DNA of 64,000 nucleotides from Methanovulcanius yangii (GTDB taxonomy: Archaea > Halobacteriota > Methanomicrobia > Methanomicrobiales > Methanomicrobiaceae). The notes beneath the pieces were generated by a model, which was not told where the DNA came from, made no database searches, and saw nothing but the letters and a program-made list of their open reading frames with translations. Location of the stretch: the NCBI RefSeq assembly GCF_018687785.1, contig NZ_LTBL01000001.1, forward strand, positions 1,727,780-1,791,779, written 5' to 3'. A program made the translations under genes and the position numbers. Shown piece by piece: positions 1-64,000 of the stretch (position 1 is its first letter; the number at the start of each line of letters is the position of its first letter).

Positions 1-1
1 C

Positions 2-802
2 TGCATCGCCGCAGGGGCCGGGCTCATACTCTTCTGCGGCGGGGACGGAACCGCCCGCGATATCTTCTCCGTCTGCGGCCATGACATTCCCCTGCTGGGA
101 ATTCCCGCCGGAGTTAAGATGTACTCCGGCGTCTTTGCCACCACGCCTGCCGCCGCTGCGCAGATCATCCGGCGCCTCGGGGAGACGTCCTGCACCGACG
201 CCGAGGTGCTGGACGTCGATGAGGAGGCATACCGCCACAATACCCTTGCAACGACGGTGTACGGTATCGCGGCGACACCGGCGCTTCCCGACCTGCGGCA
301 GGCCGCGAAATGGGCCTCCGATGGTTCTTCGGATACACGAAATCAGGAGGAGATCGCCCGGTTCATCGTGGAGATCATGCGGCCCGGTACCCTGTATTTT
401 CTTGGTGCGGGGTCGACGACCGCCGCGGTCACGGCCCTCCTCGGCCTCGAAGGGACACTTCTGGGCGTTGATGCGGTCTGTGACGGAAGGCTGGTGGGGC
501 GGGACCTGAACGAGGCGGGAATCCTTACCCTGCTTGAGACCAACCCTGTGGCAAAGATCGTGGTCTCCCCCATCGGGGCCCAGGGGTTCGTCCTCGGGCG
601 GGGCAATCAGCAGTTCTCCCCCGCAGTGATCCATCGGGCGGGAGTGGAAAACCTGATTGTGATAGCAACCCCCGCAAAACTCTCGCGAACCCCGTCTCTG
701 TATATCGACACCGGAGATCCCGACCTGAACGCGGCGTTCGGGACTTCCGTTGCAGTGATCAGCGGCTATGCAATGGCACAGCGCATCCCCCTGAAAATCT
801 GA
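2..802 (+). CDS. ATP-NAD kinase-like protein (COG3199 type), 5' truncated
   Basis: The reading frame is open from base 2, so the N-terminus lies outside the window; 266 residues are visible. Residues 13-17 of the visible part read GGDGT, the signature of the NAD/diacylglycerol/sphingosine kinase fold, followed by a glycine/proline-rich segment (GIPAGVK) and, near residue 140, GAGST. This layout matches the COG3199 branch, whose members are predicted to phosphorylate NAD or a related small molecule in the cytoplasm. The true substrate cannot be told from sequence. The frame ends with TGA at 800-802, just before the promoter of the next gene. Confidence 0.75.
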   Translation, partial: CIAAGAGLILFCGGDGTARDIFSVCGHDIPLLGIPAGVKMYSGVFATTPAAAAQIIRRLGETSCTDAEVLDVDEEAYRHNTLATTVYGIAATPALPDLRQAAKWASDGSSDTRNQEEIARFIVEIMRPGTLYFLGAGSTTAAVTALLGLEGTLLGVDAVCDGRLVGRDLNEAGILTLLETNPVAKIVVSPIGAQGFVLGRGNQQFSPAVIHRAGVENLIVIATPAKLSRTPSLYIDTGDPDLNAAFGTSVAVISGYAMAQRIPLKI

Positions 803-813
803 ATCCGGCGAGC

Positions 814-825
814 ACATATTTATAC
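814..825 (+). promoter_or_regulatory. TATA box of the 848-1953 gene pair
   Basis: A catatttatacc element is centred about 28 bases before the ATG at 848. In archaea transcription starts about 25 bases after the TATA box, so the mRNA should begin within a few bases of the ATG and be essentially leaderless. No Shine-Dalgarno sequence precedes that ATG, which agrees with this. Confidence 0.6.
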
Positions 826-847
826 CACCCCCCAACCACTATTTTTC

Positions 848-1351
848 ATGGATGAATCTGGGTTGAAGACCGCTCTTTCCTATATCCCGTTTATCGTCCT
901 TGCCCTCTGCCTCATCTGGGGAGCCTGGCTCTGGTACACAGGGGGCGACCCGCTCCTCTTCAGTGATGATCCTGCCTCCGGGGTAGTGGTTGTCACCGGT
1001 GATCTCACCGGGCCCTCGGGAGCGCTGGTGCTGCATGGAGTGACGATGGATGAATCCGGAATGGTGATCATGACCGCCTCTGTCATGAACTCCCTCGATG
1101 TCCCGGTGACGATTGCCGCTGCGACGGCCCGTCCGGTGGATATCCATGGCGGAACAGAACTGATGCTTGCCGCCCCGGTCACCGTGCCGCCCGGCGGCGC
1201 GGCGGACCTGCACCTTGCGGGACCGGCGAACGATGCGAATGCTCCCTCCGTATACAGCAGTCAGGTCTCCGTTCCGGTGACGGTCACCTATGCGGTCGGG
1301 GGAATCGAGGTAGATATCGAGACGGTTGCCGTCCGGGAGTCGGCATTATGA
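848..1351 (+). CDS. Membrane-anchored hypothetical protein
   Basis: A 167-residue protein with one hydrophobic segment (about residues 10-30) and a following domain rich in Val, Thr, Gly and Ala, with patterns typical of an extracytoplasmic beta-sandwich. I do not recognise a family. The ATG lies at the expected start of a leaderless transcript. Its stop overlaps the start of the next gene (ATGA), so the two are very likely co-translated and may form one membrane complex. Confidence 0.7.
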   Translation: MDESGLKTALSYIPFIVLALCLIWGAWLWYTGGDPLLFSDDPASGVVVVTGDLTGPSGALVLHGVTMDESGMVIMTASVMNSLDVPVTIAAATARPVDIHGGTELMLAAPVTVPPGGAADLHLAGPANDANAPSVYSSQVSVPVTVTYAVGGIEVDIETVAVRESAL

Positions 1352-1953
1352 CAGAACAGGAAGGAAAGTGGAACCTCCGCGATATCAATATTCCGGGAAT
1401 TATAGGAGGTGTTCTCATCTTCACCCTCCCCTTCATGGGTGCCTGGTGGCAGGTCCGGTTTGGGACATCGGCCTTTGCGCTGGACCTCTCGCCCTTTGCA
1501 GTCGCGACATCGCAGTACGGGACCCCGATTGCATCCCCGGTCCTCAGCGTGGTCAGTCTTGCCTTCATGATCCTCATCCTCTACTTCGCAGCCCTCCTGG
1601 TGGCAGGGGCGATGCTGCGGGCGAACCCCCGGTATCGCACCCTCTCGGACTGGCTGGTCCGGTGGTCTGCGCGAAAGCCCGTCTATCTCATCATCTTCTT
1701 CGTCCTCTCGCTCGTCGTCACCAGCCTTGCGATGGACTACACGCTTGCGCAGTCCGGCATCGCAATCGATCTGCCCATACTCATCGGCGAGGCGACGGGC
1801 ACCATCAGCGTCAGCGGCCTTGCAGTCAGGATTCCGGCGACGATGATACTGACGACGGCCTTCTGGTATGCGGTCGGCGTTGCGATCGTCGCGGCCCTTG
1901 CCGAGCCGTACCAGTTCCGGCGGCCCCGGGATGAGCCCGGAAAGGACGAATAA
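1348..1953 (+). CDS. Multi-pass membrane protein of unknown function
   Basis: A 201-residue protein with four strongly hydrophobic stretches (about residues 11-30, 60-88, 112-135 and 168-188) joined by short polar loops. I recognise no catalytic or binding motif. It begins in a 4-base overlap with the stop of the preceding membrane-anchored gene and is followed by an oligo-T terminator, so the pair makes a two-gene transcript. Function unknown. Confidence 0.7.
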   Translation: MTEQEGKWNLRDINIPGIIGGVLIFTLPFMGAWWQVRFGTSAFALDLSPFAVATSQYGTPIASPVLSVVSLAFMILILYFAALLVAGAMLRANPRYRTLSDWLVRWSARKPVYLIIFFVLSLVVTSLAMDYTLAQSGIAIDLPILIGEATGTISVSGLAVRIPATMILTTAFWYAVGVAIVAALAEPYQFRRPRDEPGKDE

Positions 1954-1961
1954 ATACTTCA

Positions 1962-1977
1962 TTTTTATCCTTTTTTT
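1962..1977 (+). terminator. Oligo-T terminator after the 848-1953 pair
   Basis: A T5 run followed by a T7 run (1971-1977) lies just after the stop at 1953. Oligo-T tracts of this kind are enough for intrinsic termination in archaea. Confidence 0.5.
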
Positions 1978-2078
1978 CAGGAAGCGGGCCTGCCGACCTG
2001 CCTCTCATCATGGATTTTGTATCCCCCGTCTGCCGGGAAACCGGGAGATATACATATGAGGTTGAAGGATATCAGGAT

Positions 2079-3302
2079 ATGAAAACCCGGGAAGAGCTGC
2101 AGGCCCGCCTCGCACGGGGCGAGGCGGAGGTCTGGACCGCGATGGAATTCAAAACCCGCATTCGTGAGGGGGATGTCCCGGGGGTGGATGAGGTTGATGT
2201 CGTCACCTGTGCAACCTTCGGGGTGATGTCCGGGACGGCGGCGGTGATGTGCGTGCCGGTCACGAAACCCGGCGTCTTCGAGCGGGCGGAGGCCGTCACC
2301 ATGGAAGGGGTGCCCTGTTATCCGGGTCCCTGTCCCAACGAGCGCCTCGGCCTCGTCGACCTTATGGTCTACGGGACCGCGAAGGCGTCGCCGCGGTATG
2401 GCGGGGGGCATCTCCTGCGGGATCTTGCCGACGGCAAGGAAGTGGAGGTGATCGTCGAGTCCGGCGGGAAGACCTACGAGCATATGACCCATATCGATGA
2501 GATCCCCTTTGCCCGGGTGATCACCACCCGGAGTGCCTTCAAAAACTATGCGGCATTCGTGAACCGCGGGCGTGAGGCCATCGATACGATATTTTCCGTA
2601 ACCCCACTCGCCGGCGAAACCTCGCAGGCCACCGTCTCCGGGTGCGGGGAGATAAATCCCCTTGCAAACGATCCATATCTGACGCACATCCGACCCGGCA
2701 CACCGCTGATGCTCAACGGCTCTGCGGGATATGTGATGGGCGAGGGGACACGCTCAAGTCCGGAAAAACCGAATATTGCGGCATTTGCCGATCTTGCCGG
2801 GATGGTCAGCGAGTTCATGGGTGGGTTTGTGACCTCCGCAGGCCCCGAATGCCTCACCTCGGTAGCCGTGCCGCTGCCCGTCCTTGACGATGCGGACATT
2901 GCCCGGCTCTCAATCCTCGACGAAGGATGCCTCCTGCCGGTGAGCGACATTGAAACCCGGACCCCCCTTGCGGAGACGACGTACGCCGATATCTGGCAGG
3001 GGACCGAGACGGCGGTGACGGTGCGTCCGGAACAGTGCCTCTTCTGTGGAACCTGCACCGCCGCGGAGGCATGTCCGACCCGGGCGATCATGATGGGAGG
3101 CGGTATCATGCATGCCCGGTGCGTCGCCTGCGGGACCTGTGTTTCCGCCTGTCCGAACGGCGTTTATTCGATGGAGATGGGGACGGTCCCTGTGGAGGGC
3201 GGCCGCGTGCCGGTGGCGCTTCGCCAGTCCGACCGGAACCGTGCAGAACGCATCTGTGCGTACCTGAAGGAGGAGATCCTTGCCGGGGTGTTTACACCAT
3301 GA
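2079..3302 (+). CDS. Methanogenesis marker protein 16 (DUF39 plus 2x[4Fe-4S]), likely CoM biosynthesis
   Basis: A 407-residue protein. The N-terminal three quarters match the DUF39 homocysteine-biosynthesis fold (motifs CATFGVMSG, GVPCYPGPCPNE, NPLANDPY, LNGSAGY). The C-terminus holds a two-cluster ferredoxin domain, with CxxCxxC-type motifs near residues 320-331 and 348-358. DUF39 proteins are known to put sulfide into aspartate semialdehyde to give homocysteine. The methanogen-specific ferredoxin-fused branch is methanogenesis marker 16. Its place directly before cysteate synthase and ComDE suggests the analogous sulfur insertion, from sulfoacetaldehyde to coenzyme M; that step is inference. 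I chose the ATG at 2079 over an upstream ATG at 2010 because a TATA-like element (2046-2059) lies 26-30 bases before it and homology begins there. Confidence 0.85.
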   Translation: MKTREELQARLARGEAEVWTAMEFKTRIREGDVPGVDEVDVVTCATFGVMSGTAAVMCVPVTKPGVFERAEAVTMEGVPCYPGPCPNERLGLVDLMVYGTAKASPRYGGGHLLRDLADGKEVEVIVESGGKTYEHMTHIDEIPFARVITTRSAFKNYAAFVNRGREAIDTIFSVTPLAGETSQATVSGCGEINPLANDPYLTHIRPGTPLMLNGSAGYVMGEGTRSSPEKPNIAAFADLAGMVSEFMGGFVTSAGPECLTSVAVPLPVLDDADIARLSILDEGCLLPVSDIETRTPLAETTYADIWQGTETAVTVRPEQCLFCGTCTAAEACPTRAIMMGGGIMHARCVACGTCVSACPNGVYSMEMGTVPVEGGRVPVALRQSDRNRAERICAYLKEEILAGVFTP

Positions 3303-4570
3303 ACCAGAAGTACCTCCTCCGCTGCCCCTCCTGCGGGATGTATATCCCCGACCGGTACACAAACACCTGCCCGGCCGGCTGCCCCGGCCTTATCCGGGCG
3401 GAGTACGCCGCCCGGTGCATCACCCCCCACCTTTTCCCGGGGATCTTTCGGTATGCCGACTGGCTGCCGGTGGTAGGTACGCTCCCCACCCATGCGGGGC
3501 CGCTCACCTACCGGTCGGAGGGCCTTGCCCGCGAGGCGGGCCTCGCAAATCTCTGGATCTGCTTCAACGGGTACTGGCCGGAGAAGAGGGCCCTGATTCG
3601 CACCTGTTCATTCAAGGAGCTCGAGGCATGGCCGACGATGCTGCGCCTGCAGGAGAAGGGTGCCGGCATCATGCAGGTCTCCTCGGCGGGGAACACGGGG
3701 CGGGCCTTCGCCGAGGTTTCGGCGCAGTGCAGCTATCCGCTCGTTCTCTCGGTGCCGGTCCGGGGGCTCGACCGTATCTGGACGACGCGCCCCGCGGAGC
3801 AGGTCTTCCTCGTCGCGGTGGAAGGGGATTATACCGATGCCATCACCTTCGGCAACGCGCTCTGCACCCTCCCCGGCCTTGTGCCGGAAGGCGGAGCAAA
3901 AAATCCCGCCCGGCGTGACGGCATGGGAACCGTCCTCCTCGACGGGACGCTCACCTGCGGGCGGCTTCCCGACTGGTATGTGCAGGCCGTCGGGAGCGGC
4001 ACCGGGGGCATCGCCGCCTGGGAGATGGCCGAACGCCTCCGCGGGGACGGACGCTGGGGAGAGAGGCTTCCCCGGCTTCTCCTCTCGCAGAATATTCCCT
4101 TCACCCCGATGGCGGACGCCTGGCGGGACGGCAGGCGGGACCTGACCCCCGCGGATTTCGAAGACGCAAAGTTGCGTATCGCGGAGGTCTGGGCCGATGT
4201 GCTGACGAACCGGAAACCCCCCTACGGTATCCCGGGGGGGCTTCGAGAGGCGCTTCTTGCAACGAACGGCGTCATGGATGCCGTCACCAACGCGGAGGCG
4301 CACGCGGCGGCCCGCCTCTTTGAGGAGGCTGAGGGGTGTGACCTCGACCCCGCGGCGGCCGTTGCGACCGCCTCGCTCCTGCGCAGCGCCGAAGAGGGAA
4401 TAATCGGGCCGGATGAGACGGTCCTCCTCAACATCACCGGCGGGGGGTATCAACGGGTAAAGGAGGACTACACCCTCCGGAGGGTCCGGCCTGCCTGCAC
4501 GGTGGCCGCCGGTGCCGGAGCGGCGTCAGTGGAGGAACAGATGGTGGAGTGGGTGAAGGATCATGCATGA
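3299..4570 (+). CDS. Cysteate synthase (O-phosphoserine + sulfite to L-cysteate)
   Basis: A 423-residue PLP enzyme of the threonine synthase fold. Residues 9-28 carry four cysteines (CPSC and CPAGC), and Lys106 in the segment TCSFKELEA is the likely PLP-binding lysine. The SSAGNTGRAF and GSGTGG segments fit phosphate-binding loops. Cysteate synthase (EC 2.5.1.76) starts the PEP-independent route to coenzyme M in Methanosarcinales and Methanomicrobiales; the neighbours on both sides support this assignment over threonine synthase. The start ATG overlaps the previous stop (ATGA), and the next gene starts 8 bases before this one ends, so translation of the three genes is coupled. Confidence 0.92.
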   Translation: MNQKYLLRCPSCGMYIPDRYTNTCPAGCPGLIRAEYAARCITPHLFPGIFRYADWLPVVGTLPTHAGPLTYRSEGLAREAGLANLWICFNGYWPEKRALIRTCSFKELEAWPTMLRLQEKGAGIMQVSSAGNTGRAFAEVSAQCSYPLVLSVPVRGLDRIWTTRPAEQVFLVAVEGDYTDAITFGNALCTLPGLVPEGGAKNPARRDGMGTVLLDGTLTCGRLPDWYVQAVGSGTGGIAAWEMAERLRGDGRWGERLPRLLLSQNIPFTPMADAWRDGRRDLTPADFEDAKLRIAEVWADVLTNRKPPYGIPGGLREALLATNGVMDAVTNAEAHAAARLFEEAEGCDLDPAAAVATASLLRSAEEGIIGPDETVLLNITGGGYQRVKEDYTLRRVRPACTVAAGAGAASVEEQMVEWVKDHA

Positions 4571-5672
4571 AGAAGCGCTGATTGCCGCGGTTCGGCGGGC
4601 GGGTGCGGAGGTGATGGCGACCCTCCCCTGCGACCGGACAAAGGATCTCTGCACCCTCATCCCGCGCCATTTCCGGGAGATCTCCCTCCTCCGGGAGGAG
4701 GACGGCGTAGGCCTCTGTGCCGGCCTTGCCCTAGCGGGCAGGCGCCCCGTGATGCACATCCAGTCCTCGGGGCTCGGGAACATGCTCAATGCCATCCTCA
4801 CCCTTCCCTCCCTCTACCGGCTCCCGCTCCCTGTGCTTGCGTCCTGGCGCGGCGTCTGGCGGGAGAAGATCGAGGCGCAGGTTCCGTTCAACAGCCGTCT
4901 TCCCGCCATCCTCGCGGCAGCGGGGATCGCCTGCACCGAGATTCACACACCCGACGACATCGCGCTTGCGGGGGAGGTTGTCGCCGACGCCTATGAAGCG
5001 GGGCGGCCGCATGTGGCCCTCATATCCCCCGCGGTCTGGGAGGGTGGGCCGTGTGAGACGGAGGCGGCGGCCTTTCCCCGGCGGGAACGTGAGATCGTCT
5101 GCAAGCTGCACCGGATCATCCGCCCGCCCGGCATGCGGCGGTACGATGCCATCGCCGCCGTCGCCCCCCATCTCGGGGATGCCCTCGCGGTGGCAAACCT
5201 CGGCGTCCCCTCCAAGGAGCTCTATGCCATCCGCGACCGCCCGGAGAACTTCTACATGCTCGGCAGCTATACGCAGGCGACGCCCATCGGCTTTGGCTGC
5301 GCCCTCGGGCAGGACCGTGACGTGGTCGTCTTCGACGGGGACGGCAGCCTCCTCGGGACGGCAATTCTCCCCGTCATAGCGGCGGAGGCCCCGGCAAACC
5401 TGACGATCATCGCTCTCGACAATGGCGCCTTCGGGTCCACGGGAAGCCAGATGACGCATGCATGGAGGGGTGCGGATCTCGAACTGATCGCACGCGGTGC
5501 CGGGTTCACCTCCACTACAAAGGTGCAGACGGCGGACGAGCTGGTGGCGGCGTATACGGCAGAGGAGAAAGGCCCGCGGTTCATTCATGTCGTCATCGCG
5601 CCGGGCAATGCGGATGTCCCGAATATCCCGCTCTCCGCGCTCGAAATACGGGAACGCTTCTGTGGGAACTGA
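4563..5672 (+). CDS. comDE: Sulfopyruvate decarboxylase, fused alpha and beta subunits (ComDE)
   Basis: A 369-residue thiamine-diphosphate enzyme. Residues 1-160 are the ComD-like PYR half (LPCDRTKDLC, a REEDGVGLCAGLALAG-type segment), and residues about 190-369 are the ComE-like half with the GDG...N motif for Mg-ThDP (FDGDGSLLG followed by LDNGAFGSTG). It decarboxylates sulfopyruvate to sulfoacetaldehyde (EC 4.1.1.79), the step after cysteate is deaminated. In Methanocaldococcus the halves are separate proteins; here they form one chain. It ends the coenzyme M operon and is followed by an oligo-T tract. Confidence 0.92.
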   Translation: MHEEALIAAVRRAGAEVMATLPCDRTKDLCTLIPRHFREISLLREEDGVGLCAGLALAGRRPVMHIQSSGLGNMLNAILTLPSLYRLPLPVLASWRGVWREKIEAQVPFNSRLPAILAAAGIACTEIHTPDDIALAGEVVADAYEAGRPHVALISPAVWEGGPCETEAAAFPRREREIVCKLHRIIRPPGMRRYDAIAAVAPHLGDALAVANLGVPSKELYAIRDRPENFYMLGSYTQATPIGFGCALGQDRDVVVFDGDGSLLGTAILPVIAAEAPANLTIIALDNGAFGSTGSQMTHAWRGADLELIARGAGFTSTTKVQTADELVAAYTAEEKGPRFIHVVIAPGNADVPNIPLSALEIRERFCGN

Positions 5673-5696
5673 AGGGCGGGCGGTATGCCACTGAAC

Positions 5697-5703
5697 TTTT
5701 TTT
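5697..5703 (+). terminator. Oligo-T terminator of the coenzyme M operon
   Basis: A T7 run 24 bases after the comDE stop, placed just before the TATA-like element of the next transcription unit. Confidence 0.5.
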
Positions 5704-5710
5704 AAAACAA

Positions 5711-5725
5711 ACCTATTTTATTTCT
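5711..5725 (+). promoter_or_regulatory. TATA box of the corrinoid-type ABC importer
   Basis: The element acctattttattt is centred about 26 bases before the ATG at 5744, the spacing expected for a leaderless archaeal transcript. Confidence 0.5.
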
Positions 5726-5743
5726 CGCCGGAAACTGTACTGC

Positions 5744-6769
5744 ATGCTTTCCGGAACGGGGAGGAGAACCGGTGTTGTCGCGCTGGTGCTCGTCTGTGCA
5801 GCCCTTCTGTCTCTGGTCCTTGCGCTTAGCATCGGCCCGACGACGATCCCCGTCTCCTCCTTCCTTCCTTCGGATGTTTTCGGGGCCGTTTCGGCACTCC
5901 TCTCCGGCGGGGATGCGGCCCCCTTCTTTCCGGATGAAACCGCCGGACTTATCGTCTACTCCGTCCGTCTTCCCCGCGTCCTTGCCGCGTTTCTTGTCGG
6001 GGCCGGTCTTGCAGCCGCCGGAACAGCGATGCAGGGACTCTTCAGAAACTCGATGGCCGACCCGTATATCATCGGCACTTCCTCGGGGGCCGCTCTGGGA
6101 GCGGCGGTTGCGATTGTGTTCCTTGGCGGGTTGTTTCTCCCCGTATTTGCCTTTGTGGGTGCGACCGCGGCGACATTCCTCGTCTACGCCCTTGCGACGA
6201 GAAACGGACGGGCGCCGGTGGAGACGCTTCTTCTCACCGGGGTGGCCCTCTCCATGTTCTTCTCCGCCATCCTCTCCTTTCTCATGTACTCGGCGGGAAA
6301 GAGCCTCCACCAGATCATCTACTGGATGATGGGAGGGTTCTGGACCGTAGGGTGGGGGGATATCTCCCTTGCCGTGGTGATTGTGGCGGGGGGGATCATC
6401 CTCATCGCGTACGCAAAGGACCTCAATATACTCTCCCTCGGCGAGGAGGACGCCGTCCACCTCGGGGTGAATGTTGAGTCGTTCAAACGCATCCTCCTCT
6501 TCGTCTCTTCGTTTATCACCGGCATCGCCGTCGCCATTGCCGGGTCCATCGGGTTTATCGGCCTCATCACCCCCCACGTGATGCGGCTCATTGTAGGTCC
6601 CGATCACCGCATCCTCTTTCCGACCGCGATGGTGGCAGGCGGCATCTTCCTCCTCTGGGCCGACACGGTCACCCGGACGTTTATGGGGGACATGCCGGTC
6701 GGCGTCATCACCGCCTTCGTGGGTGCTCCGTTTTTCATCTTCCTCCTGCGCGGGAGGTCGAGAGTATGA
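5744..6769 (+). CDS. btuC: FecCD/BtuC-family ABC transporter permease
   Basis: A 341-residue inner-membrane permease with about ten hydrophobic segments and family motifs RLPRVLAAFLVGAGLAAAGTAMQGLFRN, GTSSGAALGA and GFIGLITPHVMR (given in shortened parts of the protein, residues about 65-90, 102-111 and 265-276). These belong to the BtuCD-F/FhuB/FecCD class, which moves corrinoids, siderophores or heme. The ATG at 5744 follows a TATA box at leaderless spacing; an upstream in-frame start at 5462 lies inside comDE and is rejected. The ATPase gene starts in a 4-base overlap with the stop. The downstream BtuF-like protein favours a corrinoid substrate (inference). Confidence 0.85.
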   Translation: MLSGTGRRTGVVALVLVCAALLSLVLALSIGPTTIPVSSFLPSDVFGAVSALLSGGDAAPFFPDETAGLIVYSVRLPRVLAAFLVGAGLAAAGTAMQGLFRNSMADPYIIGTSSGAALGAAVAIVFLGGLFLPVFAFVGATAATFLVYALATRNGRAPVETLLLTGVALSMFFSAILSFLMYSAGKSLHQIIYWMMGGFWTVGWGDISLAVVIVAGGIILIAYAKDLNILSLGEEDAVHLGVNVESFKRILLFVSSFITGIAVAIAGSIGFIGLITPHVMRLIVGPDHRILFPTAMVAGGIFLLWADTVTRTFMGDMPVGVITAFVGAPFFIFLLRGRSRV

Positions 6770-8013
6770 TACGGGCCGACCGTCTTGCTGCGGGCTACGG
6801 GGCCGAGGAGATCATCCGCGACATCTCCCTCGATGCCGCAGAGGGGGAGTTCATCGGGATCATCGGACCCAACGGTTCAGGGAAGACGACGCTCATCAAG
6901 GCGATGAGCAGGGTGCTTGCCGCACGGAGCGGGTCGATCATGATCGAAGGGCAGCTCCTGGAGGAATTCGGATCAAAGGAGCTCGCCCGGACGCTCGGGG
7001 TCGTCCCGCAGGAGACGGCGGTGAACTTCTCCTACACGGTCAGAGACATCGTGATGATGGGCAGGTTCCCCCACCAGACCCGGTTCTCCCGGGAGGGGCC
7101 GGAGGACTACCGTGTGATGGAGGAGGCGATGGCGCTCACCGGCATCGCCCATCTGGCCGACCGTCCGGTCACGGAGATCTCCGGGGGCGAGCGCCAGCGG
7201 GTGATCATCGCACGTGCACTCGCCCAGCAGCCCCGTTTCCTTCTTCTCGACGAGGCGACGGCTCATCTCGACATCAATCACCAGGTGGAGATTCTCTCGA
7301 TCATCCGCGGACTGGGGGGAGGGGTGACGAAGATAGGGGTCTTCCATGACCTGAACCTCGCCTCCGCCTACTGCGACCGGATCATCCTCATGGCGGGCGG
7401 CGAAGTCCGGGCCGTCGGCACCCCCGCGGCGGTCCTCACCCGGGAGAACCTGCGAAACCACTACGGTATCGACGCCCTCATCCAGACCCACCCGGTGACC
7501 GGCCGCCCGATGGTCCTCCCGCTCGAGGGAGCGGACCGGTCTTCCTCCCCGGGTTCCGATATCTCCGCGGCACCACGACGACGGATTCATCTGGTCTGCG
7601 GCGGCGGTTCGGGGGGAGGGCTCATGTACCGGTTCATCGGCGCGGGGTGCGAGGTGACGACCGGCATCCTCTGCGACGGCGACTCGGATGTCGCCACGGC
7701 TGCCGCCCTCGGCATCGACGTGCTCTGCATTCCCCCCTTCTCGCCGATAGGACCTGCCGAGACGGCCGCGCTCAGGGAGATGGTGGCGAGGGCCGATGTG
7801 GCGGTCGTCACCGCGATGCCGGTCGGGCCCGGAAATATCGCCAATTTTGAGGTGCTCTGCGATCAGGAGACGACCCCGGTGGTGATGTACATGCCGGAGG
7901 GCGGGGAGTTCACCGATTATACCGACGGGAGACTCGACGACGTCCTCAGGTGCATTGAAGAGAAGGGAGCGGTGCGGGTTGCACTGCCTGAGCGGATCCT
8001 CTCTTCATTGTGA
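6766..8013 (+). CDS. btuD: BtuD/FecE-type ABC ATPase with an extra C-terminal domain
   Basis: A 415-residue protein. Residues 1-250 form a standard ABC ATPase: Walker A GPNGSGKTT near residue 35, signature SGGERQR near 139, Walker B LLLDEATAHLD near 160, and the switch histidine in VFHDLNLAS. Residues about 265-415 form a further alpha/beta domain beginning HLVCGGGSGGGLMYRF, with no ABC motif. Similar extensions are seen on corrinoid/iron ATPases of methanogens; the domain looks like a small nucleotide- or ligand-sensing fold, but I cannot name it. Together with the permease this gives the core of the importer. Confidence 0.85.
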   Translation: MIRADRLAAGYGAEEIIRDISLDAAEGEFIGIIGPNGSGKTTLIKAMSRVLAARSGSIMIEGQLLEEFGSKELARTLGVVPQETAVNFSYTVRDIVMMGRFPHQTRFSREGPEDYRVMEEAMALTGIAHLADRPVTEISGGERQRVIIARALAQQPRFLLLDEATAHLDINHQVEILSIIRGLGGGVTKIGVFHDLNLASAYCDRIILMAGGEVRAVGTPAAVLTRENLRNHYGIDALIQTHPVTGRPMVLPLEGADRSSSPGSDISAAPRRRIHLVCGGGSGGGLMYRFIGAGCEVTTGILCDGDSDVATAAALGIDVLCIPPFSPIGPAETAALREMVARADVAVVTAMPVGPGNIANFEVLCDQETTPVVMYMPEGGEFTDYTDGRLDDVLRCIEEKGAVRVALPERILSSL

Positions 8014-8070
8014 TTCAGGTGAGGTTTTCGTGAGTGTTCATCCGCCACTCTCTCATAACATCAGAAAAAA

Positions 8071-8104
8071 TGATATAATTTAAATTATCTGGAGTTAACC
8101 AGAT
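8071..8104 (+). promoter_or_regulatory. Promoter and palindromic element of the exported corrinoid-capture genes
   Basis: ataatttaaattat (8075-8088) is a perfect 14-base palindrome that also serves as the TATA box. It is followed at once by ATCTGG-N6-CCAGAT (8087-8104), a perfect 6-base inverted repeat. Transcription would start near 8105, so the inverted repeat fills the space between TATA box and start site, where an archaeal repressor would block initiation. The start ATG is at 8135, preceded by gaggttggg. Confidence 0.5.
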
Positions 8105-8134
8105 CTCACACAATATCCAAGTGAGGTTGGGTTA

Positions 8135-11100
8135 ATGAAAAATAATATTATTTTATACGGTGTTGTTCTTCTTCTTGCCGCGGCTCTCCTGATGGCCCCG
8201 GCATCGGCGTTCAATTACACGGGGAATGTCACCCTGACGCAGGGCATGACCTTCTCTGTGGATGGCGGACTTCACACCGAGTCGAACACCTCGTCCCTCG
8301 GTGCACTCGATGTCTTTTCACAGACCTATGACAACGGGACGGGTTTTGATTATGTTGTGACCTATGACCCTTCAATGGGAGCGTTTATCGATGCAATCGG
8401 AGGCGTTTCGACCGCTCCGGGCTGGACGGAGTACTGGAATTTCTATGTCAACGGCAATGCGAGCGACGTCGGAGCCTCCACCTATGAATGTGCTGCGGGT
8501 GATGTGCTCGTCTTCGCATACGGGCCGTGGGGGACCAACGAGTCGACCGCGTCCGATGTGGTGAACATCACGGTCAGGGATATCAATCCCTTCCCGGGCT
8601 GGACGGGCGGCGTAACGATGGTGAGGGGAACGGCACTTGACATCGACGGCCACCGCGAGTCGAACACGACGGCCTTTGCGGCATTCCACGAGGCCTCCCT
8701 GTGCGGCAACTTCTCCTATGAATACTCGTATTATGACGGGGCCGGGTTCTTTGCCGGTCCGGTGGGTGATGTGGAAGCGACTGCCGGGTACGCGAAATAC
8801 TGGCAGTTCTGGTACAACGGGGCGTACTCGATGACCGGCATGTCCGGGGTGCAGGTGGAGACAGGCGATGTCGTCGAACTCCTCTACGGCCCGGACGGGA
8901 TGGCGCACGGTGATGCGGAATATGCCGTCTCCATCACCATCGACGACATGCTCGCCTTTCCGGGATGGGAGGGGACGGTCGCCCTCGACAACTCGACTTT
9001 CCTCTTCTCCCCCTCGGAAAACCCCTCTGCGGAGTACCTCGTCAACAATGATACGGGCCTCGGGGCCCTGATCCAGGCGTCGGAGGCCGGATTCCTTGAT
9101 TTCTATGCCAGTGATTCTGGATATGCTACCTACGGGACCTTCTCGCTCACTGGCATTGCCCATACCAACCAGACCGCGGGGTGGGAGTATTACTGGGCAA
9201 TATACATCAACGATGTCTTGGCCCCGATGGGCCTCGGCGGCAACAGGGTCGAAGCCGGTGATGTTGTCCGTTTCACTTATACCGAATGGGCAACCGGCAG
9301 CGACCTTGTCCACGTGAATATCACGGTCGGCGATGTTGCCGGAACGGCGTCTTCGGCCGGACCGGCAGAGGGCACCGGGCCGAATACCGCCACCATCCGC
9401 TGGCAGGCGGAGGTGGCCGAGTCGCCGGACGGATCACCCCTCCTCTATGACGGAAAGGTCTACATCGCAACCTGGCCCGATATGTTCTTCTCCGAGGCAG
9501 ACCAGGAGATGTACCTCTACTGCTATGACGCGGGCACGGGGGCTCTTGCCTGGAAGAACACGCTCGCCGACGGGTACGGATCGGTCGCCTCCCTTGCCGT
9601 CGGCGCCGGTAAAATATTTGCCCGGGGAACGAATGGCGTCCTCTATGCCGTCGATGCCGGTTCCGGTACGACGGTATGGAGTTCTCCGCTCGACGACGCC
9701 GCAGCGGTCATTCCGTGGTCACAGGTGAACGCCGGTCCGTGTGTATGGAACGACCGCCTCTTCGTCCTCTCCACACTGAACGGCACGATGAACGTCTTCA
9801 CTCTCGACGGGGCCCTGATGTATCAACAGGAGACCGGCGGGGCCATCGAGTATTTCACCACTCCGGTCGGCAACAGTGATACGGTCTACTTCGCCGGCAA
9901 CGGGACGCACACGCTCTATGCCATCGATGACCTTACCTACCAGGAGCGCTGGAACATCACGACCACGGAGCTCATCCGGTCCTCCCCCGTATGTGGGGCC
10001 GGGATAGTCTACTTCTCCACCTATGATTCGCTCGTCGCGGTCAGTGCCGTGGATGGCTCCTCCGTCTGGTCGGTGCCGATCGGTGGCACGACAGGGACCC
10101 CTGCCCTCCGGGACGGACATCTCTATGTGGGAGAGACCGATGGTCTCCACTGCTACGATGCCGCCACCGGCGCCGAAGCATGGCACTATGCCGCCGGGAA
10201 GGTGAGTGTTTCGCCTGCAACAGACACGGACAACGTCTACTTTGCGACGAGCGACGCAGCAGGCACTGTCTATGCCCTCGATGGAGGGACGGGCGACGAG
10301 GTATGGCACTACACGCAGACCGCTCCCGATGACGGGAACTGGGCGTCGTTCTACTCCTCCTCCCCCGCAACGGCCGATGGCCGCCTGTATATCGGCGGTG
10401 AATATTACAACACCGTCTACTGCTTCGGGCCTGCCCTGCCCGGTGTGCCCACCGGTGGTGATGACGGTGACGACGACGGCCCCGCCCCTGTGCCGGTACC
10501 CGTTCCCACCGTGCCGCTGACGAAACTGACCCTCACTCCCGGCACCTTTTCCGTGGAAGGCGCAAGCGGGAAGACCTACAACGTAAGTGCCACCACCGCA
10601 CTCGGTGTCCTCCATGCGGCCGGACTCTCCTTCGGGGTCGATGACGATTTCTACACCGAATATGGCTCGCTCTTCGTCGATGAGATTGGCGGTCTGGCAA
10701 ACAGCGGATCGTCTGGGTGGATGTATACGGTAAACGGCGCCAGTCCGGGCACCGGTGCAAATACGTACACCCTCACAACCGGGGACGAGGTGATCTGGTA
10801 CTGGAGCGAGTCGATGTCCAGCACCCCGGCCGAGTCGGACCATGTCTACGGGTATGCGGTGACGGTTACCGCCACCACCGGCATGACGGGGGACGGCGAC
10901 GGAACGGATGACGGCACCGGCGATAGCCCTACGATGACCACCTCGTCAGTCGGGCGGATCAGCACGATCGGCCTGCCCGAAGGGGCCTCTCTCACCATCG
11001 ACCAGAACCGGATGATGCTGAGCATCGACATGGCGGCGGCCAGAGCAGCGGGTGAGAACGTGATGATGGACAAAAACACCCTGATCATCACGAGAGGCGA

Positions 11101-11785
11101 TGCCGTACTCTCCATCCGGTTCATTGACTTCAAAGAGATCCGCGGCATCACCTCCGGTCCGATCGAATCAATAACAGTCAGGACGATGCCCATAGATAAT
11201 GAATTGCCGGGTGCAGGGGAGGTCCTGGTATCGGTGGGTGCAGAGCTCTACTCCGTGCCGTTCGGTGCCCGGATTCTCACCTCCGTCAGCACCGGCCCGT
11301 CCCTTGCGGAGACCCGGGAAATGCTTGACGGCCTCGCGGGTGCACCATACCCGGCGGCCGTCGCGTATGCCATTGATGTGGATACCATGAACCTTGTCAA
11401 CGGCGAGGATATCGGCACGGCATCAATGATGATTGTGATGGATGCGGCGTGGGTGAACGACCACGGAGGAGCTAAGAGCCTTCGCATCGTACATATCGGA
11501 AACGATGGGAATGTCGAGGTCATCGTTCCCACGGTCAGATTCGAAGGCACCACTGTCTCCATCGAAGCCGATTCCCCGGCGGGCTTCTCCTCCTTCGTGC
11601 TCATTGCGGCAGGGGAGCCTCCGGCAGGAAATGTCCTGTCCGATGCAGAGCAGACGCCTGAATCGACATCTGCCGGGGAGAACACCGAACCGGCACAGAC
11701 CCCGTTCCCTGCGCTTGCCGGCCTTGCCGGTGCAGGATTGGCTCTCTCATGGTGGAGTGGAAGATATGGTAGCAAAAAGAACTAA
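8135..11785 (+). CDS. Giant exported protein: four DUF4430 domains plus PQQ-type beta-propeller
   Basis: A 1216-residue exported protein. A signal peptide (1-25) is followed by three DUF4430-like domains (about 25-405, each with a GD.V.f.Y element), then a PQQ/BamB-like beta-propeller (about 415-775, repeats such as LYCYDAGTGALAW and VYALDGGTGDEVW). A fourth, textbook DUF4430 domain follows (about 800-920, with GWMYTVNG and GDEVIWYWSES), then a region resembling the PGF-pre-PGF domain (ending FSSFVLIAAGE) and a C-terminal hydrophobic tail with a basic end. DUF4430 is the beta domain of transcobalamin and intrinsic factor. Lying after BtuC/BtuD-like genes and before a BtuF-like gene, it is probably a surface protein that captures corrinoids (inference). 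The next gene overlaps its end by 20 bases. Confidence 0.8.
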   Translation: MKNNIILYGVVLLLAAALLMAPASAFNYTGNVTLTQGMTFSVDGGLHTESNTSSLGALDVFSQTYDNGTGFDYVVTYDPSMGAFIDAIGGVSTAPGWTEYWNFYVNGNASDVGASTYECAAGDVLVFAYGPWGTNESTASDVVNITVRDINPFPGWTGGVTMVRGTALDIDGHRESNTTAFAAFHEASLCGNFSYEYSYYDGAGFFAGPVGDVEATAGYAKYWQFWYNGAYSMTGMSGVQVETGDVVELLYGPDGMAHGDAEYAVSITIDDMLAFPGWEGTVALDNSTFLFSPSENPSAEYLVNNDTGLGALIQASEAGFLDFYASDSGYATYGTFSLTGIAHTNQTAGWEYYWAIYINDVLAPMGLGGNRVEAGDVVRFTYTEWATGSDLVHVNITVGDVAGTASSAGPAEGTGPNTATIRWQAEVAESPDGSPLLYDGKVYIATWPDMFFSEADQEMYLYCYDAGTGALAWKNTLADGYGSVASLAVGAGKIFARGTNGVLYAVDAGSGTTVWSSPLDDAAAVIPWSQVNAGPCVWNDRLFVLSTLNGTMNVFTLDGALMYQQETGGAIEYFTTPVGNSDTVYFAGNGTHTLYAIDDLTYQERWNITTTELIRSSPVCGAGIVYFSTYDSLVAVSAVDGSSVWSVPIGGTTGTPALRDGHLYVGETDGLHCYDAATGAEAWHYAAGKVSVSPATDTDNVYFATSDAAGTVYALDGGTGDEVWHYTQTAPDDGNWASFYSSSPATADGRLYIGGEYYNTVYCFGPALPGVPTGGDDGDDDGPAPVPVPVPTVPLTKLTLTPGTFSVEGASGKTYNVSATTALGVLHAAGLSFGVDDDFYTEYGSLFVDEIGGLANSGSSGWMYTVNGASPGTGANTYTLTTGDEVIWYWSESMSSTPAESDHVYGYAVTVTATTGMTGDGDGTDDGTGDSPTMTTSSVGRISTIGLPEGASLTIDQNRMMLSIDMAAARAAGENVMMDKNTLIITRGDAVLSIRFIDFKEIRGITSGPIESITVRTMPIDNELPGAGEVLVSVGAELYSVPFGARILTSVSTGPSLAETREMLDGLAGAPYPAAVAYAIDVDTMNLVNGEDIGTASMMIVMDAAWVNDHGGAKSLRIVHIGNDGNVEVIVPTVRFEGTTVSIEADSPAGFSSFVLIAAGEPPAGNVLSDAEQTPESTSAGENTEPAQTPFPALAGLAGAGLALSWWSGRYGSKKN

Positions 11786-13772
11786 TTTCATCTTTTTTTC
11801 GATAGTGCTGCTCTGCAGCATCGCGTGCACCGCAGGAGTGGGAGCGTACCCGCTTTCGCCCGGTGATTCGCAGATGGAATCGGCCCTCGCCTACATGCAG
11901 TCCTGCCAGCGGGACGACGGCGGGTTCGGCGAAGACGGACGGGAGACGAGCCCTGCGACCTCGACGTGGGTGATCATGGCCATCGTCGCCGCCGGCGAGG
12001 ATCCGGATACCTGGACGAAAAACGGCGTCTCGGCGATTGATTACCTTCATGCGGTTGCCGCCCCGGAGACCGTCGCCATCGACGGCACGGCCGAGACCGC
12101 GAAGATGATCCTCACCATCCTTGCGGTCGGGGAAGACCCGTACACCTTTGAGGGAACCGACTTCGTTGCTTCTCTCAAGGCGAAGCAGGAGCCGTCGGGC
12201 TCGTTCGGGGACCACATCTATACGACGAACTGGGCGGTCATGGCGCTTGCGGCTGCAGGAGAGGACACCTCCGCGGCGACGACATGGCTCACCTCCCGGC
12301 AGAATGCTGACGGCGGGTTCGGGTGGACGCCCGGCGCCGAGAGCGACTGCGACGACACCGCCTCGGCGGTCGAGGCCCTGATTGCGGCCGGAACGCCCCG
12401 GTCGGCGCCCGTGATCACGAATGCGGTCGGGTTCTTCCGTGATGTCCAGTGCGCAAACGGCGGCTTCAATTACGGCGGTTCGAGTGCGGCAAACACCGCC
12501 TCGGACGCCTGGGTGATACAGGCCCTCGTTGCGGCAGGCGAGAACCCGGCCACATGGACGAAAGAGGGGGCAACCCCCGTCTCCCACCTTCTTTCGGCCC
12601 AGGCGGGAGAGGGGTATTTCAAGTGGACCCCGGTCCTGACGGACAACCCCTGCCGGATGACGGCCTCCGCCGTCCCCGCCCTCCTCGGGCACCCGTATCC
12701 CGTTCTGCCGGGCGCTGGTATGTCAGCGGCGTCAACCGGCAGTGCAATATCTCCGGCGGCGACCGGAGCGGCAGTGAATCTCTCCTCGCCGTCGCCGGTC
12801 CCAACCTCCGCGGTGCCGGCCGGCGGGCCCGTCACGGTGACCGATGACTTCGGCAGGACCGTCACCGTCCAGGGCGTTCCGCAGCGGATCGTCTCTCTTG
12901 CTCCGTCGAACACCGAGATCGTCTATGCCGTCGGTGCGGGCGATCGCGTCGTCGGGGTGACCGACTACTGCAACTACCCGGCGGCAACGGCGGATGTCGA
13001 GAAGGTCGGCGGGTACAGCAGCGTCAACATCGAGAAGGTGGTTGCTGCACAGCCCGACCTCGTCCTCGCGGCGCTCGGCAATAGCGAGGAGGTCGTCAAC
13101 TACATCGAGGGTCTGGGCCTCACCGTCGTCTCCCTCAACCCCGCCTCCATACAGGGTGTCGTCGATGATGTCCGGCTCGTCGGCACCGTGACCGGGAATG
13201 CACAGGAGGCAGAAGCCATCGCATCTTCCATGGAGGCGAGGATTGCGGCAGTACGAACGAAGGCGGCTGCTGCCTCCAGCGAGCCCACCGTCGCCCACGT
13301 CGTCTGGTATGACCCCATCTGGGTGAGCGGGTCGGAAACCTTCCAGGACGAGATGTTCGAGATCGCCCATGCAAAGAATGCCTTCCCGAACGTCGAGGGA
13401 TGGCAGGTCGTCGGGCTTGAGGACTTCATCACGACCAACCCCGACATCATCCTCGTCAACTCGGGCAGCGGTATGGGGGACGGCGGATATGATCTCATCT
13501 ATTCGTATATGATGGAGGAACCACGGCTCCAGGGGGTCACCGCCATCCGTGAAGGCCGGGTGTATATCGCCGAGTCGGACATGATCGACCGTGGCGGCCC
13601 GCGGATCGTCGATGCCCTCGAAGAGGTCGCGGCCGACATCCATCCGGAAATATTCGGTGCCGCCTCGACACCGACGCCCGAGACGACACAGTCACCGCTG
13701 CCGCTCGCCGGCGCCCTCGGCGGGTGTATCGCCATGGGCATCCTTGGTCTCCGGGGAAGAGGGAGGGCATGA
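11766..13772 (+). CDS. Alpha/alpha-toroid domain fused to a BtuF-like corrinoid-binding protein
   Basis: A 668-residue exported protein. A signal peptide (about 1-28) is followed by an alpha/alpha toroid of squalene-cyclase/prenyltransferase type (about 33-330) with repeats marked QxxDGGFG (CQRDDGGFG, RQNADGGFG, VQCANGGFN) and W.I.AL.AAGE. After a Ser/Thr/Pro linker comes a complete BtuF/FecB-type binding domain (about 350-640, starting VTVTDDFGRTV, with PQRIVSLAPSNTEI). A tail with TQSPLPLAGALGG and a basic end follows. The toroid is also the N-terminal fold of intrinsic factor and transcobalamin. The start ATG at 11766 lies inside the end of the previous gene, and the stop overlaps the next start. 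It would be the binding component of the upstream importer, anchored at the cell surface. Confidence 0.82.
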   Translation: MVAKRTNFIFFSIVLLCSIACTAGVGAYPLSPGDSQMESALAYMQSCQRDDGGFGEDGRETSPATSTWVIMAIVAAGEDPDTWTKNGVSAIDYLHAVAAPETVAIDGTAETAKMILTILAVGEDPYTFEGTDFVASLKAKQEPSGSFGDHIYTTNWAVMALAAAGEDTSAATTWLTSRQNADGGFGWTPGAESDCDDTASAVEALIAAGTPRSAPVITNAVGFFRDVQCANGGFNYGGSSAANTASDAWVIQALVAAGENPATWTKEGATPVSHLLSAQAGEGYFKWTPVLTDNPCRMTASAVPALLGHPYPVLPGAGMSAASTGSAISPAATGAAVNLSSPSPVPTSAVPAGGPVTVTDDFGRTVTVQGVPQRIVSLAPSNTEIVYAVGAGDRVVGVTDYCNYPAATADVEKVGGYSSVNIEKVVAAQPDLVLAALGNSEEVVNYIEGLGLTVVSLNPASIQGVVDDVRLVGTVTGNAQEAEAIASSMEARIAAVRTKAAAASSEPTVAHVVWYDPIWVSGSETFQDEMFEIAHAKNAFPNVEGWQVVGLEDFITTNPDIILVNSGSGMGDGGYDLIYSYMMEEPRLQGVTAIREGRVYIAESDMIDRGGPRIVDALEEVAADIHPEIFGAASTPTPETTQSPLPLAGALGGCIAMGILGLRGRGRA

Positions 13773-14875
13773 AGGCGGCCTCTCTGCTCGTAATCTCCCT
13801 CCTCCTGCTCGTCCTCTGGGCACCGGTCGCCGCAGCGGCCGACGGTCCCCTCTGGACGCATACGATCGGGGGAACGGGTGTCCGTTCGGTTGCCATCTCC
13901 GGCGACGGAACGACGGTCAGTGCGGCAGGGGAGGACGGTTTGGTCGTCCTCTCCGCCGACGGAGTGGTGCAGTGGAGCTCTCCGGTGCGGATGTATGATG
14001 TGGCGCTCCCCGACGGCGCCGAACCGGTCCTTGCCGGCGGTTTCGACATCCAGGTATACGACGCCGACGGGACGGAGTATGGGGGCAGAAAAGTCTTCAA
14101 TGTGATCCGGAGCATCGCGGTGTCACCTGACGGGACAACCTATGTCGCATCGACCGATGGGTCGACCGTCGTCGAGGGCAGTCTCACGGAGGATACCGCG
14201 ACCGAGAGGGAAACGGGCGAGGATTACTTTGCGGTATCGCTCGTTCCCGGGACGGAGTATCTCGCCGCCGGTACCGAGAGTGGTTCGGTGATTCTCACCT
14301 CCCGCGGCGGGGGAGCCGCCTTCTGGGAGTACCGGGCATCACCAAAAGCAGTGGCCGACATCGCCTCTTCCGACGGGGCCCGGACCATCGTGGCGTGTAC
14401 CGGCGATGGCATGGTACACACCCTCTCCCGGACGGGGCTTCTCCTCTGGTCCGCCGCCGTCCTGCGTCCTGAAGGGGTTGCGGTAAGTCGTGACGGAGAC
14501 CGTATCGCCGTCTGTGGTGCGGAGGGCTTTGCCCTCTTTGACCGGACGGGAACAGAACTGGTCTCCGTCAGCCTCCCTGCCGGATGCACGGGAATCGCCC
14601 TGAATGGCGACGCTACCATGGCTGCCGTAACAACCACCTCTGATGTCTCCCTCTATGCGCTGGATGGAAACTGCGTGGCGGAGGGAGACGTGATACCCGC
14701 CACGGGAGCAGGCGGCACTGCCGTCGAGGTGGAGCAGACGCCTCGTGCCTCTCCGGCCACACCGGAGCCGCCGGCCGGTGGAGAGGCGGCCACGCCGACC
14801 GGGCAGGCGGCTCCCGCGGCACTGGTCGCGGCAGCAGGACTGATAGGTACGACGCCTCTTCTCCGCAGAAAATAG
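13769..14875 (+). CDS. Exported beta-propeller (WD40/PQQ-like) protein
   Basis: A 368-residue protein with a clear signal peptide (MKAASLLVIS... to about residue 23). Six or seven short blade repeats follow, marked by VAISGDGTTVSAAGEDG, IAVSPDGTTYVAS and VAVSRDGDRIAVCG. A Pro/Thr/Ala linker leads to a hydrophobic segment ending LLRRK, fitting a surface-anchored protein. The ATG overlaps the previous stop (ATGA), so it is the last gene of the corrinoid-type cluster. Its own ligand is unknown; it may be a scaffold for the other two exported proteins. Confidence 0.72.
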   Translation: MKAASLLVISLLLLVLWAPVAAAADGPLWTHTIGGTGVRSVAISGDGTTVSAAGEDGLVVLSADGVVQWSSPVRMYDVALPDGAEPVLAGGFDIQVYDADGTEYGGRKVFNVIRSIAVSPDGTTYVASTDGSTVVEGSLTEDTATERETGEDYFAVSLVPGTEYLAAGTESGSVILTSRGGGAAFWEYRASPKAVADIASSDGARTIVACTGDGMVHTLSRTGLLLWSAAVLRPEGVAVSRDGDRIAVCGAEGFALFDRTGTELVSVSLPAGCTGIALNGDATMAAVTTTSDVSLYALDGNCVAEGDVIPATGAGGTAVEVEQTPRASPATPEPPAGGEAATPTGQAAPAALVAAAGLIGTTPLLRRK

Positions 14876-14900
14876 ATTGAGGAGCGGATGTCCCGTTCCC

Positions 14901-14907
14901 TTTTTTT
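14901..14907 (+). terminator. Oligo-T terminator of the corrinoid-type cluster
   Basis: A T7 run 26 bases after the propeller gene stop, between two converging genes. Confidence 0.45.
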
Positions 14908-14920
14908 AGGGTTTTTCCCT

Positions 14921-15409
14921 TTATTCGATCATGCGCACGATCGATTCGAAGGCACCGACGTACGCCTCCGGGTTCGGCTTGATGATCGCGACCGGAATAT
15001 CAACGATCCGCTCCACAAGGGTGGAGAGGATGGGAGCGCAGATAATCCCTGCCGCCCCGTCTTTTTCCGCCCGCACGGCGGCGATGATGCACTCTTCCAT
15101 CGTATTTGCGGTATATCCCCGGATGCGGTAGGTCATCCCGCCTGCGGTGGCGGTCGTCCCCTGGAGTTCGTCAAGCAGAAACTTAGCAGCGATAACCGCA
15201 ACGAAGTCTCGTTCCCGCGGGTCGAGGGCGTCGGCGATGGCCTTCACGGTTGAAAACCGGGGGTCGCGCTCGCCGGAGGTGATCTTGTAGAGGGTCGCCG
15301 CCGGGATTCCCGCACGCTCCGCAAGTTCCTTGATGCTCATATCCTTGCGTTCGAGCTCCTCTTCGAGTGCGGTCCTGAAATCGGTGGTAAAGACCCGGTG
15401 AGAGAACAT
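14921..15409 (-). CDS. HTH transcriptional regulator (COG1709 type)
   Basis: A 162-residue protein. Residues about 12-65 form an XRE-type helix-turn-helix (SIKELAERAGIPAATLYKI). The C-terminal domain has alternating strands and helices (ECIIAAVRAEKDGAAGIICAP) and is probably a ligand- or dimer-forming domain. The family is a conserved archaeal predicted regulator of unknown target. I chose the ATG at 15409; the longer form would need a TTG at 15433, inside an inverted repeat. It is divergent from the aldehyde dehydrogenase gene, a natural target besides itself. Confidence 0.8.
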   Translation of the reverse strand: MFSHRVFTTDFRTALEEELERKDMSIKELAERAGIPAATLYKITSGERDPRFSTVKAIADALDPRERDFVAVIAAKFLLDELQGTTATAGGMTYRIRGYTANTMEECIIAAVRAEKDGAAGIICAPILSTLVERIVDIPVAIIKPNPEAYVGAFESIVRMIE

Positions 15410-15428
15410 ATGGAGTACTATTGGGCAT

Positions 15429-15443
15429 ATCAAAATATGATAT
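15429..15443. promoter_or_regulatory. Inverted repeat in the divergent HTH/aldehyde dehydrogenase promoter
   Basis: TATCA-N5-TGATA overlaps the A/T-rich TATA-like stretch that would drive the minus-strand regulator. Its position fits an autoregulatory operator, but the arms are only five bases long. Confidence 0.3.
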
Positions 15444-15521
15444 TATCCATTCGGGGTAAATTATTTGAGCATATGCGGGCAGACCGATCCATTTTTGACC
15501 TCTCGGGGACACTGCTGGTGC

Positions 15522-16982
15522 ATGGAACAGCCGATGCCCTGTATTGTTGGAGGAGTCCGGGAGACGTGCGGGAATACCTTTGAGGTGCGCAGCCCGTATG
15601 ACGGGTCGCTGGTCGCGTCCGTCTGCCGTCCCGGCCGCCACGAGTGTGGTGAGGCGCTTGCCCGTGCCGCCGGTGCGTGCGGGGAGATGGCGACTCTTCC
15701 GGCCTACCGGCGGGCGGAGATTCTCTCCTGCCTTGGAAGAGCCATTGAGGATCACAGCGACGAACTGGCGGACATCCTCGTACGAGAGGTGGGCAAACCA
15801 CGGAAATTCGCCGAAGCCGAGGTGATGCGTGCGGCGTCGACCATCCTGCTTACGGCCGAGGAGGCAACCCGTTGCGAGGGCGATATCCTGCCCCTTGACC
15901 GCGACGCCGCAGCGGACGGGCGGACCGGGTTTCTGACGAGGGTGCCGGCAGGAGTGGTGCTGGGGATCACCCCCTTCAACTTCCCCCTGAATCTTGCCTG
16001 TCACAAACTGGGCCCCGCCATCGCTGCCGGGTGCCCGATCGTCCTCAAACCGTCCACCGCGACACCGGTTGCAACGCTCCTTCTCGGGGAGATGGCGCTC
16101 GATGCCGGAGTTCCCCCGGCGGCACTCTCGGTCCTCCCCTGCACTGCCGAAGATGCGGAGTGGATGGCGAAAGATCCGCGGGTGGCGGTCCTCTCGTTTA
16201 CCGGCAGCCCGTCGGTGGGCTGGCACCTGAAGCGTGCCACCGCGGCCCGCCACGTCGCTCTGGAGCTGGGGGGCAATGCCGCCGTCATCGTCCACAGCGA
16301 CGCCCCGCTGGAGTATGCCGCCGAGCGGATTGTCCAGGGAGGATATTCAAACAGCGGTCAGGTCTGCATCTCCACCCAGCGGGTGCTGGTCCACCGTCCG
16401 GTCTATGACCACCTCTGCGATATGGTCGTAAGAAGGGTTGCGGGCCTCGTCACCGGAGACCCGGCGGACCCCGCAACCGACGTGGGTCCGCTCATCTCGG
16501 AGTGGGCTGCGGAGACGGCGGAGAAGAAGATACGCGACGCGGTCGGGGGAGGGGCCGAACTGCTCTGCGGCGGGACGAGGGAGGGCCGGATGGTCGTCCC
16601 GACGGTGCTGGGGATGGCGACTGCGGGTGCCGCCGTCTGCGCCACCGAGCTCTTCGCCCCGGCGGTCGTCCTCCTCCCCTACGAGACGTGGGATGAGGCT
16701 CTTGCGATGGCGGCCGACACGCCCTACGGCCTCCAGGCAGGCATCTTCACGAATGATATGGACCGCATCATGGAGGCCGTCCGGTGCATCCCTGTCGGGG
16801 GACTGATGGTAGGCGACATCCCGACCTTCCGGACCGATGCGATGCCGTACGGGGGGGTCCGGCTCTCGGGAATGGGGCGGGAAGGGCCCCGTTATGCCAT
16901 AAGGGAGATGACCGAGGAGAAGCTCGTCGTCCTCAACCGCCACGGTCTGCGGCGGGGCACCGGTGAGGATAGGTTTATCTGA
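15522..16982 (+). CDS. NAD(P)-dependent aldehyde dehydrogenase, lactaldehyde dehydrogenase type
   Basis: A 486-residue aldehyde dehydrogenase. Visible motifs are GVVLGITPFNFPLNL (cofactor pocket), FTGSPSVGW, the catalytic glutamate in LELGGN and the catalytic cysteine in SGQVCIS. Close relatives in methanogens oxidise lactaldehyde to lactate for coenzyme F420 biosynthesis (MJ1411 type), but succinate-semialdehyde or glyceraldehyde-3-phosphate oxidation cannot be excluded from sequence. I used the ATG at 15522; a second ATG four codons later is possible. The next gene starts 22 bases downstream on the same strand. Confidence 0.85.
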   Translation: MEQPMPCIVGGVRETCGNTFEVRSPYDGSLVASVCRPGRHECGEALARAAGACGEMATLPAYRRAEILSCLGRAIEDHSDELADILVREVGKPRKFAEAEVMRAASTILLTAEEATRCEGDILPLDRDAAADGRTGFLTRVPAGVVLGITPFNFPLNLACHKLGPAIAAGCPIVLKPSTATPVATLLLGEMALDAGVPPAALSVLPCTAEDAEWMAKDPRVAVLSFTGSPSVGWHLKRATAARHVALELGGNAAVIVHSDAPLEYAAERIVQGGYSNSGQVCISTQRVLVHRPVYDHLCDMVVRRVAGLVTGDPADPATDVGPLISEWAAETAEKKIRDAVGGGAELLCGGTREGRMVVPTVLGMATAGAAVCATELFAPAVVLLPYETWDEALAMAADTPYGLQAGIFTNDMDRIMEAVRCIPVGGLMVGDIPTFRTDAMPYGGVRLSGMGREGPRYAIREMTEEKLVVLNRHGLRRGTGEDRFI

Positions 16983-17003
16983 GCGGCGACGGGATACCTC
17001 TCC

Positions 17004-17906
17004 ATGATATCCCGGTACAGGGGGTGTATGCTGGGGGCGGCCGCGGGAGACGCCCTCGGGATGCCGGGGGAGACCATGCCGCCGCGTCCCGACAGGGTGA
17101 CAGTGGAGTACCGTGCCGCCCACCGGCACCACCCCAATGCGGGGCTTTCTCCGGGAAGTTATACGGATGATACCCAGCTGATGCTCCTTGCAGGAGAGCT
17201 CCTCGCGGACAAAACATTCACCCCGGAGCGGTATGCAGCCAAACTCGCTGCCCTCGATGAGGATGAGGGCTTTCGTTTCCCCGACGGGCCCGTCCTGACC
17301 GCCTGCCGGCGGTATGCGGCCCAGGGACCGGGGAAGACGGGCGTGGAGTCGCCCGGTGCCGGGTGCATGCCGCTTGCCGTTCCCTTTGCCCTTGCCATCG
17401 GCGAACCCGACCGCCTGTATGAGGAACTCACCGCTGCCTGTGCCGTCACCCATACCCATATTGCCGCCCAGGCAGGGGCGGTTTCGTTTGCAATGCTCCT
17501 GCGGGCGACCCTTGCCGGAAACGGTGATCCCGTCCACGTGGCCGAACTCTGTGCCCGGTCGATGGACCCGCTCCTCTCCTCCCGCATCGCCACCGCACGC
17601 GACCTCTCCCGGGAGGGATTCTCCCTCGAGGCGGTCCTCCCCGTCATAGGAAATGACATATCGGTATACCAGACGCTCCCGATGACAGTCTACCTGATCT
17701 CCCGGTACGGGGATTCCGATCTCCTTCTTCCCCTTGCGGCACATATCGGCGGGAACAGCGACACCATCGCCTTTCTCTGCGGGGCGTGGCTCGGCGCACG
17801 CTGGGGGACGGGGGCGTTCTCCCCCGCACTCCTCGACAATCTCGAGGACAATGAGAGAATCGCGGCGGTTGCGGAGGGGCTTCTTGCAGTGGGCGGGAAG
17901 GATTAA
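17004..17906 (+). CDS. ADP-ribosylglycohydrolase family protein
   Basis: A 300-residue protein with the family's metal-binding motifs: GAAAGDALGMP at the N-terminus, SYTDDTQL near residue 53, and IGGNSDTIAFLCGAW near residue 250. These correspond to the DraG/ARH3 dinuclear Mg site, where the last motif is usually GGDTDTxA; here Asn-Ser replaces Asp-Thr. Members remove ADP-ribose from proteins or small molecules. Some methanogen members sit next to F420 or nucleotide genes, so a small-molecule substrate is possible. It follows the aldehyde dehydrogenase closely and may share its transcript. Confidence 0.85.
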   Translation: MISRYRGCMLGAAAGDALGMPGETMPPRPDRVTVEYRAAHRHHPNAGLSPGSYTDDTQLMLLAGELLADKTFTPERYAAKLAALDEDEGFRFPDGPVLTACRRYAAQGPGKTGVESPGAGCMPLAVPFALAIGEPDRLYEELTAACAVTHTHIAAQAGAVSFAMLLRATLAGNGDPVHVAELCARSMDPLLSSRIATARDLSREGFSLEAVLPVIGNDISVYQTLPMTVYLISRYGDSDLLLPLAAHIGGNSDTIAFLCGAWLGARWGTGAFSPALLDNLEDNERIAAVAEGLLAVGGKD

Positions 17907-17930
17907 CTCGTTTTAAACATACCTTTGATC

Positions 17931-18923
17931 ATGGAGATTGCAATCATCGGCGCATCCGGCTTTACGGGCGGGGAGCTCATCCGCCTCTGCGCCGGCCATT
18001 CATCTGCGGAGGTGACATGTGCGACCTCGCGAAAACTGGAGGGGACCGGGGTTGCGGTCACCCATCCCCATCTCAGGGGGATCACCGAGCTCAGGTACAC
18101 GAACCCGGAAACGGGTGATATCGATGCAGACGTCGCATTTCTCGCGGTGCCGCACACCGCGGCGATGCAGTATGCGGGCGGGCTTCTCGAACGCGGGATT
18201 AAGGTCATCGACCTCTCGGCCGATTACCGGCTCCCGAAAGACATCTTCGAGACGGTCTACGGCGTCACCCACACCCATTACTTCGAGGCGCCGTACGGCC
18301 TGCCGGAACTGCACCGGGAGGAGATCCGGGGAGCACAGTTCGTCTCGAACCCCGGCTGTTTCCCGACGGGGGCGACGCTTGCGGCGGCACCGCTTGCGGC
18401 CAGGGCTGCGACCATCATCTACGACTCGAAGACCGGGGTCTCGGGTGCGGGGGTCAACCCTTCGGCTACGAACCATTTCTGCCATGTGCATGACAACCTG
18501 ACCGCATACAAGTGGACCGCCCACCGCCACCTCGCGGAGATGAAGATGGAGGCGGGACGACTCGGGTCGGCCGCGTCCGTCCATTTCACCCCGCATCTCC
18601 TGCCGGTGAACCGCGGCATCCTGACGACGGCACATATATTGCTGGACGACCCGATAACTCAGGACGAGGCAGAGGCGCTCTACCGGGACTTCTATGCAGG
18701 CGAGCATTTTATCCGGCTCCAGTCCCCGTCACTCGCCGGGGTTCGCGGGAGCAACTTCTGCGACGTCGCCATCGAGGTCGAGGCAGGCGGCCGCCGTGTC
18801 GTCGCCGTCTCGGCGATCGACAATCTCGTGAAGGGAGCGTCCGGCCAGGCACTCCAGAATATGAATATCATCTGCGGCCTGCCCGAGACCGACGGACTGG
18901 GGGTCGTTCCCCTTCTCCCGTAG
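17931..18923 (+). CDS. argC: N-acetyl-gamma-glutamyl-phosphate reductase
   Basis: A 330-residue enzyme with the N-terminal NADP-binding motif [10 protein letters not shown], the catalytic cysteine in [10 protein letters not shown] (near residue 148) and the family histidine in [14 protein letters not shown]. It reduces N-acetylglutamyl phosphate in arginine biosynthesis. I prefer the ATG at 17931 over an in-frame TTG two codons earlier. It heads a run of genes that also includes a CBS protein, argJ and argB. Confidence 0.95.
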
Positions 18924-18954
18924 GGGGGGCTGTGCCGCACCAGAGGTGTATGTG

Positions 18955-19449
18955 ATGAAAGTCAGTGAAGTGATGACCCGAAACCCGATCACGGTCGCCC
19001 CGGACACGCCGGTCGCCGAGGTCTCAAAGACGATGAAGAAGAACCGTATCGGCGGTCTGCCGGTCGTGGAAGGCGACAACCTCGTGGGGATTGTGACCGA
19101 GACGGACATTCTCTCGCTCCTGAATCCTCCGGAGATCAGCGACGATCTCTGGCTTCCCTCCCCCTTCGAGATCATCGAGATTCCCATCCGGGAGCTGATG
19201 AACTGGGAGAAGACGAAGGAGGCGCTCTCGGATATCGGGGAAATGCCCGTCTCCGAGGTGATGACCGATGACGTCATCGCCATCGACGGGGACGAGGACA
19301 TCGAGGCGGCCGCCTCCCTGATGATGAAGGAAGGGGTGGCCCGTCTTCCGGTCCTGGAGAACGGGGTCCTTGCCGGCATCCTCACCCGTGCGGATATCGT
19401 CCACGGCCTCGGGTCCCGCTACAACCCGGACGAATCGGAGGAGGAATGA
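18955..19449 (+). CDS. Two-CBS-domain protein in the arginine operon
   Basis: A 164-residue protein made of two CBS domains: residues 1-60 (VSEVMTRNPITVAP...VGIVTETDIL) and about 95-155 (VSEVMTDDVIAI...AGILTRADIV), joined by a charged insertion. CBS pairs bind adenine nucleotides or S-adenosylmethionine and regulate other proteins. The start ATG at 18955 has a gaggtg Shine-Dalgarno six bases upstream, which rules out the GTG at 18946. It lies between argC and argJ and overlaps the argJ start by four bases. A nucleotide-sensing role for the arginine pathway is possible but unproven. Confidence 0.88.
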   Translation: MKVSEVMTRNPITVAPDTPVAEVSKTMKKNRIGGLPVVEGDNLVGIVTETDILSLLNPPEISDDLWLPSPFEIIEIPIRELMNWEKTKEALSDIGEMPVSEVMTDDVIAIDGDEDIEAAASLMMKEGVARLPVLENGVLAGILTRADIVHGLGSRYNPDESEEE

Positions 19450-20618
19450 AGAGCATCTGCGCAGTGGAAGGGGTCTCCTGCGCCGGCATCAAGGAAGGCA
19501 AGTATGGTCTTGCGCTCATCAGGGCGTCGGGGACGGCGGCGGCCGTCTTTACCCGCAACCTCTTTGCCGCCGAACCGGTCCACCTGATGCGGGAGCGGAT
19601 GGCGGCGGGCCGACTCGACGGGATCATCGTCAACTCCGGCAATGCCAACGTCTATACGGGGGAGCGTGGGCTCGCCGACGCCCGCCGGATGGCGGAGATC
19701 GGTGCGGAGGCTCTCGGGACCACTCCGGATATGATCGGTGTCGCCTCGACGGGTGTCATCGGCCGGTTTATGAAGATGGAGATCATCGAACGGCAGGCCG
19801 CGGCCATTGCAGGAGGGATCCGGTCCGATGCGGCGGCGGAGGATGCAGCCGCGGCCGCCATCATGACGACGGACCTCATCCCCAAACATGCCTGTGCCCG
19901 GAGGGACGGGTTTACCGTTGCGGGCATCACCAAGGGCTCCGGGATGATCGCCCCGAATATGGGGACGATGCTCGGGTTCGTCTATACCGACGCAGAGGTG
20001 CCGGCACCGGTTCTTCAGCAAATGCTCACCCGTGCCGTCGACCGGAGCTTCAACCGCGTGGTGGTCGACGGGGACACCTCCACCAACGATTGCGTCTTCG
20101 TGACGGCGACCGGGATGCGGGGTCCGGCGGATGCGGAGGAGCTCTACGGGGCCCTCGAGGAGGTCTGTATCAGCCTCGCCCGCCAGATTGCCCGGGACGG
20201 CGAAGGGGCGACGAAACTCATCGAGGTGCGGGTGACCGGTGCCGCCCGCGAGGAGGATGCGGCCGAAATTGCCCGCACCGTCGTGGGATCCCCGCTTGTC
20301 AAGACCGCCGTCTACGGCGAAGACCCGAACTGGGGTCGGATCATCGGGGCCGCCGGACGGGCGGGGGTCGCATTCGACCCGAATATGGCGACCATTACCA
20401 TCGGCGAGGGGGACGCGGAGGTCGTGCTGGCACGCCGGGGCGAGATCCTCGCCGATGATATGGTAAACCCTGCGGCACTCGCCGCCGCAAAGGACCTGAT
20501 GAAGAGCGACACCGTGATCTTCGGGTTCGATCTGGGGGCGGGAGCAGAGTCCGCGAGCGCGTGGGGCTGTGATCTCACCGAGAAGTACGTGGAGATCAAC
20601 GGAAAGTACACCACCTGA
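19446..20618 (+). CDS. argJ: Glutamate N-acetyltransferase (ornithine acetyltransferase)
   Basis: A 390-residue enzyme with the ArgJ signatures NSGNANVYTGERG, GVASTGVIG and the self-cleavage region KGSGMIAPNMGTML, where the new N-terminal nucleophile is the threonine (about residue 180). Most bacterial homologues have Ala-Thr at the cut; here it is Gly-Thr. The C-terminal GEDPNWGRI motif is present. It moves the acetyl group from N-acetylornithine to glutamate, recycling acetyl in the arginine pathway; whether it also uses acetyl-CoA cannot be judged. The start overlaps the CBS gene stop. Confidence 0.95.
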   Translation: MKSICAVEGVSCAGIKEGKYGLALIRASGTAAAVFTRNLFAAEPVHLMRERMAAGRLDGIIVNSGNANVYTGERGLADARRMAEIGAEALGTTPDMIGVASTGVIGRFMKMEIIERQAAAIAGGIRSDAAAEDAAAAAIMTTDLIPKHACARRDGFTVAGITKGSGMIAPNMGTMLGFVYTDAEVPAPVLQQMLTRAVDRSFNRVVVDGDTSTNDCVFVTATGMRGPADAEELYGALEEVCISLARQIARDGEGATKLIEVRVTGAAREEDAAEIARTVVGSPLVKTAVYGEDPNWGRIIGAAGRAGVAFDPNMATITIGEGDAEVVLARRGEILADDMVNPAALAAAKDLMKSDTVIFGFDLGAGAESASAWGCDLTEKYVEINGKYTT

Positions 20619-20623
20619 TATCC

Positions 20624-20650
20624 TTTTTTTGCCCGAGAGGCCGGGCCCCT
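20624..20650 (+). terminator. Terminator after argJ
   Basis: A T7 run (20624-20630) directly after the argJ stop, followed by a GC-rich gcccgagaggccgggc hairpin. It implies that the downstream small gene and argB use their own promoters or readthrough. Confidence 0.45.
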
Positions 20651-20724
20651 TCAGACCCGTTTCCCGGTGATGCCGGGGACAGAAACCTTTACGGTGGTGG
20701 CCGTTCTCTCAGGAGGTGATCGGT

Positions 20725-21121
20725 ATGGGTTCATCATTCACCGAACGCATGTCCTGTCTTGCCATCGCGCTCGACAGAGTGAAGGAGGCGGCCTATGCAT
20801 GCCTGGACCCCGATGTCTGCGGGAGCGTACAGGCGGCGCGTGAAAATGCCCGGCTGTTTGCCACCATCATCGAGGCATTTGCAGGGGACTCTTCGGCGTA
20901 CGATCCGCAGGCGGCACCAAAGGGGGGCGGGAAGAAGAGGTCCCGCCCGGTACTGCCGCCAGAAGGGGCAGGGCACGGGTATGAGCGGTCTGCCGATCCT
21001 CCTCAACACGCTTGTCGCCGAGCGGGAATTTCTCGGCGAGTACGGCACGTTCAGCATGCCCGACCGGGAATTCGAGGCACAGGTCAGGGCGATGCTGGAG
21101 AGCATCAGGCCGGAAGGCTGA
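20725..21121 (+). CDS. Small hypothetical gene with a probable +1 frameshift
   Basis: An excellent Shine-Dalgarno (aggaggtgat, 20711-20720) precedes the ATG at 20725. The first 60 or so residues (MGSSFTERMSCLAIALDRVKE..., RLFATIIEAFAGDSS) look like genuine helical protein. After a G6 run near 20915 the frame becomes Arg/His/Pro-rich and shadow-like, while the +1 frame becomes protein-like (GLPILLNTLVAERE, a FLGEYGTFSMPDREFE-like stretch, LESIRPEG) and stops at 21121. One extra base would explain this. The alternative is a separate 46-residue gene starting at ATG 20981. No family recognised. Confidence 0.5.
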
Positions 21122-21383
21122 TTCGGATGCAGGCTTTTGGTCAACGCAGTGCGCCGAAAGGTTACGATCGCCTTCTGTTTTCTGTACACGACCGTCAGGG
21201 TTGTACCTCATTTTTCCACGGAAGCCGGATGGATACGGCGGGGTGTCGCCCTGCAGGTGTATTCACTGCGGAAGCAGCTTTATCGTATGGTGCTCCCAAT
21301 CTGTGATGATTAGCCCCGCCGACCGTCCACTCCCGCAGGAGGGAGAATGATGAACGCAAGGCGGGGATGAGTGAGGAACAGGC

Positions 21384-22268
21384 ATGAAACGTGAAGAAGT
21401 CCTGATGGAGGCGATGCCGTATATCCAGCGGTTCCACGGCAAGACGATCGTCGTCAAACTGGGGGGACACGCCATGGTCGACCCGAAGATACTGGATACG
21501 GTGATCCAGGATATCGTGCTCCTCAGGTATGTGGGGATGAACGTCGTCGTCGTCCACGGGGGCGGACCGGAGATTACCCAGAAGATGGAGCAGATGGGCA
21601 AACAGCCGAAGTTTGTTGCAGGGCTGCGGGTGACCGATGCGGAGACGATGGAGATCGCCCAGATGGTCCTCGTCGGCAAGATCAACGACGGTATCGTCTC
21701 TCTCATCTCGAAGTTCGGTGCCCTCGGTGTCGGGCTCTCCGGCAATGACGGCAACCTGATGTTCGCCCGCAAGGCCGGCACCCGGCGGGTCATGGTCGAT
21801 GACGAGGAGCACGAGGTCGACCTCGGCCTCGTGGGGGATGTGGAGAAGATCAATCCGGGCATCCTCGAGGTCCTGATCGGAAAGGGCTATATTCCCGTCG
21901 TCTCCCCGGTGGCAATCGACCGGGCCGGGCGTTCCCTGAATGTGAACGCCGACACCGCCGCGTCGGAGATTGCAATCGCGCTCGGGGCCTACAAGCTCAT
22001 CAACCTCTCCGATGTGGACGGCGTCATGAACCAGACCCGTACGCGGACCTATCAGCGTCTCCAGGTCTCCGAAGCGGCACGCCTCATCGAGGACGGGACC
22101 ATCGTCGGCGGTATGATCCCGAAACTCGAGGGGTGCATCAAGGCACTCATGGAAGGAGTGTCTCATGCGCATATCCTCAACGGCAACCGCGACCACAGCC
22201 TTCTTCTGGAACTCTTCACGGACAGTGGTGTCGGTACGATGATCCTCAGGGACGGGGATCATCCCTGA
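21384..22268 (+). CDS. argB: Acetylglutamate kinase
   Basis: A 294-residue amino-acid kinase with [36 protein letters not shown] and [10 protein letters not shown] motifs, which cover the ATP and N-acetylglutamate sites. It phosphorylates N-acetylglutamate, the step before ArgC. Its 294-residue length is typical. The start ATG at 21384 follows gaggaacagg. With argC and argJ in the same region this gives three central enzymes of the acetylated arginine route. Confidence 0.95.
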
Positions 22269-22336
22269 TCTCCACAATTATTAAGGTAATCATTATTTCG
22301 TCTTTAATTTGGACGTATTATCCGGATTGATTGAGT

Positions 22337-22366
22337 AAATATATATAAAATCTGATACCACGTATC
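22337..22366 (+). promoter_or_regulatory. TATA box and small inverted repeat of the PAS/GAF sensor gene
   Basis: aaatatatataaaa (22337-22350) lies about 28 bases before the ATG at 22372, so the transcript should be leaderless. Between them is GATAC-CAC-GTATC (22354-22366), a perfect 5-base inverted repeat that would overlap the RNA polymerase start region. Confidence 0.45.
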
Positions 22367-22371
22367 GTATA

Positions 22372-24552
22372 ATGCGCAACGCGGCAAATCAGGTCAGGTC
22401 TTTTATTTCTGAAGATAATCCTCAATTCTTCCTGATAATCGGATTTGTCACGCTTTTTGTATTTGCAATAGTTATTATTGGTCTTTTCAATGGGATTACC
22501 ACGCTTCTGCCTCATTTATTCTATATACCAATTGTTTTTGCCGCGTACCGGTATCCGCGTGAGGGAATGGCCCTCTCCGTTTTGATCGGTTCGGTGTACC
22601 TGGTGCTGGTGACGACCATCATGGGCCCTGTTCCCGATGTGGTGATCAATGCCTACGGCCGTTCGGTGGTAATCGTTGCAGTGGGGGTCATCGTTTCCAT
22701 CCTCTCGCTGCGGCTGAGCAGTGAAAAGGAGAAGTATCTCGGCCTTCTCGATGACCAGAATGACCTCGTTGCGATGATAGAGAGCGACGGGACCTACAGC
22801 TTTGTCAATGCCGCCTACTGCCGGTTCTTTGGCGCCTCCGCGGATGAGATCATCGGCATGTCCTATCATGAACAATACCCTCCTGAGGAGAGTGCCCTTC
22901 TCGATACGTTCTTCCGGAGCCTGAGCCCCTCACACCCGTCGGGGGTTATGGAACTGCGGGCCCGAGGTGCGGATGGCATCATGCGGATGTTCCAGTGGAA
23001 CGTGAGCGGACATTTCGGCGAGAAGGGGAAGAGCGGCTCATACCTCTGCAGCGGGCGTGACATCACCTCGCTGCGGGAGATGGAAAAGGCGCTTCGTTCG
23101 TCAGAGGAGAAGTTCCGGGCCCTCTTCAGCCATGCCCGGGACGGCATCCTGGTCAATGGGCTCAATGACGACCTGACCTTCGATCCGTTCTTCGAGATAA
23201 ACCGGTATACCCTGGATCTCTTCGGGTATGAGCGCGAGGAGATGGCTGTGATGACTCCCCTCGATCTGGTCGTGAGTGCCCCGCAGGCCATGCCGCACTG
23301 GCTTGAAACGGTCCGGGAGGGGACGGCCCGGACCTTCCGGGAAGAAGTACAATGCCGCCGCCGGGACGGATCGGTCTTTCCCGCGGATGTGACTGCCGTA
23401 GCCTTTGATCTCCACGGGAGTACGGTCATCCTCTCGATACTGCGGGATATATCCCTGAGAAAGGAGGCACAAAAGAAGATTATCCGGTCGGAAGAGCTCT
23501 ACAGAACCCTCTTTGAGAACACCGGGACGGCGATGCTCGTGGTGGACGACGACGGCACCATCCGCAATGCAAACAATGAAGTTGAAACGACATTCGGGTA
23601 CCCGAAGGCGGCGCTCCTCTCGGGAGAGATGCGGTTTGACGACATCACGGTTCCCGAGGAGCGGTTTGGGGATCTGGGTGCCGTTGCTGCAAAGGAGGGG
23701 CCCGATGCACGGTTCAGGGGCAACATTCGCCTCATCGATGCCACGGGGATGTACCGGGACACCTTCTGTACCATCGCCCGCATCCCGGGGACACAGCAGT
23801 TGATTCTCTCCATCGCCGACCAGACCGGGACCCGGCAGAGCAGCCTTCTCCTCGCAACGGTCAACGAGATCAACCAGGCGGTCGTCTATGAACGCGACAC
23901 CGGGTTCCTGATCCAGCGGGTCTGCAGTGAATTTACCGCACTTGATGAATACTACGTGATCGCCATCTCCATCATTGAAGGGTCTGGCCTCGTCTACCGG
24001 AAGATCTCAGTCGAGGCCTATGAACCGATGCACAGGGCATATCTCCGTTCCGCCGGCGGGGCAGATCGCGCCACCCGGAGCGGCCTTGTGGAATATGATG
24101 AATGGCAGGAGACGGAAGGTGACGAGAGGCCGATTCAGGTGATCAACTTCCCGATGACCGCAGATGAGGAGATCATCGGGGCGATTACGGTCTACCTCCG
24201 GCCAAGTGTCTCGATCACCGACCCGGAGATCGACACGCTCGGCGCCCTTGCCAATGACATCGGGTTTGCCATCCGTTCACGGCGCCTCGAGGCGGAGAAG
24301 CTTGAGGCGCTTGCACAGATTGAGAAGAATATCGAACAGCTCTCCATCATCAACGATCATATCCGAAATCCGCTCCAGGTGATCGTGGGGTATGCGGTCC
24401 TCGACGACTGGGAGCACACGGAGAAGGTGGTCGATCAGGCGGAAGAGATCGACCGGATAATAAACCGCCTCGATCAGGGATGCCTGGAATCCTCAAAAAT
24501 CAGGGAATATCTCATCCGGCACTCTGGCATCCACCCGGGCGATGATACCTAG
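22372..24552 (+). CDS. Membrane-bound PAS/GAF signal-transduction protein without an ATPase domain
   Basis: A 726-residue protein. Three or four hydrophobic segments (residues 18-115) form the membrane part. Three PAS domains follow (about 128-245, 250-365 and 378-490), then a GAF-like domain (about 495-645) and a short helical region with NDHIRNPLQVIVGY (near 662-675), which resembles a histidine-kinase H-box. No N, G1 or G2 box follows; the protein ends about 55 residues later. It may be a degenerate kinase or a phosphotransfer/scaffold protein that depends on another kinase. The leaderless promoter fixes the ATG at 22372. Confidence 0.8.
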   Translation: MRNAANQVRSFISEDNPQFFLIIGFVTLFVFAIVIIGLFNGITTLLPHLFYIPIVFAAYRYPREGMALSVLIGSVYLVLVTTIMGPVPDVVINAYGRSVVIVAVGVIVSILSLRLSSEKEKYLGLLDDQNDLVAMIESDGTYSFVNAAYCRFFGASADEIIGMSYHEQYPPEESALLDTFFRSLSPSHPSGVMELRARGADGIMRMFQWNVSGHFGEKGKSGSYLCSGRDITSLREMEKALRSSEEKFRALFSHARDGILVNGLNDDLTFDPFFEINRYTLDLFGYEREEMAVMTPLDLVVSAPQAMPHWLETVREGTARTFREEVQCRRRDGSVFPADVTAVAFDLHGSTVILSILRDISLRKEAQKKIIRSEELYRTLFENTGTAMLVVDDDGTIRNANNEVETTFGYPKAALLSGEMRFDDITVPEERFGDLGAVAAKEGPDARFRGNIRLIDATGMYRDTFCTIARIPGTQQLILSIADQTGTRQSSLLLATVNEINQAVVYERDTGFLIQRVCSEFTALDEYYVIAISIIEGSGLVYRKISVEAYEPMHRAYLRSAGGADRATRSGLVEYDEWQETEGDERPIQVINFPMTADEEIIGAITVYLRPSVSITDPEIDTLGALANDIGFAIRSRRLEAEKLEALAQIEKNIEQLSIINDHIRNPLQVIVGYAVLDDWEHTEKVVDQAEEIDRIINRLDQGCLESSKIREYLIRHSGIHPGDDT

Positions 24553-24587
24553 GCGGCCCGACCACACCGTTTTGTCTTCAGCCTTGT

Positions 24588-24872
24588 TCAGGGGAGGTTG
24601 CCCTCCCCAAGAAATTCGTGCTGCCGTTCCTCGCTCATCCGGATAAGAAGGGCGAAGATGGTTCTCGTCTCGACCGGATCGATGTTTTTCTCCACTGCAT
24701 AGTCAAAGGCACGGGAGAGGACCCCCTCCCGCTGGCGGGAATCGATCACCGGCAGCCCTTCATGATGCTTGAACTCCGCCATCCGGGCAGCGAGTGCCTG
24801 GCGGTCGGCGATGAGGTCGATGATTTTTCGGTCAACGGACGCGATCTCCTCGCGTAACGCCTCAAGTGTCAT
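24588..24872 (-). CDS. Chorismate mutase (AroQ class)
   Basis: A 94-residue all-helical domain with the AroQ pattern: LEALREEIASVDRKIIDLIADR, then the catalytic lysine region MAEFKHHEGLPVIDSRQRE, ending with EERQHEF. It converts chorismate to prephenate for Phe/Tyr biosynthesis and is a free-standing monofunctional enzyme. I chose the ATG at 24872, where the domain starts; an in-frame ATG at 24899 would add nine residues. It converges with the sensor gene and is divergent from the M50 protease. Confidence 0.85.
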   Translation of the reverse strand: MTLEALREEIASVDRKIIDLIADRQALAARMAEFKHHEGLPVIDSRQREGVLSRAFDYAVEKNIDPVETRTIFALLIRMSEERQHEFLGEGNLP

Positions 24873-24941
24873 TACCAGTGCTTCTGCTCCCTTCCCCATT
24901 AATTCTTATGCCGTGGGCGGAAAGGAAACGGGGTGGCGGCG

Positions 24942-25652
24942 ATGCAGGACCCGACCATTGATAACCCTTCGCGGCAGAGTACTGGGAAGAGATCTATGCA
25001 AAAAATGCTCGACCTAATCAGGCCTGAAGAGCGAAAGGACCTGATCATCGCGTGTGTGGCACTGTCGCTCGCCTTTACCCTCGTCTTTATCCGCGGAGGG
25101 TGGACACCGGTCTTCCTGGTGGTCGTCTTTCTAAGTTCGGTCGTCACCGTCGGCCTCGGGTTCATCCTCCATGAACTCGCTCACAAGTTCACCGCAATGA
25201 AGTTCGGGTACTGGGCGGCGTTTCGAAAGGACAACCAGATGCTGCTCATCGCCGTTGCGCTTGCGGCCCTCGTCGGCGTGGTCTTTGCGGCCCCGGGTGC
25301 GACGATGATCTACGTCCCGCCCGGCCGGGAGATGACCAAGGAAGAGAACGGGAAGGTGTCGGTTGCAGGGCCTATTGTCAATCTCGTCCTCGGCGCGGTC
25401 TTCGTGGTCGTCCTCCTCACAGGAGCGGCCCTTGCCCTCTGGCCCCTCGTAGTGCTGGGCACCATGGGCCTCTCGGTGAACGGAATGATTGCCTTCTTCA
25501 ACCTGCTGCCCATCAGCATCCTCGACGGCAGAAAGGTGATCGCCTGGTCGCCGGTGGTCTTTGCTGTCCTCATCATCCTCTCGCTCGGGATGATCCTGCT
25601 CTCATCGGACTTCGGCGGAAGCCTCTCCATGCTCCTGTCGCTTGTGTCCTGA
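24942..25652 (+). CDS. M50-family (site-2-like) membrane metalloprotease
   Basis: A 236-residue membrane protein with five or six hydrophobic segments. HELAH (about residue 84) gives two zinc ligands and the catalytic glutamate, and NLLPISILDGRKV (about residue 188) supplies the third ligand aspartate. This is the compact PDZ-less group of S2P-like intramembrane proteases; substrates are unknown. Start choice is uncertain: ATG 24942 follows ggggtgg closely, GTG 24933 and ATG 24996 are alternatives. An oligo-T terminator follows. Confidence 0.85.
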   Translation: MQDPTIDNPSRQSTGKRSMQKMLDLIRPEERKDLIIACVALSLAFTLVFIRGGWTPVFLVVVFLSSVVTVGLGFILHELAHKFTAMKFGYWAAFRKDNQMLLIAVALAALVGVVFAAPGATMIYVPPGREMTKEENGKVSVAGPIVNLVLGAVFVVVLLTGAALALWPLVVLGTMGLSVNGMIAFFNLLPISILDGRKVIAWSPVVFAVLIILSLGMILLSSDFGGSLSMLLSLVS

Positions 25653-25667
25653 GGAACAGACCCCACC

Positions 25668-25675
25668 TTTTTTTT
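25668..25675 (+). terminator. Oligo-T terminator after the M50 protease gene
   Basis: A T8 run 15 bases after the stop. The remaining 270 bases before the end of the converging gene at 25947 hold no convincing gene. Confidence 0.5.
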
Positions 25676-25946
25676 CTCCCCGGTATTTGTTATCGAGACG
25701 TGCTGTTTCCCCCCTGACCGCACGAAGTCACAAAGTGGCTCTCCTTTCCGTGTTCTCATCGCATCGCCCGGCAGGGCTGAAAAATGTGTGGGAGGCATCC
25801 GGATACAGGCAGCGGCGTCCGGGGGAGACCGGGGTGTGCTGGTTCCGGCGTTGTGCAGGCCGGGGGGGAACATGGAGGTCCGCACGTATCGCACGCAAGG
25901 ACCCCGGAGTACGGCAGGGATCAAAGAAAAGGAAGGGAGGAACCGG

Positions 25947-27056
25947 TCAGCCACGGCGGTTGCCGCGTCCCAGAAGGAGAACGGCGCCACCGAGCCCCGC
26001 GGCTGCCATCCATGCCGGGAAGGGTGTCTCCGTCGGGCAGGGGGTGGTCGCCGGAATGGGGGTTCCCACCGGGGTCTTTGTCGGGAGCGTCTCCGTCGGG
26101 GTGGGCGGGGCCGCATCGACGGTAATGTAGCCCTCCTTCTCGACCATGGCGAGGTACGCATCAGCCGTCCAGACACTCATCCTGACGGTATAGGTGCCGG
26201 GAGTGGTGTAGGTGTGTGCCGGGTGTTCCTCGCCCGCACCGTTTCCTACACTGCCGTTTCCGTCCCCGAAGTCCCACGCCCAGCGGTCCGCACCGGGGGC
26301 GGACGAGGTGAACTGTACCGTCAGGGGTGCCGTTCCGTTGAGCGGTTCTGCGACAAAATCGGGCGGAATCTCGAGGGGGGTGACGGGGGTAATTCCCCCG
26401 ACGACGATGAAGTCCTTCTTGACAACTGCATCTTCACGCCCGCCGGTCCCCTTAATGGTGAGGGAGACGGTGTAGAGGCCGGGGAAGGTGTAGGTATGGA
26501 CCGGGTTGGAGATGTCGGTGCGTTCTTCGGGCAAAAGATAGGTGTCGCCGAAGTCCCACACCCACTCGTTCGCCCAGCCGTTCCTCACATCGGCGGCGTT
26601 CGTTCCCTGGAAATATACGGTCAGGGGGGCCGGGCCGGACTTCGGCGTCGCGGAAAAGTCCGCCCGGTTCACCGCTCCCGGTTCGGTGGAGGACGGGGTG
26701 ATGCCCCCGCCGCTGACGACGATATAGGCCTCCTTCTTCTCCGTTCCCAGATAGGCGTTGCCGGCGTAGGCGGTCAGGGTGACCGTGTAGACGCCCGGTT
26801 CGAGGTAGGTATGGACAGGGACCTCCTTCTCCGGAGTCGACCCTTTGACGCCGGTCCCGTCCCCGAACGTCCAGTCCCAGGTGTCCGCGCCGGGGGCGAA
26901 GGCCGAGAAGGTGACCTGCAGGGGCGGCGGGCCGGTGACCGGGATGGCGGCAAAGTCAACTGGTGCGTCCTCGCCCGCGGCAAGGGCCGGCAGGATGCAG
27001 AGGCAGGCACAGAGCAGTCCTGCAAAACAGCACAGGATGGTAATTCGTCGAATCAT
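25947..27056 (-). CDS. Exported protein with three PKD domains
   Basis: A 369-residue protein with a signal peptide (1-26). Three PKD domains (about 32-115, 130-225 and 233-325) are marked by WDWTFGDG, WVWDFGD and WAWDFGDGNG, each closing with a HTY...PG.YTV strand. A Thr/Pro linker leads to a C-terminal tail, TETPFPAWMAAAGLGG, ending in basic residues. PKD domains are beta-sandwich spacers common in methanogen surface layers. The function is probably structural or adhesive. It is the last of three exported proteins encoded on this strand. Confidence 0.85.
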   Translation of the reverse strand: MIRRITILCCFAGLLCACLCILPALAAGEDAPVDFAAIPVTGPPPLQVTFSAFAPGADTWDWTFGDGTGVKGSTPEKEVPVHTYLEPGVYTVTLTAYAGNAYLGTEKKEAYIVVSGGGITPSSTEPGAVNRADFSATPKSGPAPLTVYFQGTNAADVRNGWANEWVWDFGDTYLLPEERTDISNPVHTYTFPGLYTVSLTIKGTGGREDAVVKKDFIVVGGITPVTPLEIPPDFVAEPLNGTAPLTVQFTSSAPGADRWAWDFGDGNGSVGNGAGEEHPAHTYTTPGTYTVRMSVWTADAYLAMVEKEGYITVDAAPPTPTETLPTKTPVGTPIPATTPCPTETPFPAWMAAAGLGGAVLLLGRGNRRG

Positions 27057-27206
27057 CGTATTTCACTCCTCAATGGTGCTTCGTTCTACCTGCGGGGTTA
27101 TGTAGCTTTTCTTCAGGAGAAGGAATTGCGATTCAGGGAAGGAAGAACGGTGGGATGCGGTGGGATAAAAACAGGGGGGGGGAGGCCCCTGCCCGGGAAA
27201 ACAGAA

Positions 27207-29231
27207 TTATTTCTTCTGGCTGTTCATCAGGAAGAATGCACCCGCTCCTATGATCACCACGATCATGATGCCCCAGACCCACGGGAAGCCGCCGGTGGTG
27301 TTCTGTTGGGCAGCCTGTTCAATCGGCCCGACGGGTACGGGCCCGTTGTCCGTCGGTTCGATCGTCGGGGTGACCTCCGGAACGGTGGTCGGTTCCGGTG
27401 TCGCCGTTACGGACGGCTCAGGCGTGGGTGTCTCCGTCGGTTCGGCGGCGGTTGCATTATCTTCGCCGACGGTTGGCGTCGGTTCGGGAGTCGGCGTCGG
27501 CGTCTTCGTCAGGTCGGGTGAATCGTCGTCGTCATTGACGATGACCACGGGGGCGGGGGTCGGCGTCGCGGCCGTCACGGTGATGGTGGGGCAGTCGTCC
27601 ACGACGACGGCGTACACCGGCATTATTGTCCCGGCCATGACCTGTGCACTGATAGGGGTGAGGTTGCCGATATCATCTTCGCTGAGGTCGTAATCTTCCA
27701 TCTCTGTTGTGTCGATGCCGAAGACGGTCAGTGCGGTCGCATAACTCCCGGCCCCCGTGTAGGTGTGGGCGGCGGTGTACGGGTCGTCCACATTCCAGAG
27801 CATGCGGCCATAGGTGCCGTCACCGAAGGTGAAGAAGCCCAGCAGGTACTCGTCACCACTCCGGACGGCGCCGTTCTCTCTGTTCTGGGTCAGATTGAAG
27901 GTCACTGCGAGGGGGGTCTCTCCGGTCGTGGGGTCGGCGGCGAGGGTGAAGGCGGGGGAGGAGTCCGGCATTGCATACGCGATGAGGGATCCCTCTCCGG
28001 CCGATGCCTCATAGGCGATGACCGGAACATCGGTCTCTCCGTCGGACTGGACGGCAAGGGAACAGCGGGAGATGGTGGTATAGGTGGCAACGGTCTCCGA
28101 TGTCCAGTCCGTTTCAGGGTTGTATGTGGCGTACATCAGCTCGTCAGCGCCCTCGGCGGGACTGAGGGGGAAGGCCGCCCGGACCATTCCGTCACTGCCG
28201 ACGGCAATGGAGAGATCCGGGGCAAGCCCCGTGTAGAAGGTAACCGGTTCCAGATCCATCTGGAAATAGCGATATGAAAGGAGGCTGTCCGAACGTCCGT
28301 AGAGAACCCGGTAGGTGCCCGGATTGAGCCTGTTGGTGAAGAGGAAATGGGCAAGGCCGTCATCGGTCGCGGCAATGGCGACGCTGCCGAAGGAATATCC
28401 CTCCCAGTTATGAACCGCATCTGCGCTGGTCCATACCGTGCCACCGTTGGTGGAGTAGGCGTAGACCAGCCCCTCCCCTCCGCCGGAGGTGCAGTATGAA
28501 TACAGGACGTGCAGGCGCCCGTCATCGCCGCGGGAGAAGGCACAGACACCGGGGTAGTCCACCTGTGCTATCACCGTCTCATCACCGAAGGCGGGGGTGG
28601 CGCCGCCCGTTGGCGTTCCCTCGCGGTAGACGATGGAGTATCTCTCGTCGCCGGGGTTGCCCCTGAAGTAGACGATGCCGACCTTGTCGGACTCACCGTC
28701 CCGCCATGCGGCGGAGGCAAGGGACTGCTCCCAGAAGTTGATGTCCATCTCCTCCATCACCACGGCGGAGAGGTTGTAGGCACCTGCCCCGCCCTCTGCA
28801 TCGGAGAAGAAGACCTGGCCGACATTCACCTCGGGGGTGTAGTTGTTGAAGGTACCGATGACATACGGGGTGGCCTGCGGGGAGTTGAGAAGCGTCTCGG
28901 TGATCGTCAGGGCGTAGTGGGCGTAGCCGCCATCCACTCCCATATTCTCCCAGGACGAGGGAACATGGAAGATCTCGTTCGTCTCCTCGGTGCCGTCGGC
29001 ATTGCGGTAGACATAGAAGGCGACATTTCCGCCGGTTTCCGTCGAATAGACGATGGAGACGTACTCCCCGTCTGTGTTCAGATACGATACCGCACGCTCG
29101 GTGCCGAGGTGGAATGAGGGTCCCGCTCCCACATCGGTGATGCTCCAGTCGTATGCCGCCGCCGGCAGTACGAGGAGGGCACCGATGAAGAGCAGCACCG
29201 CTGCTCTGAAGAAAATTCCTGAATGATTCAT
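27207..29231 (-). CDS. Large exported protein, beta-propeller-like with PKD-like region
   Basis: A 674-residue protein. A signal peptide (about 1-26, ending LVLPAAAYDW) is followed by about 430 residues of propeller-like repeats (segments such as VSIVYSTETGGNVAF, VHVLYSYCTSGG-like and VAIAATDDGLAHFLF). A PKD-like domain follows (about 445-560, with LGFFTFGDGTYG), then an acidic Thr/Pro/Glu linker with TPTPTPEP repeats and a membrane segment before QKK. The tail lacks the Ser-Pro motif of its neighbours. I used the ATG at 29231 because the signal peptide begins there; an upstream in-frame ATG adds 22 non-hydrophobic residues. A minus-strand TATA-like element lies at 29302-29315. Confidence 0.75.
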   Translation of the reverse strand: MNHSGIFFRAAVLLFIGALLVLPAAAYDWSITDVGAGPSFHLGTERAVSYLNTDGEYVSIVYSTETGGNVAFYVYRNADGTEETNEIFHVPSSWENMGVDGGYAHYALTITETLLNSPQATPYVIGTFNNYTPEVNVGQVFFSDAEGGAGAYNLSAVVMEEMDINFWEQSLASAAWRDGESDKVGIVYFRGNPGDERYSIVYREGTPTGGATPAFGDETVIAQVDYPGVCAFSRGDDGRLHVLYSYCTSGGGEGLVYAYSTNGGTVWTSADAVHNWEGYSFGSVAIAATDDGLAHFLFTNRLNPGTYRVLYGRSDSLLSYRYFQMDLEPVTFYTGLAPDLSIAVGSDGMVRAAFPLSPAEGADELMYATYNPETDWTSETVATYTTISRCSLAVQSDGETDVPVIAYEASAGEGSLIAYAMPDSSPAFTLAADPTTGETPLAVTFNLTQNRENGAVRSGDEYLLGFFTFGDGTYGRMLWNVDDPYTAAHTYTGAGSYATALTVFGIDTTEMEDYDLSEDDIGNLTPISAQVMAGTIMPVYAVVVDDCPTITVTAATPTPAPVVIVNDDDDSPDLTKTPTPTPEPTPTVGEDNATAAEPTETPTPEPSVTATPEPTTVPEVTPTIEPTDNGPVPVGPIEQAAQQNTTGGFPWVWGIMIVVIIGAGAFFLMNSQKK

Positions 29232-29246
29232 AAAAAACACATACCT

Positions 29247-29261
29247 ACGGAAAATTTCCGT
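29247..29261. repeat. 15-base palindrome in the leader of the 27207-29231 gene
   Basis: ACGGAAA-A-TTTCCGT is a perfect 7+7 inverted repeat, 16 bases before the start codon and downstream of the likely transcription start. It may be an operator or part of the leader. Confidence 0.35.
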
Positions 29262-29530
29262 TCTATTCACGTATGAAGGAAATTTGTATGTAAACATAGG
29301 TTTATATAATTTATCGATTCCTCCTTCGAGGAATGCGAATAATACGCCGAATTCTCCCTCAAAAACATTTTTTGGCGATAGTAATCGGCATCGCCGGACG
29401 GTGAACCTGAGCAGCGAGCGGAATTACCCGGCCCTGAAGATCTGCATTCCCCCTGAAGATGGGGAGGCAGACATGGATCGATCCCTGTGTTCCTTGCTCT
29501 GTTCAGCCGAAAAAAGAAGAAGAATGTCGG

Positions 29531-31696
29531 TTATTTTCGCCGCCATGCCGCCCATACACCACAGGCCGCAAGACCGCCAATGAGTGTGGCAAGGGGTGCG
29601 GGGGATTGGGTGGGGGTCGTCTCCGGGACGGGGACCGTCACCGAGGGGATGGGGGTTGCCGTCGGTTCGGTGGGCGTTACCTCCGGAGTGGCTGTGACAT
29701 TGGCGTCTTTCCCGGTGGGGGTCGCTTCCGGTTCGACCGTCTGTTCATCGTTGCCTGAGACATTCTCTTCGATCACCTGTTCGAGCTCGGGCAGGTCGCG
29801 GATGGTGGCCTTCTCGTCAAAGATGATCGCAAAGTAAGAAAAACCCGGCGTATAGGCGCGGTAGTAGACATAGGCCCCCTCCTTCTTCTCGAGTATCGTC
29901 GGAAGGAGTTCCCACCCGTCCTCCGTCAGGTGCACGAGGGCGACATCCTCCGTGGTGTAGCCGGAGGAGAGAATCACCTGTTCGGGAATTCTGAATCTGA
30001 TGTATGCGCCGAGCACGTCTGTCTTCGTGATGCCGGCAAGGCTCATCTCCAGATAGCGCCAGACCTGTCCGGAGGGCACCGTGTCATCGGGTGGCCCGTT
30101 CAGGCTGAGCACCGAAGCGACCGTGTCCTCCGGGACGACATATCCGAGGATTTCGATTGCCTTCACCGGTTCGCTCGTGAAGTTGAAGGTGGCCCATGTC
30201 ATATTACCGGGTCCGCCCTCTGTGGAGGAAGCCCGCTGGCTCTCCGGTTCGGGAAGAGTGGAATCGTCGCCCATGGGAGGAGCGGTGACCGTTATGGTCT
30301 GCTCCCTGATGACGCTGGCCGTTTCGGAGGTCGCGCTCATCGTGATCGTATAGCTTCCGGGGCCGTCATAGACCGTGGTGTCGGTCATCCCGGTGCCGGT
30401 GTCACCGTTGCCGAAGTCCCACGCGACCGAGGACGGGGTGACGAGAGGGGAGGTCGCCGTCACGGTGACGGTGAGGGGGGCCTCTCCCGAGGAGGGTTCG
30501 GCGGTGAAGGTGGGGTTGAAGACGGGGCGGAGTACATACAGGAGTGAATTGCTTTCGTTATTGAAGAAACACGAACCGATAACCGGTTTTTCGCCGTCAT
30601 ACGAAATGCCAGGATATGCGAAGTAGTAGTTGTAGGGAGGAGTATCGGCGGGAGCAGCCAGCGCCGACGTTTCAAGTGTTCCGCTGCTGCCGGTCACATA
30701 CCGCAGCGTGTTGAGTCCGCCTTCAATCATCGAGTAGGCACCGTGGACGGTGGTCCCGTCCATTGCGAGATCCACCCCGCGGAATTGCGTGGCAATCGTT
30801 GATCCGTCGATTGCCGGGCCGGTGCTCCATCCTCCTGCATCCTGCTCTGCAAGGTACAATTTCTCGCCGTCGAGGTCGGAGAGCTGGGCCACAAAGAGCA
30901 GCCGCCCGTATCCGGCACTATCGACGGCGATGGCATGCTGGGTGATGGGGATGGGTGTGGAGAATATGTCTGTCGCCCCGGCAACGTCCCACCCTCCGGA
31001 GGGATCATATGCAATGACCCTGAGCGAGGTGGTGGCTGTATCGAAGTAACTGACGAGAAGGCCGCCACCCGGTGTTGCCGCCACTGATGGGACGGGTCCG
31101 GCATTGGGTGCAATCGGGTCGTTTTCCCACGCGGGTTCATTGTACCAGGCGTGGGTGAGAACTCCTGTGACCGGATTTTTGTAGATGATATGGACATTTT
31201 CAGAACTGTCGAGTGCGATTGCCGTCCAGCTGTCATCTCCGGTTGTGGCTAAGAAGGATGGTACGATGATACTTTGATGCCACGTTACACCGTCGTCGCT
31301 ATAGGAGAGCCAGAGTTGACTCATAACGAGGGAGCTATCGGTATAGAGGTAGCTCATATACTGCGTCCCGCCGGTGGAAACGGCGCCTGCGGGGCCGACC
31401 ACATGCTCTTCTCCCAAGAGTGACGGTCCACTCGGCCCATTCACTATTGAGAAATCTCCGGATAGCAGTTCATTCACGTAATTTAAATGCCAGACTACTC
31501 CATCTGAAAACGCAATCCCCATATGTGCACGTCCGCCGTTGTCGAAGGAGACAGCAGAATAATCCACCGTATCGCCGAGATCCTTCACTCCGGCAGTCCA
31601 GTTCGCATCCACATCCACACTCGGCATCGGCGCCGGCGTCGGCATCACCAGCACGCAGGCCAGCAGGATCCCCATCAGTATTTTCCATGTCTTCAT
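29531..31696 (-). CDS. Large exported protein with PKD and PGF-pre-PGF-like domains
   Basis: A 721-residue protein. After a signal peptide (1-25) come about 370 residues of propeller-like repeats (AVSFDNGGRAHMGIAFSDG, IALDSSENVHIIYKN, VSYFDTATTSLRV). A PKD domain (about 390-475, VAWDFGNGDTG) and a region of about 160 residues matching the PGF-pre-PGF domain style (IRFRIPEQ..., ending YFAIIFDE) follow. A Thr/Pro linker leads to TQSPAPLATLIGG and a basic end. The architecture resembles its downstream neighbour, suggesting duplication. Probably anchored at the S-layer; its ligand is unknown. Confidence 0.8.
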   Translation of the reverse strand: MKTWKILMGILLACVLVMPTPAPMPSVDVDANWTAGVKDLGDTVDYSAVSFDNGGRAHMGIAFSDGVVWHLNYVNELLSGDFSIVNGPSGPSLLGEEHVVGPAGAVSTGGTQYMSYLYTDSSLVMSQLWLSYSDDGVTWHQSIIVPSFLATTGDDSWTAIALDSSENVHIIYKNPVTGVLTHAWYNEPAWENDPIAPNAGPVPSVAATPGGGLLVSYFDTATTSLRVIAYDPSGGWDVAGATDIFSTPIPITQHAIAVDSAGYGRLLFVAQLSDLDGEKLYLAEQDAGGWSTGPAIDGSTIATQFRGVDLAMDGTTVHGAYSMIEGGLNTLRYVTGSSGTLETSALAAPADTPPYNYYFAYPGISYDGEKPVIGSCFFNNESNSLLYVLRPVFNPTFTAEPSSGEAPLTVTVTATSPLVTPSSVAWDFGNGDTGTGMTDTTVYDGPGSYTITMSATSETASVIREQTITVTAPPMGDDSTLPEPESQRASSTEGGPGNMTWATFNFTSEPVKAIEILGYVVPEDTVASVLSLNGPPDDTVPSGQVWRYLEMSLAGITKTDVLGAYIRFRIPEQVILSSGYTTEDVALVHLTEDGWELLPTILEKKEGAYVYYRAYTPGFSYFAIIFDEKATIRDLPELEQVIEENVSGNDEQTVEPEATPTGKDANVTATPEVTPTEPTATPIPSVTVPVPETTPTQSPAPLATLIGGLAACGVWAAWRRK

Positions 31697-31837
31697 CTTT
31701 TTCCCCCGATATACCCTCAGGTAGTTAGTAATAGGAGATTTTTGCCATTCCTTAAATCTTTTGCGAAAAAAAGGGAAAAATAAAAATATTCAGCAGTCCC
31801 TGCCGCAAATGTCGTCCGGAGCCTTCCTTTTTTTCCC

Positions 31838-32329
31838 TTAGAGATAGCACTCCTGAATCGCGACGACTTCCGCCGAGTCGCGGGCGGCGGCATACTCCCG
31901 CAATGGTTCGGCGTTCACCTCAAGAAACCGCATGCCCCAGCCGAAGCGGGCGAGGATCTCCGTCGCCTGCTCTTCCTCTCCCAGAATCCAGAGGGTGGCG
32001 GCGAGCGCCTCGACCGAGTTGAGCATGCAGGGGCGCCCGAAATGGCCCGGATTGGCGGCAACGAGGAAGGGGAGTGCACGGCGAAGCGGCCAGGTCCGCA
32101 CCACGATGTCGTCGAGCACCTCCCATGAACAGTCCAAAACCGTGATCGACGGCACCCCCTTATCGGCGGGGGAGAGTGCCTGCTTCGCATTTGGGTCGAG
32201 AATGAGGCTGGATTTCGGGATTTTTTTCAGCGAATCGACCACCCTGACATACCCGAGGCGGCCGAGTTTCTTCACCGAGCATTTCTTCGGGTCGCAGGAG
32301 TTGTCGCGGTAGGCAAGGAGAGGTATCAT
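31838..32329 (-). CDS. tsr3: Tsr3-type rRNA aminocarboxypropyltransferase (DUF367)
   Basis: A 163-residue protein with the DUF367/Tsr3 pattern: RDNSCDPKKCSVKKLGRLG at the N-terminus, then LDPNAKQALSPAD, VLDCSWE, LPFLVAANPGHFGRPCMLNSVEALAATLWILG. Tsr3 transfers the 3-amino-3-carboxypropyl group from S-adenosylmethionine to a conserved small-subunit rRNA pseudouridine in eukaryotes and archaea. I chose the ATG at 32329, where family homology begins, over one at 32365. It is divergent from the TudS-like fusion gene, with only 35 bases between the starts. Confidence 0.9.
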   Translation of the reverse strand: MIPLLAYRDNSCDPKKCSVKKLGRLGYVRVVDSLKKIPKSSLILDPNAKQALSPADKGVPSITVLDCSWEVLDDIVVRTWPLRRALPFLVAANPGHFGRPCMLNSVEALAATLWILGEEEQATEILARFGWGMRFLEVNAEPLREYAAARDSAEVVAIQECYL

Positions 32330-32364
32330 GAATCTTACATGGGATGGGAACAATAGGGATATCA

Positions 32365-33198
32365 ATGTATGTCCTTGTAAGCCCCTGCATATGCGATCCC
32401 ACCCTCCGTGCGGATGGGATCACGCGTGATGATGATCTCAGGGCCTTTGCAGCGGCGCTCGACCGCTGCCGGGAATTCGGGGTGGAGGCAGTCTCCCTCC
32501 CCTGCACGGAGACGGCCTATCTCGGCACCCCCCGGGCCCCGGGGCCCTACCGCGGACGGCTGGACACCCCGGAATTCGAGGCAGTCTGCGATGAGGCGGA
32601 ACGGGAGGTCCGGAACCTGATTGCCCGGCGGGGACCGCCGGTCTGTATCGTGGGCGTCAATTCGTCCCCCACCTGCGGGGTCGACCGCTGGTACGAGACC
32701 GATGATATCCGCCGTGAAGGACGCGGAGCGTTTCTGACACGGTTCCCCGATATTCCTGCAATCGACGTCCTTGCATTTGCCCGGTACCGGGTCTATCTCG
32801 CCGCGCCGCTCTTCTCCGAAGCGGAACGGGACTTCAACCGCCGGCTGGCCGACATTCTCGAAGAGCACTGGTTCAGGGTGCACCTCCCGCAGGAGACCGG
32901 GGACAGCTCGCCGGAACGGATGGCTGACCACACCCGGGCGATCTATGATCAGAACCTCGCGGCCCTCGCCGAGGCGGACCTGGTCGTTGCGGTGATCGAC
33001 GGTGCGGACGCCGATTCGGGAACGGCATGGGAGATGGGCTACGCTTCGGCGATGGGCATCCCGGTCTTCGCCCTTCGTACGGACTTTCGGCATGCCGGCC
33101 GGCACGAGCGGGTCAACCTCATGCTCGAGGAGTCGTCGATCGTCTCGGGGGCCGTGCATCACCTGCCGCCTCTCATGAAAAGCCCGCTATCCCTCTGA
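32365..33198 (+). CDS. TudS-like desulfidase domain fused to nucleoside 2-deoxyribosyltransferase
   Basis: A 277-residue two-domain protein. Residues 1-140 resemble DUF523/TudS (CD3072 branch): SPCICDP (Cys8, Cys10), SLPCTET (Cys47) and NSSPTCGVD (Cys104) could hold a [4Fe-4S] cluster. Residues about 146-255 match nucleoside 2-deoxyribosyltransferase: YLAAPLFSEAERDFN, ADLVVAVIDG and DSGTAWEMGYASAMGIPV, the latter carrying the catalytic glutamate. TudS enzymes remove sulfur from thiouracil or 4-thio-UMP; deoxyribosyltransferases handle the glycosidic bond. A fusion suggests salvage of thiolated bases or nucleotides (inference). I chose the ATG at 32365 rather than 32344 because the domain begins there. 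Confidence 0.75.
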   Translation: MYVLVSPCICDPTLRADGITRDDDLRAFAAALDRCREFGVEAVSLPCTETAYLGTPRAPGPYRGRLDTPEFEAVCDEAEREVRNLIARRGPPVCIVGVNSSPTCGVDRWYETDDIRREGRGAFLTRFPDIPAIDVLAFARYRVYLAAPLFSEAERDFNRRLADILEEHWFRVHLPQETGDSSPERMADHTRAIYDQNLAALAEADLVVAVIDGADADSGTAWEMGYASAMGIPVFALRTDFRHAGRHERVNLMLEESSIVSGAVHHLPPLMKSPLSL

Positions 33199-33302
33199 TG
33201 ACGGGAATGCCAATTATTATCACGATTACTGAGATAATATTCATTTAATCAGGCGTCCGGGGAGCGGTGAATGTGCGCTTCCCCGGGGTTTCGGGGTGAG
33301 GC

Positions 33303-34685
33303 ATGCCAAAACGGAAGATACTGGTTGTAGAGGATGAGGCGATCATCGCGATGGAGCTCAAGGAAACCCTTGAGCATCTCGGATATTCGGTGCTGCGGAC
33401 CGTATTCCGGGGGGAGGATGCGGTCCTCCTCGCCGAGAAGACGCATCCGGATATCGTTCTGATGGATATTCACCTGAAAGGAGAGGTCGACGGGATCACC
33501 GCCGCCGAGGAGATCTCGACACGGTTCAACATTCCGGTCATCTTCATCACCGCCCATTCCGACAAGGAAACCCTCGCCCGCGCCATCCGCTCACGCCCGT
33601 ACGGCTACCTCATCAAACCGTTCAACGAACGCGACCTCTACTCCAATATCGAGATGGCCATCCACAAGCACCGGGTGCGCTCCAAACTGGAGGATGATGC
33701 CAATGATATGGTGGATTCCGCCCTCAATATCATCCCGGAGGCCGTGGTCATCGCCGACCCCAAAGGCCGCATCATACGCATGAACCTCGAGGCTGAGCGC
33801 CTGACCGGCTATCCCCTCGCAGAGGTGAAGGGGATGCAGGTCTTCACCGCCCTGGGCGTCACCATCCCCGGCAGGGACACCCTGATGGAGAAGCTCCTCG
33901 TCTCGACGGAACATGCGGGATCGATGGTCTCCTTCCCCTCGATGATCAATATACGCACCAAGAAGGGGGAGCGGTTCCCGATGATGCTCTCCACGGGCCT
34001 GATCCGCGAAGAGGGAAGCACCCGGATCATGGAGATCGCCTTTGTCATGGAGACGCCGCCGCACACCACGGTCCCCATCCGGGGGGTGACAAACGCCGGA
34101 GGGAGTACGGACGCCCTTATCCGGGCGATGCGACCGCCCTTTGTGAGCGTGACGGGGGATCTCTCCATCACATCATTCAACGACGCATTTGCACGCCTCT
34201 GCCGGTATTTCGGCCGTGACGCACCGGTGGAAGGCATCGGGCTGCACCGGGCGCTGCCGGAATTTTTCATCGGGGATGCCGGTATCATCGAGGAGATCAT
34301 CAATGATGCCAGAAGCTTTGCCACCGAAAAGGCCGTCAAGACGGCGACGGGAGCGGCGGTCTTTGCGCTTGAGTATATGCCGTATTCATCCTCAAACGGG
34401 GTACTGGACAGCGTCGCCATCCAGATACGGAACATCTCCGATGAGAAACTCGCCGTTCACCGTTATGAAAAAATCCTCCGCGATTTCAGGACCTCGGAAA
34501 AGATCATCGGTGAGGTCGGGGACCTCTGCGGCTCCCTCAAGGCAACCATTGCCCGCATGGGGCAGGTAAGCGAGGAGGAGGGGGGGATATCGCAGGATAT
34601 GCGGCGTGAATTTGCGTCGTCTAAAAACACCCTCGAGGAGATCGATATCCGTCTCATCGAACTTGAGGGATACCGCAAGCGGTAA
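33303..34685 (+). CDS. Response regulator with PAS domains
   Basis: A 460-residue cytoplasmic protein. Residues 1-120 are a receiver domain with the acidic pair in VEDEA, phospho-acceptor Asp in LMDIHL (about residue 52), Thr in FITAHS and Lys in LIKPF. A PAS domain follows (about 140-250), a second divergent PAS-like region (about 265-390) and a C-terminal helical region to residue 460. There is no DNA-binding or kinase domain, so the output is probably protein-protein. Such receiver-PAS proteins are abundant in Methanomicrobiales. Confidence 0.85.
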   Translation: MPKRKILVVEDEAIIAMELKETLEHLGYSVLRTVFRGEDAVLLAEKTHPDIVLMDIHLKGEVDGITAAEEISTRFNIPVIFITAHSDKETLARAIRSRPYGYLIKPFNERDLYSNIEMAIHKHRVRSKLEDDANDMVDSALNIIPEAVVIADPKGRIIRMNLEAERLTGYPLAEVKGMQVFTALGVTIPGRDTLMEKLLVSTEHAGSMVSFPSMINIRTKKGERFPMMLSTGLIREEGSTRIMEIAFVMETPPHTTVPIRGVTNAGGSTDALIRAMRPPFVSVTGDLSITSFNDAFARLCRYFGRDAPVEGIGLHRALPEFFIGDAGIIEEIINDARSFATEKAVKTATGAAVFALEYMPYSSSNGVLDSVAIQIRNISDEKLAVHRYEKILRDFRTSEKIIGEVGDLCGSLKATIARMGQVSEEEGGISQDMRREFASSKNTLEEIDIRLIELEGYRKR

Positions 34686-35507
34686 AACCGCAAGACCCCG
34701 TCCGTAGGTTACGCGTCCCTCGTCAACCCAATATTTTTCTTCGTGTGCGTCGACTGCACGCTTTTTTACAATCTGCGTGTCCCGGCACTTCCTGAAATGA
34801 TCCGGTGCCTGCGGTGACGAATCGTGGGGATGTCCCGGAAGCCATGCCTCCCTGCCGCAGAAGGGGGCGCCCGGAACAGGCATGGTTCCCCAAAGATACG
34901 TCCGGGAGATCACTTCGGCGGCTTGGGAACGGATGGCCGGACCCGGAGGAAATGCCCGGCGAAGATGGGATGGTGGAGATGCGAAATACCGTCTCCAGGG
35001 AATGTGGGCGGTGCATACTGATTGTGGTGCGAAGATTTGAAAGAAATGCGCAGTGTTCCGGTGTGAACATTGCAGAAGGAATGAAATGAGGTGATATGGA
35101 ATCACACTCATGGGGGATTGGTGCAGTTGTCGGGGGCGGTTCCTTGTGCTTGATTATGGTGGTACGTGTGTTGGTGTTGGTGTTCGTGTTGCGTGTTGTT
35201 GAGAGGTGTGGTGTGTAGGGTGCCCCCGACCATCCCTGATTCACTGGTTCAGGAGGTGGGTATGGAACCGACCATGGTGGGTGGCCGTTCCATGTCATTC
35301 CTGTTCGGTGTAGGTGATAGACCTCGCTGGAATGGAGTATGGGTATCGGTTCCCAGTCGCTTCGGACTGGTACTGATCATAGATATGAGCCATGTATATT
35401 TAATACTTTCTTCTAACGCCAAGCATTGAGTGTGGCGTTGTGACCTTGCGTTATGCGAAGCATCAACGAAATCTATAATAAACGACGTGTGCAATATCTG
35501 CTGAACT
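34686..35507. other. 822-base intergenic region with several inverted repeats
   Basis: No convincing gene is seen; the short frames lack start signals or family features. The part 35240-35445 holds inverted repeats: 35246-35250 with 35265-35269, ATGGAAC (35262-35268) with GTTCCAT (35287-35293), CCAGTC (35353-35358) with GACTGG (35365-35370) around a six-base loop, and AACGCCA (35415-35421) with TGGCGTT (35433-35439). The first two share bases and cannot form together. TATA-like elements stand at 35393-35406 and 35472-35482; the second is about 30 bases before the next gene's ATG. GC content is visibly lower than in the flanking genes. Confidence 0.5.
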
Positions 35508-36821
35508 ATGGGCTGCGACTTTCCTGAAGAATTATCCCGGATTCTTGAGATCCTCAAAGCTAACCCAAAAGGAATGTCGGTTTCCGACATTGCCGGGGAA
35601 ATATCGGTCAACCGGAATACGGTGTCCCGCTATCTCGATATGCTGCTGATCTCGGGACAGGTGGAGATGAAGACGTACGGGAAAGCCAAGGTCTTCTACC
35701 TCTCGCAGCGCGTCCCCATCTCGTCGATGATGAACTTTGCCTCCGACATGGTCTTTGTTCTGGACCGTGACTTCATCGTGGTGGAGACCAACGATGCCCT
35801 TTGCCGCTTTGTTCAGGAGAAACGGGAGGTTATCTGCGGCATTCCAATGCGTGATTCCGCTCTCGTCGCCTTTGATCACCCTCTCATCACCGCCCGCCTC
35901 CGCGATGCCATGGAGGGAACCGAGTCGGTGGATGAACTCAGATATGTCAGGGTCGACGGCGAACTCTTCTACCGGGTAAAGATCATCCCGACCGTCCTTA
36001 ACTCCGGAATTCCGGGGGTGACGGTGATGCTCGAGGACATCACCGAACGGCGCCGGGCGGAAGAGGCCCTCAGGGAATCGGAACAGAAGTATCGCGCCCT
36101 TGTCGAGCAGATCAATGACGCCATATGGATCATCGATGATGATTGGACCTTCAACTATGCAAGCCCGCGCACCGAGCGTATTCTCGGGTATGAACCAGAA
36201 GATCTGCTCGGGAGGAGGATCTTCGATTATCTCCTTCCCGGTGAGGAGGAGAGGGTCATTGCCCGTCTCACCGACGCGGCGGAGGAAGGAAACGGGGGGG
36301 CGGTGATCACTGTCGCCATGCGGCATCATGACGGCCATACCATCGACGTGGAGGCAAGCATCTCCCCCGAATTTGACGAGCTGGGGAACCTCGCCGGATT
36401 CAGGGCCGTATGCCGTGATGTTTCCGAACGCCGGGCCGCCGCACGCCGTGTGCTCAAATGGAAGACATTTCTCCATTCCATTCTCCAGAATATCCCCGCG
36501 ATGGTCTTCGTGACGGAATCACGCACCCACAATATCATATTCTTCAACCGATCGTTCAAAGTGAACTTCGGCGCGGATGCGGATCTCATCACCGGGAAGC
36601 GGTGCGTGGACATCTTCCCCCCCGCCCTGTGCAGGGTGCTTGCAACGGGGGACAACGAGGCGATCACCACCCGGCAGGAGTTCGAAACGGACAGGATGCC
36701 CTGCTACATTCCCGGCAAGGGCGAGCGGACCGTCAGCATCAAGAAGGTGCCCCTCTTCTCCTCGTCAGGCGAACTCAAGTACGTCCTCGGGATTGTAAAG
36801 GACGTAACGGCGACCGAATAA
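35508..36821 (+). CDS. HTH-PAS sensor/regulator
   Basis: A 437-residue protein. Residues 1-65 form a winged helix-turn-helix (ILEILKANPKGMSVSDIAGEISVNRNTVSRYLDML). Three PAS domains follow: about 70-180, 190-315 and 320-435, the first ending with VMLEDITERRRAEEALRESEQKY. There is no kinase domain, so this is a one-component regulator that senses with PAS domains and binds DNA directly, a layout common in Methanomicrobia. The ligand is unknown. The ATG follows a TATA-like element (35472-35482) at near-leaderless spacing. Confidence 0.85.
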   Translation: MGCDFPEELSRILEILKANPKGMSVSDIAGEISVNRNTVSRYLDMLLISGQVEMKTYGKAKVFYLSQRVPISSMMNFASDMVFVLDRDFIVVETNDALCRFVQEKREVICGIPMRDSALVAFDHPLITARLRDAMEGTESVDELRYVRVDGELFYRVKIIPTVLNSGIPGVTVMLEDITERRRAEEALRESEQKYRALVEQINDAIWIIDDDWTFNYASPRTERILGYEPEDLLGRRIFDYLLPGEEERVIARLTDAAEEGNGGAVITVAMRHHDGHTIDVEASISPEFDELGNLAGFRAVCRDVSERRAAARRVLKWKTFLHSILQNIPAMVFVTESRTHNIIFFNRSFKVNFGADADLITGKRCVDIFPPALCRVLATGDNEAITTRQEFETDRMPCYIPGKGERTVSIKKVPLFSSSGELKYVLGIVKDVTATE

Positions 36822-36835
36822 TCCGTCGCAGGTAT

Positions 36836-36846
36836 CTATTTATACC
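36836..36846 (+). promoter_or_regulatory. TATA box of the exported-protein gene at 36870
   Basis: ctatttatacc is centred about 28 bases before the ATG at 36870, so the mRNA should be leaderless and start at that ATG. Confidence 0.55.
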
Positions 36847-36869
36847 CTTTTGACATCTCTCCACCGGAG

Positions 36870-37907
36870 ATGGATGGGATGAAACCAAACACTTCGGGGA
36901 GGCGTGGCGTCTCTTCGGCATGGCGTCATTTCACAGTGCTTGCCGTGGCCTGCATGGTGATCATTCTGCCCTGTGCGGCGGAGACGGTATCGAATGTGGC
37001 AAAGGGAGATCCGTACGTTCTGACGGGGGTGGCGACGGGAAACCCGCAGCCCGGCCTTGCGGTCTGGACCTTCGGACCGAATTACTGGAAGTATGATGTG
37101 GTACAGACGGAAGGGAGCAGCTTTACGTATACCCTGCCGGGAGGGGAGACCTCGCAGATGTCGGTCGGGATGTACCAGGTCATCGTCCAGCATCCGATGG
37201 GCAACGGGCGTCTGGACGCCGAACCACGAACGGATTACCCGGGACCGGGACAGGTGAGCGTCGTCTCGGCGGACGGGACGTCATTTATCATAGCGGGGTC
37301 CGGGGCGCTGACGGGGGGGCAGGCAGCGCTTGCCCTCGTCAATATGCTCAGCTCGCCGAACATCGATGACACGTATTTCCAGACCTCGTTCATGCTGGAG
37401 AACGCCTTTGTGGAGGTGGAGAACGCCGGGACCGGTGTCTACCAGGTGGGAAGCATCCTGAGTTTTGGCGGATATACGAATATGGCCGTGGGTAACCAGC
37501 TCATCTACACCGTCCGTTCGGCTGAGTTTGGTCCGACGCCAAAGACGGTGCAGGCGCCGTATTCGGGGGCGACGGGCAGCCTGATCGTCCAGCCCGGCAG
37601 TCCCCTGAATACCTGGGAGTTTTCCATTGACACGGCCGGATGGAATCCCGGCTATTACATCGTGGAGGTGGAGAGCCCCCGGAACCAGCGGACCTTCTCG
37701 GGCACCATCCAGCTGACGGAGGGGCCGGTCCCGACCCCGACGGTGATTGTGGTTCCGACGCCGACGATCATCACTCCGGCGCCGACACTGCTTCCCACGA
37801 CACCGGCATCCCCGGTCCCGACGGAATCGCCGGCGGGCGTCCTTGCGGTAGTCGCGGCCTTCGGGCTGGGGTGCCTCCTTGCCAGGTCAGGAAACCGGGT
37901 AGAATGA
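36870..37907 (+). CDS. Exported surface protein of unknown function
   Basis: A 345-residue protein with a positively charged N-terminus and signal segment (about residues 18-38). The body is a beta-rich domain of about 240 residues (GDPYVLTGVATGNPQPGLAVW, GMYQVIVQHP, WNPGYYIVEVESP), similar in style to repeated domains of methanogen S-layer-type proteins. A Pro/Thr linker then leads to TESPAGVLAVVAAFGLG and a charged end. The TATA box supports the ATG at 36870. A precise family cannot be named. Confidence 0.75.
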   Translation: MDGMKPNTSGRRGVSSAWRHFTVLAVACMVIILPCAAETVSNVAKGDPYVLTGVATGNPQPGLAVWTFGPNYWKYDVVQTEGSSFTYTLPGGETSQMSVGMYQVIVQHPMGNGRLDAEPRTDYPGPGQVSVVSADGTSFIIAGSGALTGGQAALALVNMLSSPNIDDTYFQTSFMLENAFVEVENAGTGVYQVGSILSFGGYTNMAVGNQLIYTVRSAEFGPTPKTVQAPYSGATGSLIVQPGSPLNTWEFSIDTAGWNPGYYIVEVESPRNQRTFSGTIQLTEGPVPTPTVIVVPTPTIITPAPTLLPTTPASPVPTESPAGVLAVVAAFGLGCLLARSGNRVE

Positions 37908-38033
37908 GATGGGGTGCCCCCCCGGATATCCCGGGTTGGCCGGATGATGCCGGGGCGCTTTCAGCCCTTGGAAATGTCCGGCATTGAAGGCAGGGAAGAA
38001 TGCATATCCGTTATCAGCGCCAAGATATGGGTA

Positions 38034-38648
38034 ATGAAGGATATTGACCAGATGTTTCAGGAAGCGGTCGTATTTCACGGACATTCCTGCCCCGGACTTG
38101 CAATCGGAGTCCGTGTGGCCGTTATCGCACGCGAGGTGCTCACTGCCGGAAGGGCCGAGGACGAAGACCTCGTCTGCATCGCGGAGACCGATGCCTGTGG
38201 CGTGGATGGTATCCAGTTCGTCTCAGGGTGTACGGCAGGGAAAGGAAACCTGATTATTCATAACTACGGAAAGCAGGCGTTCTCCTTTTTCAACCGGGCC
38301 ACCGGGAAGGCCGTCCGCGTGGCGGTGCGTCCCGAGGCTGCCATGGATGCGAGGGACCCGGAAGGCTGGGCGGCACGGATGGCGGTCTTTGCCGGGACTG
38401 CAACCCCCGAACAGCTGGCGGCCGCCGAGGCATCCAAGGAGAGGATGATCGACGTTTATCTCCATGGCCCGCAGGAGGAGGTCTACTCCGTCACCATGAT
38501 TCCCGCACCGGAGATCCCGAAGGCGAAGGTACAGGTCTCCGTCATCTGTGCCGGCTGCGGTGAACCGGTGATGCCCGCACGGGCCGTCGAACGGGACGGA
38601 AAACACTTCTGTGTTCCGTGCAGTGAAGCGGACCATCTCAAAGAATAA
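38034..38648 (+). CDS. FwdE-family protein with C-terminal zinc ribbon
   Basis: A 204-residue protein. Residues 1-150 match the formylmethanofuran dehydrogenase subunit E family: VFHGHSCPGLAIGVR, CIAETDACGVDGIQ, SGCTAGKGNL. The C-terminus has a four-cysteine ribbon (ICAGCGEPV...FCVPC, about residues 168-198). FwdE-like proteins occur with formylmethanofuran dehydrogenase and also alone, with suggested metal-binding or redox roles. No fwd genes lie nearby, so a direct role in CO2 reduction is uncertain. I chose the ATG at 38034; 40 upstream codons in the same frame show no homology. Confidence 0.8.
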   Translation: MKDIDQMFQEAVVFHGHSCPGLAIGVRVAVIAREVLTAGRAEDEDLVCIAETDACGVDGIQFVSGCTAGKGNLIIHNYGKQAFSFFNRATGKAVRVAVRPEAAMDARDPEGWAARMAVFAGTATPEQLAAAEASKERMIDVYLHGPQEEVYSVTMIPAPEIPKAKVQVSVICAGCGEPVMPARAVERDGKHFCVPCSEADHLKE

Positions 38649-38711
38649 CTATTTTTTCGGCCCTTCAGGTGGGTTCATCCAACGAACCCGGTCGGAAGCG
38701 GCGGCGTCTTT

Positions 38712-39467
38712 TCAGCAGACCGGGACGACGACCGGTCCGCTCTTCAGGGTCTCTACCTCGACCTCCACCTCGTAGACCTCGCGAATGGTCTCGGAGGTGA
38801 TGATCTCCGGTCCGCCGCTGGCATATATCGCATTGTTTTTGAGCAGGATGAACCGATCGGAGAACCGAAGCGCCGTATTGATGTCATGCATCGTCATGAC
38901 GGCCGCAACCGTATGGCCCCGCACCACCTCGCAGACGATCTTCAGGATCTCCTGCTGGTTTTTCAGGTCGAGGCTGCTCGTCGGTTCGTCGAGGAGGAGG
39001 AGTTTCGGTTCCTGAACGATGGCACGGGCGATGGAGATCTTCTGGAGTTCGCCGCCGCTCATCTCGTCGATGTAGCGCATCGCAAGATCCTGCATATTGA
39101 GGCGGCGGATGACCGCCTCCACCATCCGCAGGTCCTTTTCGGAGGTGTTCCAGGTGATGTGGGGGCGCCTGCCGAGGAGGATGGCGTCATAGGCGGTCAG
39201 GCGTCCCTTTTCGCAGTGCTGCGGCACGTATCCCACCTTCTTTGCGACCTCGGGGAGGCTCACCTTCATGATGTCCTCGTTCTCCACGAGGATGGAGCCT
39301 GCCTTCGGATGGTGGATGCGGTTGATGCACTTGAGAAGCGTGGTCTTGCCGACGCCGTTCGGGCCGAGGATGGTGAGCACCTCATTCGGCCGGACGGAAA
39401 ATGAGACGTCCTCGAGGACTTTTCTGCTGTTGTACTGGAATTCTACGCCATTGATGTCGAGGATCAT
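38712..39467 (-). CDS. ABC transporter ATPase, FecE type
   Basis: A 251-residue ABC ATPase with Walker A GPNGVGKTT (about residue 35), Q-loop VPQHCEKG, signature MSGGELQK, Walker B LLLDEPTSSLD and the switch His in MTMHDIN. It is the last gene of a minus-strand operon (binding protein, permease, ATPase), and the permease stop overlaps its start by four bases. The family imports iron-siderophore, heme or corrinoid complexes; the substrate here is not identifiable. Confidence 0.9.
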   Translation of the reverse strand: MILDINGVEFQYNSRKVLEDVSFSVRPNEVLTILGPNGVGKTTLLKCINRIHHPKAGSILVENEDIMKVSLPEVAKKVGYVPQHCEKGRLTAYDAILLGRRPHITWNTSEKDLRMVEAVIRRLNMQDLAMRYIDEMSGGELQKISIARAIVQEPKLLLLDEPTSSLDLKNQQEILKIVCEVVRGHTVAAVMTMHDINTALRFSDRFILLKNNAIYASGGPEIITSETIREVYEVEVEVETLKSGPVVVPVC

Positions 39468-40534
39468 CTGGTATACCCCCGTATGAGGAGATAGATGAAG
39501 ACCGGCGCCCCCAGAAATGCCATCAGGATGGCCACCGGCAGGATATGCGGTGCGAGGATGAGCCGTGCGGCGGTGTCCGCTGCGAGGAGGAGGAGGGCCC
39601 CGGTGACGATCGTTCCCGGAATGAGGAAGCGGTGGTCGTCACCGATGAGCCGGCGGGTCATGTGGGGGCAGACGAGGCCCACGAATCCGATGACGCCCAA
39701 AAAGGAGATGATGACCGCCGATAAAAAGGAGGAGACGACCATGCCCACGAGGCGGATGCGCTCGACATTCACCCCGAGCCCCTTCGCCGTCTCGTCTCCG
39801 GCATCGATTGCATTGTAGTTCCAGGAATGGTAGAGGAAGTAGATGGAACATATGGCGGTAACGACCGCCATGAAGATCAGTTCGCCCCAGTCCGCCCGTC
39901 CCACGTCGCCGAACGTCCAGAAGACGACGGCCGCAAGCTGCACGTCATCGGCGAAGTACTGGAGAAACATCGTCCCTGCGGTAAAGAGCGAGCCGATGGC
40001 AATCCCCGCGAGCACCATCACCTCGGGGGAGGCCCCACGGAGCTTCGAGATCAGGAGGATGATTGCCGTTGCAATCAGGCAGAAGACGAAGGCGACGATG
40101 GTGGTGATGTACGGGTTGTTGAGGACGATGGCATCGGCACCGGTACTGTGCATCGTGCCGGTCCCCAGGACGATCACGGAGAAGGCGGCTCCGAATGCCG
40201 CGGCATTGGAGATACCAAGGGTGTAGGGCGACCCGAGGGGGTTTCTGAGGATGGACTGCATCGCAACACCGGCAACGGCGAGCCCCGCTCCGGCAACGAT
40301 CCCCGCGAGCGCCTGGGGGAGCCGGATGTTCCATATGATCGTCTGCCACTGGGGCGATGCGTGCTGCCCGAGAAGGGTCTGGATCACCTCCAGCGGAGGT
40401 ATGCCCACGGCCCCCACCGAGATCGAGTACACGAGGAGTACAAAGAGGAGGGCAATACCGGTGAGGATTATGGAAATCTTCCTTCCGGTATATTTCAGAT
40501 ATTCTTCCGGGACGGTGCCGTCATTCAGGTGCAT
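39464..40534 (-). CDS. ABC transporter permease, FecCD type
   Basis: A 356-residue permease with about nine or ten membrane segments and the family motifs RLPQALAGIVAGAGLAVAGVAMQSILRNPLG (split across the membrane, about residues 68-98), GISNAAAFGA and GFVGLVCPHMTR. A gaggaga Shine-Dalgarno precedes the ATG. It lies between the binding protein gene (63 bases upstream) and its ATPase. It is the only permease for two homologous binding proteins in this region. Confidence 0.9.
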   Translation of the reverse strand: MHLNDGTVPEEYLKYTGRKISIILTGIALLFVLLVYSISVGAVGIPPLEVIQTLLGQHASPQWQTIIWNIRLPQALAGIVAGAGLAVAGVAMQSILRNPLGSPYTLGISNAAAFGAAFSVIVLGTGTMHSTGADAIVLNNPYITTIVAFVFCLIATAIILLISKLRGASPEVMVLAGIAIGSLFTAGTMFLQYFADDVQLAAVVFWTFGDVGRADWGELIFMAVVTAICSIYFLYHSWNYNAIDAGDETAKGLGVNVERIRLVGMVVSSFLSAVIISFLGVIGFVGLVCPHMTRRLIGDDHRFLIPGTIVTGALLLLAADTAARLILAPHILPVAILMAFLGAPVFIYLLIRGYTR

Positions 40535-40597
40535 GTGTTCTCTCCTCGTGAGTGGGTGCTGACTTTCATGGCGGGATGCGATGATTTTTGTTTGAAA

Positions 40598-41737
40598 TCA
40601 GATCTCCAGCCGGGTGAAGGCAAGGTCTGCAAACTCTGCGCTCATCTCGTCGAAGACGGGCTCGCCGACGAGGAACGTATAAATCTCATCTGCCTTTCCT
40701 GTGGGGTCGATGTCCGCAAAACGGCCCGGATAGAGGACGCTGCCGATGTAATAGGCATCCGCAAGGATGCTCCCGTGATTCTGCGTGTAGCAGTTGTAGG
40801 GCAGGACGCCATAGACCTCGCCCGCCTGAACGGCGCCGAGTGCCTGGTAGGACGGGTCGTCCGCAAGTTCATCGATGGCGGTCGGGTCTGTCTGGAGCGT
40901 GAAGAGGTCAACGAAGATGACGTCGGGGTTGTATTCGACGATCTTCTCCTTGGCAACATCCGCATGCTCGGTTCCCAGTTCGGCCACGACGTTGTCCGCG
41001 TTCACAAAGATGAACGGCGGATAGGCGGGTTCGGTGGACTGGAATCCGTGCGGACCGCGGTAGGCGATGCCGCCCACATAGGTCGTCGGCTGCTCATCCT
41101 CCGGGACGTCGGCGGTTCTCGCGTTCAGATCCGCAATCGCCGCATCGAAGTAGGCGATCACCTCTTCCGCCCGGTCTTCCTTACCCATGACCTCCCCCAT
41201 CAGACGGAGGGATGCGTCCATGTCGGCCCGGTATGCGGAGAGCGATCCGTAGTTAAGGGCGATGACGGGAATGCCGGTCTTCTCCGAGAGCTCATCCGCC
41301 TCCTCGGGAGAGATGAGCTGGGTCTTGAAGATCACCTGTGGGTTGGCCGCGACGATCTTCTCCGGATCGTCCTTGCCGCGGAACTCTCCGATCAAGGGAT
41401 AGTCCTTAAACTGGGGGTTTGCAAGGGCATACGGCCGGGCATCAAATATGGTCTCCTCGATCTCGATGCTGTCGACCCCGACCACCGCATCCTGCGCCTG
41501 CAGGTAGGTGAGGTACCTCAGGCACCCGGAGTTGGAGCAGACGACCCGGTCGGGGCTCTTCGGAACGGTGACCTCCCTTCCGAGGCCGTCGGTGACGGTG
41601 ATCATCTCATGTGTTCCGGTCTCCTGTCCGGTGCCGGCCTGCGCACTGGTGCCCGTATCGGTGCAGCCGCACGCCATCGCGATGACCAGGCATGCCCCGA
41701 TGGCAAGAAGGCTGATTATCTGTCGGTTTGCTATCAC
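40598..41737 (-). CDS. ABC transporter substrate-binding lipoprotein 1 (FecB/BtuF type)
   Basis: A 379-residue protein with a short signal and lipobox-like sequence (VIAMACGC), then a helical-backbone binding fold: ITVTDGLGREVTVPKSPDRVV, CLRYLTYL, YPLIGEFRGKDDPEKI, PDVIFVD. I moved the start to the GTG at 41737: an aggtggt Shine-Dalgarno lies six bases before it and it aligns with the start of the paralogue at 43389. The ATG at 41818 would put 27 polar residues before the signal peptide. It heads the operon with permease and ATPase. Confidence 0.88.
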   Translation of the reverse strand: MIANRQIISLLAIGACLVIAMACGCTDTGTSAQAGTGQETGTHEMITVTDGLGREVTVPKSPDRVVCSNSGCLRYLTYLQAQDAVVGVDSIEIEETIFDARPYALANPQFKDYPLIGEFRGKDDPEKIVAANPQVIFKTQLISPEEADELSEKTGIPVIALNYGSLSAYRADMDASLRLMGEVMGKEDRAEEVIAYFDAAIADLNARTADVPEDEQPTTYVGGIAYRGPHGFQSTEPAYPPFIFVNADNVVAELGTEHADVAKEKIVEYNPDVIFVDLFTLQTDPTAIDELADDPSYQALGAVQAGEVYGVLPYNCYTQNHGSILADAYYIGSVLYPGRFADIDPTGKADEIYTFLVGEPVFDEMSAEFADLAFTRLEI

Positions 41738-41791
41738 GAACGTACCACCTTTCGTTCTCGAATAGTGGGCGGGGCTGATATTAACATTTTT

Positions 41792-41805
41792 CGTATTCGT
41801 ATTAT
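41792..41805 (-). promoter_or_regulatory. ATAATACGAATACG element at the promoter of binding protein 1
   Basis: On the minus strand this 14-mer follows an A/T-rich TATA-like stretch (about 41829-41845). Related sequences, GTAATACGAACTTG and ATCATACGAATATG, sit at the same place in front of the CbiM-type gene and of binding protein 2. A common metal-responsive regulator is plausible. Confidence 0.4.
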
Positions 41806-42008
41806 TTCGGGCATACATCTCTCAGATGGGTAATAAATAATTTTAAAAATATTTTAAAACTTATCAGTAATATGCCGGCATGCCTGATGTATATCCTGCT
41901 CACAGGGGCCGCCTGCACGAATGGTGCCAGAATACCACCTTAAAGGGCTGTCCGTTTTTTCCGTCATCGACCAGTGATTTCATACCGGTACACCGCCAAT
42001 ACTTCCGT

Positions 42009-42179
42009 ATGACAACGACATCCGGCCGGTGTGCCATCTGCGGGCGGGAAGGGATCTCATTTGCAAAGGTGACGCACCGGGAACAGGGCGAGATCCTGCT
42101 CTGCGCCGTCTGCCTCGTGAAGGCCCTTCAGGAAGGGCACCTTGTTCCTAAGCATGAGAACGGCGGCTGTGGGTGCTGA
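42009..42179 (+). CDS. Small cysteine-rich (zinc-binding) protein
   Basis: A 56-residue protein with CAICG and CAVC pairs (about residues 9-12 and 32-35), which form a likely four-cysteine zinc site, and a GGCGC end. The in-frame stretch upstream to 41880 lacks matching features, so the ATG at 42009 is preferred. It lies between the two paralogous binding proteins, on the opposite strand. Function unknown; a metal-handling role is possible only from context. Confidence 0.6.
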   Translation: MTTTSGRCAICGREGISFAKVTHREQGEILLCAVCLVKALQEGHLVPKHENGGCGC

Positions 42180-42243
42180 ATATTCCCTCTTCTCAGGGAA
42201 TCTTCTTCTTTTACTCTGCCGTCTTTGATGGAAAAAGGGGTGA

Positions 42244-43389
42244 TCAGATGGAAAGCCGGGTAAAGCCCTTATCTCCGAACGCTTTGTTCATCTCGTCAAA
42301 GACGGGCTCTCCAACAAGGAAGGTATAAATTTCATCAGCCTTCGCCGCCGGATCGACATCGCTGAAGCGGTCGGGGAAGAGGACGGTTCCGATGTAGTAG
42401 GCATCGGCAACGATGCTCCCGTGGTTCTGGGTGTACCAGTTGTATGGCAGGACCCCATACACCTCGCCTGCCTGGACGGCCGAAAGGCCCTGATAGGAGG
42501 GGTCGTCCCTCAGTTCGGTGACGGCATTCGGATCCGTCTGGAGGGTGGAGAGGTCGACGAAGATGAGCTCGGGATCCCACTCGACGATCTTTTCCTGTGC
42601 CACATCCGCATGGTCGGTCCCCAGTTCTCCGGCGACATTGTTCGCATGCACAAAGGCGAATGGCGGGTAGGCGGGTTCGGTGGACTGGAACCCATGCGGG
42701 CCCGACTTGGCAATGCCGCCCACATAGGTCGTCGGCTGCTCACTTTCCGGAATATCTTCGGTTCTCGTGTTCAGATCAGCAATCGCCGCATTGAAGAAGG
42801 CGATCACCTCTTCCGCCCGCTCTTCCCTGTCCATGACGTGACCCATCAGCCTCAGGGAGGCATACATATCGTCCCGGTAGGTGGAGAGCGACCCATAGGT
42901 CAGGGCAATGACGGGAATGCCGGTCTTCTCCGCGAGCTCGTCGGCATCCTCCGGGGAGGTCAGGTATGTCTTGAAGATCACCTGGGGATTTGCCGCGACG
43001 ATCTTCTCCGGGTCATCGTTGCCGCGGAACTCCCCGATCAGGGGATAGTCCTTGAACTGGGGATTTGCAAGAGCATACGGGCGGGCATCGAAGATGGTGT
43101 CCCGCTGTTCGATGTCGTCGACACCGACGATTCTGTCCTGCGCCCGGAGGTATGTCAGGTACCTCAGGCACCCCGCACCGGAACAGACGACCCGCTCCGG
43201 GCTCTTCGGGACGGTGACCTCCCGGCCAAGTGCATCCGTCACCGTGATCATCTCCGTCCCTCCTGTCTGATGTTCGGGGCTGGTCTGCACCGATGTGCTG
43301 TCATCAACACATCCACAGGCCATTGCACACACGAGGCAGACTGCAACGGCCAGAAAACCGAAAATTACGCGATCTGTTTTCATTTTCAA
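42244..43389 (-). CDS. ABC transporter substrate-binding lipoprotein 2, paralogue of the 40598 gene
   Basis: A 381-residue protein with a signal and lipobox-like AMACGC, followed by the same FecB/BtuF fold. It is highly similar to binding protein 1 along its length (shared FDARPYALANPQFKDYPLIG, GPHGFQSTEPAYPPF, YTFLVGEPVFDEM). It has its own promoter with a 35-base inverted-repeat element and no permease or ATPase of its own. It probably works with the 38.7-40.5 kb importer, perhaps with a different affinity or ligand (inference). Confidence 0.88.
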   Translation of the reverse strand: MKMKTDRVIFGFLAVAVCLVCAMACGCVDDSTSVQTSPEHQTGGTEMITVTDALGREVTVPKSPERVVCSGAGCLRYLTYLRAQDRIVGVDDIEQRDTIFDARPYALANPQFKDYPLIGEFRGNDDPEKIVAANPQVIFKTYLTSPEDADELAEKTGIPVIALTYGSLSTYRDDMYASLRLMGHVMDREERAEEVIAFFNAAIADLNTRTEDIPESEQPTTYVGGIAKSGPHGFQSTEPAYPPFAFVHANNVAGELGTDHADVAQEKIVEWDPELIFVDLSTLQTDPNAVTELRDDPSYQGLSAVQAGEVYGVLPYNWYTQNHGSIVADAYYIGTVLFPDRFSDVDPAAKADEIYTFLVGEPVFDEMNKAFGDKGFTRLSI

Positions 43390-43422
43390 ACACCTCTCGC
43401 ATAGTGACCATTGTCAGCAATC

Positions 43423-43457
43423 GTAATAAGTATGATCATATTCGTATGATTTATTAC
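43423..43457 (-). promoter_or_regulatory. Inverted-repeat operator at the promoter of binding protein 2
   Basis: GTAATAA and TTATTAC arms (7 of 7 bases complementary) are separated by 21 bases that contain a second inverted repeat, ATCATA-TTCG-TATGAT (43435-43450). A minus-strand TATA-like element (cattaaatattg, about 43457-43468) touches its upstream edge, so the element covers the expected start site, as a repressor site would. Confidence 0.5.
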
Positions 43458-43610
43458 AATATTTAATGCCGTTGTGCAGAATAATTGCTATGATAAATCG
43501 ATATAATAATACAATATTCGGGAGGCCCCATCCCGGGCATCAGCAGCCTGTCATCATGGCGGCGGGAGGCTATGCCGAATGATTAATATGAAGGGCGGAC
43601 ACCGGAGTGT

Positions 43611-44399
43611 ATGTCTCCGGCGCCTTGTACCGATGCCTCCACGCCCCGATATGACTGCGGTATCGGCGCCGTGGCGCTCATACTTCTTGTCGGGATGGGG
43701 CTTGCCGGCATCTACCTCCTCAACGAATCCGGAGGATTTGCGCCGGGGGTCTTTGAGAGTACGTTTTATCTTCGCTATGACGCACCGTCGGTTGCCAACC
43801 TGTTCTTTGCAAATTTCGGGTATGAAAACGGCAACCAGCTCCACTTCATCGGAAATTTCCAGGCGTATGTGCTGCTTTCGATGCTGCTGTTAATGGTCTA
43901 TCTTGCCATTGGTCCGCTCCTGCACGTCCCCGGCCGGTTTTCCCGTTGCCTTCTCTTCTGGTCGCTTGCCGCCATGATGACCGTGGGGGCATTTCTCGTC
44001 ACCGGCTTTTCCCTCTGGGTCCATGCGGGGGATGTGACGTATGGTGTCGGATTCTCCGGAATCAACCGGGAACTGATGGGATTTTTTATCTTTACTCTCC
44101 TCGTCGGAGCGGAGTACCTGATCGGCAGGAGACGGTGGTTCCGGCGGCATCCGCTGCTGTTTACCTGGTGCGCCCTGATTGCCGGGATGGCGGTCTTCCT
44201 TGCATGGGTGGATTATTCCATACGGATGGACGTTGCGGATATCGGCGGGGTCAACGCCGCCCACCTTGGCGGGTCGGTTCTGGGATTTATCCTGCCCTCA
44301 GTCGTGTTTCTTGTACTCGCAATGAGATTGCGAAGAAAGGGAAACGGAGGAGAGAATCCGGATGGGGCCGGAGCGGAAGGGGGGCCATCCGGGAAATAG
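43611..44399 (+). CDS. Rhomboid-like intramembrane serine protease
   Basis: A 262-residue protein with about seven hydrophobic segments. Rhomboid hallmarks are present in order: His78 and Asn82 in HFIGNF (oxyanion-side H...N), Ser149 in GVGFSGI (GxSG-type nucleophile) and His218 in NAAHLGGSVLGF (catalytic base). It would cut substrates inside the membrane; none is known here. The C-terminal tail is short, charged and Gly-rich. A TATA-like element at about 43577-43590 sits 27 bases before the ATG, supporting this start and a leaderless mRNA. Confidence 0.75.
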   Translation: MSPAPCTDASTPRYDCGIGAVALILLVGMGLAGIYLLNESGGFAPGVFESTFYLRYDAPSVANLFFANFGYENGNQLHFIGNFQAYVLLSMLLLMVYLAIGPLLHVPGRFSRCLLFWSLAAMMTVGAFLVTGFSLWVHAGDVTYGVGFSGINRELMGFFIFTLLVGAEYLIGRRRWFRRHPLLFTWCALIAGMAVFLAWVDYSIRMDVADIGGVNAAHLGGSVLGFILPSVVFLVLAMRLRRKGNGGENPDGAGAEGGPSGK

Positions 44400-44475
44400 T
44401 ACTGCAGGTTTTCCAGCCTCAAAACGGTCCGGGCAGGGATCCATGGGAAAGGCCCGGGCCATTGTCCGCCGGGAT

Positions 44476-44892
44476 TCAGAACCACTCGATGTGGTAGGTC
44501 CCGATCACCGTGCCGGTGCGGGGCATCGTTCCGTTCTTCAGGAGCAGATAGGTCTCGTTGTCGGGGTACAGCGTCACCTCGCCCGTCGCCGTCCTCGCCT
44601 CCCCCGGGCCTATCCTGCCGAGCTCGACGATCAGGGACTCCTGTGCCCATCCCGGCGCACCGGCGGGAGTCGTAACCGGCACCGTGACGACCACGCCGGA
44701 GGCGGCAATCTCCCCGGTATTGGCGACGATCACCCGGAGGGTGTAGGTGGCGGAATGGTGTGCATCGTTGAAGACGGCATCCGTCGGTTCCGCCTCATAT
44801 ACAAGCTCCGGCGCTCCGGTGAGGAACCCTCCGAAGAAGAGGAGAATGAGCATTGCCGCTGCGATGATGACCGCTATTGCACCCCGTTTCAT
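44476..44892 (-). CDS. Membrane-anchored hypothetical protein
   Basis: A 138-residue protein. An N-terminal hydrophobic segment (residues 5-26) is followed by one beta-sandwich-like domain with a YTLRVIVANTGEIAASGVVV stretch, typical of CARDB/DUF11-type extracytoplasmic domains. It converges with the rhomboid-like gene. Function unknown. Confidence 0.65.
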   Translation of the reverse strand: MKRGAIAVIIAAAMLILLFFGGFLTGAPELVYEAEPTDAVFNDAHHSATYTLRVIVANTGEIAASGVVVTVPVTTPAGAPGWAQESLIVELGRIGPGEARTATGEVTLYPDNETYLLLKNGTMPRTGTVIGTYHIEWF

Positions 44893-45085
44893 TGCAGAAG
44901 GTATGCATCGCCGCAGGGGAAAAAAGTGCGGTCACGGTTTTTTTGCATATGGTGGCGGCATCGATTCGTACCCCTCCCCGGCAAAGGAACAAGGATAAGG
45001 TTTTTTGGGGCGGAATGCAACGGATAACAGAAAAACCGGGGGTCACCACGGCCGCCGGTTCCTTTTCCAAGGAGATGAAGAAACC

Positions 45086-45568
45086 ATGGCACCGAAGGTA
45101 CGCCTCGAGACGACAGAGGGCGACATCATCATCGAACTCTATGATGACATGCCCGTAACCGCAGGGAATTTCAGAAAACTGGTCGAAGAAGGGTTCTATG
45201 ACGGCATTATCTTCCACCGGGTCATACGGAATTTTATGATCCAGACCGGCTGCCCCCGGGGTACCGGCACCGGCGGACCGGGATATACGATCAAGGACGA
45301 GAAAGTCAAGGGGCACTCGAATGCCCGCGGGACCCTCTCGATGGCAAACACGGGACAGCCGAACACCGGCGGGTCGCAGTTCTTTATCAACCTCGTCAAC
45401 AACGACTATCTTGACTGGGACAATCCCCAGACCCCCTATGCCCACCCCGTCTTCGGCGAAGTGGTCGAGGGGATGGATGTGGTCGACAAGATCGCCCTTA
45501 GGCGAACCGACCGCTCTGACAAACCGGTGGACGAGGTCAGGATCCTGAAGGCAACGATTATCGAATAA
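45086..45568 (+). CDS. Cyclophilin-type peptidyl-prolyl cis-trans isomerase
   Basis: A 160-residue single-domain cyclophilin without signal peptide. Active-site motifs are FHRVIRNFMIQTGCP (catalytic Arg and Phe), GTLSMANTGQPNTGGSQFFI and HPVFGEVVEGMDVV. It speeds proline isomerisation in protein folding in the cytoplasm. An aaggagatga Shine-Dalgarno precedes the ATG at 45086; the upstream in-frame start at 45005 is not needed. An oligo-T terminator follows. Confidence 0.95.
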   Translation: MAPKVRLETTEGDIIIELYDDMPVTAGNFRKLVEEGFYDGIIFHRVIRNFMIQTGCPRGTGTGGPGYTIKDEKVKGHSNARGTLSMANTGQPNTGGSQFFINLVNNDYLDWDNPQTPYAHPVFGEVVEGMDVVDKIALRRTDRSDKPVDEVRILKATIIE

Positions 45569-45571
45569 TTC

Positions 45572-45579
45572 TTTTTTTT
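45572..45579 (+). terminator. Oligo-T terminator after the cyclophilin gene
   Basis: A T8 run three bases after the TAA stop, followed by an A-run. Confidence 0.5.
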
Positions 45580-45696
45580 AAAAAATCACGGGGAATGCTT
45601 CCGTGATCGTCGCAAAATATTGGGTGGTGGATCCCTTCGAATGGAGATGGGGCCCTCTCGGTCGGCCGCTGGAAGATGAGTGCGGATAAGGGGTTG

Positions 45697-46251
45697 TTAC
45701 CGCATTCTGCGCCGGATAGCCGTCCACACTCCTCCAAGAGGCAGTCCCATGAGGATAGCGCCAATCGGGGCGGGAGACTCCGTCGGCTCCAGATCCACTG
45801 CCTTGACCGTCTGGCCCGGAGAGGCGGATGGGGACGGGGTAAATGCCGTTCCCACGGGTGAAGCGGTCGGCGTCTCCGGATCGGTTCCGTGGATGACAAG
45901 GGTCCGGAGCTGGACGGATGAGGAGCCATAGGGGTAATCGCCGTTCGCCGGTAGCTGGACCTTATAGGTGCCGCTCATCCACCCTGTGGTCGGAAAGGTA
46001 ACCTCCCAGGAGCCGCCCTCCCGGATGGTCGCGGGCAGGGTGGTGATCTTTTTTGACTGGAAATTCGGGACGTCCCGGAATATCTCCACCTCCACCGTGG
46101 CACCGGCGGGGAGATTGCTCTCCCCCTGCACGACGAGGGGGTCGCCCGCATCCAGCTCCGCCGGGACGGTGAAGCTGATGAAATAGGCCGATGCCCCGCC
46201 GCAGAGGAGGGGCAAAAAGAGGCATAGACAAAGAATTGTGCGCACGTTCAT
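45697..46251 (-). CDS. Small exported surface protein
   Basis: A 184-residue protein with a signal peptide (1-22, ending GGASAYF), one beta-sandwich domain (about 23-125: AELDAGDPLVVQGESNLPAGATVEVEIFRD, GWMSGTYKVQL in two parts) and a Thr/Pro linker. The tail is TESPAPIGAILMG with IRRRMR at the end. The domain resembles those of large methanogen S-layer-type proteins. I chose the ATG at 46251, where the signal peptide begins, instead of the longer frame to 46488. Confidence 0.75.
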   Translation of the reverse strand: MNVRTILCLCLFLPLLCGGASAYFISFTVPAELDAGDPLVVQGESNLPAGATVEVEIFRDVPNFQSKKITTLPATIREGGSWEVTFPTTGWMSGTYKVQLPANGDYPYGSSSVQLRTLVIHGTDPETPTASPVGTAFTPSPSASPGQTVKAVDLEPTESPAPIGAILMGLPLGGVWTAIRRRMR

Positions 46252-46415
46252 GGAATCCTCCGGCAGGTGCCCCCCCCGGACACCCGCTCGTACATGATAT
46301 ACTCCCGGTGACCGTGATAAAGGTGCGGTACCTGCATCGATGAACAACCCGGATTTAGGGCCGTGGCGTGCCCATGCGGTTTCTCCGGGGAAATGAAACG
46401 AAATATGACTTTCAA

Positions 46416-47234
46416 TCAGAACGGGCCGGTGTAGAGGAGAACCGGCAGCGCCACGAATATCGCAAGCATCGCTGCCGCAATTCCCCACTGGCGGGAGGGG
46501 ACCGGTTCCTTCGGGAGGGCATCATACGTGCGCTTTCCATAGCCGCGGCACTGCATGCAGATGAAGGTGCGTTCTCCCTGTTCATAGCTACGCAGGAAGA
46601 GCGAGCCGATGGCATAGGCAAGGGTGGTGAGGCGGTACCGGTACGGCAGTCTCCGGTCAAAGGCCGCGAAGTGACGCAGGGCAAGCGCTCGGTTGATGTT
46701 TGCGTATATATCGGCAAAGACGAAGAGGTAGCGGATCATCATCCCGAGCGAGAGGGCCATCACCGAGGGCAGGCCGAGGCGCCGCCCGCCTTTGAGCAGG
46801 TCCTCCATCGGGGTCGTGGAGGAGAGCAGGATGACCCACAGGATGCAGGCGGTAAACTTCATCGCGAGGATGGCGGCAAACTCCACGGACTGGGCATAGA
46901 TGGTTATTCCCATGGGCAGGGAGAGAAGCGGCGTGAAGGTATCATAGTACGGGTTTTCGAAGAATATCTGGAAGACGATGATGAAGAGCCCGAAGGGGAG
47001 TGTCAGCAGGTAGCGCCAGAGAAGGGTCGAGAGCGGGAGGCGGGAGAATCCCCACCAGACGCCGAATATGAGGAGATACCCAACAAAGAGCGGGATGACC
47101 ATCGTGGAGTAGGGGACCGCGACCATTGCGATGATGGCCGTAAAGGCGATGAGTATCTTTACCCGGGCGTCGAGGCGGTGGATGGGGCTGTCCCGGTGGG
47201 CATCCAGCTCGATCGTTGCCAGGTGTTCGATCAT
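46416..47234 (-). CDS. cbiQ: ECF transporter transmembrane component (CbiQ/NikQ)
   Basis: A 272-residue membrane protein with five or six hydrophobic segments and the T-component signature: SPIHRLDARVKIL at the N-terminus and an Ala-Arg-Gly-like coupling motif (ALALRHFAAFDRR; CRGYGKR) in cytoplasmic loops. It links the ATPase to the substrate-capture subunits of the cobalt/nickel importer. Its start overlaps the cbiO stop by four bases on the minus strand. It is the last gene of the importer cluster. Confidence 0.88.
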   Translation of the reverse strand: MIEHLATIELDAHRDSPIHRLDARVKILIAFTAIIAMVAVPYSTMVIPLFVGYLLIFGVWWGFSRLPLSTLLWRYLLTLPFGLFIIVFQIFFENPYYDTFTPLLSLPMGITIYAQSVEFAAILAMKFTACILWVILLSSTTPMEDLLKGGRRLGLPSVMALSLGMMIRYLFVFADIYANINRALALRHFAAFDRRLPYRYRLTTLAYAIGSLFLRSYEQGERTFICMQCRGYGKRTYDALPKEPVPSRQWGIAAAMLAIFVALPVLLYTGPF

Positions 47235-48064
47235 ACCGTCTTCTCCAGGAGTCCGAGCACCGCCGTCTCCATCGCCTCATAGGAGAGTCCTGCGTCGATA
47301 TCGTACCCTTCCTCGAGAATCCGGCGGCGCAGACGTGCGAGGATCGGTACATCGAGGCGGGCGTCTCTCAGGAGCTCTTCCTGCATGAAGACCTCTTCCG
47401 GTGTCCCCCGGGCAACGACACGTCCGTCATTGAGGACATAGACCGTATCGGCCATCTCGGGAACGAGGTCGACATGATGGGTGGAGAAGATCACTGTCAT
47501 CCCGTATTTTTCCGGGAGCGTCCTGATGAACCTGCAGAGCTCTGCCACTCCCCGCGGGTCGAGGCCCGACGAGGGTTCGTCGAGGACCAGTACCTGGGGC
47601 TCCATTGCGAGAACACCGGCAAGTGCCACCCGTTTCTTCTCCCCTCCGGAGAGCTGGTGCGGGGCACGGTCCGCCAGGTGTTCGATCTCCAGCAGCCTGA
47701 GTGTCTCCTCGACCCGGTGGGCAACCGTCTCGGCATCGAGACCAAGGTTGACGGGTCCAAAAGCGATGTCTTCTGCGACCGTCGGGGAAAATATCTGGTC
47801 ATCGGGATTCTGGAAGACCATCCCGACGGTCCGCCGCACCATCCTGAGATTCTTTTTTGTGACCTCTTCTCCCTGGATGAGCACCTTTCCCGATGTCGGC
47901 TGGAGAATCCCGCAGAAGAGGGAGAAGAGCGTGCTCTTCCCTGCACCGTTCGAGCCGAGGACCGCAATCCGTGCATGGCGGGGAATAATGAGGTTTATGT
48001 TGTCAAGTGCGGGGATGCCGCCGCGGTAGGTGTAGGAGAGGTCCCGGGTCTCGATGATGTGCAT
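47231..48064 (-). CDS. cbiO: ECF transporter ATPase (CbiO/NikO)
   Basis: A 277-residue ATPase with Walker A GSNGAGKST, Q-loop VFQNPDDQIF (typical of ECF ATPases), signature LSGGEKKR, Walker B LVLDEPSSGLD and the switch His in FSTHHVD. It powers cobalt or nickel uptake. A 125-base gap separates it from cbiN upstream, with a possible separate promoter (minus-strand cttaatact near 48100). It overlaps the cbiQ start. Confidence 0.92.
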   Translation of the reverse strand: MHIIETRDLSYTYRGGIPALDNINLIIPRHARIAVLGSNGAGKSTLFSLFCGILQPTSGKVLIQGEEVTKKNLRMVRRTVGMVFQNPDDQIFSPTVAEDIAFGPVNLGLDAETVAHRVEETLRLLEIEHLADRAPHQLSGGEKKRVALAGVLAMEPQVLVLDEPSSGLDPRGVAELCRFIRTLPEKYGMTVIFSTHHVDLVPEMADTVYVLNDGRVVARGTPEEVFMQEELLRDARLDVPILARLRRRILEEGYDIDAGLSYEAMETAVLGLLEKTV

Positions 48065-48189
48065 GGATGTGTAACCGAAGATATTCGGGGAGCAGAGAGT
48101 ATTAAGATTCTGTTATTGTGTATGAACCAGCCGGGAAAAAAAATGAAGTTTTTGTGGTGGTTCCTCTGTGGGTTGTGTGCAGACGGTTC

Positions 48190-48528
48190 TTAGCTGGTCT
48201 TCTTTGATGCAAGCAGCTTGGTTGCCCCGAATCCGAGAACGAACATGACAAGGATGCCGACAAAGACTGCAAGGATTTCTCCGGTTTTGCCGCCCTCCTC
48301 ACCGGTGGAGTAGTCGGGCAGCGGGGCCTCGTACTCGAAGGTGCCCCCGCCGATGGCTTCGGGATCGCCATCTTCGGGGGAGGGGCCGGTCAGTTCCTTC
48401 TCGCCCTGAACATAGAGGGCCGTCGATTCAAGGCCGTCGGGATCGCCCGATGCGAGGAAGACGGCAAGCCCGCCGACAATGATGGCGATGATGAGGCCTG
48501 CAATCATGAAGGTCTTGTTGTCAATCAT
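48190..48528 (-). CDS. cbiN: CbiN/NikN-like PDGLE-domain subunit
   Basis: A 112-residue protein with two membrane segments (about 8-28 and 85-107) around a short extracytoplasmic domain beginning SGDPDGLES, the PDGLE motif of CbiN/NikN. Such subunits work with the M subunit in metal capture. The ATG at 48528 overlaps the stop of cbiM by four bases. A minus-strand frame running further upstream to 48750 is in the wrong frame for cbiM and is rejected. Confidence 0.88.
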   Translation of the reverse strand: MIDNKTFMIAGLIIAIIVGGLAVFLASGDPDGLESTALYVQGEKELTGPSPEDGDPEAIGGGTFEYEAPLPDYSTGEEGGKTGEILAVFVGILVMFVLGFGATKLLASKKTS

Positions 48529-49181
48529 GCGGCTGCACCTCCGCCGGATGGATCCGTTGCCCCCTCTGCCAAAAGGTCGGGGCGCGATGCGACGAGGAAG
48601 TAGATGATCGCTGCTGTGATGATGCCCTCGATAATACCGATGGCGGCGTGGTAGGTCCCCATGGCAATGAGTCCGGGCACAAGCGGGAAGGTGCCGGCGA
48701 AGGCCATCTCCACCGCTGCGGCAAGGGATGAGATGAAGCATGCACACCATGCGGCGATTCCTGCCGAGAGGTACATGCTGGCCCCGGCGGATTTCAGTGC
48801 GGAATAGCCGTAGTAACCGACGAACCCGCCGATGACACCCATATTGAGGATGTTTACCCCCATCGTGGTGAGGCCGCCGTCACCGAAGATGATGCCCTGG
48901 ATGATGAGCACCAGCGTCAGGATAAAGACGGCCGCATAGGGCGACCCGAGGACGATGGCTGCAAGAGCCCCGCCGACCAGGTGCCCGCTGGTCCCCATCG
49001 CCACCGGGAGATTGAATGCCTGGATGGCAAAGATCCCTGCCGCAAGGACGGCGATGAGGGGTATTTTATCTTCAGAGAGCTCGTTTTTCGCCCATCTGAG
49101 GGCGAGCGCGATAAAGATGAGTGCGATGATCCAATATATCGCACTCTGCCAGAGTGGAACAAATGCGTCCGGTATATGCAT
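48525..49181 (-). CDS. cbiM: ECF transporter substrate-capture component (CbiM/NikM)
   Basis: A 218-residue membrane protein that begins MHIPDAF. The N-terminal Met-His is the metal-binding start of CbiM and NikM, which place the metal with the N-terminal amine and His residues. Other conserved segments are MGTSGHLVGGALAAIVLG and QGIIFGDGGLTTMGVN. Cobalt and nickel versions cannot be told apart with confidence; both metals are needed by methanogens (corrinoids, F430, hydrogenases, CODH). agaaggtg precedes the start. The operator at 49195-49222 covers the promoter. Confidence 0.9.
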   Translation of the reverse strand: MHIPDAFVPLWQSAIYWIIALIFIALALRWAKNELSEDKIPLIAVLAAGIFAIQAFNLPVAMGTSGHLVGGALAAIVLGSPYAAVFILTLVLIIQGIIFGDGGLTTMGVNILNMGVIGGFVGYYGYSALKSAGASMYLSAGIAAWCACFISSLAAAVEMAFAGTFPLVPGLIAMGTYHAAIGIIEGIITAAIIYFLVASRPDLLAEGATDPSGGGAAA

Positions 49182-49194
49182 AACACACCTTCTG

Positions 49195-49240
49195 GTAATA
49201 CAATATTACAAGTTCGTATTACTAAGTATTGATATATAAC
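49195..49240 (-). promoter_or_regulatory. Promoter and inverted-repeat operator of the Co/Ni ECF importer
   Basis: GTAATAC-N14-GTATTAC (49195-49222) is a perfect 7-base inverted repeat. On the minus strand the TATA-like gttatatatc (49231-49240) lies just upstream, so transcription would start near 49210, inside the repeat. This is the layout of a metal-dependent repressor. The spacing resembles that of NikR sites in other prokaryotes, but no regulator gene is nearby, so its identity is inference. Confidence 0.6.
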
Positions 49241-49421
49241 AATTTTTAATAAAATGTGTTAATAATGCGCATATGTGTATTAGATCCGCGGGGTGACCAT
49301 CATTTGTGGTGGGGTGTTGCCGGTGGGGAATCCTGAGGCAGACCTACTCCGCGAGATATAATTTGATGTAGGTCAGACTAACAGGAAGGAAGGATGCCCT
49401 GTGGGGGCTGGTGAAGACCTG

Positions 49422-49883
49422 ATGAATGGAGAAACGGAAGTCGACGACAGCAGGCTTGAGAAGGTGATCGGCTACACATTCCGCGATCCTGCCCTTCTCA
49501 GGCGTGCCCTGACCCGGCGGGCACGGGCGCAGGAAGACGACAGCCCTGACAGCGAAGGGCACATGGATGCGCTGGCAACGCTCGGGGATGCGGTGATCGA
49601 CACGGTGGTCCTCGAGTCCCTCTATGCAGCAGGCATCGCTGACAAGGGCGAGATGTCGGTGGCGAAGATGAATATGGTCAATATGTCTTCCCTGCGGGGT
49701 TTGGCGGAATCGATCGGGCTTTCTGATTACGTCCTCTGGGGCAAGGGTGAACGGCATCAGCATGTCTGGACGTCCGGCAGGGTGCTCGCCGAATGCATGG
49801 AGGCGCTCTGCGGCGCCGTGTATCTCGATGGCGGGATGGATGCAGTAAGAAATGTCCTAAAACGCCTTTTATTTCTCGTTTAG
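49422..49883 (+). CDS. RNase III-like domain protein, lacking one catalytic residue
   Basis: A 153-residue single-domain protein. LATLGDAVIDTVVLESLY (about 51-68) corresponds to the RNase III signature helix, and ECMEALCGAVYLDGG (124-138) to its second acidic motif. By alignment with bacterial RNase III, Asp56 and Glu127 keep two of the four acidic metal ligands and Glu124 stands in place of an aspartate, but the LEFLGD glutamate is Ala52. There is no double-stranded RNA-binding domain. RNase III is rare in archaea. I chose the ATG at 49422 (ggtga seven bases upstream) over a GTG at 49401. Confidence 0.7.
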   Translation: MNGETEVDDSRLEKVIGYTFRDPALLRRALTRRARAQEDDSPDSEGHMDALATLGDAVIDTVVLESLYAAGIADKGEMSVAKMNMVNMSSLRGLAESIGLSDYVLWGKGERHQHVWTSGRVLAECMEALCGAVYLDGGMDAVRNVLKRLLFLV

Positions 49884-50032
49884 TCCATTATTATTGAAAT
49901 TTCAGCACCTGCGCCCCTTTTCGTGGGTGAATGCCGTGTTTGTGGGGCGTTGTCCTCCGGGAACTGCATTCTGCATATAAGTCTTCCCCGCCCTCGGGGC
50001 CGGCATGAGAAATATTTATATGCTGCCTATTT

Positions 50033-50058
50033 TTTATGCATTGCATAAATTTATATAC
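50033..50058 (+). promoter_or_regulatory. Promoter with a 17-base palindrome before the transglutaminase-like gene
   Basis: TTTATGCA-T-TGCATAAA (50033-50049) is a perfect 8+8 palindrome that runs into the TATA-like aaatttatatac (50047-50058). Another TATA-like element, gaaatatttatatg, lies at about 50009-50022. A protein bound to the palindrome would affect TBP/TFB binding directly. Confidence 0.5.
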
Positions 50059-50128
50059 TGTTGGGCGTAAAGATGTGTATTGTCGGCTACGATCTGCAAG
50101 ACTTATGGTACTGTTCAGGGGAGGAATA

Positions 50129-51181
50129 GTGTCAAATATCGCGTTTTTCGCGATTTTTACACTATTTTTGAGCATTTTTTGCACGGGGGCAACGGCTGCG
50201 GCGGTCAGCGAAGGTGATATCGCATCTGCATATCAAAGCGGTAGTCAACAGCTTTCTGCACAATCCATATCCGCAACAACCGGCTCTTCTCTCACCTGTG
50301 TGTTCACGTTCCGTGGAACGAGCTATTCATTTGACATACCCTATGACACCGATCTATACACCCGCCTTCAGGCAGAACAGAGGCGCTGGCCTGCGGGTTG
50401 TACATGGGAAGACAACGACAGAATAGGGCGCTACTACAACGGGTATGTCCATGACCCTGCCACAGATGCATTCTTTACATCACTCATAACGGGCCTCCAT
50501 GAGATCAGGGGCCAGGAAGGGCTCTCCGATGACGAGTTCGTTGAACTCTGCACCGCCTTTGTCCAGCAGATACCGTACGATGAGGATGCCGGCATGGTGC
50601 CCCGTTCACCGGCGGAAGTCGTCTATGAAAACAGTGGGGACTGCGATGAAAAGAGCCTGCTTCTTATTGGGATCCTGGCCCGCGAGGGGTATGGCACCGC
50701 TCTCATCATCTTCCCGGATGAGGCGCATGCAGTCGCAGGTATCCGTGTGAACCGCACCGGGACAGGTGAAGACTGTGCCCTTGCCGGAGAAGACGGAAGC
50801 CTGTACTACCCTGTTGAGGCTACAATGCCTGCCTATCTCGGGGAAACCGGCTGCAGAACCCAACCCGTATCATCATATGTCTATGTGACCAGCACGGGGG
50901 AGGAATGTTCCCTGGCTGTGAAAGCGGCGGCAGTCGGTGGGTGGAAGAAGGCCGAACAGGACATACTTGCGGCGGAGAAGGGTCGCCTGAACGAGCTGAA
51001 GGAGGAAATCCGGGATATCGGCTCATCCGCAGCAGCAGGGTCCTACAATGCACTGGTCTCCGTCTACAACCGCGGTGCGGCAAACTATAATCAGGAATTC
51101 CTCATCTACCAGACAATCTGTGGCATGACCGACGACTGCGCAGGTGCGCATGCACTGCTTGTTGCCAACGGTTTCCTCTGA
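50129..51181 (+). CDS. Exported transglutaminase-like cysteine-protease-fold protein
   Basis: A 350-residue protein. A signal peptide (about 1-25, with ending GATAAAV) is followed by a domain with VYENSGDCDEKSLLLIGILAREG and FPDEAHAVAGI, where the Cys (in GDCDEKS) and His (in EAHAVAG) match the transglutaminase/papain-like catalytic pair. The C-terminal 90 residues are helical and probably coiled. Such proteins cleave or crosslink peptides outside the cell; the activity here is unproven. The GTG at 50129 has aggggagga four bases upstream; an in-frame ATG at 50105 is the alternative. Confidence 0.72.
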   Translation: MSNIAFFAIFTLFLSIFCTGATAAAVSEGDIASAYQSGSQQLSAQSISATTGSSLTCVFTFRGTSYSFDIPYDTDLYTRLQAEQRRWPAGCTWEDNDRIGRYYNGYVHDPATDAFFTSLITGLHEIRGQEGLSDDEFVELCTAFVQQIPYDEDAGMVPRSPAEVVYENSGDCDEKSLLLIGILAREGYGTALIIFPDEAHAVAGIRVNRTGTGEDCALAGEDGSLYYPVEATMPAYLGETGCRTQPVSSYVYVTSTGEECSLAVKAAAVGGWKKAEQDILAAEKGRLNELKEEIRDIGSSAAAGSYNALVSVYNRGAANYNQEFLIYQTICGMTDDCAGAHALLVANGFL

Positions 51182-51508
51182 ATGGATCTCCGTCGTTTTT
51201 CTCGAAAACCTGTTTCCTTGTGTGGATGTATGCAACCGGAGGTGGTGTCTCCTTCTTCTCATATCCGGTCCGGATATGAAGGGGAGAGAGGGCTGCCGTG
51301 CCGTTCTCCGGCCCATCGGAGCATCGCCGGGGATTCCGGAATGGGGACCCCCCATGGGGCGTGAAGTCTCAAATATCCCCTGAATGTGAACGGCAGTATT
51401 ATCCGGGTCAATGCGGATGAGGGGCGGATCATTCGATGAAAAATATTCATGGATATTCAAACCAGAAGCAAAAATGAAAAGAATATTTCCCGTGCCTGAG
51501 TGACGACA
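51182..51508. other. Intergenic stretch without a recognised gene
   Basis: About 330 bases between the transglutaminase-like gene and the zinc-ribbon/Yip1 gene. Short frames on both strands lack start signals and protein-like composition. Repeated catccggtccggatatg-type runs are visible near 51255-51280 but no clear hairpin or promoter was found. Confidence 0.4.
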
Positions 51509-53237
51509 ATGCTTTTGACCGCAAATGGTAAACCTTGTATGGTGATTATCCACGAAGTACCCTGACCTTGCGGACGATGAGAAACTGCTCACCAGTTCGC
51601 CGTCCATCAGTGTAAAAGGGCACTTTTTCAACCTTTTCCTGACCAACCGCAGGGTGCTTCTCGTCCTGGTGCAGGAGGATGGTTCAGAACCGGTCGAGGT
51701 TGCGCTCTCTGCCATTCACGCCCTCTCCGCAACGTCAACGGGGGACGGCACCCCCTCAATAACTCTCAATGTAACGTCCCCGAACGGAAAACGGGGTGCG
51801 ATGGTACTCTCGTTCATCGGTGGTGGAGGGATTCCCGCCCGCGATGAGCGAAGCCGAATCCGGCAGGCCATCGGCGATGCCGTGGCGGCGGTACGTGCTG
51901 CCCCGTCCGGCGCCGCCATCCCCGACGCGGGCGGACCGGTTGCCGGGCCCCCCGGGTCCGCTGCTCATTCCCGCGTCAAACTCACAGCCGGACACATCCT
52001 CGTCAAGAAGAGGGAATATATCGCAGAGCTGACGGCTGACCTCCTTCTTCTGAAGACTCCCGATGAACCCGATGCGCCGCCGCTGACCGTCTCCCGGGAC
52101 ACAATTGTCGGTGGTGCAGCAGAGAATACGCCGGCAGGGGACCCGGTGCTTCGCCTGAATGTCAGGACGACAGAGGGGAGTGTTCGCAGTATGATCCTTG
52201 TCTTCTCCGAGTGGTACGGGGGAGGGAGGGGGCCGGAGCGTGACCGGTGGCTTGCAGTGATGACCGGGGGGACGGCCCCTCCGGCCATGCATGAGCAGTC
52301 CCGCCCGGCACCGGGGCACGGTCCCACGCCGGAGTCTCTCGGGAAAACGGGCGGGAGAGGAGAGCTCCCGCCCTCAGATCGCGGTGCCTGTACCGGTGGG
52401 AGTCCGGAGGCGCCTTCCCCCTCCTTCTGTATGGAATGCGGGGAAGCCCTCCCCGGAACGGTGCGGTTCTGTCCGCACTGCGGTTCATCGCAGAAACCCG
52501 GATCGATGGGGCGTATGGTGGCTGGAAGCGGGTATCGCAGTGACCGGGAGGGGCGACATGAACCACCCCGCAGAGGGGCGAAACGGCACAGCCGGGCACC
52601 GAAACGCAAGCTCTCCTTCCGGTTCAAAAGCCAGGAAGGAGGCACGATCTCCCGGGTGAGCGTCGTCGAAAAGGTCTTCGGATTTCTTCTCGCCCCCGAG
52701 GATGCCTTTTCGCATACCCGGAGTGAAAATGTCTCGGACGGGGTGGTGCATCTCGTCATGATGATGGGCCTCTTTGCCGTTGTCCAGGGGGCCGCGCTCT
52801 TTCTTATCGGATCCTCGCTGGATGCCGGTGTGTATCCCGTGACGGCGGGGATTGCTGCCGACACCACCTCCCTTCTCATAACGATGGGAGAGCTTGCCCT
52901 TGGGGGCATCATCATCACCATCCTCGAAGCCTTTCTCGTCTTCATCGTCCTTCGTCTGACCGGATACGCGGACGTGCCGGGAGAGACGGTCCGGACCTGC
53001 TGCTATGCGGCAACGCCCTTCGGGACGATCGGTCTTCTCCCGATCATCGGTCCCCTTCTCGCCCTCCTCTGGACCATATTTCTCCAGTTCCGGGGCGTAC
53101 AGACGGTGCACGAGACCCCGGCCGGCATCGCTGCCGCAGCGGTGATCCTGCCGGGCATCATCGCCGCAGGCCTCTTCTGGCTCCTCGTCCTCGGGGGCGG
53201 CGGAGATGCGGCCGCGGTAACGGAGGGAACACCATGA
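51509..53237 (+). CDS. PH-like/zinc-ribbon/Yip1 membrane protein with a probable frameshift near 51560
   Basis: The main frame is open from 51546 with no ATG before strong homology-like sequence (SISVKGHFFNLFLTNRRVLLV). The ATG at 51509 in another frame gives MLLTANGKPCMVIIHEVP and then stops. Removing one C from the CCC at 51560-51562 joins both into one continuous protein of about 575 residues. Parts in order: two PH/GRAM-like beta repeats (about 20-110 and 130-215), a zinc ribbon (CMECGEAL...FCPHCG) and a Yip1-type domain with five membrane segments (last 200 residues). Its stop overlaps the PKD/IPT gene start. The function is unknown. Confidence 0.65.
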
Positions 53238-55429
53238 ACCGGAATATTCTATGCGGATCTCCTGTATTTCGTGCGGTAGCCGTCGCCCTGCTGGCTCTCG
53301 GAATGGTCGGGGCGGCTGCTGCGGCCGATCCCCCGGAGGCCAATTTCATCTTTGAGCCACAGAGCCCCTATGTGGGGGAATCCGTCAGCTTCGATGCCTC
53401 CGGGTCGACCCCGGCGGCAAACATCAGCCAGTATACATGGAATTTCGGGGACGGCACCACCGGGGTGACGGGGATTACCCCGCCCCATACCTTCCATGAG
53501 GCCGGGGAGGTCACCGTCATCCTCGTGGTACGGACGACGGACGAGCAGACCAGTCAGCAGAGCAGAAACATCGTGGTTCGTCCGCTCGACCCGCCGGTGG
53601 TCTCCTCGGTGGCACCGAACAACGGCTACCAGGGAGAGCCGAAGGATGTGACGATCACCGGGCAGAACTTCGGCGACTTCGAATCGGCGTGGCTGGAGAA
53701 GAGCGGGATACGGATCACCCTGACGAGTGCGGCTGCATCTTCGCCCACAACCGTCACCGGGCACCTGCAGATCCCCGACGATGCCCAGACCGGGGTTTGG
53801 ACCGTCTATGTCACGACGGCGGCGGGCACCTCCGGGACGGGGGGAGCGTCCTTCTCCGTCCTCGCCGATGATACCCCGCCGTCGGTGACCGCGGTCTTTC
53901 CGACGTCCCTCAACCAGGGGGCGACCGGCGCCTCCATCACCGTCAGCGGTGCAAATTTCCGGGACAACGCCCAGGTGCGCCTGACCAAGACCGGGCAGAC
54001 ACCGATCGAAGTCTCCGAGGATACGGTGGACACCGAGGCGGGGCAGATAACGGGAACGATTGACATATCCTCATCAGCCCTTGCGGGTGACTGGAGGGTG
54101 GTCGTGGAAAACAGCGACGGGACGGTCAGTGACGAGGTGGTGACGCTTACGATCAACGAGGTCGGCCCGATGACCATCTCCTCGCTCTCACCGTCGAGCG
54201 GATACCTGGGACAGACGATCACCTGCTCGATCATGGGGGCGAACCTGAGAAACGGGGTCCCTGTCCTGAAACTGGGCGGGGAGACGATCACGATGAATGT
54301 CGCCAACAGCGCCGATGGCCAGCTGAGCGGGACTTTCACCATAAGCGCCAGTGCGACGACCGGCTGGTATGACCTTCGGATTACGAACAGTGCGACGGGT
54401 GCGGAGGTCATCGATGAGAGTGCCTTCAATGTCCTGACCGAACCCGATCCCGAGCCCCCCGAAGCGGACTTCACCTTCAGCCCGACGAATCCGGAGGTGG
54501 GCGAGGAGGTCTCCTTCACCGACACCTCCGATGGCGACCCGGACGACTGGGAATGGGACTTCGGGGACAACAGCGGGGAGGATGTCCAGAACCCCGATCA
54601 CACCTATTCGAGCGCCGGGACCTACACGGTCGAGCTGACGGTCTCGAACGATGACGGCGAGGACACGGTGACCCATACCATCACCGTCCTTGAAGAGGGC
54701 GCCACCCCCACGCCGACCCCCGGTGACGAGGATGCGCCCGAGGCATCCTTTACGGTCGATCGGACCCGCGGGATGGCTCCCCTTGTGGTCTCCTTCACCG
54801 ACACCTCCGAGGGCGAGGTCGACGAGTGGTTCTGGGACTTCGGGGACGGGGGCGAGAGCACTCAGGAGAACCCGACGCACACCTACTCGTTCGACGGCGA
54901 ATGGCTGGCGTCCCTGACGGTCAAAAACAGCGGGGGATCCGATACGGCCACGAAGTGGATCACGGTCGGCGTGGAGGCGCTGGAAGCCTCCTTCACCGCA
55001 TCGCGGACCAGCGGGACGGCGCCCCTGACGGTCACCTTCTCGGAGGAATCGGCCGGTGACCCCGATTCCTATGAGTGGGACTTCGACAACGGGCAGACGT
55101 ACCCGGCGCACAATCCCCCCTCGATCACCTACACCTCACCCGGGACCTATGATGTGACGCTCACGGTGACGGAGGGGGAGGATACGGACACGAAGACGGT
55201 GCGAATCACCGTCACAAGCCCGACGACGGCTGCGACCGCAACCCCGGCAGCAACGGCGAAGGCGCTTTCCTCCGGGGCAGAGGCGGGCGATGCGGCCGGT
55301 GATGGAGACATCGTTTCGAAAGAGTACGGCAAACTCACCGGCCTGTACAATGAATACCTCCGGTATGTTTTCGGTCTTTTCGGGTGGGAACCCCCGGAGA
55401 CGATCCTGATTGTCCGGGCAGGGAACTGA
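53234..55429 (+). CDS. Exported PKD and IPT/TIG domain surface protein
   Basis: A 731-residue exported protein. After a signal peptide (1-30) come one PKD domain (about 35-115, YTWNFGDGT), three IPT/TIG domains (about 117-210, 215-305 and 310-400; SVAPNNGYQGEP, AVFPTSLNQGA, SLSPSSGYLGQ) and three more PKD domains (about 408-485, 500-580 and 585-665; WEWDFGDN, WFWDFGDGG, YEWDFDNG). The last 60 residues form an amphipathic, not a membrane, segment, so it lacks the anchor tail seen in other exported proteins here. It is translationally coupled to the preceding Yip1-type gene. Confidence 0.85.
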   Translation: MNRNILCGSPVFRAVAVALLALGMVGAAAAADPPEANFIFEPQSPYVGESVSFDASGSTPAANISQYTWNFGDGTTGVTGITPPHTFHEAGEVTVILVVRTTDEQTSQQSRNIVVRPLDPPVVSSVAPNNGYQGEPKDVTITGQNFGDFESAWLEKSGIRITLTSAAASSPTTVTGHLQIPDDAQTGVWTVYVTTAAGTSGTGGASFSVLADDTPPSVTAVFPTSLNQGATGASITVSGANFRDNAQVRLTKTGQTPIEVSEDTVDTEAGQITGTIDISSSALAGDWRVVVENSDGTVSDEVVTLTINEVGPMTISSLSPSSGYLGQTITCSIMGANLRNGVPVLKLGGETITMNVANSADGQLSGTFTISASATTGWYDLRITNSATGAEVIDESAFNVLTEPDPEPPEADFTFSPTNPEVGEEVSFTDTSDGDPDDWEWDFGDNSGEDVQNPDHTYSSAGTYTVELTVSNDDGEDTVTHTITVLEEGATPTPTPGDEDAPEASFTVDRTRGMAPLVVSFTDTSEGEVDEWFWDFGDGGESTQENPTHTYSFDGEWLASLTVKNSGGSDTATKWITVGVEALEASFTASRTSGTAPLTVTFSEESAGDPDSYEWDFDNGQTYPAHNPPSITYTSPGTYDVTLTVTEGEDTDTKTVRITVTSPTTAATATPAATAKALSSGAEAGDAAGDGDIVSKEYGKLTGLYNEYLRYVFGLFGWEPPETILIVRAGN

Positions 55430-55441
55430 ACATTCCCGCTC

Positions 55442-55447
55442 TTTTTT
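55442..55447 (+). terminator. Oligo-T terminator after the PKD/IPT gene
   Basis: A T6 run 12 bases after the stop, between converging genes. Confidence 0.4.
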
Positions 55448-55510
55448 GTACCGTTCTGTCCGGAGAAGGATAAAAGAAGAAAGAAGTGCCGGCAGGCCGG
55501 CAGACGAGTC

Positions 55511-56263
55511 CTATTTTTTTGCTTTGCCCTGGTTGGCAACCGCCTGCATCGCAGCGGCGACGGCCGCCTCATCGCCGAGGTAGTAGTGGCAAAGCGGGCG
55601 GAGATTCTCATCGAGCTCGTAGACGAGCGGGATGCCGGTGGGGATGTTCACGCCCGTGATCTCGTCATCGGGGATGCCGTCGAGGTGCTTGACGAGCGAG
55701 CGAAGCGAGTTGCCGTGGGCGACGATGAGGACCTGTTTTCCCGAGAGGATCTGCGGGACGATCTCCTCCTCCCAGTAGGGAAGGGTCCGTGCGACGTTGT
55801 CCTTCAGGCACTCGCCGCGGGGGAGTTCCTCTTCCGGGACGTCAGCATACCGGTCGTCGTCATAGACGGGGTTGTCCGGATCGCCCGGTGCAAATTCCGG
55901 CGGCCGGGTGTCGAAGCTCCGCCGCCAGATGTGGACCTGTTCGTCGCCGTACTTCGCAGCGGTTTCCGCCTTGTTGAGGCCGGTCAGGGCGCCGTAATGG
56001 CGTTCGTTGAGGCGCCAGCTCCTGTGCACCGGTATCCACATCCGGTCCAGTTCATCGAGGACCGTCCAGAGGGTCCGGATCGCCCGCTTCAGGTAGGATG
56101 TATAGGCGACATCGAAGGAAAATCCCTGCTCCGCAAGCACCCGGCCGGCGGTTTGTGCCTCCTCCCGTCCCTTCTCGGAGAGATCAACATCCTTCCATCC
56201 GGTAAACCGGTTCTCCTTATTCCATTCGCTTTCACCGTGGCGTATCAGTACGAGGCGGTACAT
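55511..56263 (-). CDS. gpmA: 2,3-bisphosphoglycerate-dependent phosphoglycerate mutase
   Basis: A 250-residue enzyme of the bacterial dPGM type: [18 protein letters not shown] carries the phosphohistidine, and [28 protein letters not shown] and [17 protein letters not shown] complete the active site. It interconverts 3- and 2-phosphoglycerate. Most methanogens rely on the unrelated cofactor-independent (ApgM) enzyme, so this gene may have been acquired from bacteria. The ATG at 56263 follows aggagatgtgacg; a frame running to 56356 lacks support. Confidence 0.93.
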
Positions 56264-56355
56264 CGTCACATCTCCTGCTCTATCTGTTGTGAGTGGAGGA
56301 CGATAAAGGGTAATGAACAGTAAGGTGGGGAGGGGGAATGCCCGCCCTGCGCTCA

Positions 56356-57276
56356 TCAGACAAGAAGCGTTGTTATCAGTGGAATGGTAAGGATGCAGAG
56401 CACGGTCGTCAGGAAGACCCCCCGGGAAGCGAGCCCGGTATCGACACGGTACTCCTCTGCGAGCATCACGGTATTGGCGGCGACGGGCATCGCCGCGAGG
56501 AGGACTGCGACGCCGAGGATGAGGGGGTCGGTGATGAAGAGCCGCAGGATGAGGTAGAGGCTGACCGGGATGATGAGGAGACGAAATGACGCGACGGTCC
56601 AGACCGCACGGTCCGTGAGCAGCCGTTCTGCCGGCAGGGTGGCAAGAAACGCGCCGACGATGATCATCGCGAGGGGAGATGTCACCGAACCGAGGAGATC
56701 GAGGGCGTCGGCGAAGGGGCCGGGAATCCGGGCCCCGGTGAGAAAGAGGCCGAGCCCGACCCCCGAGGCGAGGATGCCCGGGTTGAGAAAGAGCTTCCTG
56801 TCGAGGTACTTCCCCATGTCCGGGCGCAACAGGATGACGCCCACCGAGAAGACGAGCAGGCTGAAGGTCATATTGAATATCGAGACGTAGAATAGCGATT
56901 CAGGGCCGAAGACCGCGGCCGAGACAGGAAATCCCATGAACCCGAGATTGGAGAAGATCATCATGAACCGGATGACCCCTGTCTCAAGGTCCGATGTGGT
57001 ACCGGACAGCCGAGGGACGAGAAATGCGGCAGCAAAGGAGACGCCGTAAAAGGCGACGAGGACGAGGAGCAGGGGCACCAGCTGCGAGCGCATCGCATCG
57101 GTGACGGGCACCTGCATGGACTGGAGAATAAGGGCGGGAAGGGTGACGTTGACCACGAACGAGGTGATCCCGTGGATGGCGTCACGGGTGAAGATCCCGG
57201 CTCTCATGCAGAGAAATCCTGCCGCTATGAGAATGAAAAGAATGGCGATGCTGTAGGCGACGGCAAAAAATCCCAT
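56356..57276 (-). CDS. AEC-family (auxin efflux carrier-like) transporter
   Basis: A 306-residue membrane protein with about ten hydrophobic segments in two repeats of five, including the broken-helix NVTLPALIL motif in the first half and [15 protein letters not shown] in the second. AEC transporters move small organic anions such as malate or malonate; the substrate cannot be predicted. It lies upstream of gpmA with 92 bases between, so co-transcription is possible. Confidence 0.85.
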
Positions 57277-57411
57277 GGTATGCTTCAGCGTATCTGTTGT
57301 TTCTGAGGATGCTTGAGGATTATGTCTCTTTGGACCGACGGGGGGATTGTTCGCAGCTGGCCGCGGAAAGAGGGTCTGAAGACGGATGAAATGGGAAAAA
57401 TTAGGGGGATA

Positions 57412-58311
57412 TTACCGCCTCAGCAGACGGCCGGCGAGTGCAAGGCCCGCCATGGCACCGATCACAGCAAAGCCGGGAACGGCGGTGGGGGTCGGTTCAG
57501 GGGTCTCGGGCAGCTGTGTCGGTGCGGGTGTCGGTTCGGCGGTCGGTTCTTCGGTTGCGGGCAGTTGTGTCGGAACGGGCGTCGGCGCGGTCGTCGGTAC
57601 CGCCTGCGCCTTCGGGTAGGTGTCGACGGTAAAGGCGGAGACCGGCTGCGGCCCCACCATCATGTCGGCGGGCCCGGTCCCGGCACAGGCGGAGACGTCC
57701 GCCTCACCGGCGAGGTACCGGATCCTCATGTTGGTCTGGTATCCCTCGGGGGCCTGATAGTCCCAGAGTTCTCCCGGCTGCATGGTACGGGTCGCAAGGA
57801 CTGCTGTTTCGGTCATTTTGCCCGGTTCGTACTTGTACTGGGAGACCGACACAAGGGCTTCGGTTCCGGTACAGACGGTCCCCGAGCAGTTGCTGCAGTC
57901 GGGGGTGATCTCATAGCCCACCCGGACGAAATTCATCATCGGTGCCGGCATCGCATCCGGGTCGCCCACCATCCAGGAGAGCGGTTTTTCCGTGGACTGG
58001 ATGTTCTGGACCCTGCCGATGGCAATCCATTCGGTGCCGCCCATCAGGGTGGCGACCACCTCGTCCCCCTGTGCGATGTTGTCGTAGGCCACGGTGTAGG
58101 GCTCGGTCGCCGAGAGGATCACCGGGTCGGCCGGGGCATACTGCTCCCCGTTCCACTTGCCGATGACCTTGATATTGATCAGTTCATTTGCCGGGTCGAC
58201 CTTCGTCACCTTCCCCAGATAGGTCTCTTCAAGGAGCACACCTGCTGCAGGTACGGCGAGAAGGACCAAAAGGCCCAGCACACAGAGTGTTGTAAATCCG
58301 ATTCGTTGCAT
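57412..58311 (-). CDS. Exported protein with a PGF-CTERM-type tail
   Basis: A 299-residue protein. A signal peptide (1-24) is followed by about 200 residues of beta-rich sequence (LGKVTKVDPANELINIKVIGKW, DNIAQGDEVVATLMGG) with four cysteines (CSNCSGTVC). Then comes a long Thr/Pro/Glu linker and the tail TAVPGFAVIGAMAGLALAGRLLRR, a PGF-CTERM archaeosortase A-type signal that is cleaved for lipid attachment at the surface. A minus-strand TATA-like gcatatatagaaat (about 58397-58410) and ggaggtga fit the ATG at 58311. Function unknown. Confidence 0.8.
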   Translation of the reverse strand: MQRIGFTTLCVLGLLVLLAVPAAGVLLEETYLGKVTKVDPANELINIKVIGKWNGEQYAPADPVILSATEPYTVAYDNIAQGDEVVATLMGGTEWIAIGRVQNIQSTEKPLSWMVGDPDAMPAPMMNFVRVGYEITPDCSNCSGTVCTGTEALVSVSQYKYEPGKMTETAVLATRTMQPGELWDYQAPEGYQTNMRIRYLAGEADVSACAGTGPADMMVGPQPVSAFTVDTYPKAQAVPTTAPTPVPTQLPATEEPTAEPTPAPTQLPETPEPTPTAVPGFAVIGAMAGLALAGRLLRR

Positions 58312-58663
58312 TCGTGTTCACCTCCGGTATCGGCCGGCCGGACAGGATGAACCGGAATTCTTCTTCCCCGGCAGGGGCCGGATGGACTCTCTATGGGGTA
58401 TTTCTATATATGCATTTCTTGCACCGGGAATTGAATCGGAATCATAACGGTCCGGAGGAGTGGCCACGGGGAACGGATAGGTGCACAGGCGGGAGACACT
58501 ATCGGGTGCATCCTCCCCCCGTGCCCTCCCTGCAGGGGGCCGGTCCGTTCAGACCGGAAGGGTTTGCCCCGTCCTGCAGGGACGGGTTTCACTCCCGATC
58601 ATCAGGAACAACCAATGATATGCCGGTGGTCGCGGCAACGTTCGGGGAAAAAATGGGAAGAGC
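58312..58663. other. Intergenic region with two strong GC-rich hairpins
   Basis: No protein gene is apparent in this 350-base stretch. Two perfect inverted repeats lie together: CCGGTC (58540-58545) with GACCGG (58552-58557), and CCCGTCC (58568-58574) with GGACGGG (58580-58586). They may be terminators or parts of a small structured RNA. I compared the region by eye with SRP and RNase P core motifs and found no match. Confidence 0.45.
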
Positions 58664-58990
58664 CTATTTTTTGGTTTTTTCCTTCGCCTTCTCGAATTCC
58701 TTCTTTGCAGTCTGCACCGCATCCTCGATGGCGTCCTCAAGCTTTTCCCCTGCCTTGCGGGCCTCTTTTTCAAGGTGCTTTCTGCCCTGTTCGGTGCCGA
58801 AGAGGTTCTTGCCGAGAAAAACCACATTATTGACGGCTTTCTTCACCGACTCCTTGGCTTCTCCGATGAGTTCATCCACATCGGGGGCCTCCTCTCCTCC
58901 CTGTGAGGTCTCTTCCTCCGTGGCCGCTTCGCCTTCAACCGGTTCTTCAATCCATACGCCGTTTTTGAAATATCCACGTGTTCCACTCAT
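58664..58990 (-). CDS. Small charged helical protein
   Basis: A 108-residue protein. An N-terminal SGTRGYFKNGVWIEEP segment is followed by an acidic stretch and, from about residue 40, a long Glu/Lys/Ala-rich amphipathic helix (ARKAGEKLEDAIEDAVQTAKKEF) ending in lysines. It resembles stress-type LEA/apolipoprotein-like or coiled-coil proteins, but I cannot name a family. I chose the ATG at 58990; an ATG two codons earlier is possible. The GGTACG-N6-CGTACC repeat just upstream may be its operator. Confidence 0.7.
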   Translation of the reverse strand: MSGTRGYFKNGVWIEEPVEGEAATEEETSQGGEEAPDVDELIGEAKESVKKAVNNVVFLGKNLFGTEQGRKHLEKEARKAGEKLEDAIEDAVQTAKKEFEKAKEKTKK

Positions 58991-59000
58991 AGGCAATCAT

Positions 59001-59018
59001 GGTACGTATGGCCGTACC
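59001..59018. promoter_or_regulatory. Inverted repeat upstream of the small charged protein
   Basis: GGTACG-TATGGC-CGTACC is a perfect 6-base inverted repeat, ending about 10 bases before the 58990 start codon on the minus strand. Confidence 0.35.
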
Positions 59019-59068
59019 GCTATAAGTAGGGTATGCCTTTCGCAGAAAAGAAATGAATGTTCCGGGCT

Positions 59069-59266
59069 TCAGGTATACCCGTCGGCAAGTTTCCTGATCC
59101 TCTCGTTGGCGTTGGGACTGGTTTCGATATGGTGCCAGTCGTCCCTGCTCATCCCCATGAAAAAGTCACACGATTGGCACCTGAGCCAGACCTCGTATTC
59201 ATCCGGATGTTCAGCCAGCAGTTCATGGTTTCCGCATTTTGGACAAACATATACAACCTCCTTCAT
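59069..59266 (-). CDS. Small zinc-ribbon protein
   Basis: A 65-residue protein with CPKCGNHEL (about residues 8-16) and CQSCDFFMG (about 30-38), a classic two-knuckle zinc ribbon, followed by a helical tail. An aaggagg-type Shine-Dalgarno is not clear, but a ggttgcaatgaa context surrounds the ATG. It may be a nucleic-acid- or protein-binding accessory factor; no function is assigned. No gene is seen in the 268 bases upstream to 59534. Confidence 0.75.
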   Translation of the reverse strand: MKEVVYVCPKCGNHELLAEHPDEYEVWLRCQSCDFFMGMSRDDWHHIETSPNANERIRKLADGYT

Positions 59267-59534
59267 TGCAACCCCCGGGTGAATAATATATAATATTGGC
59301 TAACTGTACGACTAAATAAATCTCGCGATTTTATAAAAACTCTATAATTTCAGTTTTGGAATGAATGAGGGGCATATTCGGGACATTTCTCCCCCGGGGT
59401 GTTCCTTCTCCACCGGATCTTCCCGGACCAACCGGCCCGGACGATCCTTCGGAACGGGGCGCGGGATACGAAGGTTTCTCCTGCACCCTGTGAACACCCC
59501 TGCCCGGGCTTCTCTCTCCACCGGGCGGAGGTGC

Positions 59535-60125
59535 TCAGCGGTAGTACCGGGTAATGAAGGCATACGGGTCGCCATAGAGTGCCGGGAGGAGGGTGGCGGC
59601 GACCAGCACGAGGACGATCAGTACCGGGAGGAGGACCGCAATCCCTGCCCGGACCGGGGAGAGCCCCTGTAGTTCCCGGGTTCCGATGATCGCAAGGGCG
59701 ATGGTCCATAGTCCTGCGATGCAGCAGACGACGGGAATCCATCCCAGGAGAAACCACGGCGTGGAGGCGTAGATGATCGCCGTGTAGGTCCGTGCGATGC
59801 TCCCTCTTCCTCCGACCAGCAGGACGAAGAGATGGACCATTGCCCCGGTGATGGCAATCAGGAGGAATCCTGCCAGAACCGCCCCGGCGAGGGCGGCGAA
59901 AAGGGAGACGGCCCCGAGATGGTGGCCGAAGAGAAAAGCCGTCATCTGGTCCCTGAAGAGGGTCGAGACGCCGTGGTAGTGAAGGAGGGCCGAGAGGATG
60001 CTGTTTGTGCCGAGGAGGATGAGGAAGTAATCCGCCGCTTCGGCGAATGCATCGCCTTTGAACAGCCGGAAGGTCTCTATTGGATGAAGGAGAAAGCCGC
60101 GTGCCCTGTTCAGGAACTTCAGCAT
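59535..60125 (-). CDS. Yip1-domain membrane protein
   Basis: A 196-residue protein with about five hydrophobic segments and the Yip1 opening pattern (RARGFLLHPIETFRLFKGD), like the C-terminal half of the protein at 51.5-53.2 kb (VEKVFGFLLAPEDAF). Archaeal Yip1-type proteins are of unknown function. I chose the ATG at 60125; the longer form would use a TTG. Confidence 0.78.
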   Translation of the reverse strand: MLKFLNRARGFLLHPIETFRLFKGDAFAEAADYFLILLGTNSILSALLHYHGVSTLFRDQMTAFLFGHHLGAVSLFAALAGAVLAGFLLIAITGAMVHLFVLLVGGRGSIARTYTAIIYASTPWFLLGWIPVVCCIAGLWTIALAIIGTRELQGLSPVRAGIAVLLPVLIVLVLVAATLLPALYGDPYAFITRYYR

Positions 60126-60173
60126 GGTACGGGGTATTCCTGCGGGCAAGATGAAAAACCTTCCCCGGCCGGG

Positions 60174-60611
60174 TTATTTTCTCAGGAGGGGAGGGATGAC
60201 CACCGTCTGCGAGAAGGGGATCTCCAGTTCGGTGATCTTTGCATCCACATATGCATGCCCGCTGACCGTGACCGGCTGCCGGTTTCCAAGGGTGGCGGTA
60301 ACAAGGGAGATGGCGGCGTGGTTCCGGATGGCGACCGGCACCGAGATGCCTGCGACCCCCCCCGGGGCGATCTTTACGGGATGGGCCTCACCGGTGCCGA
60401 GACAGTGGACGGTTCCGGACCCCTCTTCCGTGAAGGTGAGAGTGAAGGGGATACGGGTGATCGTGACCCGGACGGGGGTGCGGTTGGTGATATAGAGCTT
60501 GACATCGCAGGCGATCTCCGTAAGGGTGAATCGGTGGACACTGATGTTCTCCACCTCGATGGAATAGAGATGCCCCGGGCTCATTGCAGTGTGTAGGTCA
60601 CCCGGATACAT
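60174..60611 (-). CDS. LEA14/WHy-like beta-sandwich protein
   Basis: A 145-residue protein. YSIEVENISVHRFTLTEIACDVKLYITNRTPV matches the start of the LEA14/WHy fold (alternating strands and an N-rich turn), followed by IPFTLTFTEEG and IRNHAAISLV. It has no signal peptide. LEA14-type domains in archaea are linked to stress tolerance, with no proven activity. The start ATG 60611 has gaagga a few bases upstream; ATG 60584 is an alternative. Confidence 0.65.
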   Translation of the reverse strand: MYPGDLHTAMSPGHLYSIEVENISVHRFTLTEIACDVKLYITNRTPVRVTITRIPFTLTFTEEGSGTVHCLGTGEAHPVKIAPGGVAGISVPVAIRNHAAISLVTATLGNRQPVTVSGHAYVDAKITELEIPFSQTVVIPPLLRK

Positions 60612-60659
60612 GAATCCTTCGTGAACCCCGGGTTCGCGGGGCAAGAGAAAAGAAAAAAA

Positions 60660-62741
60660 TTAGAGAAGGAAGAGCGGTGCGAAGACGACCGCTACAATGG
60701 TCATGAGCTTGAGCAGGATGTTGATGGCGGGGCCGGAGGTGTCCTTGAAGGGGTCACCGACGGTGTCACCGGTCACACCGGCCTTGTGGGCTTCGGAGCC
60801 CTTGCCGCCAAGGTTGCCAAGTTCGATGTACTTCTTTGCGTTGTCCCAGGCACCGCCTGCGTTTGCCATTGTAATGGCGAGCATGAATCCTGCACCGAGG
60901 GATCCGACGAGGAGACCGCCGAGGGCTTCCTTGCCGAGGATCACACCGACGAGAACCGGTGCTGCGATGGCGATGAGGCCCGGCAGGACCATCTCGCGGA
61001 GTGCGGAGCTCGTGGAGATGGCGATGCATGCGGTGTAGTCGGGGTCGGTCGTTCCTTCCATGAGGCCGGTCATCTCCTTGAACTGCCGGCGCACCTCGAT
61101 GACGATCGCGTAGGCGGCACGGCCGACGGCCATCATGGTCATCGAGGAGAAGAGGAACGGAAGCATCGCACCGATGAGAAGTCCCACGAAGACCGGGGGC
61201 TGCATCATGTCGATGGCCTCGAGGTTGACGGCGATGCCGTAGGAGGCGAAGAGGGCGAGTGCGGTAAGTGCCGCCGAGCCGATGGCAAAGCCCTTGCCGA
61301 TGGCTGCGGTGGTGTTGCCGACTGCATCGAGCGTGTCGGTGATCTCACGGACTTCCTTCTTCTGGTGGCTCATCTCGGCAATACCGCCCGCATTGTCTGC
61401 GACCGGGCCGTATGCATCGACCGCAAGGGAGATGCCGAGCGTTGCGAGCATACCGACCGCGGCGATTGCGATACCGTAGAGGCCGGCGAAGAGGAAGGCG
61501 ATGTAGATCGCGAGAGCGATGAGCAGGGTCGGGACGAGCGTGGACTCCATGCCCTTTGCAAAGCCGGTGATGATGTTCGTTGCCGCACCGGTTTCGCAGG
61601 ATGCTGCGATGGTCTGGGTAGGCTTTCTCTCGTAGGAGGTGTAGTACTCCGTGACCTGACCGATCAAAAAGCCTGCCACAAGACCGGAAACGGAGGCGAC
61701 GAAGACGCCGAATCCGAAGCTGCCGAGGAACATGTCCGCAATGAAGTAGGTGGCGACCACGACGAGGAAGAGCGCGACCAGGAGACCCATGTTGAAGGCC
61801 ATGTGAATGGCGGAGGACTCGGTCTTGTTCGTCCGCACGAAGAAGCTGCCGATGATCGAACAGATGATACCGACGGCGGCGATGACGAGCGGGAGAAGAA
61901 CGAGGTTCATGTCGACGAAGCCTGCACCGAGTGCGGCGGCGTCCTTGACACCGAGGAGAAGCGAGATGTCCGTGCCGTTGTTGAGGGCAAGGATGGCTGC
62001 TGCGCCGAGGAGCATCGCAGAGACGATGGAGCCGACGTAGGATTCGTAGAGGTCGGCACCCATGCCGGCGATATCACCGACGTTGTCACCCACATTGTCG
62101 GCAATGACGGCAGGGTTGCGCGGGTCGTCTTCGGGAATGCCCGCCTCGACCTTTCCGACGAGGTCGGCACCGACGTCGGCGGCCTTCGTGAAGATACCGC
62201 CGCCCACACGGGCAAAGAGTGCGATGGAGGACGCTCCAAGGCTGAACCCTGCGACGACGTTGACGATGTCGTAGATGTTCGAGCCGTCCATCAGCGTGCT
62301 GATGCCGATGAATGCGACGGAGAGACCGAAGAGGCCAAGTCCGACGACGGACATGCCCATCACGGTACCGGAGGCAAACGAGACCTTGAATGCCTCGGCG
62401 ATGCCGCGGGTTGCGGCGTTCGTGGTCCGGCCGTTGGCGCTCGTTGCCGTGAACATGCCGATGTAGCCGGCGGTTGCGGAGAGGACCGCACCGAGGACGA
62501 AACAGGCAGCGGTCAGCGGGCTGATGAGCACTGCAAGGATGATCGCAAGGACGATGACAAAGACTGCGATAAACTTGTACTGGGTGTTGAGGTACACCAT
62601 CGCACTGTCGTGAATCACAGTAGTGAGCTTTTCTATGAGCTCGGTGCCGAGACCCTCTTTGCGGACATTCATGAATGCATATCCTGCAAAGGCCAGGGCC
62701 AGAAGGGCACATACTGGTGCTATTAAAATCATTGTATCCAT
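60660..62741 (-). CDS. hppA: Membrane-bound ion-translocating pyrophosphatase (K+-dependent type)
   Basis: A 693-residue protein with about 16 membrane helices. The catalytic loops are complete: [22 protein letters not shown], a [20 protein letters not shown] segment and, near the end, [15 protein letters not shown]. The [18 protein letters not shown] motif has Ala where K+-independent enzymes have Lys, so this should be the K+-dependent subtype, which pumps Na+ or H+ using pyrophosphate. It recovers energy from biosynthetic pyrophosphate. The pump ion cannot be fixed by eye. Confidence 0.95.
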
Positions 62742-62969
62742 GATACTGCTTTACCCCCTCATCACCGGTTTCTCAGGGACGAAACCAATGCGGGTTTTCG
62801 ATTTTCCTTATTCTGTTTGATTTATAAGTAAAAAAGGGATCTCCCCCGAAAAGAAGGGCCCGACGGGCGACCTGTCCGCCGGAGCAGAAGAAGGCGGAAT
62901 TAATCATTTTTGAAATGGCCGGGCGGGGAATTCTGCGCCCGGATTTCGGGCCCGGTTTCAGGAGGTGAA

Positions 62970-63100
62970 ATGACCATATGGGGATGGACCGTGAGCTTGA
63001 AAAAACGGGGTACGGGCCAGCTGGTGATTATGGCAGACCCGGAGTCGGACCGGGGGAAAACTTTGCGCAGAATAAGTATGATCGTACGTACAAATGCCGG
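62970..63100 (+). pseudogene. Start of a small gene, apparently interrupted before the TnpB-like element
   Basis: A very good Shine-Dalgarno (aggaggtgaa, 62960-62969) precedes the ATG at 62970. The first 30 or so residues (MTIWGWTVSLKKRGTGQLV, then MADPESDRGK) look like a real protein start. Further on the frame becomes basic, then Pro/Ser-rich as it enters the pyrimidine tract, unlike a folded protein. The likely explanation is insertion of the TnpB-like element near 63070-63100. The end coordinate is approximate. Confidence 0.4.
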
Positions 63101-63264
63101 ACGTAAGTATATACATTCATTACTAAAAATAGATTTCTGCCAAAGGTTTTATTCATGGATGTCCCAGAGACTTGGTAAGCATCCGGAGGTAATCTTACGT
63201 CTGTCGGTGACATCTCATCATACGGCGGCAGGCCCGGTGGCCCGCCGCATTCAGTGGCTGATGC

Positions 63265-63460
63265 TCCCCCCGCATCGTCCCTCTCCACCCTTCTCCCTCC
63301 CCGCCCTTCCTCTTCGTCCGTCTTCTCCTCTTCTCTTTCTGCCTCCCGGTGCGACAAATCTCTCTCTTTCCACAGTTCATGTTTCACCTCTTCCCTCTCC
63401 TGCTCCCCTACCTCCTCCCCTTCCGACTCCTGCCCTCCCTTTTGTTCATTCTCCCCCGGT
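63265..63460. repeat. Pyrimidine-rich low-complexity tract
   Basis: About 200 bases made up almost only of C and T on the plus strand, with scattered single purines. All three plus-strand frames give Ser/Pro/Leu-rich sequence and the minus strand Glu/Arg/Lys-rich sequence. It lies directly in front of the TnpB-like catalytic domain. Confidence 0.6.
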
Positions 63461-63523
63461 GCAACAACGGGCGCTGCGGTGTTCTTCCCGTCTGTGCCAT
63501 CGTCTTGTCCCGCTCTCTCATCG

Positions 63524-64000
63524 GTGCACCCTCGTCCCCCGTCGTCATGGCTCGGTATCGACCTGAACACAACGGGGCATACGGTCGTCCTCGGTGAACC
63601 GGAGAGCGGGTACTCCGCAAAACTGGGCGGCGAGGTGTCCCGCCTCCACCAGCAGTTCGAACAGGAGCGCCGGCGGCTGCGCAAGAAACAGGGTGCCCGC
63701 CTGAAGGCGATACACCGCCGTGAGGAGGAGCTGATCCGGCTCGTGTACCGGAACGTCTCCCGCGAGGTGGTGCGGACGGCGGAACGGCTTGGTGCGGGTA
63801 TCAAATTCGAACGGTTCAGCACCGGCAGGCATGGTGTGCGGCCGTCGGGCGCTGCCGGTCACGGTGTCCTCTCCATCAACTCGGTAGTGTTTGCCCGGTT
63901 CCAGCGGCAGGTCGAGGAGGAGGCTTCCCGGCGGGGGATTCCCGTCGTCTATGTCGATCCGTCGTTCACCTCCAAACGGTGCAGCCGCTGCGGGAGCACG
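63524..64000 (+). CDS. tnpB: TnpB-like (IS200/IS605 OrfB) RNA-guided nuclease, 3' truncated by the window
   Basis: From 63548 the frame encodes WLGIDLNTTGHTVVL, the RuvC-I motif with its catalytic aspartate, then a basic helical stretch (HQQFEQERRRLRKKQ), IKFERFS with the RuvC-II glutamate, and SKRCSRCGST, the start of the zinc ribbon, where the window ends. The frame is open back to 63179, but upstream codes only Ser/Pro-rich sequence; possible starts are GTG 63269, 63479, 63494 and 63524. The usual N-terminal wedge/recognition region of TnpB is not visible. No TnpA partner is present in the window. Confidence 0.7.
   Translation, partial: MHPRPPSSWLGIDLNTTGHTVVLGEPESGYSAKLGGEVSRLHQQFEQERRRLRKKQGARLKAIHRREEELIRLVYRNVSREVVRTAERLGAGIKFERFSTGRHGVRPSGAAGHGVLSINSVVFARFQRQVEEEASRRGIPVVYVDPSFTSKRCSRCGST

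Follow-up and report, generated by a model that had tools for sequence, protein, structure and literature searches.

The locus lies on contig NZ_LTBL01000001.1 of the methanogenic archaeon Methanovulcanius yangii (GCF_018687785.1), and all positions are counted within the window, namely, the whole 64,000-nt stretch of DNA that was analyzed. On the + strand, the gene for BtuC, the FecCD-family permease of a predicted corrinoid importer (5744–6769; PF01032, E = 7.7e-88), is joined by an ATGA overlap to the gene for the BtuD ATPase (6766–8013, + strand; PF00005, 3e-33), which possesses an extra C-terminal domain at approximately residues 270–415. Three genes follow on the same strand. P0001 (8135–11785) is a DUF4430/propeller protein, as judged by Pfam, a scan of its own genome, and a domain tree; P0002 (11766–13772) is a toroid–BtuF fusion with a C-terminal membrane anchor, as judged by Pfam, AlphaFold2, and VIA alignments; and P0003 (13769–14875) is an exported WD40/PQQ-like beta-propeller (PF00400, 2.8e-8) with a C-terminal anchor. 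Sequence signals predict export and membrane anchoring of both P0001 and P0002. An earlier note on this DNA had described two exported proteins encoded by overlapping genes beside BtuC- and BtuD-like genes, and this description was borne out. The P0001 and P0002 genes overlap by 20 nt, and those for P0002 and P0003 share another ATGA overlap. Because the 121-bp gap between btuD and P0001 contains an AT-rich, TATA-like stretch, recognized by eye at approximately 8070–8090, P0001–P0003 may have a separate promoter of their own. No Rfam riboswitch match was obtained anywhere in the window, and cbiZ does not adjoin the window locus itself. The propeller inside P0001 and P0003 as a third exported protein are features beyond the earlier note.

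P0001 (1216 aa) matched PF14478 (DUF4430) with a whole-protein E value of 1.4e-39 (134.8 bits). Its order is a signal peptide, three DUF4430 domains, a PQQ-type beta-propeller, a fourth DUF4430 domain, a beta-rich domain that is common to its relatives, and a C-terminal membrane anchor. The DUF4430 domains, all on the + strand, lie at 8213–8584 (domain 1; 51.4 bits, alignment A4), 8591–8944 (domain 2, the weakest; 23.7 bits alone and 23.9 with its neighbors), 8960–9340 (domain 3; 36.6 bits), and 10535–10909 (domain 4; 55.4 bits, with a GWMYxVN...GDEVxWYxS motif), and each is above the Pfam cut-off of 23.8 bits, singly or with neighbors. The earlier note was correct on the coordinates and on the number of these domains, which are the sole DUF4430 copies found in the M. 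yangii genome by the own-genome scan. Between domains 3 and 4 sits the propeller (9425–10459, + strand; PQQ_2, PF13360, 4.4e-41), relatives of which were matched in most DUF4430 loci. The motif of domain 4 also occurs in the toroid-fused DUF4430 of Archaeoglobaceae, and domain 4 aligns with the DUF4430 of an Archaeoglobaceae homologue whose model shows strands at 116–124, 128–132, and 138–142, a helix at 146–157, and strands at 161–166 and 169–175. In a tree, domain 4 groups with the clade of "DUF4430 followed by P1mid". When the DUF4430 profile was compared with the PDB, the top matches by sequence were human haptocorrin (4kki, E = 2.3e-4) and transcobalamin-2 (5no0, 0.015).

P0002 (668 aa) matched toroid families (PF13243, 3.4e-14; PF00432, 1.3e-12) and Peripla_BP_2 (PF01497, 8.7e-36), so that all three domain types named in the earlier note, DUF4430 included, were recovered by HMM search. 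Its AlphaFold2 model (pLDDT 88, pTM 0.81) has 12 toroid helices followed by a BtuF fold, in line with the toroid–BtuF fusion of that note. The alpha6/alpha6 toroid domain spans 11850–12731 (residues 35–306, + strand; 15-member alignment A1), and the BtuF-type class III substrate-binding domain spans 12834–13661 (+ strand). VIA gave Z scores of 27.0 and 27.1 for BtuF from E. coli (1n2z) and V. cholerae (5ysc), respectively, and 25.7 for squalene-hopene cyclase; the matches listed in this fold search were dominated by substrate-binding proteins, and the lack of animal carriers among them therefore carries no information on the toroid. In both sequence and fold, the toroid comes closest to squalene-hopene cyclase and drimenyl diphosphate synthase. 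All 75 close toroids share the DxD of its DxD[D/N]T motif, the last D being N in eight of them, and this DxD corresponds in alignment to Asp303, the acid of drimenyl diphosphate synthase. PF01122 (Cobalamin_bind) had no match in the M. yangii genome up to E = 10 and none among the members of alignment A1; its best match elsewhere, in an Archaeoglobaceae genome, scored 11.6 bits (E = 0.1), below the cut-off of 25. Membership of the P0002 toroid in PF01122 was therefore ruled out. The A1 profile against the PDB at E ≤ 1 returned cyclases, prenyltransferases, complement-type proteins, and a few other toroid domains, and neither transcobalamin nor intrinsic factor. Judged by sequence, the toroid is nearer to the squalene-hopene cyclases than to transcobalamin, and the transcobalamin-like character proposed in the earlier note stands, at the sequence level, for the DUF4430 domains but not specifically for the toroid.

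Among 150 genomes of Methanomicrobiales, DUF4430 was present in 41 of 46 with toroid–BtuF versus 16 of 104 without it (Fisher p = 3e-18, uncorrected for phylogeny), and in 32 genomes the nearest DUF4430 lay 151–1637 bp (median approximately 1.0 kb) from toroid–BtuF. The parts are also arranged differently across lineages. The toroid is fused to BtuF in Methanomicrobiales; in Archaeoglobaceae, DUF4430 and toroid form one polypeptide, as expected from the link drawn in the earlier note, with a plain BtuF encoded separately alongside. In another archaeal family (L193, L201, and L202), individual genes for PQQ/DUF4430, DUF4430, toroid, BtuF, and BtuC follow one another, with small variations, and the order toroid then DUF4430 occurs only in large proteins of another family (L190/L191). 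These modules are linked with Btu genes in archaeal relatives, and both a toroid (P0002 model) and the DUF4430 strand/helix pattern (Archaeoglobaceae model) were obtained; neither outcome that the earlier note had named as refuting its model, missing folds or missing co-occurrence with btuCD, was thus observed. A P0003-type propeller is conserved 3′ of toroid–BtuF in many Methanomicrobiales loci and shares a single ORF with it in L074 and L109. Several loci (L070, L076–L079, and L083) keep a plain BtuF alongside toroid–BtuF, as would follow if the toroid-bearing form were an extra arm for capture. No BtuF was found within the stretch examined in L126 (archaeoglobal) or L194, and in L096–L101 DUF4430 occurs in surface proteins without toroid or Btu genes nearby. 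L155, labeled Bacteroidaceae, was left out because it probably represents archaeal DNA that contaminates a metagenome bin. Chance co-location was ruled out by the co-occurrence counts together with the alternative fusions.

The recurrence of this set in different archaeal fusions strongly suggests a cell-surface B12 trap, and we consider it likely that the locus encodes a membrane-anchored module for capturing corrinoids (vitamin B12-type compounds), attached to an archaeal BtuCDF importer. DUF4430, a transcobalamin-type beta-grasp lid, in P0001 and the toroid in P0002 would act as separate partners that capture a corrinoid at or beneath the S-layer. The corrinoid could then pass intramolecularly from toroid to BtuF because the two are covalently tethered, and the loaded BtuF domain would dock on BtuCD for ATP-driven import, with the beta-propellers of P0001 and P0003 as accessory capture or scaffold parts. 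The system resembles the BtuCDF of E. coli and of the Halobacterium type in its BtuC, BtuD, and BtuF-fold domain (Z 27), but differs in the N-terminal toroid on BtuF and in the DUF4430 and propeller partners. It resembles transcobalamin, intrinsic factor, and haptocorrin in its DUF4430, nearest to haptocorrin and transcobalamin-2, and in the alpha6/alpha6 toroid fold. Unlike in the animal carriers, where toroid and then DUF4430 form one polypeptide, the archaeal domains are split over two anchored proteins here, or stand in the reverse order in Archaeoglobaceae, and the toroid of P0002 is fused to BtuF and outside PF01122. A more specific reading, to which we give somewhat less than even weight, is a transcobalamin split in trans: the P0001 lids would close over a corrinoid on the BtuF-tethered toroid, making capture and delivery to BtuCD one relay. 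If so, the two domain types with which animals carry B12 in gut and blood would be interchangeable parts of the archaeal BtuCDF importer, and the gene orders would display steps between separate genes and fusion. We infer the affinity, and also the DUF4430–toroid sandwich and the hand-off, given a toroid that retains a DxDD-type motif and stands nearer to squalene-hopene cyclases than to transcobalamin. In a model of the Archaeoglobus DUF4430–toroid protein, the toroid gave Z scores of 21.6 to intrinsic factor, 21.3 to transcobalamin, and 25.7 to squalene-hopene cyclase; at a pTM of 0.62, this model does not reliably place DUF4430 with respect to the toroid mouth.

A corrinoid module could also work without a two-domain sandwich: the toroid and DUF4430 might each bind a corrinoid, or a protein partner, independently, or the main binder might be the propeller, as in BtuG. 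We regard such a module as rather unlikely. The two domains are on different proteins here, with four DUF4430 to one toroid, and most DUF4430 loci also encode a propeller; BtuG, a surface B12 lipoprotein of Bacteroides, is likewise an exported beta-propeller from a B12 transport locus and has femtomolar B12 affinity (PMC6143338). However, Archaeoglobaceae join DUF4430 and toroid in one polypeptide, and so do bacteria and animals (PMC1796856). The window propellers are PQQ/WD40-type, with no sequence match found to BtuG (P0001 gave no match to BtuG, PDB 3DSM, at E ≤ 1, although propellers diverge fast), and neither an outer membrane nor BtuB is present.

The Btu labels might be nearest matches only, for a class III importer of heme, a siderophore, F430 or another tetrapyrrole, or an isoprenoid. 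Heme and siderophore binders match the P0002 BtuF domain at equal Z in VIA, archaea with these proteins often make their own corrinoids, and a different metabolite was suggested for archaea by Burroughs et al. in 2007 (PMC1796856). At the window locus, a FecCD permease, an ATPase, and a PF01497 binding domain occur together in one cluster. The top NCBIfam models were vitamin B12 permease BtuC for BtuC (351 bits, below the cut-off of 461) and corrinoid ABC transporter ATPase PRK09536 for BtuD (353.6 bits, below 537), and a B12/corrinoid model ranked second, under its cut-off, for the BtuF domain; thus, none of the equivalog cut-offs for BtuC, BtuD, and BtuF was reached. Six Methanomicrobiales genomes have btuC-btuD-btuF-cbiZ clusters of the same subfamily. 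In the clusters compared, BtuC and BtuF share 45 to 57% identity with their window counterparts. For the window BtuC, identity is 55 to 57% with BtuC of cbiZ-containing operons, as against 35% with the permease of the second FecCD transporter in the window; that second transporter shares only approximately 35% (permease) and 25 to 26% (binding protein) with the compared cbiZ-operon BtuC and BtuF and is clearly separate. The P0002 BtuF domain shares 45 to 55% identity with plain BtuFs from its own family, and the extra C-terminal domain is also present on BtuD of Methanomicrobiales loci, including cbiZ operons. The window BtuCDF is a member of this cbiZ-linked corrinoid clade. Because its orthologous operons carry cbiZ, the cargo is probably a corrinoid, and, with DUF4430 nearest to haptocorrin and transcobalamin as well, another cargo appears improbable. 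Since the M. yangii genome encodes CbiC and CbiZ, corrinoid import probably supplements synthesis.

Lastly, the toroid might be catalytic instead of a binding domain, either as an exported enzyme of the class II terpene cyclase kind or as one acting on a corrinoid or lipid, but we hold this to be highly improbable: its closest relatives and invariant DxD would suit such a role, and it shares the toroid fold and DxD[D/N]T motif with squalene-hopene cyclase and drimenyl diphosphate synthase, but, unlike these, it is a single toroid, predicted to be exported and fused to transport domains (to BtuF here, to DUF4430 elsewhere), the third Asp is not invariant, and similar helix caps occur in non-enzyme repeats of the toroid fold.

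B12 scavenging by DUF4430/toroid proteins is not a wholly new idea; it was predicted for prokaryotic DUF4430/SLBB and toroid proteins by Burroughs et al. 2007, who did not mention BtuF (PMC1796856). Those transcobalamin-like SLBB proteins are likewise exported, combine DUF4430 with a toroid or propeller, and lie near transporter genes, but their operons carry CbiO/CbiQ-type transporters, whereas the window locus has BtuCDF with a toroid–BtuF fusion (PMC1796856). What appears to be new is the fusion to BtuF, together with the modular operon in archaea; no description of a toroid–BtuF fusion was found in the open-access literature, to which the search was confined. The corrinoid capture module proposed here would give archaeal genomic support for DUF4430–toroid proteins as corrinoid binders, replacing the earlier suggestion of a distinct metabolite. 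It is also relevant to how intrinsic factor and transcobalamin arose: these two domain types are found encoded by individual genes, in fusions with either one first, and in fusion with BtuF. For DUF4430, which still bears the name of a domain of unknown function, these results suggest a role. Archaeal methyl-transfer enzymes require corrinoids, and the module might provide S-layer archaea with a concrete path to scavenge them when scarce.

The genes for BtuC (5744-6769) and BtuD (6766-8013) lie upstream of three genes for exported proteins, namely, P0001 (8135-11785), P0002 (11766-13772), and P0003 (13769-14875), the last a WD40/PQQ-like propeller protein. ATGA overlaps join BtuC to BtuD and P0002 to P0003, P0001 and P0002 overlap by 20 nt, and the 121-bp gap between btuD and P0001 contains, by eye, a TATA-like stretch, so that P0001-P0003 may be transcribed apart from btuCD. 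An earlier note had proposed a split transcobalamin-like capture system here, and Pfam bore out its coordinates and domain content, with four DUF4430 domains in P0001 and a toroid and a Peripla_BP_2 domain in P0002; the note had overlooked that DUF4430 domains 3 and 4 of P0001 are separated by a beta-propeller of the PQQ type (4.4e-41, Pfam). The sequences of all three proteins have an N-terminal signal-like helix and a C-terminal hydrophobic anchor with a basic tail. In the homologues from Archaeoglobaceae, the C terminus has a PGF motif, as is typical of archaeosortase substrates. BtuD residues about 270-415 (7570-8013) form a C-terminal domain without a Pfam match that is common to corrinoid BtuDs of Methanomicrobiales, including those of cbiZ operons, and occurs on part of the Archaeoglobaceae BtuDs, but is absent from the other FecCD-type ATPase of the window. 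Directly upstream of btuC (3284-5672) are genes of coenzyme M biosynthesis (cysteate synthase and a sulfopyruvate decarboxylase whose two subunits are fused), a notable position because methyl transfer to coenzyme M is B12-dependent.

With the cut-off at 23.8 bits, the DUF4430 domains of P0001, which are all those found in a scan of its genome (n=4), scored 55.4, 51.4, 36.6, and 23.7 bits, the last rising to 23.9 when its neighbours are included. Compared with the PDB by sequence, the DUF4430 profile matched haptocorrin best (E 2.3e-4), followed by transcobalamin-2 (0.015) and a small bacterial protein (3u7z). Surface proteins at other loci (L096-L101) carry up to six DUF4430 repeats with toroid and Btu genes absent nearby; DUF4430 alone is therefore no marker of corrinoid uptake.

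An AlphaFold2 model of P0002, based on 51 aligned rows, was confident (pLDDT 88, pTM 0.81) and contained a 12-helix alpha6/alpha6 toroid, a low-confidence linker (residues 321-343), and a class III substrate-binding domain. By VIA, the latter matched the BtuFs of E. coli (Z 27.0, 242 residues, 2.1 A) and V. cholerae (Z 27.1), with which heme and siderophore binders tied, and the toroid matched squalene-hopene cyclase (Z 25.7, 269 residues, 3.0 A). The 762-residue homologue from Archaeoglobus sp. JdFR-37 (L133; pLDDT 87, pTM 0.62) was modeled as an N-terminal beta domain, a DUF4430 beta-grasp, a beta-sandwich, a toroid, and an anchor. Its beta-grasp has, after the helix, the hairpin by which the transcobalamin-like clade is defined, and its toroid matched squalene-hopene cyclase (Z 25.7), intrinsic factor (Z 21.6 and 21.3), and transcobalamin (Z 21.3, 270 residues, 19% identity). 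A common toroid fold by itself demonstrates no function. One toroid repeat of P0002 carries a class II terpene cyclase motif, D-x-D-[D/N]-T (12340-12365), which aligns with DxDD, the catalytic motif in drimenyl diphosphate synthase, and is retained in 75/75 close relatives; it may be a cyclase-inherited helix cap, make polar contacts to corrin amides, or reflect activity.

The predicted linkage of DUF4430, toroid, and btu genes was found in relatives. The toroid-BtuF fusion occurs in 46 of 150 Methanomicrobiales genomes, and DUF4430 in 41/46 of these vs 16/104 others (Fisher p 3e-18, uncorrected for shared ancestry, the counts not being independent of phylogeny). Among the five fusion genomes lacking DUF4430, G128 is a partial contig, and G094, G098, and G140 belong to genus g21 (Methanocorpusculum loci), which has some divergent DUF4430 (45-46 bits in L147-L149 with a model built here). 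DUF4430 adjoined the fusion in 20/20 loci fetched by genome; domains at these loci and at those described below were mapped with HMMs built here from the window's own proteins. Searched with the toroid alignment, 84,980 named genomes gave 54 loci, nearly all from Methanomicrobiales and Archaeoglobales; the domain maps placed DUF4430 in 52 of them, and in the exceptions (L119, L143) the contig starts just before the toroid. L155, filed as Bacteroidaceae (yak cecum MAG), holds archaeal PQQ/DUF4430/toroid genes and is probably Methanocorpusculum contamination.

The main new evidence that DUF4430, toroid, and BtuF work together comes from gene fusions, which differ by lineage. In Methanomicrobiales, a PQQ/DUF4430 protein is followed at most loci by toroid-BtuF, with a plain BtuF alongside in several (L070, L076-L079, L083); L084-L095, without the module, have plain BtuC-BtuD-BtuF. 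In Archaeoglobaceae, the PQQ/DUF4430 protein precedes a single ORF in which DUF4430 is N-terminal and the toroid C-terminal; a plain BtuF comes next, and BtuC often accompanies it. Family f10 has PQQ(-DUF4430), DUF4430, toroid, BtuF, and BtuC as successive genes (L193, L202), the first two being one protein in L201 and L200 being cut at its 5' end. In family f22, the toroid adjoins DUF4430 or precedes it within a protein of 1831-1861 residues (L190, L191), with no BtuF nearby; two exceptions, L126 and L194, have DUF4430-toroid with BtuF absent within the fetched stretch. Because genes fusing in varied combinations usually act together, these arrangements support a predicted shared role for the three modules. 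A single 1185-residue frame at one Methanoculleus UBA430 locus (L074 8921-12475, the same locus as L109 9488-13042) joins toroid, BtuF, and P0003-type propeller, a triple fusion unless assembly error or read-through erased a gene boundary. Other genomes of the phylum (L195, L196, L198, L203, L204) encode proteins of 2000-3200 residues with a divergent toroid and PQQ propellers, with BtuF within a few kb in L195, L203, and L204.

Sequence comparisons supported corrinoids as the likely cargo class of the importer. Among NCBIfam models, one for B12 or corrinoids was the top match of BtuC and of BtuD and the second match of the BtuF domain, each scoring under its cut-off. As independent evidence, the gene cbiZ (adenosylcobinamide amidohydrolase), present in 145/150 genomes of the order, directly follows btuC-btuD-btuF in six; BtuC and BtuF of the cbiZ clusters compared were 45-57% identical to the window's, as was the BtuD of L212 at 45%. 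The window's second FecCD transporter (38712-43389) showed lower identity to cbiZ-cluster proteins (permease ~35%, binding protein 25-26%) than to the other transporter of the compared cbiZ-cluster genome (52-68%). This second, iron-complex-type ABC transporter region (37914-43389) encodes, on the minus strand, a tandem pair of paralogous binding proteins (40598-41818 and 42244-43389) and is accompanied by an FmdE-like zinc-ribbon gene (37914-38648, named by eye). The genome carries cbiZ and cbiC, and the organism therefore probably makes corrinoids as well as importing them; no CbiC match was present in two incomplete, module-bearing f10 genomes (G153, G241).

The transcobalamin-like SLBB clade, which matches DUF4430, was defined by Burroughs et al. 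2007 (PMC1796856), who described a member from Archaeoglobus, fusions to propellers, and bacterial proteins in which toroid and SLBB are fused in either order. They predicted B12 scavenging with CbiO/CbiQ transporters, proposed a different metabolite for archaea, and did not mention BtuF. The domain pair is thus known; its redistribution and joining to BtuCDF appear to be new. By two features the system differs from a transcobalamin, since the toroid does not match PF01122 and the domains are on two chains; it may still work like one. BtuG of Bacteroides, a propeller in B12 capture, is a functional parallel (PMC6143338); its PDB entry was not among the sequence matches of P0001 at E <= 1, and propellers diverge fast. 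For the relay proposed earlier, the analysis supports export, anchoring, linkage, and the class of cargo; we infer a DUF4430-toroid sandwich, the transfer order, a propeller role, and why one protein should hold several DUF4430 copies. Most likely, DUF4430 and toroid would trap a corrinoid on the outside of the cell, to be taken over by the BtuF domain tethered there and handed to BtuCD.
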